From: a virus
Reading direction: 5' to 3' (one strand)
DNA: 41,789 bases
Virus record (IMG/VR): IMGVR_UViG_3300046003_004947
Span: 1 to 41,789 of that record
Shown piece by piece: positions 1-41,789 of the stretch; position 1 is the stretch's first letter; each line of letters starts with the position of its first letter. Position numbers and translations under genes: made by a program. The notes under the pieces were generated by a model that did not search any database, was not told the origin of the DNA, and saw nothing but the letters and a program-made list of their open reading frames with translations.

Positions 1-30
1 GAGTAGATATCTTGTGAATTTATTTGCCAT
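1..30 (-). CDS. Start of an unidentified late gene, cut by the left window edge
   Basis: On the minus strand an ATG at 30-28 opens a frame that begins MANKFTRYLL and stays open to the window edge. Only ten residues are visible, so no function is assigned. The reason to call it is the promoter context: the late-promoter octamer CATAAATA lies at 43-36, exactly five bases before this ATG. The same arrangement is seen at four other genes here (at 4347, 6095, 18039 and 21345). The gp19 terminator at 47-73 separates it from gp19, so it would be a separate late transcript. In related phages the genes after gp19 are head or baseplate genes, which is context only. Confidence 0.6.
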   Translation of the reverse strand, partial: MANKFTRYLL

Positions 31-35
31 ACAAT

Positions 36-43
36 TATTTATG
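36..43 (-). promoter_or_regulatory. T4-type late promoter (CATAAATA), leaderless configuration
   Basis: CATAAATA on the minus strand matches the T4 late consensus TATAAATA at 7 of 8 positions. If the last A is -6, as in T4 late promoters, transcription would start at base 30, which is the A of the ATG of the edge gene. Confidence 0.6.
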
Positions 44-46
44 TCA

Positions 47-73
47 CAAAAAAACCCGGTATAAAACCGGGTT
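47..73 (-). terminator. Rho-independent terminator after gp19
   Basis: Read on the minus strand, an 8-bp stem AACCCGGT/ACCGGGTT with a 5-base loop is followed at once by a T run. It lies 18 bp past the gp19 stop codon and closes the gp18-gp19 transcript before the next late promoter at 36-43. Confidence 0.85.
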
Positions 74-91
74 CTTTTGAATCAATTAAGA

Positions 92-721
92 TTAAGCTGC
101 GCCTGGAGTCAAACCAGTAATAGCTTGAGTAGCTGCTTGACGACCAACTAGCGTACCAACACCAACTGTACCAGCTTCGTGTAGGATGTTGTCGTATCTG
201 ATGCTTAGTGCAACTGTAGCAACTTCATTGGTTCCATAGTTCAAATCACCGTAGTCAGTGTTTTGTAGGAAGCAACCAAAGCACTCAAATGTCTCAAGTA
301 CTTGTGGGCCTAGGGCACCGTTACCACCGTCTAATACTTCAACGCGAGTTGTGAACTTATAGTCAATACCAGAACGAGCACTTGCCTGCTCTAGGAAGTC
401 GAACTGCTTCTGAATTTGCTGACCAACTAACTTGATAACATTGCCTGCTGCGTCATCACGGACGTTTAAGGTCAACATTTCGTGCGTTGGTTTACCGCTT
501 AGATAGATCTTTGAGTTGTAAATAGGAACTTCGATTTCTTCAAAAGCAATCTTAGGTCTACTTACGTCAATGACCTGCTTGGTTAATTCTGTACTAGCCT
601 GTGTACCGAAGCCAAGCAATGTCACTCTGAAGCGATACTTCAGTTTTGGCATCAACATACCAGTGTTGGTACCAGGACCAGCTGGGTTGATCGAAAAGTT
701 ATTTAATGATGTAATTGGCAT
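92..721 (-). CDS. 19: Tail tube protein, T4 gp19-like
   Basis: This is probably the major tail tube subunit, which stacks as hexamers inside the contractile sheath and forms the DNA channel. The protein has 209 residues against 163 in T4 gp19. The N-terminal stretch MLMPKLKYRFRVTLLGFG, the segment around IEVPIYNSKIYLSG and the late segment ALSIRYDNILHE fit the beta-barrel tail tube fold. It lies 16 bp after the gp18 stop, the conserved 18-19 order of T4-like phages, and has a GGAG ribosome site before its ATG. No promoter is seen in the short gap, so it is probably cotranscribed with the sheath gene, and a terminator follows. Assignment rests on remembered family features plus gene order. Confidence 0.85.
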   Translation of the reverse strand: MPITSLNNFSINPAGPGTNTGMLMPKLKYRFRVTLLGFGTQASTELTKQVIDVSRPKIAFEEIEVPIYNSKIYLSGKPTHEMLTLNVRDDAAGNVIKLVGQQIQKQFDFLEQASARSGIDYKFTTRVEVLDGGNGALGPQVLETFECFGCFLQNTDYGDLNYGTNEVATVALSIRYDNILHEAGTVGVGTLVGRQAATQAITGLTPGAA

Positions 722-737
722 TTCTTTGCTCCGTTAA

Positions 738-3700
738 TTAAATTTCACCAGTATTCTTGATGCGTACTGGGATGTAGATGAATTCTACGGCCTTGACTGG
801 CTCAATAGCAATATCAACATACAACTCATTACGATCAACTCTACTTGGTGTGTTGTTTGACTCATCACAAACTACTGCAAAGTCATACAGAGCTCTTAGA
901 CCAACTAGTTCTAATAACAAGCTCTCTACTGCGCCTTTGATTTCATCACGAGTGATAGAATCGTTTGGTTCAAACACATATGGGCGAGCTAGTTTTGATA
1001 GCTGGCTTCTTAGATAAACAACTAGACGAGCTACGTTGATTCTATCTAGTGCGCTGGCATTTCTAGCACGAGTCTTCTGACCATAAGCAACTAGTCCAAC
1101 ACCAACAAAGAATGGAATCGGATTAACTTTTAGATCATAAAGCACATCTCTTGTACCTTCGTTCAATGCAACAGTTTGGAATTCACCGCTTAGTGCATCA
1201 ATGTAACCTACGCTGGTTGCGTTAGTAATACCACCGCGTCTTGTACCTGCTGGTGCAAACCACGGATAGCTAACTTGGTCGCTTAGTGCGTATGTCTTCA
1301 ACATCATGTGTGATGCTGGAACAACTGCGTTAGCACCGCCTAGGTCTGTGGTAAATCCGTTTGGATAGTAAACTGCGCAATATTCGTCATAGCTAACAAT
1401 ACCGTCATCACCGTTGTCTGTTACTAGAGCAGCATTAGTACCCCAGTTTAACAATGATGTAGCATCGCTTGGTAGACGCAATGGTGTGTCACCGATAACG
1501 AACGCTGTTTGACCACGATCAATGTTCAAGCTGATCAAGTTCTGTAGCGTCTCTGGATATCCAGGAGCAGCGATCAGGTTGAAGTTTCTACGCTCTTCGT
1601 CACGGATTTCTTGGCTAGTGTCGATAACTGACTTCATTGCCTGTACAACAACTTTACGCTGTGCATGACGACCAAAGCTGCCAGAACCGTCTTCGTTGTT
1701 ACCACTTTCTGTAGTCCAACGATCTGACCAATAACCACTCATGCTTTCGCCTGAAACAAATGCGTTACCAGCTAGGGTAGCAGCACCAGTTCTTGCATTG
1801 TCTGCATTTAGGTCAATGTAGCTGTTTTGATATTTCTTAACGTTACCACCACTTCTGCGTAGGTTCCATAGCAACATACCTTTTGGATATAGTGCTGGAT
1901 CTGGAGCATCTGGGTCTAAGTAGTTGTTGGCTAACAAGTCAGCAATAGTGCTTGGTGTGCTTGATGCACCACTAGTTGCCCAACGAGCATCAGCAAATAA
2001 AACACCTTGATCTGTAATTTGATCTGTCTTGTCAACTAATACCCACTCTAAGTTTAAACCGTCCCATTTGTAAATTGTTGGGAAATTTTCCATGTCAGCT
2101 GTGCTGATCCATAGATCACCGTTGACTAGTGCTGAACTGTCGCTTTGTCCGTTAGCTGCTGCTGGAGCAGTAGCACCTACAATTGGGCCACCTGGGCTTG
2201 TTTGTAATAGTGGATCAGCGTTGTAGTAAGGGCTTGTAGAATGCTTGTAACCAACCCATGTACGACCGTTATGAATCATCATATCAACTTCAGCAAAACT
2301 GTTGTTGTACCATAGTTGTCCGTCTGTTGGCTCGTTTAAAGGAGCATCTGGACTTGCTGCAAAACCATTTGTGGCTTCGTCGGCTAGTGGGCGCCAGTTA
2401 GTAACAATATAATCTTCTGCTGCTTCTGTAGGGGCAGTGTAGAAGTTAGCTGTACCAACTTCTGTAACCACATTATAAGGTGTAAACAATGCTGCTACAG
2501 GGTTTCCTGTGCCGCCTGCGTCAGTTAAACGAATCTCACCACCAACCTTATGGCTTAGTGTAATTGTATTGTCGGCTGTAACTGCTGCTTCAATGTGATT
2601 TGTAACGGCTGCGCCAGCTGTGTCAGTCATTGAAATAGCATTAATAGCTGCTGCTAATGTTTCAGCATCAGCTGTAGAACCTGCTGCGGTGAAACTAACT
2701 GTTGTTGCTGCAGAAAGTGCTAGACTACCTTTGATAGTTTGTTTAATAGTAAATGTTCTAGCACCTGCTGCAAATGTACTTGCAGTAATTGCTGCGGATT
2801 CAACAACAGTTGAACCTGTAGTTGCTCGTCTCCAAACACGGAAGCTCAACTCTTTGAAAGTTGTGTCACGATCATCTGGTTCTGCATCTGTCCCGTCAGC
2901 ATAACTGAATTGTTCTTCAGCATTAGCTAGAACATAGATACTGTCAGCTGGAATGTTTGTACCACCGCCACTACGGTCTAGGTAATACAATGAACTTGCA
3001 CTAGTGTCATAGATCGGAGCATCGTAGGCCACCCATGCACTAGTTGCAGAATTCCAACGCTTAACTCTCCAACGAGCGCCTTCACCTGGCTCAGTTGTTT
3101 TTAACCATACACTTCCAGTTGGCTTTGGCTCAGTGTCGCCAGACTTAAATTCTGGAACTGCTGTGTGAGGAGCAATAGACAATGTTGGAGGAAAGTATTC
3201 GCCTGCCTTAATACCAATGTCGCTGGCCGTTACTGTAGCTGCAATAATGTCACCAGTGCCTGCTGCTAAAACAATACTACCAGAGCTTGTTGAGTCAGCT
3301 TGACCTTCTGTTGCACCGTTGCTGTATAGATAAATCTTGTTGTTTACTAGTTTAGCATATACGCCTGCGCTTCCGCCCATTGCTGTATTGATATCGCCAA
3401 CTAGACTTGCTGGAGTTGTTCCCGATGCAGTAATCAATGTACCATTCAATGAGAATGTATCACTAACTGACCATGCACCTGTACCAGTAACAGTTTTAGA
3501 AGTAACTGTTGGCCAACTAGCTGCCCAACCACCGCCACCTACTTTAACCCATGTACCTGCTGACACTAGACTACCACTTTCGTTGTAGCCGCCGCCTGGG
3601 CTCTTGAAATAAATTCTTGCTAGTTCTTTGGTTACTGAACCAGTTTCAAATACTACCGCATAATCGCCAATAGATCCAACGGATCCTCTTGGTGCATTAC

Positions 3701-4241
3701 TGGTAATTTTTGTTGTTGCATCGTCGTCTGTTAGAACGATTGGCTCTTTCATTGTGAATGTTTGACCGCCTGTGGTGTCACCGGCTGCGCCATTCCATTC
3801 AAAGATACCGTATGTTGTGCCGCGAGTATCAACCCACCATGCACCATCTGTTGGCTCTGCACCTGGCTCTGTTGCTGTGCCTTCTAGCTCGTTTAGGTTA
3901 ACATCAGCACGTACAATAAATGCACTTGCCGAAACACCTAGATAGCTGTAAGCTGCCAATAGACCGTATTCGTTGCGCTCACTACCGTGAATTGGTGTGT
4001 TGCTAGGTGTCTTTTCAAAGAAAGGAACACCAAACAAATCGCCTACATCTTTCTGACTTGTTAGTCTAAATGCTTTTCCAGCATTTGCTTTTGTTGTAGC
4101 AGTAGCAGTGCCTGTGCCTGCTCCATTGCTTTTATCCTGTGCTGTGGCTACGACGATAAGAGGAGTGGTACCAGGTTCAGCTGGTGTATAAAAGCTCTCA
4201 TCAATTATCGTAACTTGTACGCCTGGGGAAACTAGTGCCAT
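738..4241 (-). CDS. 18: Contractile tail sheath protein, T4 gp18-like, enlarged
   Basis: This is the contractile sheath subunit that wraps the tail tube. I chose the ATG at 4241 (MALVSPGVQVTIIDES, typical for the family), which has AGGAG about 8 bases upstream. The in-frame ATG at 4271 lies upstream of the predicted late transcription start near 4268, so it should not be used. The product has 1167 residues, against about 659 in T4 gp18. The C-terminal part (about residues 870-1167, with ALSDQVSYPWFAPAGTRRG and a terminal VEFIYIPVRIKN) is the conserved sheath core. The extra mass lies in the middle and holds at least four copies of a short module with the pattern P-x-[DT]-G-x-x-W ... [YRH]-x-[WH]-[ND]-G-x-x-W. 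Such insertions are expected to sit on the outer sheath surface. Confidence 0.9.
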   Translation of the reverse strand: MALVSPGVQVTIIDESFYTPAEPGTTPLIVVATAQDKSNGAGTGTATATTKANAGKAFRLTSQKDVGDLFGVPFFEKTPSNTPIHGSERNEYGLLAAYSYLGVSASAFIVRADVNLNELEGTATEPGAEPTDGAWWVDTRGTTYGIFEWNGAAGDTTGGQTFTMKEPIVLTDDDATTKITSNAPRGSVGSIGDYAVVFETGSVTKELARIYFKSPGGGYNESGSLVSAGTWVKVGGGGWAASWPTVTSKTVTGTGAWSVSDTFSLNGTLITASGTTPASLVGDINTAMGGSAGVYAKLVNNKIYLYSNGATEGQADSTSSGSIVLAAGTGDIIAATVTASDIGIKAGEYFPPTLSIAPHTAVPEFKSGDTEPKPTGSVWLKTTEPGEGARWRVKRWNSATSAWVAYDAPIYDTSASSLYYLDRSGGGTNIPADSIYVLANAEEQFSYADGTDAEPDDRDTTFKELSFRVWRRATTGSTVVESAAITASTFAAGARTFTIKQTIKGSLALSAATTVSFTAAGSTADAETLAAAINAISMTDTAGAAVTNHIEAAVTADNTITLSHKVGGEIRLTDAGGTGNPVAALFTPYNVVTEVGTANFYTAPTEAAEDYIVTNWRPLADEATNGFAASPDAPLNEPTDGQLWYNNSFAEVDMMIHNGRTWVGYKHSTSPYYNADPLLQTSPGGPIVGATAPAAANGQSDSSALVNGDLWISTADMENFPTIYKWDGLNLEWVLVDKTDQITDQGVLFADARWATSGASSTPSTIADLLANNYLDPDAPDPALYPKGMLLWNLRRSGGNVKKYQNSYIDLNADNARTGAATLAGNAFVSGESMSGYWSDRWTTESGNNEDGSGSFGRHAQRKVVVQAMKSVIDTSQEIRDEERRNFNLIAAPGYPETLQNLISLNIDRGQTAFVIGDTPLRLPSDATSLLNWGTNAALVTDNGDDGIVSYDEYCAVYYPNGFTTDLGGANAVVPASHMMLKTYALSDQVSYPWFAPAGTRRGGITNATSVGYIDALSGEFQTVALNEGTRDVLYDLKVNPIPFFVGVGLVAYGQKTRARNASALDRINVARLVVYLRSQLSKLARPYVFEPNDSITRDEIKGAVESLLLELVGLRALYDFAVVCDESNNTPSRVDRNELYVDIAIEPVKAVEFIYIPVRIKNTGEI

Positions 4242-4273
4242 ATCGTTATCTCCTGAGTTTAGTTCTCTCATAA

Positions 4274-4281
4274 TATTTAGC
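4274..4281 (-). promoter_or_regulatory. Late promoter for gp18-gp19 (GCTAAATA)
   Basis: GCTAAATA on the minus strand shares the TAAATA core of T4 late promoters. The predicted start near 4268 gives a leader of about 27 nt that contains the AGGAG site of gp18. This supports the 4241 start over the ATG at 4271. Confidence 0.55.
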
Positions 4282-4333
4282 GTAGTCTAGGAAAAATGGG
4301 CACTTATAGCATATTGAAAAGGGGCTGAAAAGG

Positions 4334-4341
4334 TGTAAATA
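4334..4341 (+). promoter_or_regulatory. Late promoter (TGTAAATA), leaderless configuration
   Basis: TGTAAATA ends five bases before the ATG at 4347. With T4 spacing, +1 falls on the A of ATG. No Shine-Dalgarno sequence could fit in the five-base spacer TCTGT. Confidence 0.5.
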
Positions 4342-4346
4342 TCTGT

Positions 4347-4682
4347 ATGCGTCCACTTTGCAAATGCGGTTTAAGACCCCGTGCGGTTAACTATAAGAAA
4401 AACAACAGAGTCTATTATCGTAGCCTCTGTGAGATCTGTATGGCACACGGAGTTAATCATGGGATACCCCGCTGGTTTAGAGCAGGGTATAGGATGAAGT
4501 CACAATGTGATCGTTGTGGATTTAAGAGTGTACACCGTGACCCGTTTAGGGTATTTCACGTTGATGGCAATCTAGATAATTGTCGCCCTGCAAATTTAAA
4601 AACTGTCTGTGCTAATTGTGCTCAGGTATTAGCCAAGGACGGAGTTAACTGGAAGCAGGGAGATCTCGTTGCTGACTATTAG
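4347..4682 (+). CDS. Small HNH-like zinc-finger nuclease
   Basis: A 111-residue protein with two zinc-binding knuckle pairs: C5/C7 with C28/C31, and C54/C57 with C88/C91. Between the second set lies an HNH-type beta-beta-alpha core: H71-V-D-G-N75 with N78, then N83-L before VCANC. The His and Asn fit the catalytic and structural positions of HNH endonucleases. Small free-standing HNH proteins are common in T4-like phages, either as homing enzymes or as packaging-linked nucleases; which applies here cannot be told. It stands alone on the plus strand between the minus-strand sheath gene and gene 1, and its 3' end overlaps gene 1 by 54 bp tail to tail. This fits a later insertion into the structural block. 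Confidence 0.7.
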   Translation: MRPLCKCGLRPRAVNYKKNNRVYYRSLCEICMAHGVNHGIPRWFRAGYRMKSQCDRCGFKSVHRDPFRVFHVDGNLDNCRPANLKTVCANCAQVLAKDGVNWKQGDLVADY

Positions 4683-5282
4683 TTTGGCCTGTTGATACAG
4701 GTCGTCAATTGATCGATTGTTGTCAATGATAGTATCAAAATCTGTTCCGACCCAGGCTGTTTCACTGGCGTGAATTTTGCGCATTTTAAGATCTTGGACT
4801 GCATAGTTGTGTCCTAAATTGGCTTCAATGGCAGTATCATACCAATCAGGTAATTCGCCTCGTTGTACCCATACAATTTTTCCACCAGCATCTCGAATAC
4901 TTTGTATTTCGTTAGGAAAGCGGCAATCACTGATCACTACATTGTCTTTGCTGTTACGGAGTTTGTTTTCTAGGCTGGCTATCCATATATCATCATGAAA
5001 TGCTTTACGACAAACTTCTGTACCCCAGTATTGTAGTACCCAACGTGGAGTTAGTGTAGGCATTGCTAGTCGTTCAGCCCACCACGGATCCACTTGTTCT
5101 CGCCATTCACGAGCTTCTTTTGTACGACCTTCTAGCAAAGTTCTGTCCCAACCGAACACTGCTGCCACTGCATCTTTAAGAGTGCTGGCAAAACTTTCGC
5201 GTCTAAATTCGTGGAAGTTAACAAGGTAATCAGCAACTGTATCTTTTCCGCTGCCAATGAATCCGCATATTCCTATAATCAT
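4629..5282 (-). CDS. 1: Deoxynucleoside monophosphate kinase, T4 gp1-like
   Basis: This enzyme phosphorylates dNMPs to dNDPs, feeding phage DNA synthesis. The 217-residue protein opens with a Walker A motif, GFIGSGKDT (G7-T15); the GKD form in place of GKS/T is also typical of T4 gp1. A long middle segment with W-rich motifs (WREQVDPWWAERL, WVLQYWGTEVCR) and ISDCRFPNE matches the dNMP kinase family. AGGAG precedes the ATG. A near-consensus sigma70-type promoter lies just upstream (5302-5330), which suits an early or middle nucleotide-metabolism gene set among late genes. Its 3' end overlaps the HNH gene on the other strand. Confidence 0.85.
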   Translation of the reverse strand: MIIGICGFIGSGKDTVADYLVNFHEFRRESFASTLKDAVAAVFGWDRTLLEGRTKEAREWREQVDPWWAERLAMPTLTPRWVLQYWGTEVCRKAFHDDIWIASLENKLRNSKDNVVISDCRFPNEIQSIRDAGGKIVWVQRGELPDWYDTAIEANLGHNYAVQDLKMRKIHASETAWVGTDFDTIIDNNRSIDDLYQQAKLIVSNEISLLPVNSVLG

Positions 5283-5301
5283 AAATGTCTCCTATAAGAC
5301 A

Positions 5302-5330
5302 AGTATACTATAGAATAATTACAAGGTCAA
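5302..5330 (-). promoter_or_regulatory. Sigma70-type promoter for gene 1
   Basis: On the minus strand TTGACC (5330-5325) and TATACT (5307-5302) are separated by exactly 17 bp, close to the TTGACA-17-TATAAT bacterial consensus. It lies in the 54-bp gap between gp13 and gene 1. Early promoters of T4-like phages have this form. Confidence 0.65.
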
Positions 5331-5336
5331 ATCTGT

Positions 5337-6095
5337 TTAACCAATTATGAAACTGTAACCAGATCCACCGGATACCAGTGTTTCTAATTCTTTAGTTAGT
5401 CTTTCCAAATCAGTCTGCGCTTCGGCTTTCATAGCTGCACCGTTTAGTGAGCTACCGCCTTGTGGGCCGGCAATTTGAGCAAACTTTTCACGGGCTTGTC
5501 CTAGCATCATCTTGCAGTTGGCTAGACTATAATCTTTTATCCATTGTCCTGCATAGGTATCATTGATGATAGCAAAGTCTGGACGAGTGTTATATACCCA
5601 TAACATTACTTCTTCGTCACCACGGGGCCGTTGTTGAATAATCAACTTGCGATGTGTTGGGTGCCATGTAAAGTTGATAAATGATCCAAACATCTTACCT
5701 ACTAGTTCCTGATACTGACTGAACAATTCATAGGTTAGTAGGCCGCCCATGTTAGTCGATGACAACAAATAGGTATTAGTGTAGGCAAGGTTGAACGGTT
5801 CAAACACTGTGCCGCCGGTGCCGTTGCCACTTCTCGAACCAACGCTGCGTCTAAAAATTTGTCGAACCTGCTGTATTTCTTTTGGAAGAATATACTCATT
5901 AGTATCTTGTCTTAGCGTCATAAACGCATAGCTTTCTTCTACTGAGTTATCACTTCTTTGTCGAAACACCGCTAAACTACGAGCTAGTGCTATTTCGTAA
6001 TGCTGTGGGTCTAGTTCAATATCGATCATGCCGTCACCCAGCATGAGTTTGCAGTAGTCGTAGACTTCTTTTTTGGCTTGATCTATTTGGTTCAT
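5337..6095 (-). CDS. 13: Neck protein, T4 gp13-like
   Basis: This is a 252-residue protein resembling the gp13 neck proteins of T4-like marine phages (T4 gp13 has 309 residues). Gp13 and gp14 form the head-completion ring between the portal and the tail. Recognisable stretches are SNTNEYILPKEIQQVRQIFRR-like sequence at about 62-84 (here DTNEYILPKEIQQVRQIFRR), the central YELFSQYQELVGKMFGSFIN, and AREKFAQIAGPQGGSSLNG near 199-217. It is transcribed away from gp14, its expected partner, from back-to-back late promoters. The late octamer lies five bases before the ATG, so a leaderless mRNA is predicted. The family call is from memory of the conserved motifs. Confidence 0.8.
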   Translation of the reverse strand: MNQIDQAKKEVYDYCKLMLGDGMIDIELDPQHYEIALARSLAVFRQRSDNSVEESYAFMTLRQDTNEYILPKEIQQVRQIFRRSVGSRSGNGTGGTVFEPFNLAYTNTYLLSSTNMGGLLTYELFSQYQELVGKMFGSFINFTWHPTHRKLIIQQRPRGDEEVMLWVYNTRPDFAIINDTYAGQWIKDYSLANCKMMLGQAREKFAQIAGPQGGSSLNGAAMKAEAQTDLERLTKELETLVSGGSGYSFIIG

Positions 6096-6100
6096 ACAAC

Positions 6101-6108
6101 TATTTATC
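6101..6108 (-). promoter_or_regulatory. Late promoter of gp13 (GATAAATA), leaderless configuration
   Basis: GATAAATA on the minus strand ends five bases before the gp13 ATG at 6095, which puts the predicted +1 on the A of that ATG. It lies back to back with the gp14 promoter at 6114-6121. Confidence 0.65.
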
Positions 6109-6113
6109 GTAGC

Positions 6114-6121
6114 GGTAAATA
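6114..6121 (+). promoter_or_regulatory. Late promoter of gp14-gp15 (GGTAAATA)
   Basis: GGTAAATA ends seven bases before the gp14 ATG at 6129, which predicts a leader of only about two nucleotides. Together with the opposite-strand promoter it occupies 21 bp of the 33-bp gap between the gp13 and gp14 start codons. Confidence 0.55.
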
Positions 6122-6128
6122 TACTACT

Positions 6129-7409
6129 ATGCCAAGACTCAGCTTATACCGCCCAGAAAAGGGCAACGATTACAAATTCATTGACAAATCCGTTTGGGAA
6201 ATGTTCCAAATTGGCGGTACTGATGTGCTGGTTCACAAGTATGTTGGGCCCGGAGCCGCTACACAGGGCGATACTCCGAGCACTCCAAACTACGGTACTT
6301 CTAACGAAACGCAAATTCAAGATCTGTTGTTTTTAGAAAACAGAGATCGCAAGTACGATCCAGACATTTATCTGTTGCGTGGAGTTTATAACCTAGCAGA
6401 TATTGATTTTAATCTAAGTCAATTTGGCCTGTTTTTACAAAATGATACTATTTTTATGACTTTTCATATCAACGATACTGTGGAAAAAATAGGTCGTAAG
6501 ATCATGAGCGGTGATGTTATTGAACTGCCGCACCTAAAAGATGAACATGCCTTAAACAATTTACAATTTGCTCTCAAACGATTCTATGTTGTTGAAGAAG
6601 TTAATAGGGCCGCAGAAGGATTCTCAGTAACTTGGTATCCGCACCTATATCGTGCAAAATGTAAACCACTGGTTGACAGTCAAGAATTTAAACAGATACT
6701 TGATGGGGTTGCAGAAGAAGGCAGTAATACCACACTGCGCGACATCATGTCAACTTATGAAAAAGAAATGCAGATTACTGCTGCGGTGCTGGATCAAGCA
6801 GAAGCGGATGCTCCAAAGAGCGGATTTGATACTACACAGTTTTATCACTTGCAACGAGGTCCTGATGGTAATCCTCAACTGATCAGTGCTGATCTAGAAA
6901 CAACTTTTATCACAGACAATCAACCGCAGGCCACTGATGAGAATGGTGCTCCGCTATTTGACACTGAAGGTAATCCGATATATGCAGGTGTTACTGCTGA
7001 TCAAACTTATAGAACTATTGAGCGTGGTGGCTATGGAGAAATAAACGGCAATACAGATACTTGGTTGGCAGACGCAATCCCTGCCAATGGTGCTAGATTT
7101 ACTGCTGGTATTGCTTTTCCAGCAACACCACAGGAAGGGCAATTCTGTCTACGAACAGATTACTTGCCTACTCGACTGTTTAGATACAGCGGTACACGCT
7201 GGATCAAGATTGAGGACAATGTGAGGATGACCATGAACAACTTAGGCGCTAGCGATGTTGGCACCGGCGATAGATTTGTTGGCAAAGATGTTAGACAAAC
7301 ACAAAAAGCATCGTTTGTTAACAATCCTAACCAAACAACAATTAACGGTAAGGTGGTTAAAGAGAAACAGAGCTTGTCAAAAGCTCTTAGACCAGAGGCG
7401 GACGAATAA
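6129..7409 (+). CDS. 14: Neck protein, T4 gp14-like, with C-terminal extension
   Basis: The start at 6129 gives MPRLSLYRPEKGNDYKFID, the characteristic N-terminus of gp14 in T4-like marine phages; an in-frame TTG upstream would overlap gp13 and the promoter. Gp14 works with gp13 in head completion and tail joining. The product has 426 residues against 256 in T4. The N-terminal two thirds hold the conserved core (QIGGTDVLVHKYVGP, LLRGVYNLADIDFNLSQFGL, IGRKIMSGDVIELPHLKD). A late segment (about residues 330-365: TPQEGQFCLRTDYLPTRLF then YSGTRW) matches the surface module repeated in gp18 and gp15. The stop overlaps the gp15 start in TAATG, so the two are translationally coupled. Confidence 0.85.
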   Translation: MPRLSLYRPEKGNDYKFIDKSVWEMFQIGGTDVLVHKYVGPGAATQGDTPSTPNYGTSNETQIQDLLFLENRDRKYDPDIYLLRGVYNLADIDFNLSQFGLFLQNDTIFMTFHINDTVEKIGRKIMSGDVIELPHLKDEHALNNLQFALKRFYVVEEVNRAAEGFSVTWYPHLYRAKCKPLVDSQEFKQILDGVAEEGSNTTLRDIMSTYEKEMQITAAVLDQAEADAPKSGFDTTQFYHLQRGPDGNPQLISADLETTFITDNQPQATDENGAPLFDTEGNPIYAGVTADQTYRTIERGGYGEINGNTDTWLADAIPANGARFTAGIAFPATPQEGQFCLRTDYLPTRLFRYSGTRWIKIEDNVRMTMNNLGASDVGTGDRFVGKDVRQTQKASFVNNPNQTTINGKVVKEKQSLSKALRPEADE

Positions 7410-9289
7410 TGGACTTTCACTACGACGGTCAAATACGCAGATATGTAACACAGTTCATGCGTGTGTTTATTGGATTTAAATATCAAACGGGCGATAAAGA
7501 AGAACGACTAGTACCTGTTATGTACGGTGACTTGACTAGACAAGTGGCCAGTATCATCAAAGATAACAGCGAAAACAAAATGCCTACTGTTCCCCGTATT
7601 TCTTGTTATATCACAGGATTAGAATTAGATACCAGCAGACTAGCAGACAGCACATTTGTTAGTAAGGTAAATGTACGAGAACGCACCTATGAAGATGTTG
7701 CAGGGCAACGAGTATATGGTACTGAACAAGGTGCAGGGTATACTGTTGAAAGACTGATGCCAACTCCGTTTAAGCTGCGAGTCAAAGCAGATGTGTGGAC
7801 ATCTAATACAGATCAAAAACTGCAATTGCTTGAGCAAATATTAATTTTGTTTAATCCAAGTCTTGAAGTTCAGACCACAGACAACTATGTTGATTGGACT
7901 AGTCTCAGTGTAATCTATCTTACCAGTACCAATTTTAGTTCTAGGTCAATACCACAAGGTACAGATACAGATATAGACATTGCCAGTTTAGAATTCGAAA
8001 TGCCTATATACATCAGTCCTCCTACCAAAGTCAAGAAGCTAGGTGTTGTTCGTGCAGTTATCAACAACATGTTTACCAATACAGGCGATGCAGTTAACAT
8101 CAACAATTTAATTTATAATGACGGCGATCTTCAAACCGCAATTGAATACAAACGCTACGGAATTGTTATGCTCAAAGCAGACAACGGTGTTGCTGGAGAT
8201 TACAATATCAGTATTGTTGATGTTGGACAGGCTGTACTCGACGCTGGTCTAGATTTACCTCCTGAAAAGATTGGTAAGAAACTTGACTGGCAGTTGGTAT
8301 TAGATCAGTATGGTGGTTATAAACAAGGTGTTAGTAGAATTACTTTTAAACAACCTAATGGTAGTGAACTAGTTGGTTCTATCGCTGTTAACCCTATAGA
8401 TCCTACTCTGTTAGTTGTATCTATGGATATGGATACTGTTCCAGGCAACACTTTAATAACCACAGGCAGATATCCCGATAACACAGTTTATACCAGTGTG
8501 CGTTCAGCAAGCAAAGGCACAATAGATGCTATTATTAATCCCTATAACTTTAATCCCCTAACCACATACGGATCAAAAGCAAATTATCCTGTTGGTTTGA
8601 GATATCTAATGTTGGATGATCTAAACATGTTCCTTGCACCAACTCGGGCGGCCAGCATCGCTACCAATATCATTGACACTGACATAGATTATTATAGAAT
8701 TGTTAGACCAGATCAACGACAAAAGGCCAGTGCTTCTAACTTGCCAAGAAGTTACAGCAACATATATCAAACCAAAGTGTATGTTAACGGCGTTGAAGTA
8801 GGATTTACAGAAGTTGAAGATGGTGGATTATTTGAAACTTTTTCGTCAACCAGTTACAGAACAGTGTCAGGCAAGTATAAAATACGACTGAATGAATTTC
8901 CTCCGCTAGAAGACAGCAATGGCGATGCCAGTGTTATAAAATATACCATTGAGAAATATACCTATCCAGACTGGTTCTCAGAAGGTGATGATCCCGATAC
9001 CGAAACTGTTGAAACTGATGTCTACTTGCCAGGTAAGCCAGAGCGTAGTTCAGGACCAACTGCTTGGAAAAATCTAGACGATTCAGATACCTACATCAAG
9101 GCCAACAGCATTATTGAATGGAATGGCAGTCGTTGGGTCAGTGTTTTTGATCCGGAAGAAGTCACAACCAATCTATATATTACTAATCTACGAACTGGTA
9201 TACAATATAAATGGGATGGAGTTCAGTGGTTGAAATCCTTTGAGGGTGAGTACTTGCCAGGATCTTGGAGATTGACTCTAAATCCGTAA
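7409..9289 (+). CDS. 15: Tail sheath stabiliser/completion protein, T4 gp15-like, with long extension
   Basis: T4 gp15 caps the tail and stabilises the sheath before head joining. The first roughly 210 residues follow the gp15 pattern: MDFHYDGQIRRYVTQFMRVF, LVPVMYGD, IPRISCYI-type sequence, then LEQILILFNPSLEV and FEMPIYISPP. T4 gp15 has 272 residues; here there are 626. The additional C-terminal region (about 215-626) is beta-rich without a function I recognise. It ends in two WNG/WDG modules (IIEWNGSRWVSVF and YKWDGVQWLKSF) like those in gp14 and gp18. The ATG overlaps the gp14 stop, and the next gene starts 10 bp after its stop, so gp14, gp15 and the two small downstream genes form one operon. 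Confidence 0.8.
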   Translation: MDFHYDGQIRRYVTQFMRVFIGFKYQTGDKEERLVPVMYGDLTRQVASIIKDNSENKMPTVPRISCYITGLELDTSRLADSTFVSKVNVRERTYEDVAGQRVYGTEQGAGYTVERLMPTPFKLRVKADVWTSNTDQKLQLLEQILILFNPSLEVQTTDNYVDWTSLSVIYLTSTNFSSRSIPQGTDTDIDIASLEFEMPIYISPPTKVKKLGVVRAVINNMFTNTGDAVNINNLIYNDGDLQTAIEYKRYGIVMLKADNGVAGDYNISIVDVGQAVLDAGLDLPPEKIGKKLDWQLVLDQYGGYKQGVSRITFKQPNGSELVGSIAVNPIDPTLLVVSMDMDTVPGNTLITTGRYPDNTVYTSVRSASKGTIDAIINPYNFNPLTTYGSKANYPVGLRYLMLDDLNMFLAPTRAASIATNIIDTDIDYYRIVRPDQRQKASASNLPRSYSNIYQTKVYVNGVEVGFTEVEDGGLFETFSSTSYRTVSGKYKIRLNEFPPLEDSNGDASVIKYTIEKYTYPDWFSEGDDPDTETVETDVYLPGKPERSSGPTAWKNLDDSDTYIKANSIIEWNGSRWVSVFDPEEVTTNLYITNLRTGIQYKWDGVQWLKSFEGEYLPGSWRLTLNP

Positions 9290-9299
9290 TAAGTACTGG

Positions 9300-9692
9300 A
9301 TGCAACAACGAGCCGGCTTATTATTTCTAGCAAGGACCACAGGAAGAATTCTGCTTATTCTACAGGATGAAAAGTGGACTGTACCTACATTTGCTAGATC
9401 TGCATCACTGTTAGAAGATGCAGAGGTGTTGCTTAAAGATTATCACTCAGGTAGAATACTGCCTATTGAGTTATACCTCAGCGAAGATCGTGGGTTTGAA
9501 TACGGAACCTATGTTTGTCTAGTTGCTGACGAGTTTTTAACTCAAGCTGTACCAACCCTAGCATGGTGCGGTCTAGATTATCTCCCCAAACAACTACACA
9601 GTGGGCTCAAGACCACATTAAATAATCAGCTGATACGCACAAAAATTGATACCATAATGGAGTTAGAAAATGCTGAACACTATAGAAAATAG
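9300..9692 (+). CDS. Nudix-like protein without a visible Nudix box
   Basis: A 130-residue protein starting MQQRAGLLFLARTTGRILLIL, which has the opening beta-hairpin character of Nudix-fold proteins (a phosphohydrolase fold). Homologues in T4-like marine phages are often annotated as Nudix hydrolases. I cannot find the catalytic signature GX5EX7REUXEEXGU: after KWTVPTF comes ARSASLLEDAEVLLKDY with no REXXEE. Enzymatic activity is therefore doubtful, and the fold may serve binding or assembly. It follows gp15 by 10 bp and overlaps the next gene by 23 bp, so it belongs to the gp14-gp15 operon. No strong ribosome site is seen. Confidence 0.55.
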   Translation: MQQRAGLLFLARTTGRILLILQDEKWTVPTFARSASLLEDAEVLLKDYHSGRILPIELYLSEDRGFEYGTYVCLVADEFLTQAVPTLAWCGLDYLPKQLHSGLKTTLNNQLIRTKIDTIMELENAEHYRK

Positions 9693-9933
9693 CGAAGTAT
9701 TCAAAAAAGAATTTTACATGTTTAGTGAAAGAATTTTACGGATTCAAGATGAAACTGTGAAAAAAGAATTAAGTTCAAAGTTAAATGAACTGTTAAAAGA
9801 AGTTCGACAGATAGACAGTCAACATAGAGATAGCTTTGACAAAAAAACAGTTTCTTCAACAGTTCCTGAATCAAGAACCAAACTAATGGAACTACGAAGA
9901 TACTTAGATACAAGGTTAAAAGAAGTTAATTAA
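9670..9933 (+). CDS. Small charged, probably coiled-coil protein
   Basis: An 87-residue protein rich in Lys, Glu and Leu. Heptad-like spacing in VKKELSSKLNELLKEVRQI and again in LMELRRYLDTRLKEV suggests two alpha-helices. No cysteines, signal peptide or membrane segment is present. It overlaps the end of the Nudix-like gene by 23 bp in another frame and ends 77 bp before groES. I do not recognise the family. The call rests on gene spacing, start codon and a plausible helical composition. Confidence 0.6.
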   Translation: MLNTIENSEVFKKEFYMFSERILRIQDETVKKELSSKLNELLKEVRQIDSQHRDSFDKKTVSSTVPESRTKLMELRRYLDTRLKEVN

Positions 9934-9964
9934 ACCATAAAATTAAAAACACCGTTATCAGCCT

Positions 9965-9972
9965 TATAAATA
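9965..9972 (+). promoter_or_regulatory. Perfect T4-type late promoter before groES (TATAAATA)
   Basis: TATAAATA is an exact match to the T4 late consensus. The predicted start near 9978 gives a leader of about 33 nt containing AGGAGA (10001-10006) before the groES ATG. I see no CIRCE-like heat-shock inverted repeat, so control looks phage-type. Confidence 0.75.
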
Positions 9973-10010
9973 CACCATTATAAACTGAGCATAGAACTTA
10001 AGGAGAAATA

Positions 10011-10313
10011 ATGACCAGTAAAATTCAGCCTAGCGGCGATAGAGTACTTGTTAAAAAAATAGAAGATGATAATAAAACTAAAACCGGATTAGTTTTACCA
10101 GACGATGTTAAAGAACGCCCTACTAAAGGTGAAATCTTAGAAGTAGGCGAAGGCAAAACTAATGACGACGGAAAATTGTTACCTATAGGATTTAAAAAAG
10201 GTGATTTAATAATCTACCCCAAGTACTCAGGACACCCAGTAAAAGTTGACGGTGAGGAATTTTTAATCCTCGACAGTAAAGAAATTTTAGCAATTTTAAA
10301 GGAAGAAAACTAA
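10011..10313 (+). CDS. groES: Co-chaperonin GroES
   Basis: This is the ten-kilodalton lid of the chaperonin folding chamber. The 100 residues have the usual GroES plan: the start IQPSGDRVLVKKIED, a mobile loop around KTKTGLVLPDD that carries the hydrophobic contact to GroEL, then KGEILEVGEG, the KKGDLIIYPKYSG segment and the terminal FLILDSKEILAIL. It looks like a true GroES rather than the divergent T4 gp31, which replaces GroES in T4. It has a strong AGGAGA ribosome site and its own late promoter. groEL begins one base after its stop codon, so the pair is one operon. Confidence 0.95.
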   Translation: MTSKIQPSGDRVLVKKIEDDNKTKTGLVLPDDVKERPTKGEILEVGEGKTNDDGKLLPIGFKKGDLIIYPKYSGHPVKVDGEEFLILDSKEILAILKEEN

Positions 10314-10314
10314 T

Positions 10315-11976
10315 ATGCCAATTAATCCACGGGTGGTTAATACCGGCCCAGAAACTAAAAAGAAACTAATAAACGGTGTAAACATACTAGCAAATGCTGT
10401 AAAGTCAACACTTGGCCCAAAGGGCAGAAATGTAATTATTCAAAGAACTTACGGTCCACCTCAAGTGACCAAAGACGGAGTTACAGTGGCTAGAGAGATC
10501 TTTCTTCAAGATCCGTTAGAAGACATGGGCTCTCGATTAGTTAAACAAGCCGCTAATCAGACCGCAGATGATATTGGTGATGGTACAACCACTGCTACAG
10601 TACTGGCTCAAGCAATGATTCGCGAAGGATCTAAGTATCAAGCCACTGGTATCAGTGGAGTTAATCTCAAAAGAGGAATTGATAAAGCTGTCGAAATTGT
10701 AGTCGAGGGGCTAGGAAAAATTAGTAAGCCTTGCGATACAGCAGAAACAATAAAAAATGTTGCAACTATATCTGCAAACAGCGACGAGAAAATGGGACAG
10801 ATTATTGCAGATGCTTATACCTCAGTAGGCCATACTGGTGCAATCAGTGTTGAAACCAGCACACAGTTAACAGACGAACTAGTGATTGTTAATGGTTTAC
10901 AATATGATCACGGATACTATTCTCCGTACTTTATCAATTCTGATAAACAAAAATGCATACTAGAAAATCCCTATATTTTAATTTTAGATAGACCTATTCT
11001 AAATATTAATGATTTAGTTCCTATTCTCGAAAAGTTAGCTGAATCTAAGCGACCATTTTTAATCATGGCTGAGCAAATCAATAACGATGCCTTGGCTACG
11101 CTGGTATTGAATAATGCAAACGGCCATATTAAATGTTGTGCCGTACGATCGCCTGACTGGAAAGGCGAAAAAAGGAAATATCTCATTGAAGATGTTGCAG
11201 TACTTACTGGAGGAACTGTATTTTCGGATGAAAATGGCAAGCGACCCGAAAATGCTGTATTAGAAGATTTGGGCCAATGTAATCGAATTGAAGTTACTAA
11301 AGACTCCACAACCATTATTGGCGGACATGGTGATAAGAGTAAAATTTCTTCTAGGATTTCTTCTATACAACAAGAAATTGAAGATTTAAGTATTGGCCCA
11401 AAAACTTTTACCAAGGTTGACATGGAAGCAAGAGTATCGAAATTGCTAGGAGGCGTTGCTCTAATTAGAGTAGGTGGCGCAACCACTCCAGAAATAAATG
11501 AGAAAAAAGATCGATATGACGATTCATTACATGCTACTAGAGCTGCCATGAAGGAAGGTGTTGTAGCCGGGGGTGGAGTGGCATATGTTCGACTTATTAA
11601 ACTGTTAGAAAATTTTGCAACAGGAAACAAAGAACAAGATGCCGGAGTTAAAGTTGTCATTGACTCGCTATCTGAACCGCTAAGACAAATTGCCGAAAAC
11701 TCAGGTGATAAGCCCGATGTGGTTATAGACAAAGTGTTAAATTTAGAATCAGATTGTGGTTACGATGCTTCAAACGGACAATTTGGTAATATGTTTGATA
11801 TAGGTATTATTGATCCAACTAAGGTAGTTAAGACTGCGCTGATTAATGCAAGTTCAGTTGCAGGACTATTGTTAACAACCGAATGTGCAATATATGAAAT
11901 ACCTCCAAAGGTAGACGATATTAATCAACCCGGAACATCTGCAGGTCATGAATTACCACCTCACTTTAATAACTAA
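10315..11976 (+). CDS. groEL: Chaperonin GroEL (phage-encoded)
   Basis: ATP-driven folding chamber subunit, 553 residues, full length (E. coli GroEL has 548). Conserved blocks are all present: TLGPKGRNVII and KDGVTVAREI, the ATP-site motif DIGDGTTTATVLAQA, the apical region GLQYDHGYYSPYFI, the intermediate-domain return motif IRVGGATTPEINEKKDR with DDSLHATRAA, and EGVVAGGGVAY. The usual C-terminal Gly-Gly-Met tail is missing; the protein ends GHELPPHFNN instead. Within a phage late operon with GroES it probably folds capsid or other late proteins independently of the host chaperonin. Its base composition is AT-rich like its neighbours, so no recent transfer is obvious. A strong terminator follows. 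Confidence 0.97.
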   Translation: MPINPRVVNTGPETKKKLINGVNILANAVKSTLGPKGRNVIIQRTYGPPQVTKDGVTVAREIFLQDPLEDMGSRLVKQAANQTADDIGDGTTTATVLAQAMIREGSKYQATGISGVNLKRGIDKAVEIVVEGLGKISKPCDTAETIKNVATISANSDEKMGQIIADAYTSVGHTGAISVETSTQLTDELVIVNGLQYDHGYYSPYFINSDKQKCILENPYILILDRPILNINDLVPILEKLAESKRPFLIMAEQINNDALATLVLNNANGHIKCCAVRSPDWKGEKRKYLIEDVAVLTGGTVFSDENGKRPENAVLEDLGQCNRIEVTKDSTTIIGGHGDKSKISSRISSIQQEIEDLSIGPKTFTKVDMEARVSKLLGGVALIRVGGATTPEINEKKDRYDDSLHATRAAMKEGVVAGGGVAYVRLIKLLENFATGNKEQDAGVKVVIDSLSEPLRQIAENSGDKPDVVIDKVLNLESDCGYDASNGQFGNMFDIGIIDPTKVVKTALINASSVAGLLLTTECAIYEIPPKVDDINQPGTSAGHELPPHFNN

Positions 11977-11992
11977 CCATTAACTAGAAGTG

Positions 11993-12020
11993 AAAAAGCG
12001 GAGCAATGCTCCGCTTTTTT
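11993..12020. terminator. Bidirectional rho-independent terminator after groEL
   Basis: A 12-bp perfect stem (AAAAAGCGGAGC, loop AAT, GCTCCGCTTTTT) has A and T tracts on both sides, so it works on both strands. It lies between groEL (plus) and the convergent gene at 12040-12456 (minus). Confidence 0.92.
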
Positions 12021-12039
12021 CTTGAATAAATTTTTTAAT

Positions 12040-12456
12040 TTATGGTTTTGTAGGCCAAGTAATTTCGTATGGAAATCCTGCTTGATCAGGAACTGCTCTA
12101 AGCGCCTGCCTATATGTGCTCCAAGCCGATTTTTGTGGCGCAGTTAAGCTACTTGATGATTCGGTCCAATCTGATTTTAGTAAAAGACTATCTCTTTCTT
12201 CTCTAGCTTCAAGTTCTAACTGAGTTTGTGTTTTTGGGTGCTTAGGGTAATTTGTTGGGGGGAAAGGAACTTCACCAAATTCTCCAGAATTTAATCGAGT
12301 CCACATTTCTCGTTGAAATGCTTCGGCGCCTACTCGGTGTGCATAGAATGGCACAGCAAAAGAAACTTCTGCAAACTTAATATGACAGTAGATATCATTG
12401 TCAAGATCTGTGCCTCTCTGTATAATAGAGACTGATTCAATTGTAAGCGTATTCAT
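12040..12456 (-). CDS. Tail assembly chaperone-like protein (Phage_tail_APC type)
   Basis: A 138-residue protein. Its second half has the hallmark pattern of phage tail/tail-fibre assembly proteins: ERDSLLLKSDWTESS, then AWSTYRQALRAVPDQ, then GFPYEITWPTKP, matching the R-D-x-L-L-x-x-S-D-W ... W-x-x-Y-R-Q-x-L-R ... F-P ... W-P signature of that family. The N-terminal half (about 1-70) is not recognised. Such proteins assist assembly of tail or fibre proteins and may not be part of the virion. It has a GGAGA ribosome site and a CATAAATA late promoter, and it shares the groEL terminator. Confidence 0.7.
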   Translation of the reverse strand: MNTLTIESVSIIQRGTDLDNDIYCHIKFAEVSFAVPFYAHRVGAEAFQREMWTRLNSGEFGEVPFPPTNYPKHPKTQTQLELEAREERDSLLLKSDWTESSSSLTAPQKSAWSTYRQALRAVPDQAGFPYEITWPTKP

Positions 12457-12484
12457 TTATTTCTCCGTAGACCATTTGTTATTG

Positions 12485-12492
12485 TATTTATG
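12485..12492 (-). promoter_or_regulatory. Late promoter of the tail assembly chaperone-like gene (CATAAATA)
   Basis: CATAAATA on the minus strand. The predicted start at about 12479 leaves a 23-nt leader with GGAGA before the ATG at 12456. Confidence 0.65.
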
Positions 12493-12517
12493 TTTTTTTA
12501 AAAATATTTAGGCACAT

Positions 12518-13150
12518 TTATTTAAATTTAAAGCCCAATCCTGGCCGTTTATCGTAGGCATATTCTGGATAGTACGGGCCATCCTTGTTGATATAGTGTA
12601 AAAATGCTTGAACTTGCCAACTTCCTTTATCAGCAACAAACGGATCTCTCCAATGCTCTACTTCGCAACCGCGATATACAATAATATCTCCTGGTTTTTG
12701 CGATAGCATTTTTCCAATATTATTTATCGACGAAACTTCTTCTATAATATTAAGGTTTGTGCCTACGTACATCCCCCAATTATAGTCCGAAGGAGCGTTA
12801 ACATAGTTATAACCTAGACATACAGTTGTACTGATTTCACAACTAACTCTATCAGTGTGTTTTTCTAGTGTCATCCCCGGACGGTACACTCTAAAATAAC
12901 TGTAAGTAGGACATAGTTCTAATCCGGTATGCATTTCCATATGCGGTTTCATAAAAATCATTAATGTTTCCATTAATAAATCTCCATAAACCGAATGAGC
13001 AAATGGAACTTGCCCTTCTGCTTCTTCTTTAAGAGGAGCGACTGATTCTTGCAACAATGCATATTGTGCTACTAGGTTGCAGACTTCGCGAGGAATTATA
13101 CTTTTGAGATCTAAATATGAATTTTTTTTAAATAATTCTGGATTATTCAT
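12518..13150 (-). CDS. 2OG-Fe(II) oxygenase-like protein (210 aa)
   Basis: Probable 2-oxoglutarate/iron-dependent hydroxylase. The ATG at 13150 overlaps the preceding stop in ATGA; the frame is open further upstream, but inside that gene. The iron ligands can be read as H98-T-D100 (in EKHTDR) and H166 (in CEVEHWRDP), with W178-x-V-Q-A-F after it as the last strand. Proximal to it, YSYFRVYRPGM is the usual strand before HxD. The 2OG-anchoring Arg or Lys at the expected place is less clear (R168 or K175). The gene is last of six in a minus-strand run from 17969 and the end of the halogenase/oxygenase operon. The substrate is unknown. Confidence 0.78.
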   Translation of the reverse strand: MNNPELFKKNSYLDLKSIIPREVCNLVAQYALLQESVAPLKEEAEGQVPFAHSVYGDLLMETLMIFMKPHMEMHTGLELCPTYSYFRVYRPGMTLEKHTDRVSCEISTTVCLGYNYVNAPSDYNWGMYVGTNLNIIEEVSSINNIGKMLSQKPGDIIVYRGCEVEHWRDPFVADKGSWQVQAFLHYINKDGPYYPEYAYDKRPGLGFKFK

Positions 13151-13944
13151 TTGAACGGATATCCTAAATTCCATGCTACTAAACTGTATCGAGTCCCTTT
13201 TGTAACCGGTGTTACTTGATGGTATACATGAGACGGAAAAACTATTATAGAGCCTCTTGGTCGTATTTCTGCACATTCGTGATATCTATCTTCTCTGTGC
13301 GGGCCTAGATCAAATTTTAAATTACCGCCTTCATAAGTAGCTGGATCACTAAGACTAATTGTAACGCTTAATTTTCTAATTTTTCCAGCTTTTAACGGAT
13401 TATCAATCAAGTGAGCTGCTTCGGGAACAAATGATCCATCACCGGCCAATAAAGGAGTCCCATCTTCATTTAATTTAAATTTATGTATAGTTGGATCAAA
13501 CAATTCATATTTGTCAGCTCCTGAATCAGCATGCCATCCGTAGAATTGATTTACTCCATATTTTGTAAACTGGAGGTCCTCTGTAAAATCCCAATCGAAG
13601 TTCCAGCCGGCTAATTTATTTGCTTCATGAACATATGGCCAGATCATGTTGTATAGCCGTGGGTCATTAAGCCAAGCAACATTAGAATCTCTCACGTGCA
13701 TATTGTTTAAACTGTTACCACTTTTTGTGATGTCTTCGACGGTGCTATCAGCAATTGTTATTGTATTGGTTTTAGTATCTAAAGATTGTTTATGCTTCCA
13801 ATCTCCGGTAACTCCATTGACTGCTGCATCCCCATAATCCTGGCGAGCTTTATGCATTGTTTCTAAACCAAGCTCTAAAATTGATTCGCAGACTTGATCA
13901 GATAATGCACTAACAAAGTACCAATAATTATAAGGCAGTATCAT
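13147..13944 (-). CDS. 2OG-Fe(II) oxygenase (PKHD/Tpa1-like, 265 aa)
   Basis: Prolyl-hydroxylase-like 2OG oxygenase with a full active site: H138-A-D140 in GWHADSG, distal H242 in SHVYHQV and the 2OG-binding R252 in KGTRYSLVAW. The core strands LSVTISLSDPATYEGGNLKF and GSIIVFPSHVYHQVTPV are typical of PKHD-type hydroxylases, which act on peptidyl proline or other residues in known members. It overlaps both neighbours by 4 nt (ATGA), so the three oxygenase genes are translated as a coupled set. An unusual segment between the HxD and the core (about 145-185) is probably an extra loop. Confidence 0.9.
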   Translation of the reverse strand: MILPYNYWYFVSALSDQVCESILELGLETMHKARQDYGDAAVNGVTGDWKHKQSLDTKTNTITIADSTVEDITKSGNSLNNMHVRDSNVAWLNDPRLYNMIWPYVHEANKLAGWNFDWDFTEDLQFTKYGVNQFYGWHADSGADKYELFDPTIHKFKLNEDGTPLLAGDGSFVPEAAHLIDNPLKAGKIRKLSVTISLSDPATYEGGNLKFDLGPHREDRYHECAEIRPRGSIIVFPSHVYHQVTPVTKGTRYSLVAWNLGYPFK

Positions 13945-14546
13945 CTAAAAATTGTTCCGTGGATATGACCCACAATAATATTTTTATGACCAGAAGTAAC
14001 TTCTTTTATTCTGTATGGCAAGAACGACGGAAATACTATCAATGAGCCAACCTCATTGATATTACTGGCTGAAGTATCAGTATTTAGAAATTCAATTTCT
14101 CCTCCAGTATATTCCGATGAATCATTTAAATTAATAATAAAACTAAGTTTTCTAGTTGCCGCCATTGGAGTAATGTCAATGTGCCAATTGTAAAAATCTC
14201 CGGTTGAATATTGATATACTTGTGGGAAATCTTGATCAATAATTCCTAAAAGTTTGAAATCATAAACTTCGTCATTGGCTTGTTTAGTTACTGCTCTAAT
14301 ATTTTCAAAAGGAAAGCCGGCAACTTCACCTCTAAGTTTCTGCCTTTTAGCGCGGTGTATATCACCATCGCCTATAACTCTTGCATCTAAATATAAATCT
14401 TCAATGCAACTTTCTAGTATTTTATTACAATCTTCTTTAGAAAATAGCATAGCTTTATTCATTGACATAATGTCTAACGATGCTAGTTTTGCTATGCCAA
14501 CTTCTAAAGATTGCGGCTCCAGTGTAAATTCGGTATTATTTTCCAT
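13941..14546 (-). CDS. 2OG-oxygenase fold protein with altered metal site (201 aa)
   Basis: It belongs to the same family as the next gene (13147-13944) by its core strands, LSFIINLNDSSEYTGGEIEF and GSLIVFPSFLPYRIKEV. H122-I-D124 (in NWHIDITP) keeps the first two ligands. Aligning the last strands with the neighbour puts Y178 where the distal iron His should be and K188 where the 2OG Arg should be. It may bind metal differently, work as a partner subunit, or be inactive. It starts from its own AGGAG site and has a possible late promoter variant TATAAGTA at 14563-14570. Its stop overlaps the next gene by 4 nt. Confidence 0.82.
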   Translation of the reverse strand: MENNTEFTLEPQSLEVGIAKLASLDIMSMNKAMLFSKEDCNKILESCIEDLYLDARVIGDGDIHRAKRQKLRGEVAGFPFENIRAVTKQANDEVYDFKLLGIIDQDFPQVYQYSTGDFYNWHIDITPMAATRKLSFIINLNDSSEYTGGEIEFLNTDTSASNINEVGSLIVFPSFLPYRIKEVTSGHKNIIVGHIHGTIFR

Positions 14547-14562
14547 AAGTGTCTCCTATACA

Positions 14563-14570
14563 TACTTATA
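14563..14570 (-). promoter_or_regulatory. Possible late promoter variant (TATAAGTA)
   Basis: TATAAGTA on the minus strand matches the late consensus at 7 of 8. It lies in the 41-bp gap between the 389-residue halogenase-like gene and the 201-residue oxygenase-like gene. The predicted start at about 14557 falls at the AGGAG site. Confidence 0.4.
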
Positions 14571-14587
14571 ATTTTAGATGGTGTCAA

Positions 14588-15757
14588 TTAAAAATATTGG
14601 TATTTCATATTATGATTGAGGTCTCTCCACACTCCGATAGGGAAAACCAAAGAAGTGTTGGTGTCCAATGCAGGGTCTGCTTGCTTCATAATAGTAATAT
14701 GTTTTTTAAATCTATCACTGTTGTCTAACACATCTTTGCATTTTTTTGTTGTTTTGTTCCAAAACGGAGAAGTAAATTTAGAACCACCATGATACATATA
14801 GCATATAAACAATTCATAATCTTCAGCTAATCCGTGTAAAAAAGAGTTTGCTTGATCTTCAGTAACTTGTTTAGTAATCACTACTTCAAAAAATAGTCTT
14901 AACACATTATCATAAAACCAACTGCTCAGTGCTTCTATAGGTTCGTAAAATAATGCCATATTTCCATTTTTTATTATTCTGCCATCAATAAACTTTTTTG
15001 CCTTATAATTGTTAAATGAAAATTCTCTTAAATTTAAATCTTCTTTGCGTGTTTTAAATATGTCAGCAATATCATTGATCGCTTCTTCTCGTGAAGTAAT
15101 TGTGTCATTGTAAAGATAACCCCATCCTTGACGAGTTTGTAGAGGAATTCCAAACATCCAACCGTTGGCATGGGCTTGATGATAGGTATAACTCCAGTTA
15201 CCTGCTTCTTTAATGGTGTGTACCAAACAGTGATTTACCGGTATGCTATCAACAGTAATATGATCGTTTGAGTTTTTAGGAAAGCCTCGGCAATCTATTA
15301 CATAATCAAAATCATGACTTTCATTGTTAGATAATGTTACAGTAACACTATCAACTCGATTGTGCATGGTTATTATTTCACCTTCAATTGTTAAAAAACG
15401 AGTATTCCATTTTTTCTCAAATTGTTTAAATGCAAATTCTTTTAAAGAAAAATTATTAAAATGCATAGCATAGTAAGGCGGTGGAATTTTTGTAAAGAAA
15501 TTATCTTCTCTCCAATTTACATATTTTACCCCGTGCTTCGCTGTCATATCCAACTCGTCGGGCATATCTAAAAAATTTAGTCCAGTTGCATAAAATAAAG
15601 TTTGTGGTATTTGTGTTGAAGTGCTTTCGCCTATCCCTAGCATTGGGATGTTAGGATCATAGATCGAAGTTACTTGCCAGTCTTTAGGAAAGAATGCTAG
15701 ACAATGAGCTAGCGATAAAATCCCAGCAGTTCCTGACCCTATTACAGCTATTTTCAT
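14588..15757 (-). CDS. Flavin-dependent halogenase-like protein, short form (389 aa)
   Basis: Tryptophan-halogenase family: FADH2-dependent enzymes that use O2 and halide to make hypohalous acid and a lysine to deliver it. The N-terminal FAD site is GSGTAG (8-13), followed by GIGESTSTQIP. K74 in TAKHGVKYVNW aligns with the catalytic lysine of the family, and W200-M-F-G-I-P205 is a variant of the WxWxIP signature. The usual GL-[SA]-x-x-[FL]-[IVL]-E-P-L-E-[SA]-T motif is reduced to LFYEPIEALSS, though E275 is kept. It is about 100 residues shorter than the other three copies. It may be a specialised or weak paralogue. Its start overlaps the upstream halogenase stop by 4 nt. Confidence 0.82.
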   Translation of the reverse strand: MKIAVIGSGTAGILSLAHCLAFFPKDWQVTSIYDPNIPMLGIGESTSTQIPQTLFYATGLNFLDMPDELDMTAKHGVKYVNWREDNFFTKIPPPYYAMHFNNFSLKEFAFKQFEKKWNTRFLTIEGEIITMHNRVDSVTVTLSNNESHDFDYVIDCRGFPKNSNDHITVDSIPVNHCLVHTIKEAGNWSYTYHQAHANGWMFGIPLQTRQGWGYLYNDTITSREEAINDIADIFKTRKEDLNLREFSFNNYKAKKFIDGRIIKNGNMALFYEPIEALSSWFYDNVLRLFFEVVITKQVTEDQANSFLHGLAEDYELFICYMYHGGSKFTSPFWNKTTKKCKDVLDNSDRFKKHITIMKQADPALDTNTSLVFPIGVWRDLNHNMKYQYF

Positions 15758-17217
15758 CTAAAGTATTCTTTCAATCTATCAATTTCACTTGCATGGTGCC
15801 GACTCCAAACGTGTCTATATTTTTCATTTTTTAAATAAGTGTCAATCACAATGTTTTCAGCTTGATCTTTGTTGTACTTGATTTTTCTAGGTGCTACGGG
15901 AACGCCCATTTGTATCAGCCAAGCAGACCAGTTAACACCATCAAACACAAATTGAAATTTTCCAGAGTGTGGAATGCTGACAGAAGGGTCAGCTAACTGT
16001 TCAATAAAATGTAACATTTTTTTAGATGGCGTAAAAGTGTTTTTTACATAAGACCAAAATTTTGTATCTCTATCATTGTCTGCATAGTGCATACTGACAA
16101 AATCTACACAGTCTTCAAACTGTATTTTCATTTGTAAATTAAAAAAGTCAACATCCTCTTTAGAATAATACTGTGTACGCATAGCATTACTTAAATGCGC
16201 CACGGCACTGGTAATTAAAGCAATTCCTGTACTTTCCAAAGGTTCAATGAATCCTGCACTTAGTCCGATAGAAACAATATTGCCACTCCACATATCTTCA
16301 TTATAGAACGGAGTCCAATCGATAACTTTACAGTCTTCTTTACTAATCCTATTGTCCCAATAGTTGACAAAATATTCTTTGGCTTCTTCGATGTCAGTGA
16401 TGTTTCTATTAAAAACTAGTCCGCTGCCAATTCTAGACGAAACCGGAATATTCCATATCCATCCGTGATCAACTGCTTCAGAAATCACATATGGCTGTAG
16501 TTCATTATTTCTGTCTTTATAGGGAACATGTCCTGCAATTGCAGTATTACAAAATAATCGACCTTCTAAATTAATACGCTTGTTGGTTTTTTTAAGCAGG
16601 CCGTTGAAACCAGTGCAGTCTATAAATAAATCTGCAGAAATAATTTCGTTATTTTTTAATTTCAAACTTGAAATATTTTCATTGTCATACACAATATCAA
16701 CTACTTCTGATTTGATTAATTTAACTTTATTTTTTAACTTCTGTTGTACAAATTGCGCCAACTTAGAACAGTCAATATGATAACCATAGTCGGGTAGATT
16801 ATTTGAATCTACAGAATTATGTATTACAGAAGATTCGTAATAGGCCAGGGCAAATTTTTTGAAATCAAATTCTTGCACATGAGACCATACATCATATAAC
16901 CGTGTGTCTTTGTCTACGGCACGATTTCCTTTATAAAAAGGATGCCATATATCTTTGCCTTTACCTTGCCAATTAGCAAATAAAATAGAAGACTTATAAG
17001 TAGCATCTACAGCAGGAAACCATTCAGAATGTTCAAAACCGCATTCTAACAAAAAATCTCCAATTTGTAACAATGTGCCTTCGCCTACGCCAACTGGTGT
17101 TCCAAATTCTTTATCTACAACTGTGATTAAAATATCTGGTTGATTGTTAGATAGATAAGCGGCAGCTAACCAACCGGAGGTGCCACCACCAACTATTGTT
17201 ATTGATTTTACTTTCAT
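15754..17217 (-). CDS. Flavin-dependent (tryptophan-type) halogenase (487 aa)
   Basis: All family signatures are intact: FAD-binding GGGTSGW (10-16), GVGEGTLLQI, catalytic-lysine motif DATYKSSILFANW (K75), W253-I-W255-N-I-P258, and GFIEPLESTGIAL with E328 at the position that orients the lysine-bound hypohalite in PrnA. Enzymes of this class halogenate tryptophan, other indoles, phenols or peptides; the substrate is not predictable here. No flavin reductase, which the family needs to supply FADH2, is encoded in the window, so it must come from the host or elsewhere on the phage. ATGA overlaps at both ends place it in a six-gene minus-strand run from 17969 to 12518. Confidence 0.93.
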   Translation of the reverse strand: MKVKSITIVGGGTSGWLAAAYLSNNQPDILITVVDKEFGTPVGVGEGTLLQIGDFLLECGFEHSEWFPAVDATYKSSILFANWQGKGKDIWHPFYKGNRAVDKDTRLYDVWSHVQEFDFKKFALAYYESSVIHNSVDSNNLPDYGYHIDCSKLAQFVQQKLKNKVKLIKSEVVDIVYDNENISSLKLKNNEIISADLFIDCTGFNGLLKKTNKRINLEGRLFCNTAIAGHVPYKDRNNELQPYVISEAVDHGWIWNIPVSSRIGSGLVFNRNITDIEEAKEYFVNYWDNRISKEDCKVIDWTPFYNEDMWSGNIVSIGLSAGFIEPLESTGIALITSAVAHLSNAMRTQYYSKEDVDFFNLQMKIQFEDCVDFVSMHYADNDRDTKFWSYVKNTFTPSKKMLHFIEQLADPSVSIPHSGKFQFVFDGVNWSAWLIQMGVPVAPRKIKYNKDQAENIVIDTYLKNEKYRHVWSRHHASEIDRLKEYFR

Positions 17218-17969
17218 TTAATATCCTTTGGGCAAATTATAGAAGTTTTTGAATCTTCTTTATTCTTTCGTATTCTCCTACTTTCCATGTATCCGTTAAC
17301 AAAAAATGGAAAACTATTATTATTCATTACTCGCATAAGATCGTTAGGGCCTACTAGATGTAGCTTGATTTCTACATCATGTTCAGTCATTGGTATTAGG
17401 TGCGCCATGGCTTTTCCTGCTGGAAAATCATACAGCTGACCTTTTTTTAATAACATATTGATATTACTTGTGTGTTGGTATTTGTATTCAACAATTCCTG
17501 GCAAGGTTTCTTGTGTTAGCAAGTCACTTGGATAATTCCAAGGAGTCCCTGTGTATAAAAAGTTAACTCCGGACTTTTCCCTAATCCTCCAAGGACTGAT
17601 TAATTTGATATGAGTATATTGAGAAAAACCTGTTCCTAGTTGATCCAAAGAATGAAATCCAATTTGACTTGTGTTATCCGCAAATTGAAATGTATAATTT
17701 TGACCATGTGTTTGAAGTTTTAAATCACTCCATAGCGGAATGACAAATCCGTACGAGTATAAATTTTTAAAGCCCACACAACCTTTCATAGTTCCGTGGT
17801 CAACAGGAAGTCCTCCAGCTGTTTCGGTTGCATATTTGTTCGGCAAACGTTTCCACCAATCTGGATAAAATTTATTAGCTTTATCGATAGGAAATAAATC
17901 ATAGGCGTTAGGGCTTGCGGTAAAGCAGTCAATAACTATTTTTTTTCTACGAGTAAAAAAACTAAACAT
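17214..17969 (-). CDS. Protein of unrecognised family, first gene of the halogenase/oxygenase run (251 aa)
   Basis: I do not recognise the function. The start at 17969 (MFSFFTRRKKIVIDCF) has a GGAG site; the longer frame would run through the promoter region and into the divergent gene. The sequence is mostly beta-like with no signal peptide or membrane segment. It has DLFPIDKANKFYPDWWKRLP near 24-43, GCVGFKNLYSYGFVIPLWSD (63-82), and a late segment PGIVEYKYQHTSNINMLL followed by YDFPAGKAMAHLIPM. The block C-x-x-F-K-N ... F-x-x-P-x-x-D-L also appears in the protein at 24141-24863, so the island holds two distant members. Its stop overlaps the 487-residue halogenase start by 4 nt, which suggests a direct partner role. 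Confidence 0.75.
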   Translation of the reverse strand: MFSFFTRRKKIVIDCFTASPNAYDLFPIDKANKFYPDWWKRLPNKYATETAGGLPVDHGTMKGCVGFKNLYSYGFVIPLWSDLKLQTHGQNYTFQFADNTSQIGFHSLDQLGTGFSQYTHIKLISPWRIREKSGVNFLYTGTPWNYPSDLLTQETLPGIVEYKYQHTSNINMLLKKGQLYDFPAGKAMAHLIPMTEHDVEIKLHLVGPNDLMRVMNNNSFPFFVNGYMESRRIRKNKEDSKTSIICPKDIK

Positions 17970-17989
17970 AAATTCTCCGTGTTCACAGC

Positions 17990-17997
17990 TACTTATC
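17990..17997 (-). promoter_or_regulatory. Possible late promoter variant (GATAAGTA) of the six-gene run
   Basis: GATAAGTA on the minus strand resembles TATAAATA at 6 of 8 and has the same G variant as the site at 14563-14570. The predicted start near 17984 gives a 15-nt leader containing GGAG. Confidence 0.35.
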
Positions 17998-18025
17998 AGG
18001 TTTTGCAAAAGTCTAAAATAAAACT

Positions 18026-18033
18026 GGTAAATA
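18026..18033 (+). promoter_or_regulatory. Late promoter (GGTAAATA), leaderless configuration
   Basis: GGTAAATA ends five bases before the ATG at 18039, so +1 is predicted on the A of ATG. Spacer: TCTCC. Confidence 0.55.
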
Positions 18034-18038
18034 TCTCC

Positions 18039-18629
18039 ATGCTGATTCAAGATGATTTCTTACCAACAAACGATTTTAAAAAACTTCAAAGTTTTGTTTT
18101 ATCTAATGAATTTCCTTGGTTTTATTCTGACCAAGTATCTCTTCCTCCTGGTGATCATCAGTTTAACGATGCTTACTCTAAAGAGACTGACGGATTTTAT
18201 CATATGTTATATGCTCAAGACGAAGAATGTTATAGTATGTTTGCAAAAGATTTTGAAGGATTCTTTAACAAATTATTTGAAGAATTTGGTTATAATAATA
18301 AATCAATACTACGAGCAAGGCTCGGTCTTAAAATGCCTAAAGCCAATCACACTAAAGAAAATTACAATTTGCCTCACATAGATTATAATTTTCCGCATGA
18401 CACTGTGATATTTTATTTAAATGACAGTGATGGAAATACACGAATGTTTAATGAGCACGAACTGCATTCTCCTATGACCAATCGATATACTGTAAAAAAC
18501 GAAATAGAACCAAAAGAAAATAGAATTCTATTATTCGATGGATTGCAATATCATACTGCAAGTAATCCCATCAATACTAATAGACGAGTTATACTCAATA
18601 TAAATTTATACCCTAGATCATCGGAGTAG
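18039..18629 (+). CDS. 2OG-Fe(II) oxygenase-like protein (196 aa)
   Basis: Start taken at 18039 (MLIQDDFLPTNDFKKLQSFV) because the late promoter ends five bases before it; an upstream in-frame TTG would precede the promoter. Iron ligands are H113-I-D115 (in LPHIDYNFPHD) and H172 (in LQYHTASNP), with R182 or R183 as the 2OG anchor in NTNRRVILNINLY. The strand TVIFYLNDSDGNTRMF is the standard core. Related small oxygenases are common in T4-like marine phages. It leads a plus-strand run of three oxygenase-like genes (18039-19842), transcribed away from the six-gene halogenase run. Confidence 0.87.
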   Translation: MLIQDDFLPTNDFKKLQSFVLSNEFPWFYSDQVSLPPGDHQFNDAYSKETDGFYHMLYAQDEECYSMFAKDFEGFFNKLFEEFGYNNKSILRARLGLKMPKANHTKENYNLPHIDYNFPHDTVIFYLNDSDGNTRMFNEHELHSPMTNRYTVKNEIEPKENRILLFDGLQYHTASNPINTNRRVILNINLYPRSSE

Positions 18630-18632
18630 TTA

Positions 18633-19220
18633 ATGGCTAAATTAGAATTTTGGTTTCCTACTGTAATATATCTTGAAGAAAATTTATTTTCTGAAGAAAT
18701 TAATAAAAAATGGGCTGAACAAATACATAAAATTGCAGAGCGTAACCCTTCCGGTGGAGATGAGTGGGAAGGGAAAACCTATACTACGCACAACGCATAT
18801 CGGTTAATTGAGGATTTAAATTTTAAATCTTTAATTGAAGCGGTTACTGAGCATGTACACAAATATGCAAAAGAACATAACTCGATAGCAGAATACAAAT
18901 GCTCCGATGCTTGGGTCAATATAGCAAAATCTGAAAATTTTCAAGAATATCACACGCACGATGGTAGTGTGTTTAGCGCAGTATATTATGTTGCTTCTCC
19001 AGAAGGGTCTGGGAATATAGTATTTGAAGATCCTCGTATGCCAGATATGTTACCTGTAAAAAACATTCCGGAAAGAAATTCATTAAGTTTTGTTAAAGTA
19101 GGATATAAAACTCAAGGTGGAATGCTTGTAATTTTTAGATCATATCTACGGCATTGTGTACAGACTGGGTCTAATAAAGAACCAAGAATTTCAATAGCTA
19201 TGAATTTTGGATATGCATAA
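18633..19220 (+). CDS. Putative 2OG-Fe(II) oxygenase, HxH type (195 aa)
   Basis: It resembles the phage-rich putative 2OG-Fe(II) oxygenase family Pfam 2OG-FeII_Oxy_5. It begins LEFWFPTVIYLEEN, typical for that family. The signature is H107-T-H109 in EYHTHDGSVFSAVYYVASPEGSG, then a distal H174 (SYLRHCVQTG) and R185 in EPRISIAMNF. It is three bases after the previous stop with CGGAG as ribosome site, and overlaps the next gene by 8 bp. The same subfamily occurs again at 21345-21962. No substrate is known for this family to my knowledge. Confidence 0.85.
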   Translation: MAKLEFWFPTVIYLEENLFSEEINKKWAEQIHKIAERNPSGGDEWEGKTYTTHNAYRLIEDLNFKSLIEAVTEHVHKYAKEHNSIAEYKCSDAWVNIAKSENFQEYHTHDGSVFSAVYYVASPEGSGNIVFEDPRMPDMLPVKNIPERNSLSFVKVGYKTQGGMLVIFRSYLRHCVQTGSNKEPRISIAMNFGYA

Positions 19221-19842
19221 TTTATTCGATACAAATCCTTTAGAAAAAAATATAAAAATTAAAACAGTAGAAGAAACAACTGTGTATATAGTTGACGACT
19301 TTTACAAATATCCAGACGAAGTTTTTCAATTCATTTTATCAAACCCTAAAAAAAGATGGAAAGATTGGGACACTCTTAGTTATAATGGAATTCATTTTTT
19401 AGATGAACGACATAATTTCTATGATGAAAGATTATTAGATGTTTGTTCTACACTAGAAAACCTGTGCGGAGAAAAAGTTGTGCAGCCGGGCAGAGTAGTA
19501 ACTAATTGTATGACATTTTATAATAAAGAGTTTAATAATTATAAAGACAATTTTTGGGGTCCACATAATGATTTAGGATATACCGCATTGATTTATCTTA
19601 ATAAAGAAACTTGCGAGGGAACAAATTTTTACAAACAAGTTGCAGAGGATCCGTGGGATACTCCGGAGCATTTTGAACCTTGGCGATCAAAAGATAAGTA
19701 CCAGTTGATTGATACTATAGAATCAAAATTTAATCGAATGGTATTATTTAACGGCCTAAAACTAACTCACGGGATGAGCGTAAACTCTGAAAAATTCTTT
19801 AATAATTTAAGAATTAATCAAGTAGTTTTTTTAAAGCCGTAG
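19213..19842 (+). CDS. 2OG-oxygenase-like protein (DUF6445-like, 209 aa)
   Basis: I chose the ATG at 19213, inside the last codons of the previous gene; a TTG six bases earlier is possible. The core GPHNDLGYTALIYLNKETCEGTNFY holds H118-N-D120 and the G-T-x-F-Y strand, and VLFNGLKLTHGMSVN supplies H186, with R200 in FNNLRINQVVF as possible 2OG anchor. This pattern fits the DUF6445-type branch of the 2OG-oxygenase superfamily. The two upstream genes are also oxygenase-like, so three different subfamilies are encoded in a row. Its 3' end overlaps the oppositely oriented halogenase gene by 25 bp. Confidence 0.8.
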   Translation: MHNLFDTNPLEKNIKIKTVEETTVYIVDDFYKYPDEVFQFILSNPKKRWKDWDTLSYNGIHFLDERHNFYDERLLDVCSTLENLCGEKVVQPGRVVTNCMTFYNKEFNNYKDNFWGPHNDLGYTALIYLNKETCEGTNFYKQVAEDPWDTPEHFEPWRSKDKYQLIDTIESKFNRMVLFNGLKLTHGMSVNSEKFFNNLRINQVVFLKP

Positions 19843-21305
19843 GAACTTCTTATATAATCTATAAATTGTTTATGGGTTATTTTCGGAGATTGAGAATCGT
19901 ACAATTTAAGTTCGTCTATAACATTGACGGCATTTTGTTTAATCCAAGAGTGCATCATATTAAATTCATTTTTAATAGCAGCCCGATCAAATAATTTTAA
20001 ACCATTTAACACATGTATGTGATGTGTTTGATTAAACAATGCATACTTAGATACACCTCTGAAATCGTCTTCGATTGGAAGATTAGTTTTCCAGCGTTCT
20101 AATTTTTCACTTAAAGAATCCGGGATTGGTAATTGCTGTATATCTTTCCAAAATTTAGTATTGGTTTTTTTAGTTAGATAATGCATTATAATAAAATCAC
20201 GAATATTATCCATAATACCGTTAACATCTTTATTATATCTATCAATTGTTTTTTGATTGTAGTTAGGCAATCTATGCATTAGTAAAAACATTTGTTGTAT
20301 AGATGTTCCAATAGATGTTGCTTCTAACGGTTCTACAAAGTTTGCGCCCAAGCCTACAGCACAGCAATTATTAATCCATACACGATCCAATGCACCCGGA
20401 TCAAAATCTATTTTTCTAACAATATCAACATCTTTATTAAAAAATTTGTCAACTTCATCTTTTGCAGCATTGACAGTTATATAATCGCTATCAAAAATAT
20501 AACCATTACCGGTTCTATCATAGACAGGAATACTAAACATCCATCCATAGTCCATAGCCTGTGCTACAGTCCATAACGGTAAATTTTTATCTGCGTCTGT
20601 GGGAAACATTATAGCTGATTTCATTTTTAAATAGTTGCTATAAGATTGCCACTTTCCTCCTAGTTTAGAAATCAATACTCTTCTAAAACCAGTAGAGTCA
20701 ATAAAAAAATCTGCGTTATAGTTTGATTTTTCACCTTGCAAAGATGAAATATTACCACTATCATCGACAGTGATATCTAAGATTTCATCGTCTACAATTT
20801 TAATTCCTTTTTTAATTGCCGTTCGTGTTAAGAAATCATTTAATTTAAATGTATTAAAGTGGAATTGATTAAAAGGTGAGTCGGCATTAGCGTCAGTTGC
20901 ATATTTTGATGAAATCTTAGATTGCCAAACTGGTGTTGGATTCATTTCACAGCATGGCATATTACTTGCCATGACAAATCCGTAGATGTACTGATACTGA
21001 CCATTAGTTTTATCGTAATCCAGGCTGGTACTATGCAAGTAGTCTTCCTCAGCCCACCCCTTAAACATTATTCCAGACTTAAATGTAGCGTCACATTCTA
21101 TAATAATTTCTTGCCATTTGACTCCGATATATTTCATAAATTCGGACCAATGTTCTGTTGAGCCTTCGCCTACTCCAACGATGCCTATTTTTTCAGATTT
21201 TATTATTTCAATTTCAATTTCTGGGAATCGGGTATTTAAAATTAGTGCTGCAACATAACCAGCTGTGCCGCCGCCTACCACGCAAACTTTTTTTAAATTG
21301 TTCAT
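19818..21305 (-). CDS. Flavin-dependent (tryptophan-type) halogenase (495 aa)
   Basis: Start at 21305 (MNNLKKVCVVGGGTAGY); an in-frame TTG at 21365 would lie inside the divergent gene. Signatures: GGGTAG at 11-16, GVGEGSTEHW, catalytic-lysine motif DATFKSGIMFKGW (K76), W255-M-F257-S-I-P260 (second Trp of WxWxIP replaced by Phe), and NFVEPLEATSIG with E328. A Cys-rich stretch MPCCEMNP lies near 116-123. This gene and the oxygenase at 21345 share a 39-bp gap. I see no strong ribosome site, and the best promoter candidate on this strand is a weak TATAAAAC overlapping the plus-strand late promoter. Confidence 0.93.
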   Translation of the reverse strand: MNNLKKVCVVGGGTAGYVAALILNTRFPEIEIEIIKSEKIGIVGVGEGSTEHWSEFMKYIGVKWQEIIIECDATFKSGIMFKGWAEEDYLHSTSLDYDKTNGQYQYIYGFVMASNMPCCEMNPTPVWQSKISSKYATDANADSPFNQFHFNTFKLNDFLTRTAIKKGIKIVDDEILDITVDDSGNISSLQGEKSNYNADFFIDSTGFRRVLISKLGGKWQSYSNYLKMKSAIMFPTDADKNLPLWTVAQAMDYGWMFSIPVYDRTGNGYIFDSDYITVNAAKDEVDKFFNKDVDIVRKIDFDPGALDRVWINNCCAVGLGANFVEPLEATSIGTSIQQMFLLMHRLPNYNQKTIDRYNKDVNGIMDNIRDFIIMHYLTKKTNTKFWKDIQQLPIPDSLSEKLERWKTNLPIEDDFRGVSKYALFNQTHHIHVLNGLKLFDRAAIKNEFNMMHSWIKQNAVNVIDELKLYDSQSPKITHKQFIDYIRSSYGFKKTT

Positions 21306-21331
21306 AATATACGATAGCTTAATAATTGTTT

Positions 21332-21339
21332 TATAAATA
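21332..21339 (+). promoter_or_regulatory. Perfect late promoter (TATAAATA), leaderless configuration
   Basis: Exact consensus TATAAATA ending five bases (CTTCC) before the ATG at 21345, so the predicted +1 is the A of ATG. Its opposite strand contains TATAAAAC, which may serve the divergent halogenase. Confidence 0.75.
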
Positions 21340-21344
21340 CTTCC

Positions 21345-21962
21345 ATGAATAACATTGTAGAACACCCTATATTCATTTCTTCTTGTTACAATACTTATCT
21401 AAAGCATATTGACAATAAGTCGTTAACTGACTTTATTACAAAATTAGAAAAGACTGATCCAAGCAACGCTCGAAGCAATAAAGGCGGATGGCAGTCAATA
21501 CCTGTAGATGAAACACGAATTGACAATGCAATAACATTAGAATTGTTCAACACTGCGATAATCCCTATGGCCCAAAAAATTATTAATTCTTGGGCTATGC
21601 CAAAAGAACTGAGTAATTATAGTTATTGGTATAATGTGAATCGGCGATACAATTACAACTCTGCACATATGCACCCTGATTCATATTTGAGCGGAGTTTA
21701 CTATGTAAAAGTTCCTGCAGACAGCGGAAGGATTGTATTCGATAGACCTCAAACTGAAGCAGATCGTATGACTTTTCAAACTCAATGGTTTTTACATAAT
21801 TCTATAACTGTTAACAATCCCAGAATTAATACCGAACACTGGTTTGTACCAGAAGAAGGAATGTTACTGATGTTTCCAGGGCATCTTACCCATGGTGTTG
21901 AGCAAAATCTCAGTACCGATGAAGATGATAGAAGAATATCTTTAAGTTTTAACTTATATTAA
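21345..21962 (+). CDS. Putative 2OG-Fe(II) oxygenase, HxH type (205 aa)
   Basis: Second member of the HxH subfamily in this island. H108-M-H110 sits in SAHMHPDSYLSGVYYVKVP, the hallmark of the family; the distal ligand is H180 or H183 in FPGHLTHGVEQN and R197 anchors 2OG in DDRRISLSFNLY. The central YWYNVNRRYNYN strand matches N-x-N/Y-x-x-x-x-x-N sequences in family members. It is probably expressed from the perfect TATAAATA with no leader, head to head with the 495-residue halogenase. Its 3' end overlaps the next halogenase gene by 14 bp tail to tail. Confidence 0.88.
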   Translation: MNNIVEHPIFISSCYNTYLKHIDNKSLTDFITKLEKTDPSNARSNKGGWQSIPVDETRIDNAITLELFNTAIIPMAQKIINSWAMPKELSNYSYWYNVNRRYNYNSAHMHPDSYLSGVYYVKVPADSGRIVFDRPQTEADRMTFQTQWFLHNSITVNNPRINTEHWFVPEEGMLLMFPGHLTHGVEQNLSTDEDDRRISLSFNLY

Positions 21963-23493
21963 TTTTTCTATCTTCTCTAAACTTTGCAATCATCTCTGCC
22001 CACGAGTACTGATCTGTTAATTCTTCATGCCATTGTTCATGATGTCCAACATAATCATTTTTTACCGCATCTTCTAAATTGTCTATTCCGGGAATAGGCA
22101 TTTGAAGTTCTTTTGTAGCCACATCTTTATTGATAAGATGTAGTCCTTCCATTACATAACTATAAAGTGGCCAGCCTGCACTGCCATAGTAACTTGGAAA
22201 ATCGTGATGTGTTGGCATTCGATATTTTGCCATTTCGATTAAATTAGTTACAAATTCTGTTTTAGTTACACCGGTGTTTATATAACGCCAAAATTCAGTG
22301 TCAGTTCTCCCCCCGCAATAATGCATCGCAATAAAATCTTTTAAATCATCAAACATTTTTCTAGTTCTTTGATTATAGATGTTGATCGACCCTTGATTTA
22401 TTGTTTCTTCGGTTGTGTCTCTAAGATAATCAAAAACAAAGTTTTTAATTTGAACCACTGTAGAATGTATACTGGTTGCTTCTAATGGTTCTAAGAACGC
22501 TGAGGCTAATCCAATGGTTACACAATTGTTAATCCATGCCAATTCTTGTCTGCCTGTTGAAAACTTAATAACCTTTGCAGGATTAATTTTTCTGCCTAAT
22601 CGTGCTTCTATTTCTGCCTGTGCTTCGTCGGGTGTAATAAAGTTATCGTCAAATACATAACCGCATCCCTTTCGATCTAATAAAGGTATTTGCCACATCC
22701 ATCCAGAATTTTGAGCCCAGGCAGTTGTATAAGGTTCTGGTATTTCGCCTTCTTGATAATCTAATAAGAATGGTATTGCACTGTTAACTGGCAAATTATC
22801 ATGATAACTTACCCAACCATTAGTAGGCATTTTTTTCATTAATAGTCGAGACATACCTGAACAGTCAATAAAAAAATCACCTTGAACTTTTGTATTATCT
22901 TCGAGGACAATATTTTTTATAAATCCCCTATCATCTAATTCTGCATCAATAACTTTTGCATCAATATGAGTGGTATTTGAATTACGCATTGTTATTTTTT
23001 GAAAATATTTTCCAACTAGGTGTGCATCAACATGCATTGCGTGTGTCATATTAGAAAAGTCGTTGGTTGTTTTATTGAAATTGCTTTTACCCTTTGCAAT
23101 CCAGTTTCCAATTCTTGAAACTTTAATAATATCTTTACGAGAAAGATTTTTAATACCGTGTGCAAATTGTATATCCGGAGTATGTTGTTTGGTTATACTT
23201 CCGTCAATTGGTCCAATATAATAATCATCTATATCCGGAGTCCACCCTTTGAACTTGATTCCGTATTTTAATGATGCTCCGGTTTCTCTTATAAATTCAT
23301 TATGATCACAGCCAAAATCCCACAAGTGGTTACCTAACAAGTCTGTTAGCAATCCGGTGGTGCTTTCACCGACACCGATGATACCTATGTTTGATGATTC
23401 TACTAGGGTAATTTTATGGTTAGGATGTCTATTAGATGCCAGGAGTGCTGTCATCCATCCTGCTGTACCACCACCGACTATAACTATATGCAT
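21949..23493 (-). CDS. Flavin-dependent (tryptophan-type) halogenase (514 aa)
   Basis: The longest of the four copies. Signatures are complete: GGGTAGWM (7-14), GVGESTTGLL, catalytic-lysine motif GASLKYGIKFKGW (K76), the canonical W265-M-W267-Q-I-P270, and SAFLEPLEATSIH with E338. HVDAHLVGKYF and FIDCSGMSR are usual FAD-domain strands. The ATG at 23493 follows an AAGGG site and lies downstream of a minus-strand TATAAATA at 23526-23533 with a 27-nt leader. Being intact and well conserved, it is a good candidate for an active enzyme, given an outside source of reduced flavin. Substrate unknown. Confidence 0.94.
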   Translation of the reverse strand: MHIVIVGGGTAGWMTALLASNRHPNHKITLVESSNIGIIGVGESTTGLLTDLLGNHLWDFGCDHNEFIRETGASLKYGIKFKGWTPDIDDYYIGPIDGSITKQHTPDIQFAHGIKNLSRKDIIKVSRIGNWIAKGKSNFNKTTNDFSNMTHAMHVDAHLVGKYFQKITMRNSNTTHIDAKVIDAELDDRGFIKNIVLEDNTKVQGDFFIDCSGMSRLLMKKMPTNGWVSYHDNLPVNSAIPFLLDYQEGEIPEPYTTAWAQNSGWMWQIPLLDRKGCGYVFDDNFITPDEAQAEIEARLGRKINPAKVIKFSTGRQELAWINNCVTIGLASAFLEPLEATSIHSTVVQIKNFVFDYLRDTTEETINQGSINIYNQRTRKMFDDLKDFIAMHYCGGRTDTEFWRYINTGVTKTEFVTNLIEMAKYRMPTHHDFPSYYGSAGWPLYSYVMEGLHLINKDVATKELQMPIPGIDNLEDAVKNDYVGHHEQWHEELTDQYSWAEMIAKFREDRKINIS

Positions 23494-23519
23494 TTTATTT
23501 TACCCTTATTAAGTGCGTA

Positions 23520-23533
23520 GATAAATATTTATA
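23520..23533. promoter_or_regulatory. Palindromic bidirectional late promoter
   Basis: The 12-bp perfect palindrome ATAAATATTTAT (23521-23532) creates GATAAATA on the plus strand (23520-23527) and TATAAATA on the minus strand (23533-23526), overlapping by two bases. It would drive the oxygenase at 23558 and the halogenase at 23493 from one site, each with a leader of about 25 nt. Confidence 0.7.
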
Positions 23534-23557
23534 ACAACGATTGAGATCATTAAAAAA

Positions 23558-24139
23558 ATGTCTTTTATAGAAACTGAATTTTTGAAAGACAAAAAAATAT
23601 GCGATAAACTAATTGCATATTTTATTCAGTGCGATAAAAAACATGCTGCTATGCATATAGTCAACGGAGAGACTGTGTTAGCGGATCCCAAAATCAAGAC
23701 TTCTACAGATATAACCATATCACGAGATACTGTTTTAGAATGTCCTGCATTATCTGATTACCTTGATGAACTTGATATTATAGTTTCGGAATATGTTAAA
23801 AAGTGGCCTAGTTGTGATTGGTATTCTCCTTGGTCAATTAATACTCCTTTTACTATACAGTATTATAAACCCGGAGAAGGATATCATTCGTGGCATACTG
23901 AACGATGCGGTGCAAGTAAAAGATCAGTGTCTAGGCATTTGGTGTTTATGACCTATCTTAATACAGTAACTGACAACGGAGGAACAGAATTCCTCAACCA
24001 ACAATTAATAATAAATGCCGAAAAGGGTAAAACAGTTATATGGCCTGCAGATTGGACGCATACTCATAGAGGTGTAGTTTCAGCAACACAGGACAAGTAC
24101 ATAATTACCGGTTGGTTTAATTACGATAGAGAATCATAA
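23558..24139 (+). CDS. 2OG-Fe(II) oxygenase-like protein, HxE type (193 aa)
   Basis: Prolyl-4-hydroxylase-like fold. The active-site strand reads YHSWHTERCG, so the facial triad would be H113-T-E115 rather than HxD, with H168 or H170 in DWTHTHRG. K180 (DKYIITGWF) stands where Arg usually binds 2OG, as in prolyl 4-hydroxylases that use Lys. The middle FMTYLNTVTDNGGTEFLNQQ and KGKTVIWPADWTH are strongly conserved in similar proteins of T4-like marine phages, so HxE appears to be a family trait rather than decay. The next gene starts one base after its stop. Confidence 0.85.
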   Translation: MSFIETEFLKDKKICDKLIAYFIQCDKKHAAMHIVNGETVLADPKIKTSTDITISRDTVLECPALSDYLDELDIIVSEYVKKWPSCDWYSPWSINTPFTIQYYKPGEGYHSWHTERCGASKRSVSRHLVFMTYLNTVTDNGGTEFLNQQLIINAEKGKTVIWPADWTHTHRGVVSATQDKYIITGWFNYDRES

Positions 24140-24140
24140 T

Positions 24141-24863
24141 ATGAAAATAGTCAAACATTCATTCCATACTGGACACCAATTTGGCGTGAATCATGCCGAA
24201 CACATTAAACATTTTTTACCTAAAGATTACACGCCGTTATCCGCGCTGTCTAAAGATATTGTTTCGATTAGAAAAGGAACAATATTTACAAAGTGCCCTG
24301 CTGTCACTGACTTTTTTAAAAATACCTGGATCTTTAGAAGTCCTATTGATTTAAATATTGATATTGAAGTCAACGACGATTACAGCAAGGTATATTGTGA
24401 TAATGTAGATCAAGAATTTTTTAATTTAATGATTGATATTAGATTTTTGAATGACAGCGAAAAAGGTATTAGCCCATATCCGTTGATAGGGATAGATTTT
24501 TTAAATACATTCACATGTGACGAGAGCTTGACTATACAGGCACTACCGGCATTTTTACATTACAGCAATTTTACTAGTAAAGCAACTATAATTCCCGGAG
24601 AATATGATATTAGTAAATGGGTAAGGCCAGTTGAAATAGTATTCGAAACTAAGAACAAACATGAACGGATAGAAATTAAAAAAGGCGATGCACTATGCTA
24701 CTATAAATTTCTAACTCCAGATATTGTTAAGTTGGCTCAGGACGAAACTCCGTGGGAAGAAATAATAGCTTGCAACAATATTCGCAAAAATGATCTATTT
24801 CGCCCTTTGAAGGAAAGATATGAGGGTTTTAAAAAGTGGCGTGAAGATAATCAAAAAGATTAG
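24141..24863 (+). CDS. Protein of unrecognised family, second member (240 aa)
   Basis: No function recognised. KCPAVTDFFKNTWIFRSPID (51-70) followed by LNIDI matches the block in the protein at 17214-17969. Later it has LPAFLHYSN, ATIIPGEYDISKWVRPVEIVFE and IEIKKGDALCYYKFL, a run of beta strands that could form a cupin or jelly-roll. It starts one base after the oxygenase at 23558-24139 and is probably cotranscribed with it. It converges on the fibre block, overlapping the end of the first glycine-rich gene by 4 bp. Both copies of this family lie next to a halogenase or oxygenase, so a role in the same pathway is likely (inference). Confidence 0.75.
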   Translation: MKIVKHSFHTGHQFGVNHAEHIKHFLPKDYTPLSALSKDIVSIRKGTIFTKCPAVTDFFKNTWIFRSPIDLNIDIEVNDDYSKVYCDNVDQEFFNLMIDIRFLNDSEKGISPYPLIGIDFLNTFTCDESLTIQALPAFLHYSNFTSKATIIPGEYDISKWVRPVEIVFETKNKHERIEIKKGDALCYYKFLTPDIVKLAQDETPWEEIIACNNIRKNDLFRPLKERYEGFKKWREDNQKD

Positions 24864-25963
24864 TATCTAACTATCACTACTCCGCTTCCGCCAGCATTTC
24901 CAAATTGAGCCCCACCTGCTCCGCCACCTGTATTGGCACCACCTGCTCCACCGTCTGCTCGGTTAAAATACGCAGCACCGGGCTGTCCATCATTTAAACT
25001 CTGTCCACCGCCACGACCAAATGTAGCATCGCCGGGACGATAGGGGCCGCCATGATAAACAGCGCCACCACCACCACCACCAAGTCCACCTTGTCCACCA
25101 ATTTGCCCATCACCAAGATGACAGCCACCGCCACCGCCTCCACTAAAATACAGCGTTGGTCCTAGTATGTCGGTCGCTGCTCCAGATCCGCCTGCTTGAC
25201 TATCTCTAGCGCCTTTGTAGTCATCGCAACTGTCTACTCCTCGCCCGCCGGCTCCACCACCACCACCACTACCGTGACCATTTGAGCCGCTAGTATTAAA
25301 TCGTAATCCCGAGCCACCCGGAAATCCCTGTCCTGTGGTACCGTCGCCTTCTCTCATACGAGTTCTATTGCCGGGGGTGTCAGTGCTTCCACCACCGCCA
25401 CCACTGCCTCCGTCACCGGCTGGTATGGTATTCCAGCCTCCAGAATGACCACCGCCACTTGCAGTGGTTGCTCCAAATACTGAGTTTCCACCAATAGAAC
25501 CAGACATTGAACCGCCAGGAGTAGATCCTCTAACGCCACCGCCGCCTACAGTTACAGTTATACCAGTACCTGAGGTTACAGGATATGCCCTAGTATAGAT
25601 CATTCCACCACCACCACCACCACCTGCCCAGTCATAGCCACTTCCACCGCCACCGCCTATTATCAATACCTGTACAGTGCCGGTAAATGTTGGTGTAAAT
25701 GTATGACTACCTACAGTGGTGAATAGATGTGTTATACCGCCATTGCCATATGCAATGGTTTGTCCGCCTGTGCCTACAGATGACTTACTAAAGCCAGTTA
25801 CTGGTCGCCAAGTTGTGCCGTCGTAGTATTCTAATGAATTAGCAGATGCAGCACTATATCGCATCATTCCAGCAACAGGTGTTCCTGGTCGCTGGGCCAC
25901 AGTTCCTGAAGGTAATGTTACAAACCCAGTGTCGCTAATCGTTGTTGCTTGTAAAGTTGCCAT
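24860..25963 (-). CDS. Glycine-rich tail adhesin-like protein, copy 1 (367 aa)
   Basis: Probable receptor-binding or fibre-tip protein. The N-terminal 75 residues (MATLQATTISDTGFVTLPSG, then SLEYYDGTTWRPVTG) look like a fibre attachment part. From about 100 on there are repeated poly-Gly runs (GGGGGSG, GGGGGGG and others) separated by variable loops. It ends GGSGVVIVRY. Poly-Gly repeats of this kind form polyglycine II helix sandwiches in T-even gp38-type adhesins, where the loops contact the receptor; that parallel is an inference. No transmembrane or signal segment is present. AAGGA precedes the ATG, and the stop is 9 bp from the next copy. It shares start, linker and C-terminal motif with copies 2 and 3. 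Confidence 0.75.
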   Translation of the reverse strand: MATLQATTISDTGFVTLPSGTVAQRPGTPVAGMMRYSAASANSLEYYDGTTWRPVTGFSKSSVGTGGQTIAYGNGGITHLFTTVGSHTFTPTFTGTVQVLIIGGGGGSGYDWAGGGGGGGMIYTRAYPVTSGTGITVTVGGGGVRGSTPGGSMSGSIGGNSVFGATTASGGGHSGGWNTIPAGDGGSGGGGGSTDTPGNRTRMREGDGTTGQGFPGGSGLRFNTSGSNGHGSGGGGGAGGRGVDSCDDYKGARDSQAGGSGAATDILGPTLYFSGGGGGGCHLGDGQIGGQGGLGGGGGGAVYHGGPYRPGDATFGRGGGQSLNDGQPGAAYFNRADGGAGGANTGGGAGGAQFGNAGGSGVVIVRY

Positions 25964-25972
25964 TTTATTTCC

Positions 25973-27082
25973 TTAGTATCTTACTATCACTATGCCCGAT
26001 CCAGCGTTTTGATGTGCAGATCCGTCATTTCCGTTATTTCCACCACCGCCTCCACCACCGGTATTTGCGCCAGCGTTGCCACCAGTAGTTTGACTAACAC
26101 CAGGTTGACCTGTATTTTTAGCCTGGCCGCCACCTCTGCCTAGAAGTCTAGGAAAGTTACTGGGCATTTGAGGATTTCCATGATGGGCACCGCCTCCGCC
26201 TCCGCCACCAATACCGCCGTTGCCTCCTCCGCCCGGTGAAAGGTGTGGGCCAGCGCCACCACCTCCACCCCAATATAACACTTCGCCTACGATGTTACTG
26301 GCAGCACCTGGTCCACCGTTTGCACAAATTCCATCATTATTACTATCCATACTGTGATGACCAGGGCCACCTGCACCGCCGCCTCCGCCACTTGCGTGAG
26401 CATTGTCGCCTTCTCGATTAAATCTCAAGCCCGAACCGCCTGGGAATCCCTGTCCATTAATTCCTTCGCCGCCCCATACTCTAAATCTATTGCCGTCTTG
26501 ATCTGAGCTGCCGCCGCCGCCACCACTGCCGCCAGGCTTTGAATCAGTGCTACCTTGATTCCAAATGCCACCACCACCACCACCGTTGGCAGTTATGCCA
26601 CCAAACACTGAGTTTCCTCCATCGTTGGCAAAAGTACTGTATGGACGAGTGACTCCTCCAGCACCTACTGTTACAGCAATTCCGGTTCCGGATGTAACTG
26701 GTACTGCGCCGCTGTAGATAACGCCACCACCACCACCACCACCGCCATGACTTCCTGCGCCACCACCACCACCTGCTACAACCAATACCTGTACGGTGCC
26801 AGTAAATGCTGGTGTGAATGTATGGGCGCCTACTGTGGTAAATTCATGTACAATTCCCGTTGCGGTGTAATAGATACTTTGTCCACCAGTTCCAACTGTG
26901 CCGGAGCTATATCCAGTTACAGGTCTCCATGTTGATCCATCGTAAAATTCTAAAACGCCAGGACTGTAACTGTTGTTGTTTCTTAAAGTTCCTGTCGTTG
27001 CAGTTGGTCTACCAGCGGTTGATCCAGAACCTATTGAAATAGATGAAGTAGCCGATACAGTTGTGTTCTTTAACGTTGCCAT
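25973..27082 (-). CDS. Glycine-rich tail adhesin-like protein, copy 2 (369 aa)
   Basis: Second of three tandem paralogues. It has the same plan: MATLKNTTVSATSSISIGSG head, EFYDGSTWRPVTGYSSGTVG linker, the strand HTFTPAFTGTVQVLVVAGGG, then poly-Gly segments with different loops (for example PHLSPGGGGNGGIGG), ending GSGIVIVRY. GQGFPGGSGLRFN recurs in all three, as does GEVLYWGGGGG in copies 2 and 3. Most differences are between the Gly runs, as expected for adhesins that vary in binding loops. A GAGG site precedes the ATG one base after the stop of copy 3. Confidence 0.75.
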   Translation of the reverse strand: MATLKNTTVSATSSISIGSGSTAGRPTATTGTLRNNNSYSPGVLEFYDGSTWRPVTGYSSGTVGTGGQSIYYTATGIVHEFTTVGAHTFTPAFTGTVQVLVVAGGGGGAGSHGGGGGGGGVIYSGAVPVTSGTGIAVTVGAGGVTRPYSTFANDGGNSVFGGITANGGGGGGIWNQGSTDSKPGGSGGGGGSSDQDGNRFRVWGGEGINGQGFPGGSGLRFNREGDNAHASGGGGGAGGPGHHSMDSNNDGICANGGPGAASNIVGEVLYWGGGGGAGPHLSPGGGGNGGIGGGGGGGAHHGNPQMPSNFPRLLGRGGGQAKNTGQPGVSQTTGGNAGANTGGGGGGGNNGNDGSAHQNAGSGIVIVRY

Positions 27083-27083
27083 T

Positions 27084-28190
27084 TTAATACCTCACTATAA
27101 CTATGCCGGATCCGCCGGCGCCGCCGACACCAGCATATTGATAATTATGGCCACCGCCACCGCCACCGGTATTTGCACCACCATTTCCAGACTCTTGAAT
27201 ACTTACAGCATTACCGCCACTATTTAGAGCCTGTCCACCACCAATGCCATAAAAGCTAGAACCAGGACCTCTTGGACCACTGTGATAAAAGTTGGCTCCG
27301 CCGCCGCCGCCTATGCCGCCTGCACCGGCTCTCTTACCGTTGCCCAGGTGTGCACCTGCTGCACCACCACCGCCCCAGTACAGTATTTCACCTACTATGT
27401 CGTTGGCTGCTCCGGGACCGCCATCTGCCCTTAGCCCGTCGTAGGCTCTTTCTTGTCCAGATAGTCCTGGACCGCCTGCGCCACCACCGCCACCAGATTG
27501 GTGTGTGTTGTCAGTTTCGACATTAAATCGCAAACCTGATCCCCCTGGAAAACCCTGGCCGTTAGTCCCATATCCGCCTAGATATCGCTGTCTTGAACCT
27601 TCACCGTCTCCGTTTGGACCACCACCACCACTGCCGCCATTTTGTCTACTTTGGTCTCCGCTCCAGCTTCCGCCGGCGCCACCGCCAATGGCAGTTAAGC
27701 CGCCCATTACTGAGTTTCCGCCATTATTACCGGCTGCTGGAAAACTTGGTCTAGTTGCGCCATCACCTACAGTTATACTTACACCAGTACCATTGGTTAC
27801 AGGAAATGATCTACTAAAAATCATTCCGCCACCACCACCTCCACCGCCCCAGTGTGAACCACCTGAGCCACCGCCTGCTACAATAAGAACTTCTACTGTT
27901 CCGGTAAATGTTGGTGTAAATGTATGGGCGCCTGTGGCAGTAAACATATGTGTTATGTAACCAGAGGTTCTATTGCCGCCTGCACCTACATAACGAATTG
28001 TGTTACCGCCTGTGCCTACGGTTCCTTTACTTACTCCTGTTACAGGTCGCCAGCCGTCGTTATAAAATTCTAATAAATTCATACTAGTGTTATAACGCAG
28101 CATTCCAGCAACAGGTGATCCTGGACGCTCAGCTGTAGTACCCGATGGCAGTATTAGATTACCAAACGTTGTTTCCTGTAGGGTTGCCAT
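27084..28190 (-). CDS. Glycine-rich tail adhesin-like protein, copy 3 (368 aa)
   Basis: First of the three in transcription order, next to the S74 fibre protein. It shows MATLQETTFGNLILPSGTTA, then LLEFYNDGWRPVTGVSKGTVG, the common HTFTPTFTGTVEVLIVAGGG strand, Gly-rich loops and a GGSGIVIVRY end. Its N-terminal SGTTAERPGSPVAGMLRYN is close to copy 1 (SGTVAQRPGTPVAGMMRYS), so copies 1 and 3 look closer there than copy 2. The codons for the Gly runs make CCACC-rich tracts on the plus strand; these are coding repeats, not separate elements. Confidence 0.75.
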   Translation of the reverse strand: MATLQETTFGNLILPSGTTAERPGSPVAGMLRYNTSMNLLEFYNDGWRPVTGVSKGTVGTGGNTIRYVGAGGNRTSGYITHMFTATGAHTFTPTFTGTVEVLIVAGGGSGGSHWGGGGGGGGMIFSRSFPVTNGTGVSITVGDGATRPSFPAAGNNGGNSVMGGLTAIGGGAGGSWSGDQSRQNGGSGGGGPNGDGEGSRQRYLGGYGTNGQGFPGGSGLRFNVETDNTHQSGGGGGAGGPGLSGQERAYDGLRADGGPGAANDIVGEILYWGGGGAAGAHLGNGKRAGAGGIGGGGGANFYHSGPRGPGSSFYGIGGGQALNSGGNAVSIQESGNGGANTGGGGGGHNYQYAGVGGAGGSGIVIVRY

Positions 28191-28197
28191 TTATTGA

Positions 28198-29172
28198 TTA
28201 CCTTTTAAGTTCGTTAATTTCTTGTTTAAGAGATTTAATACATTCAACAAGATATGCACCTAATTTGGTATACTGAATACCGTAGGGCTTACCGGTCTCG
28301 TCCAGTGTTACTAAATCTGGAACAATTTTATAAACATCTTCTGCAATTAAACCAATTTCGTGTTTTCTTGATCCGTCTTTACGATCATAAGTAACACCTA
28401 GTAGTTGTAATACGGAATCTAATGCTCCAGTAATCGGTTCAACATTTTCTTTAAATGCAATACTGGAAGTTTCAACAATTGTAGCGGCTGTTACTTGTCC
28501 GCTTACGCCTACACCGCCTGTAACTACCAATGTACCAGTAGCAGTAGTAGTTGATGCAACAGCGTCTGTCATTAGCACACTTGCTGTGGCTTTAGTAGCA
28601 TTTGTTGTACCTCTAATTGTAATAGTACCGCCGCTGCCTGTGCCGCCATAGTGATTGGCAGCATTTAATGCTGTGGCTGTCAACTCTCCTGTACTAGGCA
28701 CAAATGATAAGTTTGCCCTGTTGTTCATTGCAGTAACTTGGCCGGTTGTATATATACTACCACTGTTGGTTGCAAATATTGGATAGTGTACAGTTGCAGT
28801 AGATCCTGCGTCTGTTACCGCTACACCAGCAGAAGATAAACTCAGCCAACTTAATGTGCCGCTTCCGTTGGTTGATAAAACATAACCACCGGTTCCATCT
28901 GCTGCGGGCAATGTCCAAGTTACATTTGAAGCTACTGTAGCTGCGGATCTAAAGGCTACATAGTTACTGCTGTCAGAGTCTGCTAGACGCAGTTCTGATT
29001 GTGCATTTAGCTGAGTGGCTCCAACTATCTGTGTGATACCAGTTCCGTTAGGATCTATAATTAGATTCTGGTTTGTTACTGCGGTCGTTAAAGTATTACC
29101 AGTCCCGCCGGCAACAATAGTACCTAGGCCTCCACCTGAACCGACAACACCAATGCTTACTTTACGTCCCAT
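28198..29172 (-). CDS. Tail fibre protein with C-terminal S74 self-cleaving chaperone domain (324 aa)
   Basis: The N-terminal 230 residues are Thr/Ser/Gly-rich fibre sequence (for example GTGNTLTTAVTNQNLIIDPNG; SNVTWTLPAADGTGGYVLSTNG). From about 236 the intramolecular chaperone (Peptidase S74) begins: S236-S-I-A-F-K241-E-N-V, with Ser and Lys five apart as in the catalytic dyad that cleaves just before the Ser. Next come LLGVTYDRKDG, HEIGLIAEDVYKIVPDLV and a C-terminal helix ending EINELKR. The domain trimerises the fibre and then releases itself. The gene is 7 bp upstream of the Gly-rich copies in transcription order. Confidence 0.87.
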   Translation of the reverse strand: MGRKVSIGVVGSGGGLGTIVAGGTGNTLTTAVTNQNLIIDPNGTGITQIVGATQLNAQSELRLADSDSSNYVAFRSAATVASNVTWTLPAADGTGGYVLSTNGSGTLSWLSLSSAGVAVTDAGSTATVHYPIFATNSGSIYTTGQVTAMNNRANLSFVPSTGELTATALNAANHYGGTGSGGTITIRGTTNATKATASVLMTDAVASTTTATGTLVVTGGVGVSGQVTAATIVETSSIAFKENVEPITGALDSVLQLLGVTYDRKDGSRKHEIGLIAEDVYKIVPDLVTLDETGKPYGIQYTKLGAYLVECIKSLKQEINELKR

Positions 29173-29182
29173 TTTAATTTCC

Positions 29183-29512
29183 TTATGCTGTTGATGTTTC
29201 GATACCGTAAGCTACTACACTAATTGTGGGTGTAGCTGAAGATACCTGAACAACTAAAAGTTTATTAGCGTCTACTACTAGACCAGTGCGTTCAACAACT
29301 CCGCTGGCCACCAATGAAGTATCGTATTCGATCCATTCATCTGGGTCAGGGGATGCCGAGTCTGCTACCGCTACTCTAATTGTTGCCGCTGTTGTGCTGC
29401 TTCTATTACAAATATTTAAGCTAACTACTGCGAAAGTACTTGAGGGTACTGTGTATATTGTGGTATTAGCTGTGGTTGTAATGTTAGCTGTACCTAATCT
29501 TCCTGTTGCCAT
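29183..29512 (-). CDS. Small beta-rich virion protein (109 aa)
   Basis: The sequence MATGRLGTANITTTANTTIY, VVSLNICNRSSTTAATIRVAV, DTSLVASGVVERTGLVVDANK and ISVVAYGIETS predicts a compact all-beta sandwich. Closely similar small proteins occur in the fibre region of T4-like marine phages (from memory), usually annotated only as virion or hypothetical proteins. It sits between the giant fibre gene and the S74 fibre gene with GGAGA as ribosome site and gaps of about 10 bp on both sides, so it is probably a fibre or collar component. Function not known. Confidence 0.72.
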   Translation of the reverse strand: MATGRLGTANITTTANTTIYTVPSSTFAVVSLNICNRSSTTAATIRVAVADSASPDPDEWIEYDTSLVASGVVERTGLVVDANKLLVVQVSSATPTISVVAYGIETSTA

Positions 29513-29524
29513 ATAATTCTCCGA

Positions 29525-32500
29525 TTAATTTAAAAAGTAATTCCATGCTATTGGGTATCCTCGGACACCAGCTCGGAAGTCAAAAGTAGCCTTCATTGCT
29601 ATTGTACCACCCGTTGTAGTAGTAATTTGATTGGTGTTGATTTCCACAAATCCTGCTACAATGCTATTTACATTCAATGCTGCTCCACCACCACCAATCT
29701 GTGCAGCAATATAAGATTTAATGGCTCTCTGTGTTGAAACCACATTGTCTGAATTAGCTGTCAAGAACGGATCAGTTGAAAACTCAGTAATTGTAGCTGA
29801 ATTTCCACCTAATGTAAGATTACCTAGACTAAGTTCTGCCAGTCCTGCAATATTAAAGGCATCTGCATTTAATGTAGCAACACCGGTTGATTGTTCAATT
29901 GTAAACAATTCACCTACTCTAAAGTTACCATCTTGGTCGGTTGATGTATAGAACACGCGGCCGCCGTTATTGTCCACAGTCTCGTTGGCCTGTATTGGCG
30001 GCTGTAGTGGAGTACCGGGATAATTGGTTTCTGTAAAGTTACCTGTGCCTATATCCAAGAAATCATGTCCTGTTAGTCTAACCTGGCTGTAACGCACACG
30101 AGTAGTAATTGCAGTAGCATCTGCAGGAGAATCAAACGGTGTCATGTTTGGCGATACTTGGAAGAACGCCGATCTTGAACCGTCAACTGAACCGCTTTGA
30201 CTTAGAACTGCTACCAACTTATATACCACAGTAGGCTGTGTAGCAAATACCACATTAGCGCCTGCTGAAGGAACACCAGTTAAACGCTTAACTCCAATAA
30301 ATTTACCATTTTGGAAGTTGTCGGCATAGCCGTCTCCAGTATCTTCTTCAACAATAGCAGCGTCAAATCCTGTTCCACGATTTTTAAAGCTGACATTTGC
30401 ACAGGCTCCGTTGCCTATTCTCACCGATGTTGGAGCTTCAAACAGATTGTTTGGATCGGTAATGGTTACAGTTGGTGCTGATCCATATGCTGATCCGGGA
30501 TCTTCCATTCTTATTGCAAATATTTTATTATCTGCCACATATGCACGAGCTTTAGCTGTGGCGCCTAATACTGCACTAGATGCTGCTGTTGTAGAAGCAC
30601 TTGGAATAATTGCCCAGATGCTGTTTTGATTTGGATTACCATTTACAGCAATAAGTGCTCCTGTACCACTAGCACGAGTAATTGCTCTTGTGGTCCAATT
30701 GATACCATCTTCCGAACTCGCCATGTTATTGCTGCTGGATGTTGTTACAACAAATACACCTTGGCCGTATCTAATATTGGTAATAGTACCTGAACCTGGG
30801 TAACCTGTTTCACCGATTTTACTCCAAGTTACTCCTTTATCTACAGAATAAGCAGGATCTATAGCACCATCGCTAGATACCGCAACAAATTTATTCTTAC
30901 CATAGGTAATGCTGATCCAAGTACTTGAATCTGGCAATGCTCCGCCGGCAACCCATGTTACACCATTTGTTGAATAGCTAGTATCTGTGCCGCCTGTGCT
31001 AACTGCTATCCATACACCTTGACCGTAAGTGATACTACTCCATGTGCCTGCTGCAAGACTGCCGCCTGCCACCCACGATGTGCCACCGTTGACCGAATAA
31101 GCTGTAACACCTGTTGATCCTAAAACTACCCAACGTGCTGCTCCTGATACATTTCCGTAGGCTATTCCAACAGCCAAGCCACTTATACCTCCCGGTAGTG
31201 CGGCTCCTGCGGTCCATGATGTACCGCCGTCTGTCGAATATGCATTTACTGTAGTACTAGAACTCACTGCTAATAAATGACTGGCTATTGGTGTTGCTGT
31301 GCCTGTACCTGATCCAGCGCCAGTTGCCACAAAATATTGTCCAACTAAGTTTGCATCAGCCCCTATGCTTGTGAACACAGTGTTACCTAAAGAAGTAATA
31401 ACATAACTTCTACCGGTTACAAATCCGCCCGCAGTTTCTATTGTTGTTAGTTTACCTCCAGCTAACCCCACCCAGTTTGATGTGCTTGGTAAAGATAATA
31501 AATTTTCTGTCCATGTAGTTCCATTTACAGAAGTGTTAGTGGTTCTCGATCCACTTGAAATTGCTGCAAACTTGCCACCTGCGCCTACACCTGTGTATTC
31601 TATAGCAAGAATAGCACCTGTAGTTGAATTTACCGAAGTCACGGTCACTGTGATATCGTTGGTAGTAGTTGCGCCACCAACAGCCGTACCTAACAAAGTG
31701 ATAGTGTCTAATCTAGCATATCCTGTGCCTGCGGCTTTTAATACCACTGCTGAATATTTTACACCTTTACGAGCCACTGTAAATGTAGCGCCTGTGCCTG
31801 TGCCAGATGTTGACGCAGCTGATACTGTAGGATATACTGCTCTAGTAGGAGTATATATTGCATCAGTATATGTCTGTGCAGTAGCCAATGTTCTTGCAGT
31901 AGATGCATATGTTGGACTAGTAAATGCAACACGAGGTTCTACAATATATGTGCTAGAAGCATCTGGAGCCACAATTGCAGTACCTGGAACTATATGGTCC
32001 CAACCTGCTGCGCCTGTTGATTCTTTAGTAACCGTAGCCACTTTGGTAGCTGCTGTATATGAATCTATAATACCAACCTGTCCTGCTCCCGTACCTGCGG
32101 TAATGATTAGTTTCATGCCTACATACGCACCACTAATTTCATCATCAACTGCGGCCAATGCTAACTGTGTAGTAGATCCTGACTGTGCAGTATTGGAGTT
32201 AGTGATATAACCACTGCCTCCGAGATTACCATCTGCTTCTTCAGCTGTGGTACTATCGTCTGTGTTATCCAATAATCTAACTTGGAATACAGCACCGTCG
32301 CGGAAATCATCTTGCTCAACTTCTGCGCCACTGCCGCCACCACTGACTGACCAAGTAACTTCGGTATAGTCTGTGCCTGCATTATCATATTCGAACTGCA
32401 ATATTTTGTTAATGCCGTCTGTGAGCGATGATCCCACTGTAGCGTTAAATGCACGATTGTCTACTACGCAAACTATTGGAGTTTCGTTAGCGTCAAAGCC

Positions 32501-35500
32501 TTCTGCTACAGAACCAAAATCTCCGTATGAATTATTACCGTTGGTGCCGCGGATACGACCACCGTTTTCTGCTAGGTATCCAATGTGAGCATAATATGAG
32601 AACACAGAAACAAGCTCAGCACGACCATTATTAGTAATCCAAGCGCCAATACCGTCTGATATTACCTGTGTAAAGTCATTGGAAACAATAGAATCGTTGC
32701 CTCCGTTGTGTAATGCTCCGTCGATCTTTTGACCGATAGCCGCAGTACCAAATGTGGCAACGTTTTGTACATAAGGTGAACGGCCAATGATCCAAGTGCG
32801 GAAGTCGTCTGGGCCCCAACCTGGATCCAATGAACAATAGGCTCCGGCACTAACTCTGCTGGTACCGTATTCGTTTGGTGCTAGCAGATCGCCGGTAAGT
32901 CCTGCCAATGTTTGATTACGCAAACCTGTGCCATTACGCAGATAATACATGTCTTCTTCTAGACTGCCTGTAACTGCATTAGCATAGTATCTTGCGGCCA
33001 ATCTTGATTTATAGTTTCCTGGATACTGTAGATCAAATTTTAAAGCATCTATGTATCTACCAACGTCTCTTAGGCACAATTCACTGTTGTAATAAAGACT
33101 CACTGTCATTGATCCTGCTGCATCGAGTGGTATAGTTACTGCTGTGTTTGAGTTTCGTGTCTCAGAAATTTTAAATGTAGTTGAACTTACAACATTCTGT
33201 ATGTAATAGGTAGTGCTTGTGCTAACTCCACCAATAGTTGTACCGGTAAATCTTACCGCAGCATTACGCTGCATCCAGGCAGTACTAGTACAAGTGAATA
33301 AGGATGTGGCCGCGGTGGCCGCAGTCACAGTGGTAGTATAGGTACTATCAATATACGCATCAATTTCTGCAGTAATATATGATCTATTACGCTCTAGTTG
33401 TAGTCTAGCCCAATCAGCACCTCTAATACTTGTTTGACATATTGAACCTTCGTTGGTTGCACCGTAGACAATGTCGTCTAACATGGTCATTAGAGTTTCT
33501 ATACGAGCCTGTGCAGTAGCATTACCTCCTACATTGGCCAGTGCTTCTGTCTTGGCATTAGCGAATGCATCTCTAGTAATTGTTTTTTGATCGCCGACAA
33601 ACACTTCTGCCGCTGTAGCTCTTAGATATGAATATGCTGCGGTGCGTGTTAGACTGTTGCTGTCAAACATAAAGTCAAACATTACCGCTTCAAGAATCAA
33701 TCTAGTATCTCTAATACACTTGGTTTGGAGATATCGAATTTTAGGAGTAATTCCGTCAGTTTTGTAGGCATTTGGAAATACTGCGTTAAAGGCAGTACCA
33801 CCTGACGATAGGCAAGATACAGTAATGTCTGTTATATTAACAATATCGCCCGCTGCTAAACTGTGAGTCGTAGTAGTTACTACTGCATAACCTGTGGAGT
33901 TATTGTAGACAAAATTACTAACTGCCAGTGTTGTTCCGTCAGATTTAGTTACAACACCACCGCTTACATAGGTATGAGCTAGAGTATGTTTTCCAACATA
34001 GATTCTAAAATCTGTTGAAGTCAAAGAAGTTGCGTCTACTACAAAGTCAGTATGCCAAGCTACTGCATTCAAGTCATCTATAACATTTTGAACAATAGTT
34101 TCTTGGGCAGCGTCTAATGTTGTTGCCGCTGTGATCAATGCAGTTGTGCTTGTTATCGCGTTTGTAGCTGTAGGATAGTCAATGGTTTCAAAGTCTAAAT
34201 CTAGACCAGCGCCGTTAGTAAACGAAGCTAATACTGATCCACCGTAAGTAGCTGCAAGTTGGAAGGTATTTGTGTTAACTGTTCCTACTACCCAATATTT
34301 TACTCCTGCTGTTAGTCCGTTAGCAGTGGTTCTTGGAACAATAGCATCGCCTACTTCGAGTCCGTGACTGTTAGATGTAAATGTGTTAAGAGTTGCAATC
34401 TGTGTAACGTTAATCTGAGGAGTTAAACTTGCAGTTGAATCACCTTGAATGATGTTGATAATAACATCTATAAGACCACCAACAGTGGCATTAGCACTAG
34501 ATCCACTCATTAAATTAGTACTGTCAGTCCACTGAGTGGCAGCATTACCTGTAGATTTAGTCACTGTAGTATTAGCAATAATCTGTTGCATTACAGTTTT
34601 TAATCTACTGTAAGAATCAGCAGTAGCAGCTATTTCAGTACTGTCAATCTGTAAGTCAGTGCTGGCATTGCCATCAAAGTAAGCCAGTCCCGCAGTCAGT
34701 GTTTGATATTTTCCACCGTAGGTTAAATCGTAACATACTGCATCTACTATAAATCCAATGTCTCTACGGCATTTAGTTTTACTATACTTTACTGAAGGAT
34801 AATTTACAGCAATGTACGCTGTAATTTCATCTTTTAGAAATTCTTTGTTTTCTTTTATTAAAGTGCGAGCATCACCGAATCCTGATAAAAACACAGTGTT
34901 GTAAGTTGTAGGGTCGGTTATAGTTTCTAATATATTTGTACCGATCTTAAAATCGATCTGGTGTTGCATTGTTCTAACCAGTCTCTTGATGTCAGTTTCT
35001 TCTACAGAACTAGCATAAGGAAACGCTACACTCTGAGTAGCAGTATTTCCAGCACTTTCTGTTACATTTGAACCTAATATAATTTGTCCAACAACTGTTT
35101 CTAATCTGCCTAGAGCACCAATACTATATTTTGCATCGTCACGACTGGTTAAACTGCCTGCTGGGCCTGCGTTTACTGAACGCTTTTCGTCGCCCACTAA
35201 TGCAGTTTCTACAGGTACAATAATAGGAAGTGTTTCTCTGTACTGACCTGTTTTAATATTAATTGTGTTATTAGGTACTCGTCTTGCTGGAAGGGCTGCT
35301 GTATCTTGGTCAGCAAGAGCTGTAATAACAATGTCAATTAATTCGTCTGTGGTAGCAGTAATACCGGTTTCAGCCACATAGTCAGTGTTGATATACTGTG
35401 CAACTACTGCTGTTGAGTCTTGACCAACATTTTGATAAACAGTGCTAGGAACTTCGTTAGCTAATACATCTGCTACTAACAGTTTTAATTGTTCATAAGC

Positions 35501-37516
35501 TGCAACACCTTCGTCTGCTTCTGCTGCTAGTGTTACATATGTTTCGCTTTCTTCAGGTGCTGAAAATTCTCCAGCTTCGCCAAATGCACCAAGTAAACTG
35601 AAAGCAGCGGCACGCATTTTTAAATTGCCGCCATGTCCTAGGTCCCAAATTAATCTATCAACAATAAATCCAACATCGCGTTCACATTTATATTCATCAT
35701 AGTCAAAATTATACCATAGTTGGCCAATAGTTGCCGCTGAAATTTGTGTTCTAATCCAAGCGGTAATTTCTTTTTGTATAAATGCTCGATTTAATTCTAA
35801 CAGATGCTGTGAGTTAGGATTGCGAGGACCGTTATCTACCTGCTCACAAGCATAACGAATTGTTTTCCAAGGCTTGTCTAAACTTGCTCCACAATCTGGA
35901 TACGCTCTGTCTTCTCCAGTTGGAGAAACATAATAAACATGCTGAGTATTACCCCAAGTAACCCATTCTGGAATACCAGCAGCACTTACACGAAGAACCT
36001 GTCCTTCTGTACCAACTGGTAATCTAGTTGGGCCTGCGCCGCCGTAATAGACCATATCACCTGTGGTTGTTAACACAGACGTTTCACTACCAACTGTTAC
36101 TAAATTCCAATATGTACCTGAAGCGTCTAAGTCTGGACGACTAAGGGCTTGTCCGCCACCTTGTGTGCCGAGTGTTGATCCGTCGTCACCTTCTGCACGA
36201 TGTGATAGTACGCAGATGTAAGCATTTGATCCGTGTCTAACAGTGTCACCAACATTGTATTCTGTGTCGTCTGACCACTCACCTCTCCAATTGAATCCAC
36301 GAGAAATATCAGTCCAGTATGCTGTGTTTGGTGGTTCTGCAGAAATCGTAGCTGTCATTGTGCCGCTGGCATCTGTTACAACATCGAATGTTGTTCCACC
36401 GGAAGTGGTGCTGATTGTAATGTATCCAGCTGCTACTGTTTTAACATAGTATCTACCACTAGTAAATACTCCGCCAAATGTAGATCCTGTAAATCTTACA
36501 GTCATTCCTACTACAATGCCCGTAGTACTAACAATGGTAAATCTATCATTTGACGCAGTGGCTGCGGTAACTGTAAATGTTAGGCTTGGGCTGTCTGTTG
36601 TGGCTAGGTAATTATTTCCGCCGTATTGAACTACTTCGCCTATTTTATAAGACGTGCCACCAGCCCAAGACTGTTGATAGCTTAGTCCTTCTGAGAATAA
36701 ATCCCAATCACTTGTACCAGTTAGTGGATTAGAGTTTGTGTGTTGTGTTTTAGAAACATAGTTGTTACCACCATAAGATACAACATCACCTGGCTGATAT
36801 GCGGTTGCACCGCTCCAGACACTTTCGTATTCTAGACCTTCTGCAAACTGTGTCCAATTTGCGCTATCTGCTGCAAAAGTGGTGTCTGAACTATGTGGTA
36901 TTGTACAGATCCAAGTGCCTGCACCGTATTTTACAATATCATTTAATTTATAACGTGTATTAGGACCAATCCATGTTCCTAGATATTCTTGCCCTTGGGT
37001 AAAGACCTGCCAATTTGCTATTCCGTTTTCTAATCCCAATGCGGCTGTAGATGCGGATGTATGGCCTGTGATACAGATATAATTGATGCCACTGTATCTT
37101 ACAATGTCGTTGAGTTTGTATCTTGTTGAAACAGTCCAGGTATTTTTCCAGTCTGTACCTTCAACAAATGTATTCCAATCGCCGGAGTTGGCTTCTAGTC
37201 CCGAAGCGACTGTAGCTGCAGATGTGTGACCGTCTATACAAACGTATATAGTGCCACCGTATTTAACTAGGTCGCCTTCTTCATACACAGTACCAACAGT
37301 CCAATCGTCTCTCCAACGTTGTCCGTCACTCATCAAATTCCATTTAGTTGGATTGATATCTAGATCTGTGTTGAAATCAGCAGACGCTGTGTGACCAACT
37401 TGGCAGATATATACTTTTCCGCCAAATCTAATCACATCATCTTTGTAGTATGTGGTGCCTGTTACCCAAGCTGCCTTCCATACAAATCTAATTCTACCTA
37501 ATTTAAATTCTGCCAT
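29525..37516 (-). CDS. Giant tail fibre/structural protein with carbohydrate-binding modules (2663 aa)
   Basis: A very large adhesin-type protein. About residues 10-440 carry seven CBM5/12-like modules, each about 45-50 residues, with the pattern W-x-x-G-T-x-Y-x-x-x-D-x-V-x-[YF]-G-G-x-x-Y-x-C-x-x-x-H-T-S. After GDMVYYGG comes a beta-helix start (YYVSPTGEDR, then KPWKTIRYACEQ). Between about 600 and 1500 four Cys-containing helical segments recur (pattern C-x-R-D-x-x-x-x-[IV]-[DE]-A/R). Around 2000-2300 lies a propeller-like domain of repeats W-x-x-I-x-Y-G-x-G-x-[FW]-[VI]-A-V-S with YSTNG-W. The C-terminus (GGRVFYTSTDQDGNFRVGE) is shared with the next gene. A late promoter and CGGAG precede the ATG. 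It may form a long fibre or baseplate spike; assignment to a T4 gene is not possible. Confidence 0.8.
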   Translation of the reverse strand: MAEFKLGRIRFVWKAAWVTGTTYYKDDVIRFGGKVYICQVGHTASADFNTDLDINPTKWNLMSDGQRWRDDWTVGTVYEEGDLVKYGGTIYVCIDGHTSAATVASGLEANSGDWNTFVEGTDWKNTWTVSTRYKLNDIVRYSGINYICITGHTSASTAALGLENGIANWQVFTQGQEYLGTWIGPNTRYKLNDIVKYGAGTWICTIPHSSDTTFAADSANWTQFAEGLEYESVWSGATAYQPGDVVSYGGNNYVSKTQHTNSNPLTGTSDWDLFSEGLSYQQSWAGGTSYKIGEVVQYGGNNYLATTDSPSLTFTVTAATASNDRFTIVSTTGIVVGMTVRFTGSTFGGVFTSGRYYVKTVAAGYITISTTSGGTTFDVVTDASGTMTATISAEPPNTAYWTDISRGFNWRGEWSDDTEYNVGDTVRHGSNAYICVLSHRAEGDDGSTLGTQGGGQALSRPDLDASGTYWNLVTVGSETSVLTTTGDMVYYGGAGPTRLPVGTEGQVLRVSAAGIPEWVTWGNTQHVYYVSPTGEDRAYPDCGASLDKPWKTIRYACEQVDNGPRNPNSQHLLELNRAFIQKEITAWIRTQISAATIGQLWYNFDYDEYKCERDVGFIVDRLIWDLGHGGNLKMRAAAFSLLGAFGEAGEFSAPEESETYVTLAAEADEGVAAYEQLKLLVADVLANEVPSTVYQNVGQDSTAVVAQYINTDYVAETGITATTDELIDIVITALADQDTAALPARRVPNNTINIKTGQYRETLPIIVPVETALVGDEKRSVNAGPAGSLTSRDDAKYSIGALGRLETVVGQIILGSNVTESAGNTATQSVAFPYASSVEETDIKRLVRTMQHQIDFKIGTNILETITDPTTYNTVFLSGFGDARTLIKENKEFLKDEITAYIAVNYPSVKYSKTKCRRDIGFIVDAVCYDLTYGGKYQTLTAGLAYFDGNASTDLQIDSTEIAATADSYSRLKTVMQQIIANTTVTKSTGNAATQWTDSTNLMSGSSANATVGGLIDVIINIIQGDSTASLTPQINVTQIATLNTFTSNSHGLEVGDAIVPRTTANGLTAGVKYWVVGTVNTNTFQLAATYGGSVLASFTNGAGLDLDFETIDYPTATNAITSTTALITAATTLDAAQETIVQNVIDDLNAVAWHTDFVVDATSLTSTDFRIYVGKHTLAHTYVSGGVVTKSDGTTLAVSNFVYNNSTGYAVVTTTTHSLAAGDIVNITDITVSCLSSGGTAFNAVFPNAYKTDGITPKIRYLQTKCIRDTRLILEAVMFDFMFDSNSLTRTAAYSYLRATAAEVFVGDQKTITRDAFANAKTEALANVGGNATAQARIETLMTMLDDIVYGATNEGSICQTSIRGADWARLQLERNRSYITAEIDAYIDSTYTTTVTAATAATSLFTCTSTAWMQRNAAVRFTGTTIGGVSTSTTYYIQNVVSSTTFKISETRNSNTAVTIPLDAAGSMTVSLYYNSELCLRDVGRYIDALKFDLQYPGNYKSRLAARYYANAVTGSLEEDMYYLRNGTGLRNQTLAGLTGDLLAPNEYGTSRVSAGAYCSLDPGWGPDDFRTWIIGRSPYVQNVATFGTAAIGQKIDGALHNGGNDSIVSNDFTQVISDGIGAWITNNGRAELVSVFSYYAHIGYLAENGGRIRGTNGNNSYGDFGSVAEGFDANETPIVCVVDNRAFNATVGSSLTDGINKILQFEYDNAGTDYTEVTWSVSGGGSGAEVEQDDFRDGAVFQVRLLDNTDDSTTAEEADGNLGGSGYITNSNTAQSGSTTQLALAAVDDEISGAYVGMKLIITAGTGAGQVGIIDSYTAATKVATVTKESTGAAGWDHIVPGTAIVAPDASSTYIVEPRVAFTSPTYASTARTLATAQTYTDAIYTPTRAVYPTVSAASTSGTGTGATFTVARKGVKYSAVVLKAAGTGYARLDTITLLGTAVGGATTTNDITVTVTSVNSTTGAILAIEYTGVGAGGKFAAISSGSRTTNTSVNGTTWTENLLSLPSTSNWVGLAGGKLTTIETAGGFVTGRSYVITSLGNTVFTSIGADANLVGQYFVATGAGSGTGTATPIASHLLAVSSSTTVNAYSTDGGTSWTAGAALPGGISGLAVGIAYGNVSGAARWVVLGSTGVTAYSVNGGTSWVAGGSLAAGTWSSITYGQGVWIAVSTGGTDTSYSTNGVTWVAGGALPDSSTWISITYGKNKFVAVSSDGAIDPAYSVDKGVTWSKIGETGYPGSGTITNIRYGQGVFVVTTSSSNNMASSEDGINWTTRAITRASGTGALIAVNGNPNQNSIWAIIPSASTTAASSAVLGATAKARAYVADNKIFAIRMEDPGSAYGSAPTVTITDPNNLFEAPTSVRIGNGACANVSFKNRGTGFDAAIVEEDTGDGYADNFQNGKFIGVKRLTGVPSAGANVVFATQPTVVYKLVAVLSQSGSVDGSRSAFFQVSPNMTPFDSPADATAITTRVRYSQVRLTGHDFLDIGTGNFTETNYPGTPLQPPIQANETVDNNGGRVFYTSTDQDGNFRVGELFTIEQSTGVATLNADAFNIAGLAELSLGNLTLGGNSATITEFSTDPFLTANSDNVVSTQRAIKSYIAAQIGGGGAALNVNSIVAGFVEINTNQITTTTGGTIAMKATFDFRAGVRGYPIAWNYFLN

Positions 37517-37534
37517 TACCGACTCCGTATTGTA

Positions 37535-37542
37535 TATTTATG
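37535..37542 (-). promoter_or_regulatory. Late promoter of the giant fibre gene and the fibre block (CATAAATA)
   Basis: CATAAATA on the minus strand lies in the 27-bp gap between the two giant genes. The predicted start near 37529 gives a 13-nt leader with CGGAG. No further late octamer was noticed in the short gaps down to 24860, so this may serve seven genes (about 12.7 kb). Confidence 0.65.
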
Positions 37543-37543
37543 C

Positions 37544-40500
37544 TTATTCGAAACTACGAAAGAACATAGTCTGTGCTAGATAACCATGACTAATTCCCGA
37601 CGCTACACCACTAAAATCTGCTAAAACGTTAACATAGATTGTTAGTCCTGCTGTATTACTAATCTCACCCGGTCCTACTTTTACTGTACCAGCTATAATA
37701 CTAGGTGTTAATAAATCTTCTCCGCCTATGTTTAATCTGCTTTGTAGATATGATCTAACAGCTCTCTGTGTGGGTATAACATTGTTAGAATTCTGTAAAA
37801 ACAATGGATCTTTACTAAACTCTCTAATCACTGCGGTAGAACCTACGTTAATGCCCGCTAACCGCAATTCTGTTAATCCTGATAGATCAAAGAAATCTGC
37901 AGAGATAGTTATAATACCAGTAGACTGCTCTACAGCAAACTGTTCTCCTGCTCTAAAGTTACCGCTTTGATCTGTAGAAGTATAAAATACTCTTCCGCCA
38001 TTTAAGTTTTTTACTTCTTGATCTGGGAACGGAGTATAGTCGTAGTCTTGATATAATACAGGATAGTTAGTTTCTACAAATCCGCCAGTTCCGATATCTA
38101 AGAAGTCGTGTCCAGTAATACGCACCTGACTGTATTGTTCTCTTATCAATACTTCCATCCCGTGTTCTATAATGTCAGTGAGACTTGGTCTAGGACTCAG
38201 CTGGAATGTTGATCTAATTAATCCATTAGGTTGTATAGTTTCATCGATGCCTGTTAGCACTGCTACATAAATTGTAGGTTTGCCGCCTATATAAAACTGT
38301 GCTCCAGGTCCTGGCATAACCGTTAAATCATCAATAGTGATATATCTACCGGTAGGGGTGACATCGGCAAATCCGTCTCCTGTAACTGTGACTGTTGTGG
38401 TACTGGTTTTATAAGCACTACCAGTAGAAGTAAAGGTAGGCTGTGTTAACGCCCCGTCGCCGAGACGTGGTCTAAATATTGGCTCTGCGATCTTGTTAGG
38501 ATCGATAATAGAAACTGTGGGATCTGAAGTATAGCCGCTGCCTGGTTCCCAAATTTTAATACGCGATATGCCAATGCCTTCTACACTACATCTACCTAAG
38601 ATTCTAGCACCTGTATATATCCTAGCCAAATCAGTGGTTGCATCAGTTGGTGCTGCTATCCAGGTTGGTTTGTTGTTAGAAATAGTACTGTCGCCTAGAG
38701 TAATATCTGGATTACCAAATGCTATTACTCCCCAATTTTGACTCGATGGCATGGTTCTTTCTGTCCACACAATACCATCATAGCTGGTAGCAGCATAAGT
38801 GGTTGGTCCTACAGTAGGATCAGCTCCAACTGTTCTTCCGCCAGTATTTCCTACCGCAAAAAATACTCCCTGTCCGTAACGAATCTGTTGCCAATTATGT
38901 GTGGTAGATCCGTCTTGTGATGGCATAATATCTGCTGTCCACTCTAATCCGTTAAAGCTATAAGCTGCATCTCCTGTAGAACTAATTGCAACAAATCTAC
39001 GATTACCGTAGGCTACACTGATCCAATCTTTAGCAGAACTATCTGCTACAACATCCATGATTGTTCCTTGCCATGTTAAAGTAGTTCCGTTCCATGTGCC
39101 TACAGCGGCAATATTTCCTGAGTTGGCTATGGCTACAAATAAACCGTAGCCGAATGTAATATCTACCCATTCATTTAGCGTAGAGTCACCAAATACTGGC
39201 ATGCTAGATGCTGTCCATGTGGTCCCGTTAGTAGAGTAGGCGGCTGAATTTAAATTGCCTGCTACTGCAACAAATACCCCCGTACTTACTCCAGGAGGTT
39301 TACCATAAGCAACACTGTTCCAATTTCTAGAACTAAGACCACTACTTGCAGTCCAATCTACACCGTTAGAGCTATAAGCAGCATTAGAACTGCCGTTGGC
39401 TATGGCCACAAACTTATTATCTCCAGCTGTCAAGCAGCGCCAATTTCCGTCGGTGGGTAGATCAAAACTAGTCCAAGTTTCACCATTTGATGAATATCTA
39501 CCAAAATGCCCTGTGTTTGGCACAATAACAAACTTACCGCTAGCAGCAATAGGAGTGGTGTCTGAGATTGTAAATGCCATCACAGAATTTGTACTATCAT
39601 CTGATATATCTATAACTGTGATTGTGAGATCGTGTTCATTGCTAATACCGCCTATGTCGGCTCCGTCAATAACAATGTTATCACCAACTGCATAACCTGC
39701 ACCACCACTGGTGATTGTAGCAGAATATGTTCTTCCAGTTTTGGTTACTGTAAATACTGCGTTTGCAGGGGTTACTTCAACAACAGTTCCAGTACCTGCA
39801 CCACCTGTAACTGATGTAAACACTTCGCTGGTTTCACCATAGACTGCTGCGGCCCAAGAATTAGCGGTGGCCAGTGTTATTACTTCGGCAGTATAAGGTG
39901 GTTCAGAAAATATAGGACGAGGTTCAATACGATAGCGTGTACCGGTAGTCATTGTGTCTCTTGACGGTGTTCCTGGATTAATATGATCCCATCCTGGCTG
40001 ATCGTCACTTTCTCTGTACACTGTACATAATTTAATGCTAGGATTATAGGCCTGTACATAGCCATACTGTCCAGTACCTTCACCCGAAATGATAATTATT
40101 CTTTTACCTATAATTTCTTCAGCCGTTGCGCTCTCTGCTGTGGCTAGTGTAATTGAAGTTGTATTACCAGTTATTGCCTGATTACCTCGAACTTCAAATC
40201 CCGAACCAGGAGATAACACTTGCATTTCAAACATAGCGTTGTCTCGGAATTCCTCTTGAACCGCTACGGCACCTGATCCAGAACTTTGAAAGCTGTATGC
40301 AGCAGTAGTATAATTTTCACCACAATGACTAAACTCCAACCCTAGAATGTAGTCATTGATTTCACCGGCAAATGCACTGTCTATCACAGCATCGGTAAGT
40401 TGTGTGTTTACAATTCCGTATCTTACAGTTTCTGAAGAATCAATACCATCGGCTACTGCACCAAAATTTCCGTAGGAACTATTGCCGTTGGTGGCACGTA

Positions 40501-41789
40501 TAATACCACCATTTTTGGCAAACATTCCGATATGCGCATAATAACTAAACACCGAAACAAGTTCGCCGCGGCCACCGTTAATCATCCATGCACCAATGCC
40601 GTCTGATATTACCTGTGTAAAATCGTTGGAAACTATTGACTTGTTTCCTCCGTTGTGTAATGATCCGTCAACTTTTTGGCCTACAGCGCCTGTACCAAAT
40701 GTTGTAACGTTCTGAATATAACAACTTCTAGAAGTAATCCATACTCTAGTATCTGCAGGACCCCATCCAGGATCAAGGCTGACAAATGCACCACCTGTTG
40801 GAATCTGATACGTTTCTCCTTCTACCGGTGCTGGCAGCGTGCCTTCTAGACCTCTCAAAGTCATGTTCCTTATGCCTGTACTATCTCTAACATAGAACAT
40901 GTCTTCTAATTCGCTACCTATAATTGCATTAGCATATCGTCGACCTGCTAGTACTGATTTATAATTACCTGGATATTGTAGATCGTATTGCATTGCATTG
41001 ATAAAATTATCAATGTAGTTGTCTAAAAGTTCAGTATCTATAACAGTATCGGGGTAGATTACTGCTAGGTAAGTTTGAAATTCTGCTTTAACAAACTCTC
41101 TATTAATTTCTAATAAATCAACAGTGCTGAGTCTTTGTGCATTAGTAGTTAATGTATTATCGCCGGTAATTGCCGGTAATGCTCCACTGTCATCAACTAG
41201 GTAACTAATCGTGGTTAGTATATTCCCCCACAAGGCATTCACGACTCCCGGTAATCCAGCAGGCGAACTTTGTTCTCCAAAACTTTGTGTAATGGTATTT
41301 CCCGGCGTAGGCACAACAATATTTTTTTGTACAATAGCTGATAATATAGTTCCAACATGTACTAGAGTTAGATATATATCGTCGTTCGCAGCCGCCAGCA
41401 CTGAGTCTGCCGCTTTGGCTCTAATAGTAACTGATCTTAATTCTTCACCTACTATTGCTGTGCGGGCTGGAACAATTAAAGGCAATACTTCGTCGTACAA
41501 CCCAGTGGACACTAAAATTGAAGTAAATCCGCTGTAGCCATCATCTACTTGTGATAATGCAAATGCCACAGTACGCCAAGGTTTAAAATAATTTATACCT
41601 CTATCTGGATCTGTAAGATCATCTACTCCGTTTTGTCTAACATAATAGGCTCGCGGGTTATTCCCCCAGGTAGTATATCCTATATCTCCTAGATTGTTCT
41701 CAACCACCAGCAATTGATCTTTAGTACCAATTGCTATTGGTGCTGGACCTATGGTACTACCATCTCCTAGGGTAAATGTAGTGCTGCCC
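37544..41789 (-). CDS. Giant tail fibre/structural protein, paralogue of the 2663-aa protein, 5' end outside the window
   Basis: The frame is open to the right edge, giving at least 1414 residues; the visible N-terminal sequence (GSTTFTLGDGSTIGPAPIAI) is internal. It parallels the neighbour over the beta-helix and later regions: TWGNNPRAYYVRQNG near the start, YIQNVTTFGTGAVGQKVDGS, IVSNDFTQVISDGIGAWM, GELVSVFSYYAHIGMFA, a propeller-like region with repeated YSSNG/YSTNG-x-x-W and AYG-x-x-x-FVAV, then GGRVFYTSTDQSGNFRAGEQ and TQRAVRSYL near the end. Probably a partner or duplicated fibre component. The N-terminal part, and whether it carries the seven CBM-like modules, cannot be seen. Confidence 0.82.
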   Translation of the reverse strand, partial: GSTTFTLGDGSTIGPAPIAIGTKDQLLVVENNLGDIGYTTWGNNPRAYYVRQNGVDDLTDPDRGINYFKPWRTVAFALSQVDDGYSGFTSILVSTGLYDEVLPLIVPARTAIVGEELRSVTIRAKAADSVLAAANDDIYLTLVHVGTILSAIVQKNIVVPTPGNTITQSFGEQSSPAGLPGVVNALWGNILTTISYLVDDSGALPAITGDNTLTTNAQRLSTVDLLEINREFVKAEFQTYLAVIYPDTVIDTELLDNYIDNFINAMQYDLQYPGNYKSVLAGRRYANAIIGSELEDMFYVRDSTGIRNMTLRGLEGTLPAPVEGETYQIPTGGAFVSLDPGWGPADTRVWITSRSCYIQNVTTFGTGAVGQKVDGSLHNGGNKSIVSNDFTQVISDGIGAWMINGGRGELVSVFSYYAHIGMFAKNGGIIRATNGNSSYGNFGAVADGIDSSETVRYGIVNTQLTDAVIDSAFAGEINDYILGLEFSHCGENYTTAAYSFQSSGSGAVAVQEEFRDNAMFEMQVLSPGSGFEVRGNQAITGNTTSITLATAESATAEEIIGKRIIIISGEGTGQYGYVQAYNPSIKLCTVYRESDDQPGWDHINPGTPSRDTMTTGTRYRIEPRPIFSEPPYTAEVITLATANSWAAAVYGETSEVFTSVTGGAGTGTVVEVTPANAVFTVTKTGRTYSATITSGGAGYAVGDNIVIDGADIGGISNEHDLTITVIDISDDSTNSVMAFTISDTTPIAASGKFVIVPNTGHFGRYSSNGETWTSFDLPTDGNWRCLTAGDNKFVAIANGSSNAAYSSNGVDWTASSGLSSRNWNSVAYGKPPGVSTGVFVAVAGNLNSAAYSTNGTTWTASSMPVFGDSTLNEWVDITFGYGLFVAIANSGNIAAVGTWNGTTLTWQGTIMDVVADSSAKDWISVAYGNRRFVAISSTGDAAYSFNGLEWTADIMPSQDGSTTHNWQQIRYGQGVFFAVGNTGGRTVGADPTVGPTTYAATSYDGIVWTERTMPSSQNWGVIAFGNPDITLGDSTISNNKPTWIAAPTDATTDLARIYTGARILGRCSVEGIGISRIKIWEPGSGYTSDPTVSIIDPNKIAEPIFRPRLGDGALTQPTFTSTGSAYKTSTTTVTVTGDGFADVTPTGRYITIDDLTVMPGPGAQFYIGGKPTIYVAVLTGIDETIQPNGLIRSTFQLSPRPSLTDIIEHGMEVLIREQYSQVRITGHDFLDIGTGGFVETNYPVLYQDYDYTPFPDQEVKNLNGGRVFYTSTDQSGNFRAGEQFAVEQSTGIITISADFFDLSGLTELRLAGINVGSTAVIREFSKDPLFLQNSNNVIPTQRAVRSYLQSRLNIGGEDLLTPSIIAGTVKVGPGEISNTAGLTIYVNVLADFSGVASGISHGYLAQTMFFRSFE

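Follow-up and report, generated by a model that had tools for sequence, protein, structure and literature searches.

We propose that fourteen genes of a T4-related phage form a post-translational tailoring cassette, which would act on an adhesin at the tip of the tail. The genes occupy positions 12518-24863 of the window, by which we mean the whole stretch of 41,789 nucleotides analysed here (IMG/VR virus record IMGVR_UViG_3300046003_004947). They encode four flavin halogenases, seven proteins matching 2OG-oxygenase or DUF6445 profiles, one protein whose likeness to 2OG oxygenases lies in its motif alone, and a pair from a family termed X. We hold this reading with moderate confidence. The features that count in its favour, and that make it in our judgement somewhat better than an even choice, are the synteny of the island, its shared layout in other phages, the proximity of halogenases to PF21722 genes, the gene exchange in S-RIM44, the occurrence of X near an adhesin, the JmjC_2 proteins of cultured cassettes and protein-level precedents. 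The enzymes probably modify the tips with which the phage grips its host, because related virus groups repeat the pairing of enzyme and tip genes. So far, the halogenases and numerous 2OG oxygenases of marine phages have been interpreted as genes for antibiotics, DNA repair or energy (PMC2984593, PMC9964418, PMC3037559).

Gene families of the island and its borders

The genes are lettered A-N in their order along the island from 12518 to 24863 (Table 1). Ambiguous starts make some open reading frames too long, and better starts are 13150 (A; the frame reaches 13276, and orthologues begin at about 13150), 17969 (F), 18039 (G), 19213 (I) and 21305 (J; the frame opens with GTG at 21365, and the first ATG is at 21305). 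The packed island of halogenases and 2OG-like proteins in the original prediction is borne out by Pfam and PHROG profile matches. Wherever an island gene allowed pairwise comparison, dN is far lower than dS, which is near saturation, indicating that the genes are maintained.

Table 1. Features of the island and its borders (window coordinates)
Feature	Position	Strand	Evidence
Tail fibre assembly chaperone (Phage_tail_APC), left border	12040..12456	-	PF16778 E 1.4e-18
A, 2OG-like	12518..13150	-	PHROG 2954 E 4.6e-41
B, 2OG-FeII_Oxy_3 oxygenase	13147..13944	-	PF13640 E 1.4e-12
C, 2OG-FeII_Oxy_3 protein	13941..14546	-	PF13640 E 4e-11
D, short flavin halogenase, 389 aa	14588..15757	-	PF04820 118.3 bits
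E, flavin halogenase, 487 aa	15754..17217	-	PF04820 293.7 bits
F, family X	17214..17969	-	PHROG 7084; iterative profile
G, 2OG oxygenase	18039..18629	+	PF13640 E 4.3e-6; PHROG 274 E 1.2e-36
H, 2OG-FeII_Oxy_5 / TIGR02466 protein	18633..19220	+	PF13759 E 4.6e-21; TIGR02466 E 5.5e-31, over cut-off
I, DUF6445 protein	19213..19842	+	PF20043 E 2.3e-7, over cut-off
J, flavin halogenase	19818..21305	-	PF04820 310.8 bits
TATAAATA, T4-late-promoter-like, upstream of K	21332..21339	+	pattern only
K, 2OG-FeII_Oxy_5 / TIGR02466 protein	21345..21962	+	PF13759 E 7.8e-21; TIGR02466 over cut-off
L, flavin halogenase, 514 aa	21949..23493	-	PF04820 331.5 bits
TATAAATA, T4-late-promoter-like, upstream of L	23526..23533	-	pattern only
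M, 2OG-FeII_Oxy_3 oxygenase	23558..24139	+	PF13640 E 8e-10
N, family X	24141..24863	+	PHROG 17480 E 5.4e-21; iterative profile
Three glycine-rich fibre proteins, right border	24860-25963, 25973-27082, 27084-28190	-	PF21722 in all three
S74-peptidase-chaperone fibre protein	28198..29172	-	PF13884 E 8.4e-12; fibre PHROGs
Tail fibre protein, 2663 aa	29525..37516	-	PHROG tail fibre families, E 6.4e-169

All four halogenases (D, E, J and L) score far above the curated PF04820 cut-off (118-331 bits against 21), and in the alignment each retains GxGxxG, E-P-[LI]-E and the catalytic Lys, signatures first read from the letters. We take the aligned Lys and Glu to correspond to Lys79 and Glu346 of PrnA. 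E (WIWNIP) and L (WMWQIP) fit the WxWxIP motif exactly, while J and D read WMF(S/G)IP, with Phe for the second Trp; D also lacks about 43 positions of the PF04820 model, between 107 and 150. The four occupy separate deep clades of the tree, that of D being its own, and on this ground we reject recent tandem duplication. PrnA, RebH and PyrH have their fold family, catalytic Lys and Glu and GxGxxG in common with these proteins, but neither biosynthetic partners nor a PF01613 reductase were found in the window, and D is shortened. A search for a flavin reductase elsewhere on the genome, as had been advised, found none of family PF01613 in the window or in 15 other records. A host enzyme could supply FADH2, and the missing reductase is therefore no defining failure and is compatible with halogenase function.

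L matches the free-tryptophan halogenases of the PrnA, PyrH and RebH type strongly, as would be expected of a biosynthetic cluster making a halogenated and hydroxylated small molecule from tryptophan or another amino acid, for example to suppress competitors or predators. However, Pfam and PHROGs reveal no carrier protein, ligase, glycosyltransferase, methyltransferase or exporter among the 14 island genes, nor genes for scaffold building or activation, transport or resistance. S-SSM7, kin of S-SSM6a, does have a carbamoyltransferase and sugar genes around its halogenase, unlike the island. Such a cluster, which would also leave the linkage to the fibre unexplained, is in our view quite unlikely.

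Six of the 2OG-oxygenase-like proteins (B, C, G, H, K, M) pass the Pfam gathering score for PF13640 or PF13759, and I passes the one for DUF6445. The full pattern of metal ligands and basic residue is found in B (HAD138...H242...R252, conserved), G (HID133...H192...R), I (HND120...H188...R202) and M (HTE113...H168/170...K180), and the first motif of H and K is of the H-x-H type. C retains H-x-D, and every orthologue checked has Tyr or Trp at the distal His position and Lys at that of Arg; its dN is 0.31-0.44 against a dS above 1, and it is possibly a pseudoenzyme. In A, an HTD...H motif is invariant in five sequences and the basic residue is uncertain; there is no Pfam, NCBIfam or convincing PDB match, and profile comparison gives no link to the other seven. 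The count of eight such proteins thus stands as a description, with profile support for seven (B, C, G, H, I, K, M) and a motif alone for A. A matches PHROG families labelled 'ferrochelatase'. This label, together with 'DNA endonuclease V' for G and 'minor coat protein' for I, was set aside because the proteins bear 2OG-type motifs or profiles; misannotation is probable for G and I and less certain for A.

F and N, predicted to be two members of one unrecognised family, are indeed joined by an iterative profile and match PHROGs of unknown function. For the AlphaFold2 model of F (mean pLDDT 84), the PDB fold matches listed are all dUTPase or dCTP deaminase (best E 1.4e-3; query TM-score about 0.3-0.4), and family X matches the dUTPase profile weakly (E 0.047). 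An [IV]-[IV]-D-[TS]-D motif is present in some members, and F carries I-V-E-Y-K. The modelled fold appears dUTPase-like, and X is not classed as a dUTPase.

The PF21722 proteins, as found at the right border, are glycine-rich and fibre-linked, and seven of them were aligned. In T-even phages and hafunaviruses, glycine-rich tip adhesins likewise end the fibre block. The window proteins share glycine richness with gp38-type adhesins, but comparison of the fibre with the PDB gives no adhesin match, the sole match being an antibody linker, and its structure prediction (mean pLDDT 49.8) is too poor for use. The original label of a T4-like phage applies in the broad sense only, because the nearest tail sheaths are those of jumbo phages, among them Phosso, Atu_ph07 and Paride; the phage seems to be a T4 relative of the jumbo lineage. 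Late expression, also predicted, is suggested at most, by a few TATAAATA sites; sigma-70 promoters and terminators show no excess over shuffled sequences.

Recurrence of the enzymes beside fibre genes

Four distinct related contigs (L026, L027 with its near copies, L030 and L089) conserve the island set in synteny, and the set occurs elsewhere with other copy numbers. Its order is held down to about 50% protein identity except for one block, E-M, whose orientation is opposite to that in L026, L027 and L089. No strong inverted repeats flank this block and its order is unchanged in contigs matching the window at 100%; we therefore regard the inversion as evolutionary and reject a site-specific switch.

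The layout in cultured cyanophages runs from fibre and glycine-rich tips through one or more halogenases, usually X, and oxygenases to the neck. S-RIM44 and P-TIM40 encode PF21722 proteins, two halogenases, X and PF13759, PF13640 and JmjC_2 proteins, with neck genes next in S-RIM44, and comparable arrangements exist in Syn10, syn9 and S-CREM1. The loci of S-RIM44, P-TIM40 and S-CREM1 bring together, at one site, tips, halogenase, X, PF13759, PF13640 and DUF6445-like or JmjC_2 proteins. They have one or two halogenases, JmjC_2 and a single coding strand, whereas the window has four halogenases, both strands and no JmjC_2, a family presumably including the bacterial ribosomal oxygenases. VirX1, the viral halogenase of solved structure (PDB 6QGM), belongs to the same Pfam family as the window halogenases and is reportedly an iodinating enzyme with diverse substrates. 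It is identical over 530 residues to Syn10 CPUG_00131, which X adjoins, in a locus resembling the window in its PF21722 fibre proteins, halogenases, X and run of genes with 2OG matches; its clade differs from those of D, E, J and L, and Syn10 has two halogenases against four.

Of 17 records with a halogenase, 10 have one no more than 2 kb from a PF21722 gene, against 0.93 expected (P 6e-10); after collapsing the records into groups the figure is 6 of 13 (P 1e-5). In the same records, psbA/psbD (1/16) and talC (0/14) are rarely or never so placed. Downstream, two isolates of S-RIM44 share 95-97% identity, yet fibre end, tips and enzymes are exchanged together between them: Np_42_0711 has the cassette, and W2_10_0709 has in its stead a different tip, a different small protein and just one 2OG gene. 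Rather than assorting independently with no shared neighbourhood, the set is kept together in relatives, and its neighbourhood is common to distant phages.

Independent auxiliary genes, without a joint pathway, might also pile up in a recombination hotspot that separates the fibre genes from the neck genes. This site varies greatly, the four halogenases come from deep separate clades, and the joint replacement in S-RIM44 could reflect crossovers in conserved flanks, which could exchange tips and enzymes. 2OG genes are moreover numerous throughout these genomes (14 PF13759 matches in HTVC008M), so that their presence at the island is partly background. We nevertheless consider this unlikely: the content is specific, with halogenase, X and 2OG genes recurring in distant phages, the order persists in diverged relatives and X lies near an adhesin in haloarchaeal viruses too. 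A single-sequence scan of bacterial genomes found no relatives of X, whose alignment is too diverse to serve as a query, and 49 records of haloarchaeal viruses contain X homologues; in HCTV-11, X is about 1 kb from a gene annotated as an adhesin. In haloarchaeal viruses, host range is set by such an adhesin locus (PMC8651126).

Besides the 2OG background and the missing PF01613 reductase, further points count against the tailoring cassette. No fibre peptide is known to carry such a modification. Halogenases lie far from PF21722-type fibre genes in S-PM2-type phages (near tRNAs and hli), S-B64 and P-SSM2. Two cassettes (G004, G005) stand beside fibres without a PF21722 match. In S-SZBM1, the PF21722 proteins are unreported in the virion proteome, while neighbouring structural proteins are reported (PMC9146016).

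Bacterial translation proteins are substrates of 2OG and JmjC-type enzymes, and this general precedent would suit enzymes directed at host proteins, host surface glycans or the receptors of other phages instead of the phage's own fibre. It would also suit such a target that the enzymes are unreported among S-SZBM1 virion proteins. We judge a host target very unlikely, as it explains neither the adjacency to fibre genes nor their exchange with tip genes within a species.

Proposed modification of the tail tip

The earlier reading, of a tailoring pathway whose target might be a tail adhesin among other candidates, is partly supported, and the comparative evidence favours it. During virion production, the flavin halogenases and Fe(II)/2-oxoglutarate oxygenases would modify side chains of the neighbouring glycine-rich fibre proteins, or alternatively of the fibre that carries them; candidate residues are Trp, Tyr, His, Asn or Pro in loops. 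The modification would alter the virion surface that binds the host. With its apparently dUTPase-like fold, X may be a trimeric accessory, for example presenting the fibre tip to the enzymes. Reduced flavin would need to be supplied by the host or by a gene not yet recognised. Peptide-acting flavin halogenases are protein-level precedents (PMC10858898, PMC12518702), and the halogenase-like flavoprotein QhpG acts on peptidyl Trp (PMC7876137). RiPP brominases, ChlH and QhpG serve as precedents only, and QhpG hits are sub-threshold.

The link between the cassette and fibre tips gives viral halogenases, including VirX1, and phage 2OG oxygenases a concrete candidate substrate. More tentatively, and at somewhat less than even confidence, tailed bacterial viruses may carry a dedicated, exchangeable system of oxidative and halogenating post-translational modification that gives receptor-binding tips a chemical diversity outside the genetic code. 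Archaeal viruses would share its dUTPase-fold accessory, and work in this system may be the natural job of viral halogenases. If true, it would add a chemical layer to the arms race between phage and host, and halogenated protein surfaces would enter virology.

Gene content of the island

The fragment of one viral record analysed here, 41,789 bases long, carries an island of 14 closely packed genes (A to N). Four of the encoded proteins (D, E, J and L) belong to the flavin-halogenase family, six (B, C, G, H, K and M) score above the Pfam cut-offs for PF13640 or PF13759, gene I encodes a DUF6445 protein with an HxD...H...R pattern by Pfam and alignment, gene A is 2OG-like by motif and PHROGs only, and genes F and N encode two proteins of an uncharacterised family, termed X. 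The matches obtained with Pfam, PHROGs and alignments lie far above chance level, and the original prediction of four halogenases, eight 2OG-oxygenase-like proteins and two members of an unrecognised family is borne out with small corrections. Pairwise dN is well below dS in every island gene compared, with dS near saturation. Three of the 2OG-like proteins carry PHROG annotations ('ferrochelatase', 'DNA endonuclease V' and 'minor coat protein') that look erroneous and may mislead surveys of auxiliary genes.

Since the distal histidine and the 2OG-binding arginine of gene C are gone in all orthologues examined, yet the gene is conserved, its product may be non-catalytic (a possible pseudoenzyme) or have an altered enzymatic function or metal site. 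Halogenase D is short and sits on a long branch in the tree, and retains the catalytic lysine and glutamate. Profile comparison gave no tie between gene A and the other island oxygenases. H and K are assigned to TIGR02466/PF13759; their first metal motif is H-x-H-like, as in two structural-genomics proteins matching K, and this motif does not allow the chemistry of H and K to be predicted.

An iterated profile joined F and N as one family. The AlphaFold2 model of F, built on 26 relatives, is confident (mean pLDDT 84), and its listed PDB matches are all dUTPase or dCTP-deaminase folds, with borderline E-values. A profile search again gave the dUTPase family as a weak match, and one cultured-phage homologue is annotated as a 'triphosphate nucleotidohydrolase'. 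An [IV]-[IV]-D-[TS]-D segment, resembling the catalytic motif of dUTPases, is retained in some X members; in F it reads I-V-E-Y-K. We describe X as dUTPase-like in its predicted fold, and do not file it as a dUTPase. Homologues of X were found in 49 haloarchaeal virus records; in HCTV-11, about 1 kb separates X from an annotated adhesin gene, presumably the same locus as the haloarchaeal-virus adhesin locus governing host range (PMC8651126).

Coordinates of features in the window and in compared records
Feature	Position	Remark
Tail sheath	738-4271	1177 aa
HNH-type ORF	4347-4682	+ strand
Deoxynucleotide monophosphate kinase	4629-5282	- strand
TATAAATA site	9965	
GroES and GroEL	10011-11976	phage-encoded
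Island (A to N)	12518-24863	
Mislabelled 2OG-like proteins	12518-13276, 18039-18629, 19213-19842	
Gene C	13941-14546	
E-M block	15754-24139	
S-RIM44 swapped segments	L100:16672-18552 and L101:13842-24591	both isolates of the same cyanophage species
Invariant tip residues, examples	W47, W176, Y271, H281, H303, N340	candidate modification sites only
Faecal scaffold halogenase (L082, MT835646.1)	9737-10912	

Recurrence and linkage to fibre tips

The same genes, at 42-81% identity, occur in IMG/VR contigs L026, L027 (near copies L028 and L029), L030 and L089, in all of which a tail fibre assembly gene adjoins them; in L026 and L089 the set reaches up to glycine-rich fibre genes. A fifth halogenase is present in L027 and its copies, and L089 is without D and M and carries E twice. 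Compared with L026, L027 and L089, the window has an inverted E-M block, and contigs identical to it show that same order; no strong inverted repeats flank the block. At this site next to tail-fibre genes, more distant contigs (L009-L016 and L094-L099) hold between one and four halogenases along with several 2OG proteins; L009-L016 also have at least three X copies in tandem. Two phage scaffolds from human faeces, MT835646 and MT837902, contain halogenase homologues as well.

The tail sheath is nearest to those of the jumbo phages Phosso, Atu_ph07, SCTP-2 and the Paride group, which suggests that the phage belongs to a jumbo T4-superfamily lineage. Their hosts, Sinorhizobium, Agrobacterium, Salicola and Pseudomonas, are not among the hosts of phages with halogenase matches. 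Beyond the sheath gene, an HNH-type ORF overlaps the 3' end of the deoxynucleotide monophosphate kinase gene.

Cultured phages share the layout. The S-RIM44 locus runs from a long structural protein through three glycine-rich PF21722 fibre proteins (tips), a small protein, two halogenases and X to PF13759, DUF6445-like and PF13759 proteins, then PF13640, JmjC_2 and A-like proteins, and ends with two small genes before neck gp13. P-TIM40, Syn10, syn9 and S-CREM1 are similar, Sf-CH3 and Sf-FR1 have the order halogenase-X-2OG, and the loci of S-WAM1 and S-SZBM1 combine fibre, small-protein, halogenase and 2OG genes without an X match. Syn10 CPUG_00131 is VirX1 itself, and therefore the structure-solved viral halogenase sits in such a fibre-tip locus. 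PF21722 is not the sole possible partner, because the cassettes of two further virus records (G004 and G005) adjoin fibres without this domain. A search covering a small part of the literature found no earlier description of the halogenase/fibre-tip linkage.

Linkage was tested in 17 non-identical cultured halogenase-bearing phages, a small and non-random sample picked for the similarity of their halogenases. In 10 of them a halogenase and a PF21722 gene lie no more than 2 kb apart, against 0.93 expected from rotated halogenase positions (P ~6e-10); with relatives collapsed, by judgement, this holds for 6 of 13 groups (P ~1e-5). For comparison, psbA/psbD lie this close to PF21722 in 1 of 16 of the same records, and talC does so in none of 14.

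Natural exchange and proposed tip modification

Starting shortly before the neck genes and continuing onward, two S-RIM44 isolates, Np_42_0711 and W2_10_0709, share 95-97% identity. In the stretch directly upstream, W2_10_0709 has a 294-residue protein, a small protein and one lone 2OG protein, all unlike those of Np_42_0711, in place of the final part of the long fibre gene, the tips, the small protein, the two halogenases, X and the oxygenases. Judged from these sequences, the enzymes are swapped together with the fibre tip as a single unit. The same exchange could arise by recombination in the conserved flanks with no need for functional coupling, and the swap therefore supports, and does not prove, tailoring of the tip by the cassette.

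Some known flavin halogenases take peptide-bound tryptophan as their substrate (PMC10858898, PMC12518702), and QhpG, halogenase-like in structure, hydroxylates tryptophan in a protein (PMC7876137). An alignment of the window's three tips with four relatives shows invariant aromatic and polar residues, several of them in glycine runs. No PF01613 flavin reductase was found in the records searched. The virion proteome published for S-SZBM1 lists structural proteins 51-54 from the same neighbourhood, but neither the enzymes nor the PF21722 proteins (PMC9146016); they may be absent from the virion, or may have escaped detection through modification or a shortage of trypsin sites. A phage-encoded GroES/GroEL pair adjoins the island, and a small number of TATAAATA sites, located ahead of the genes for GroES, K and L, hint at possible late expression. 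X may be a trimeric presenter, a guess from its modelled fold. Recurrence, linkage and the swap strengthen the tailoring pathway first proposed and narrow its target to the fibre tip, with a chemistry that we infer: the cassette enzymes would most likely modify the proteins of the fibre tip, either prior to assembly or in the course of it.
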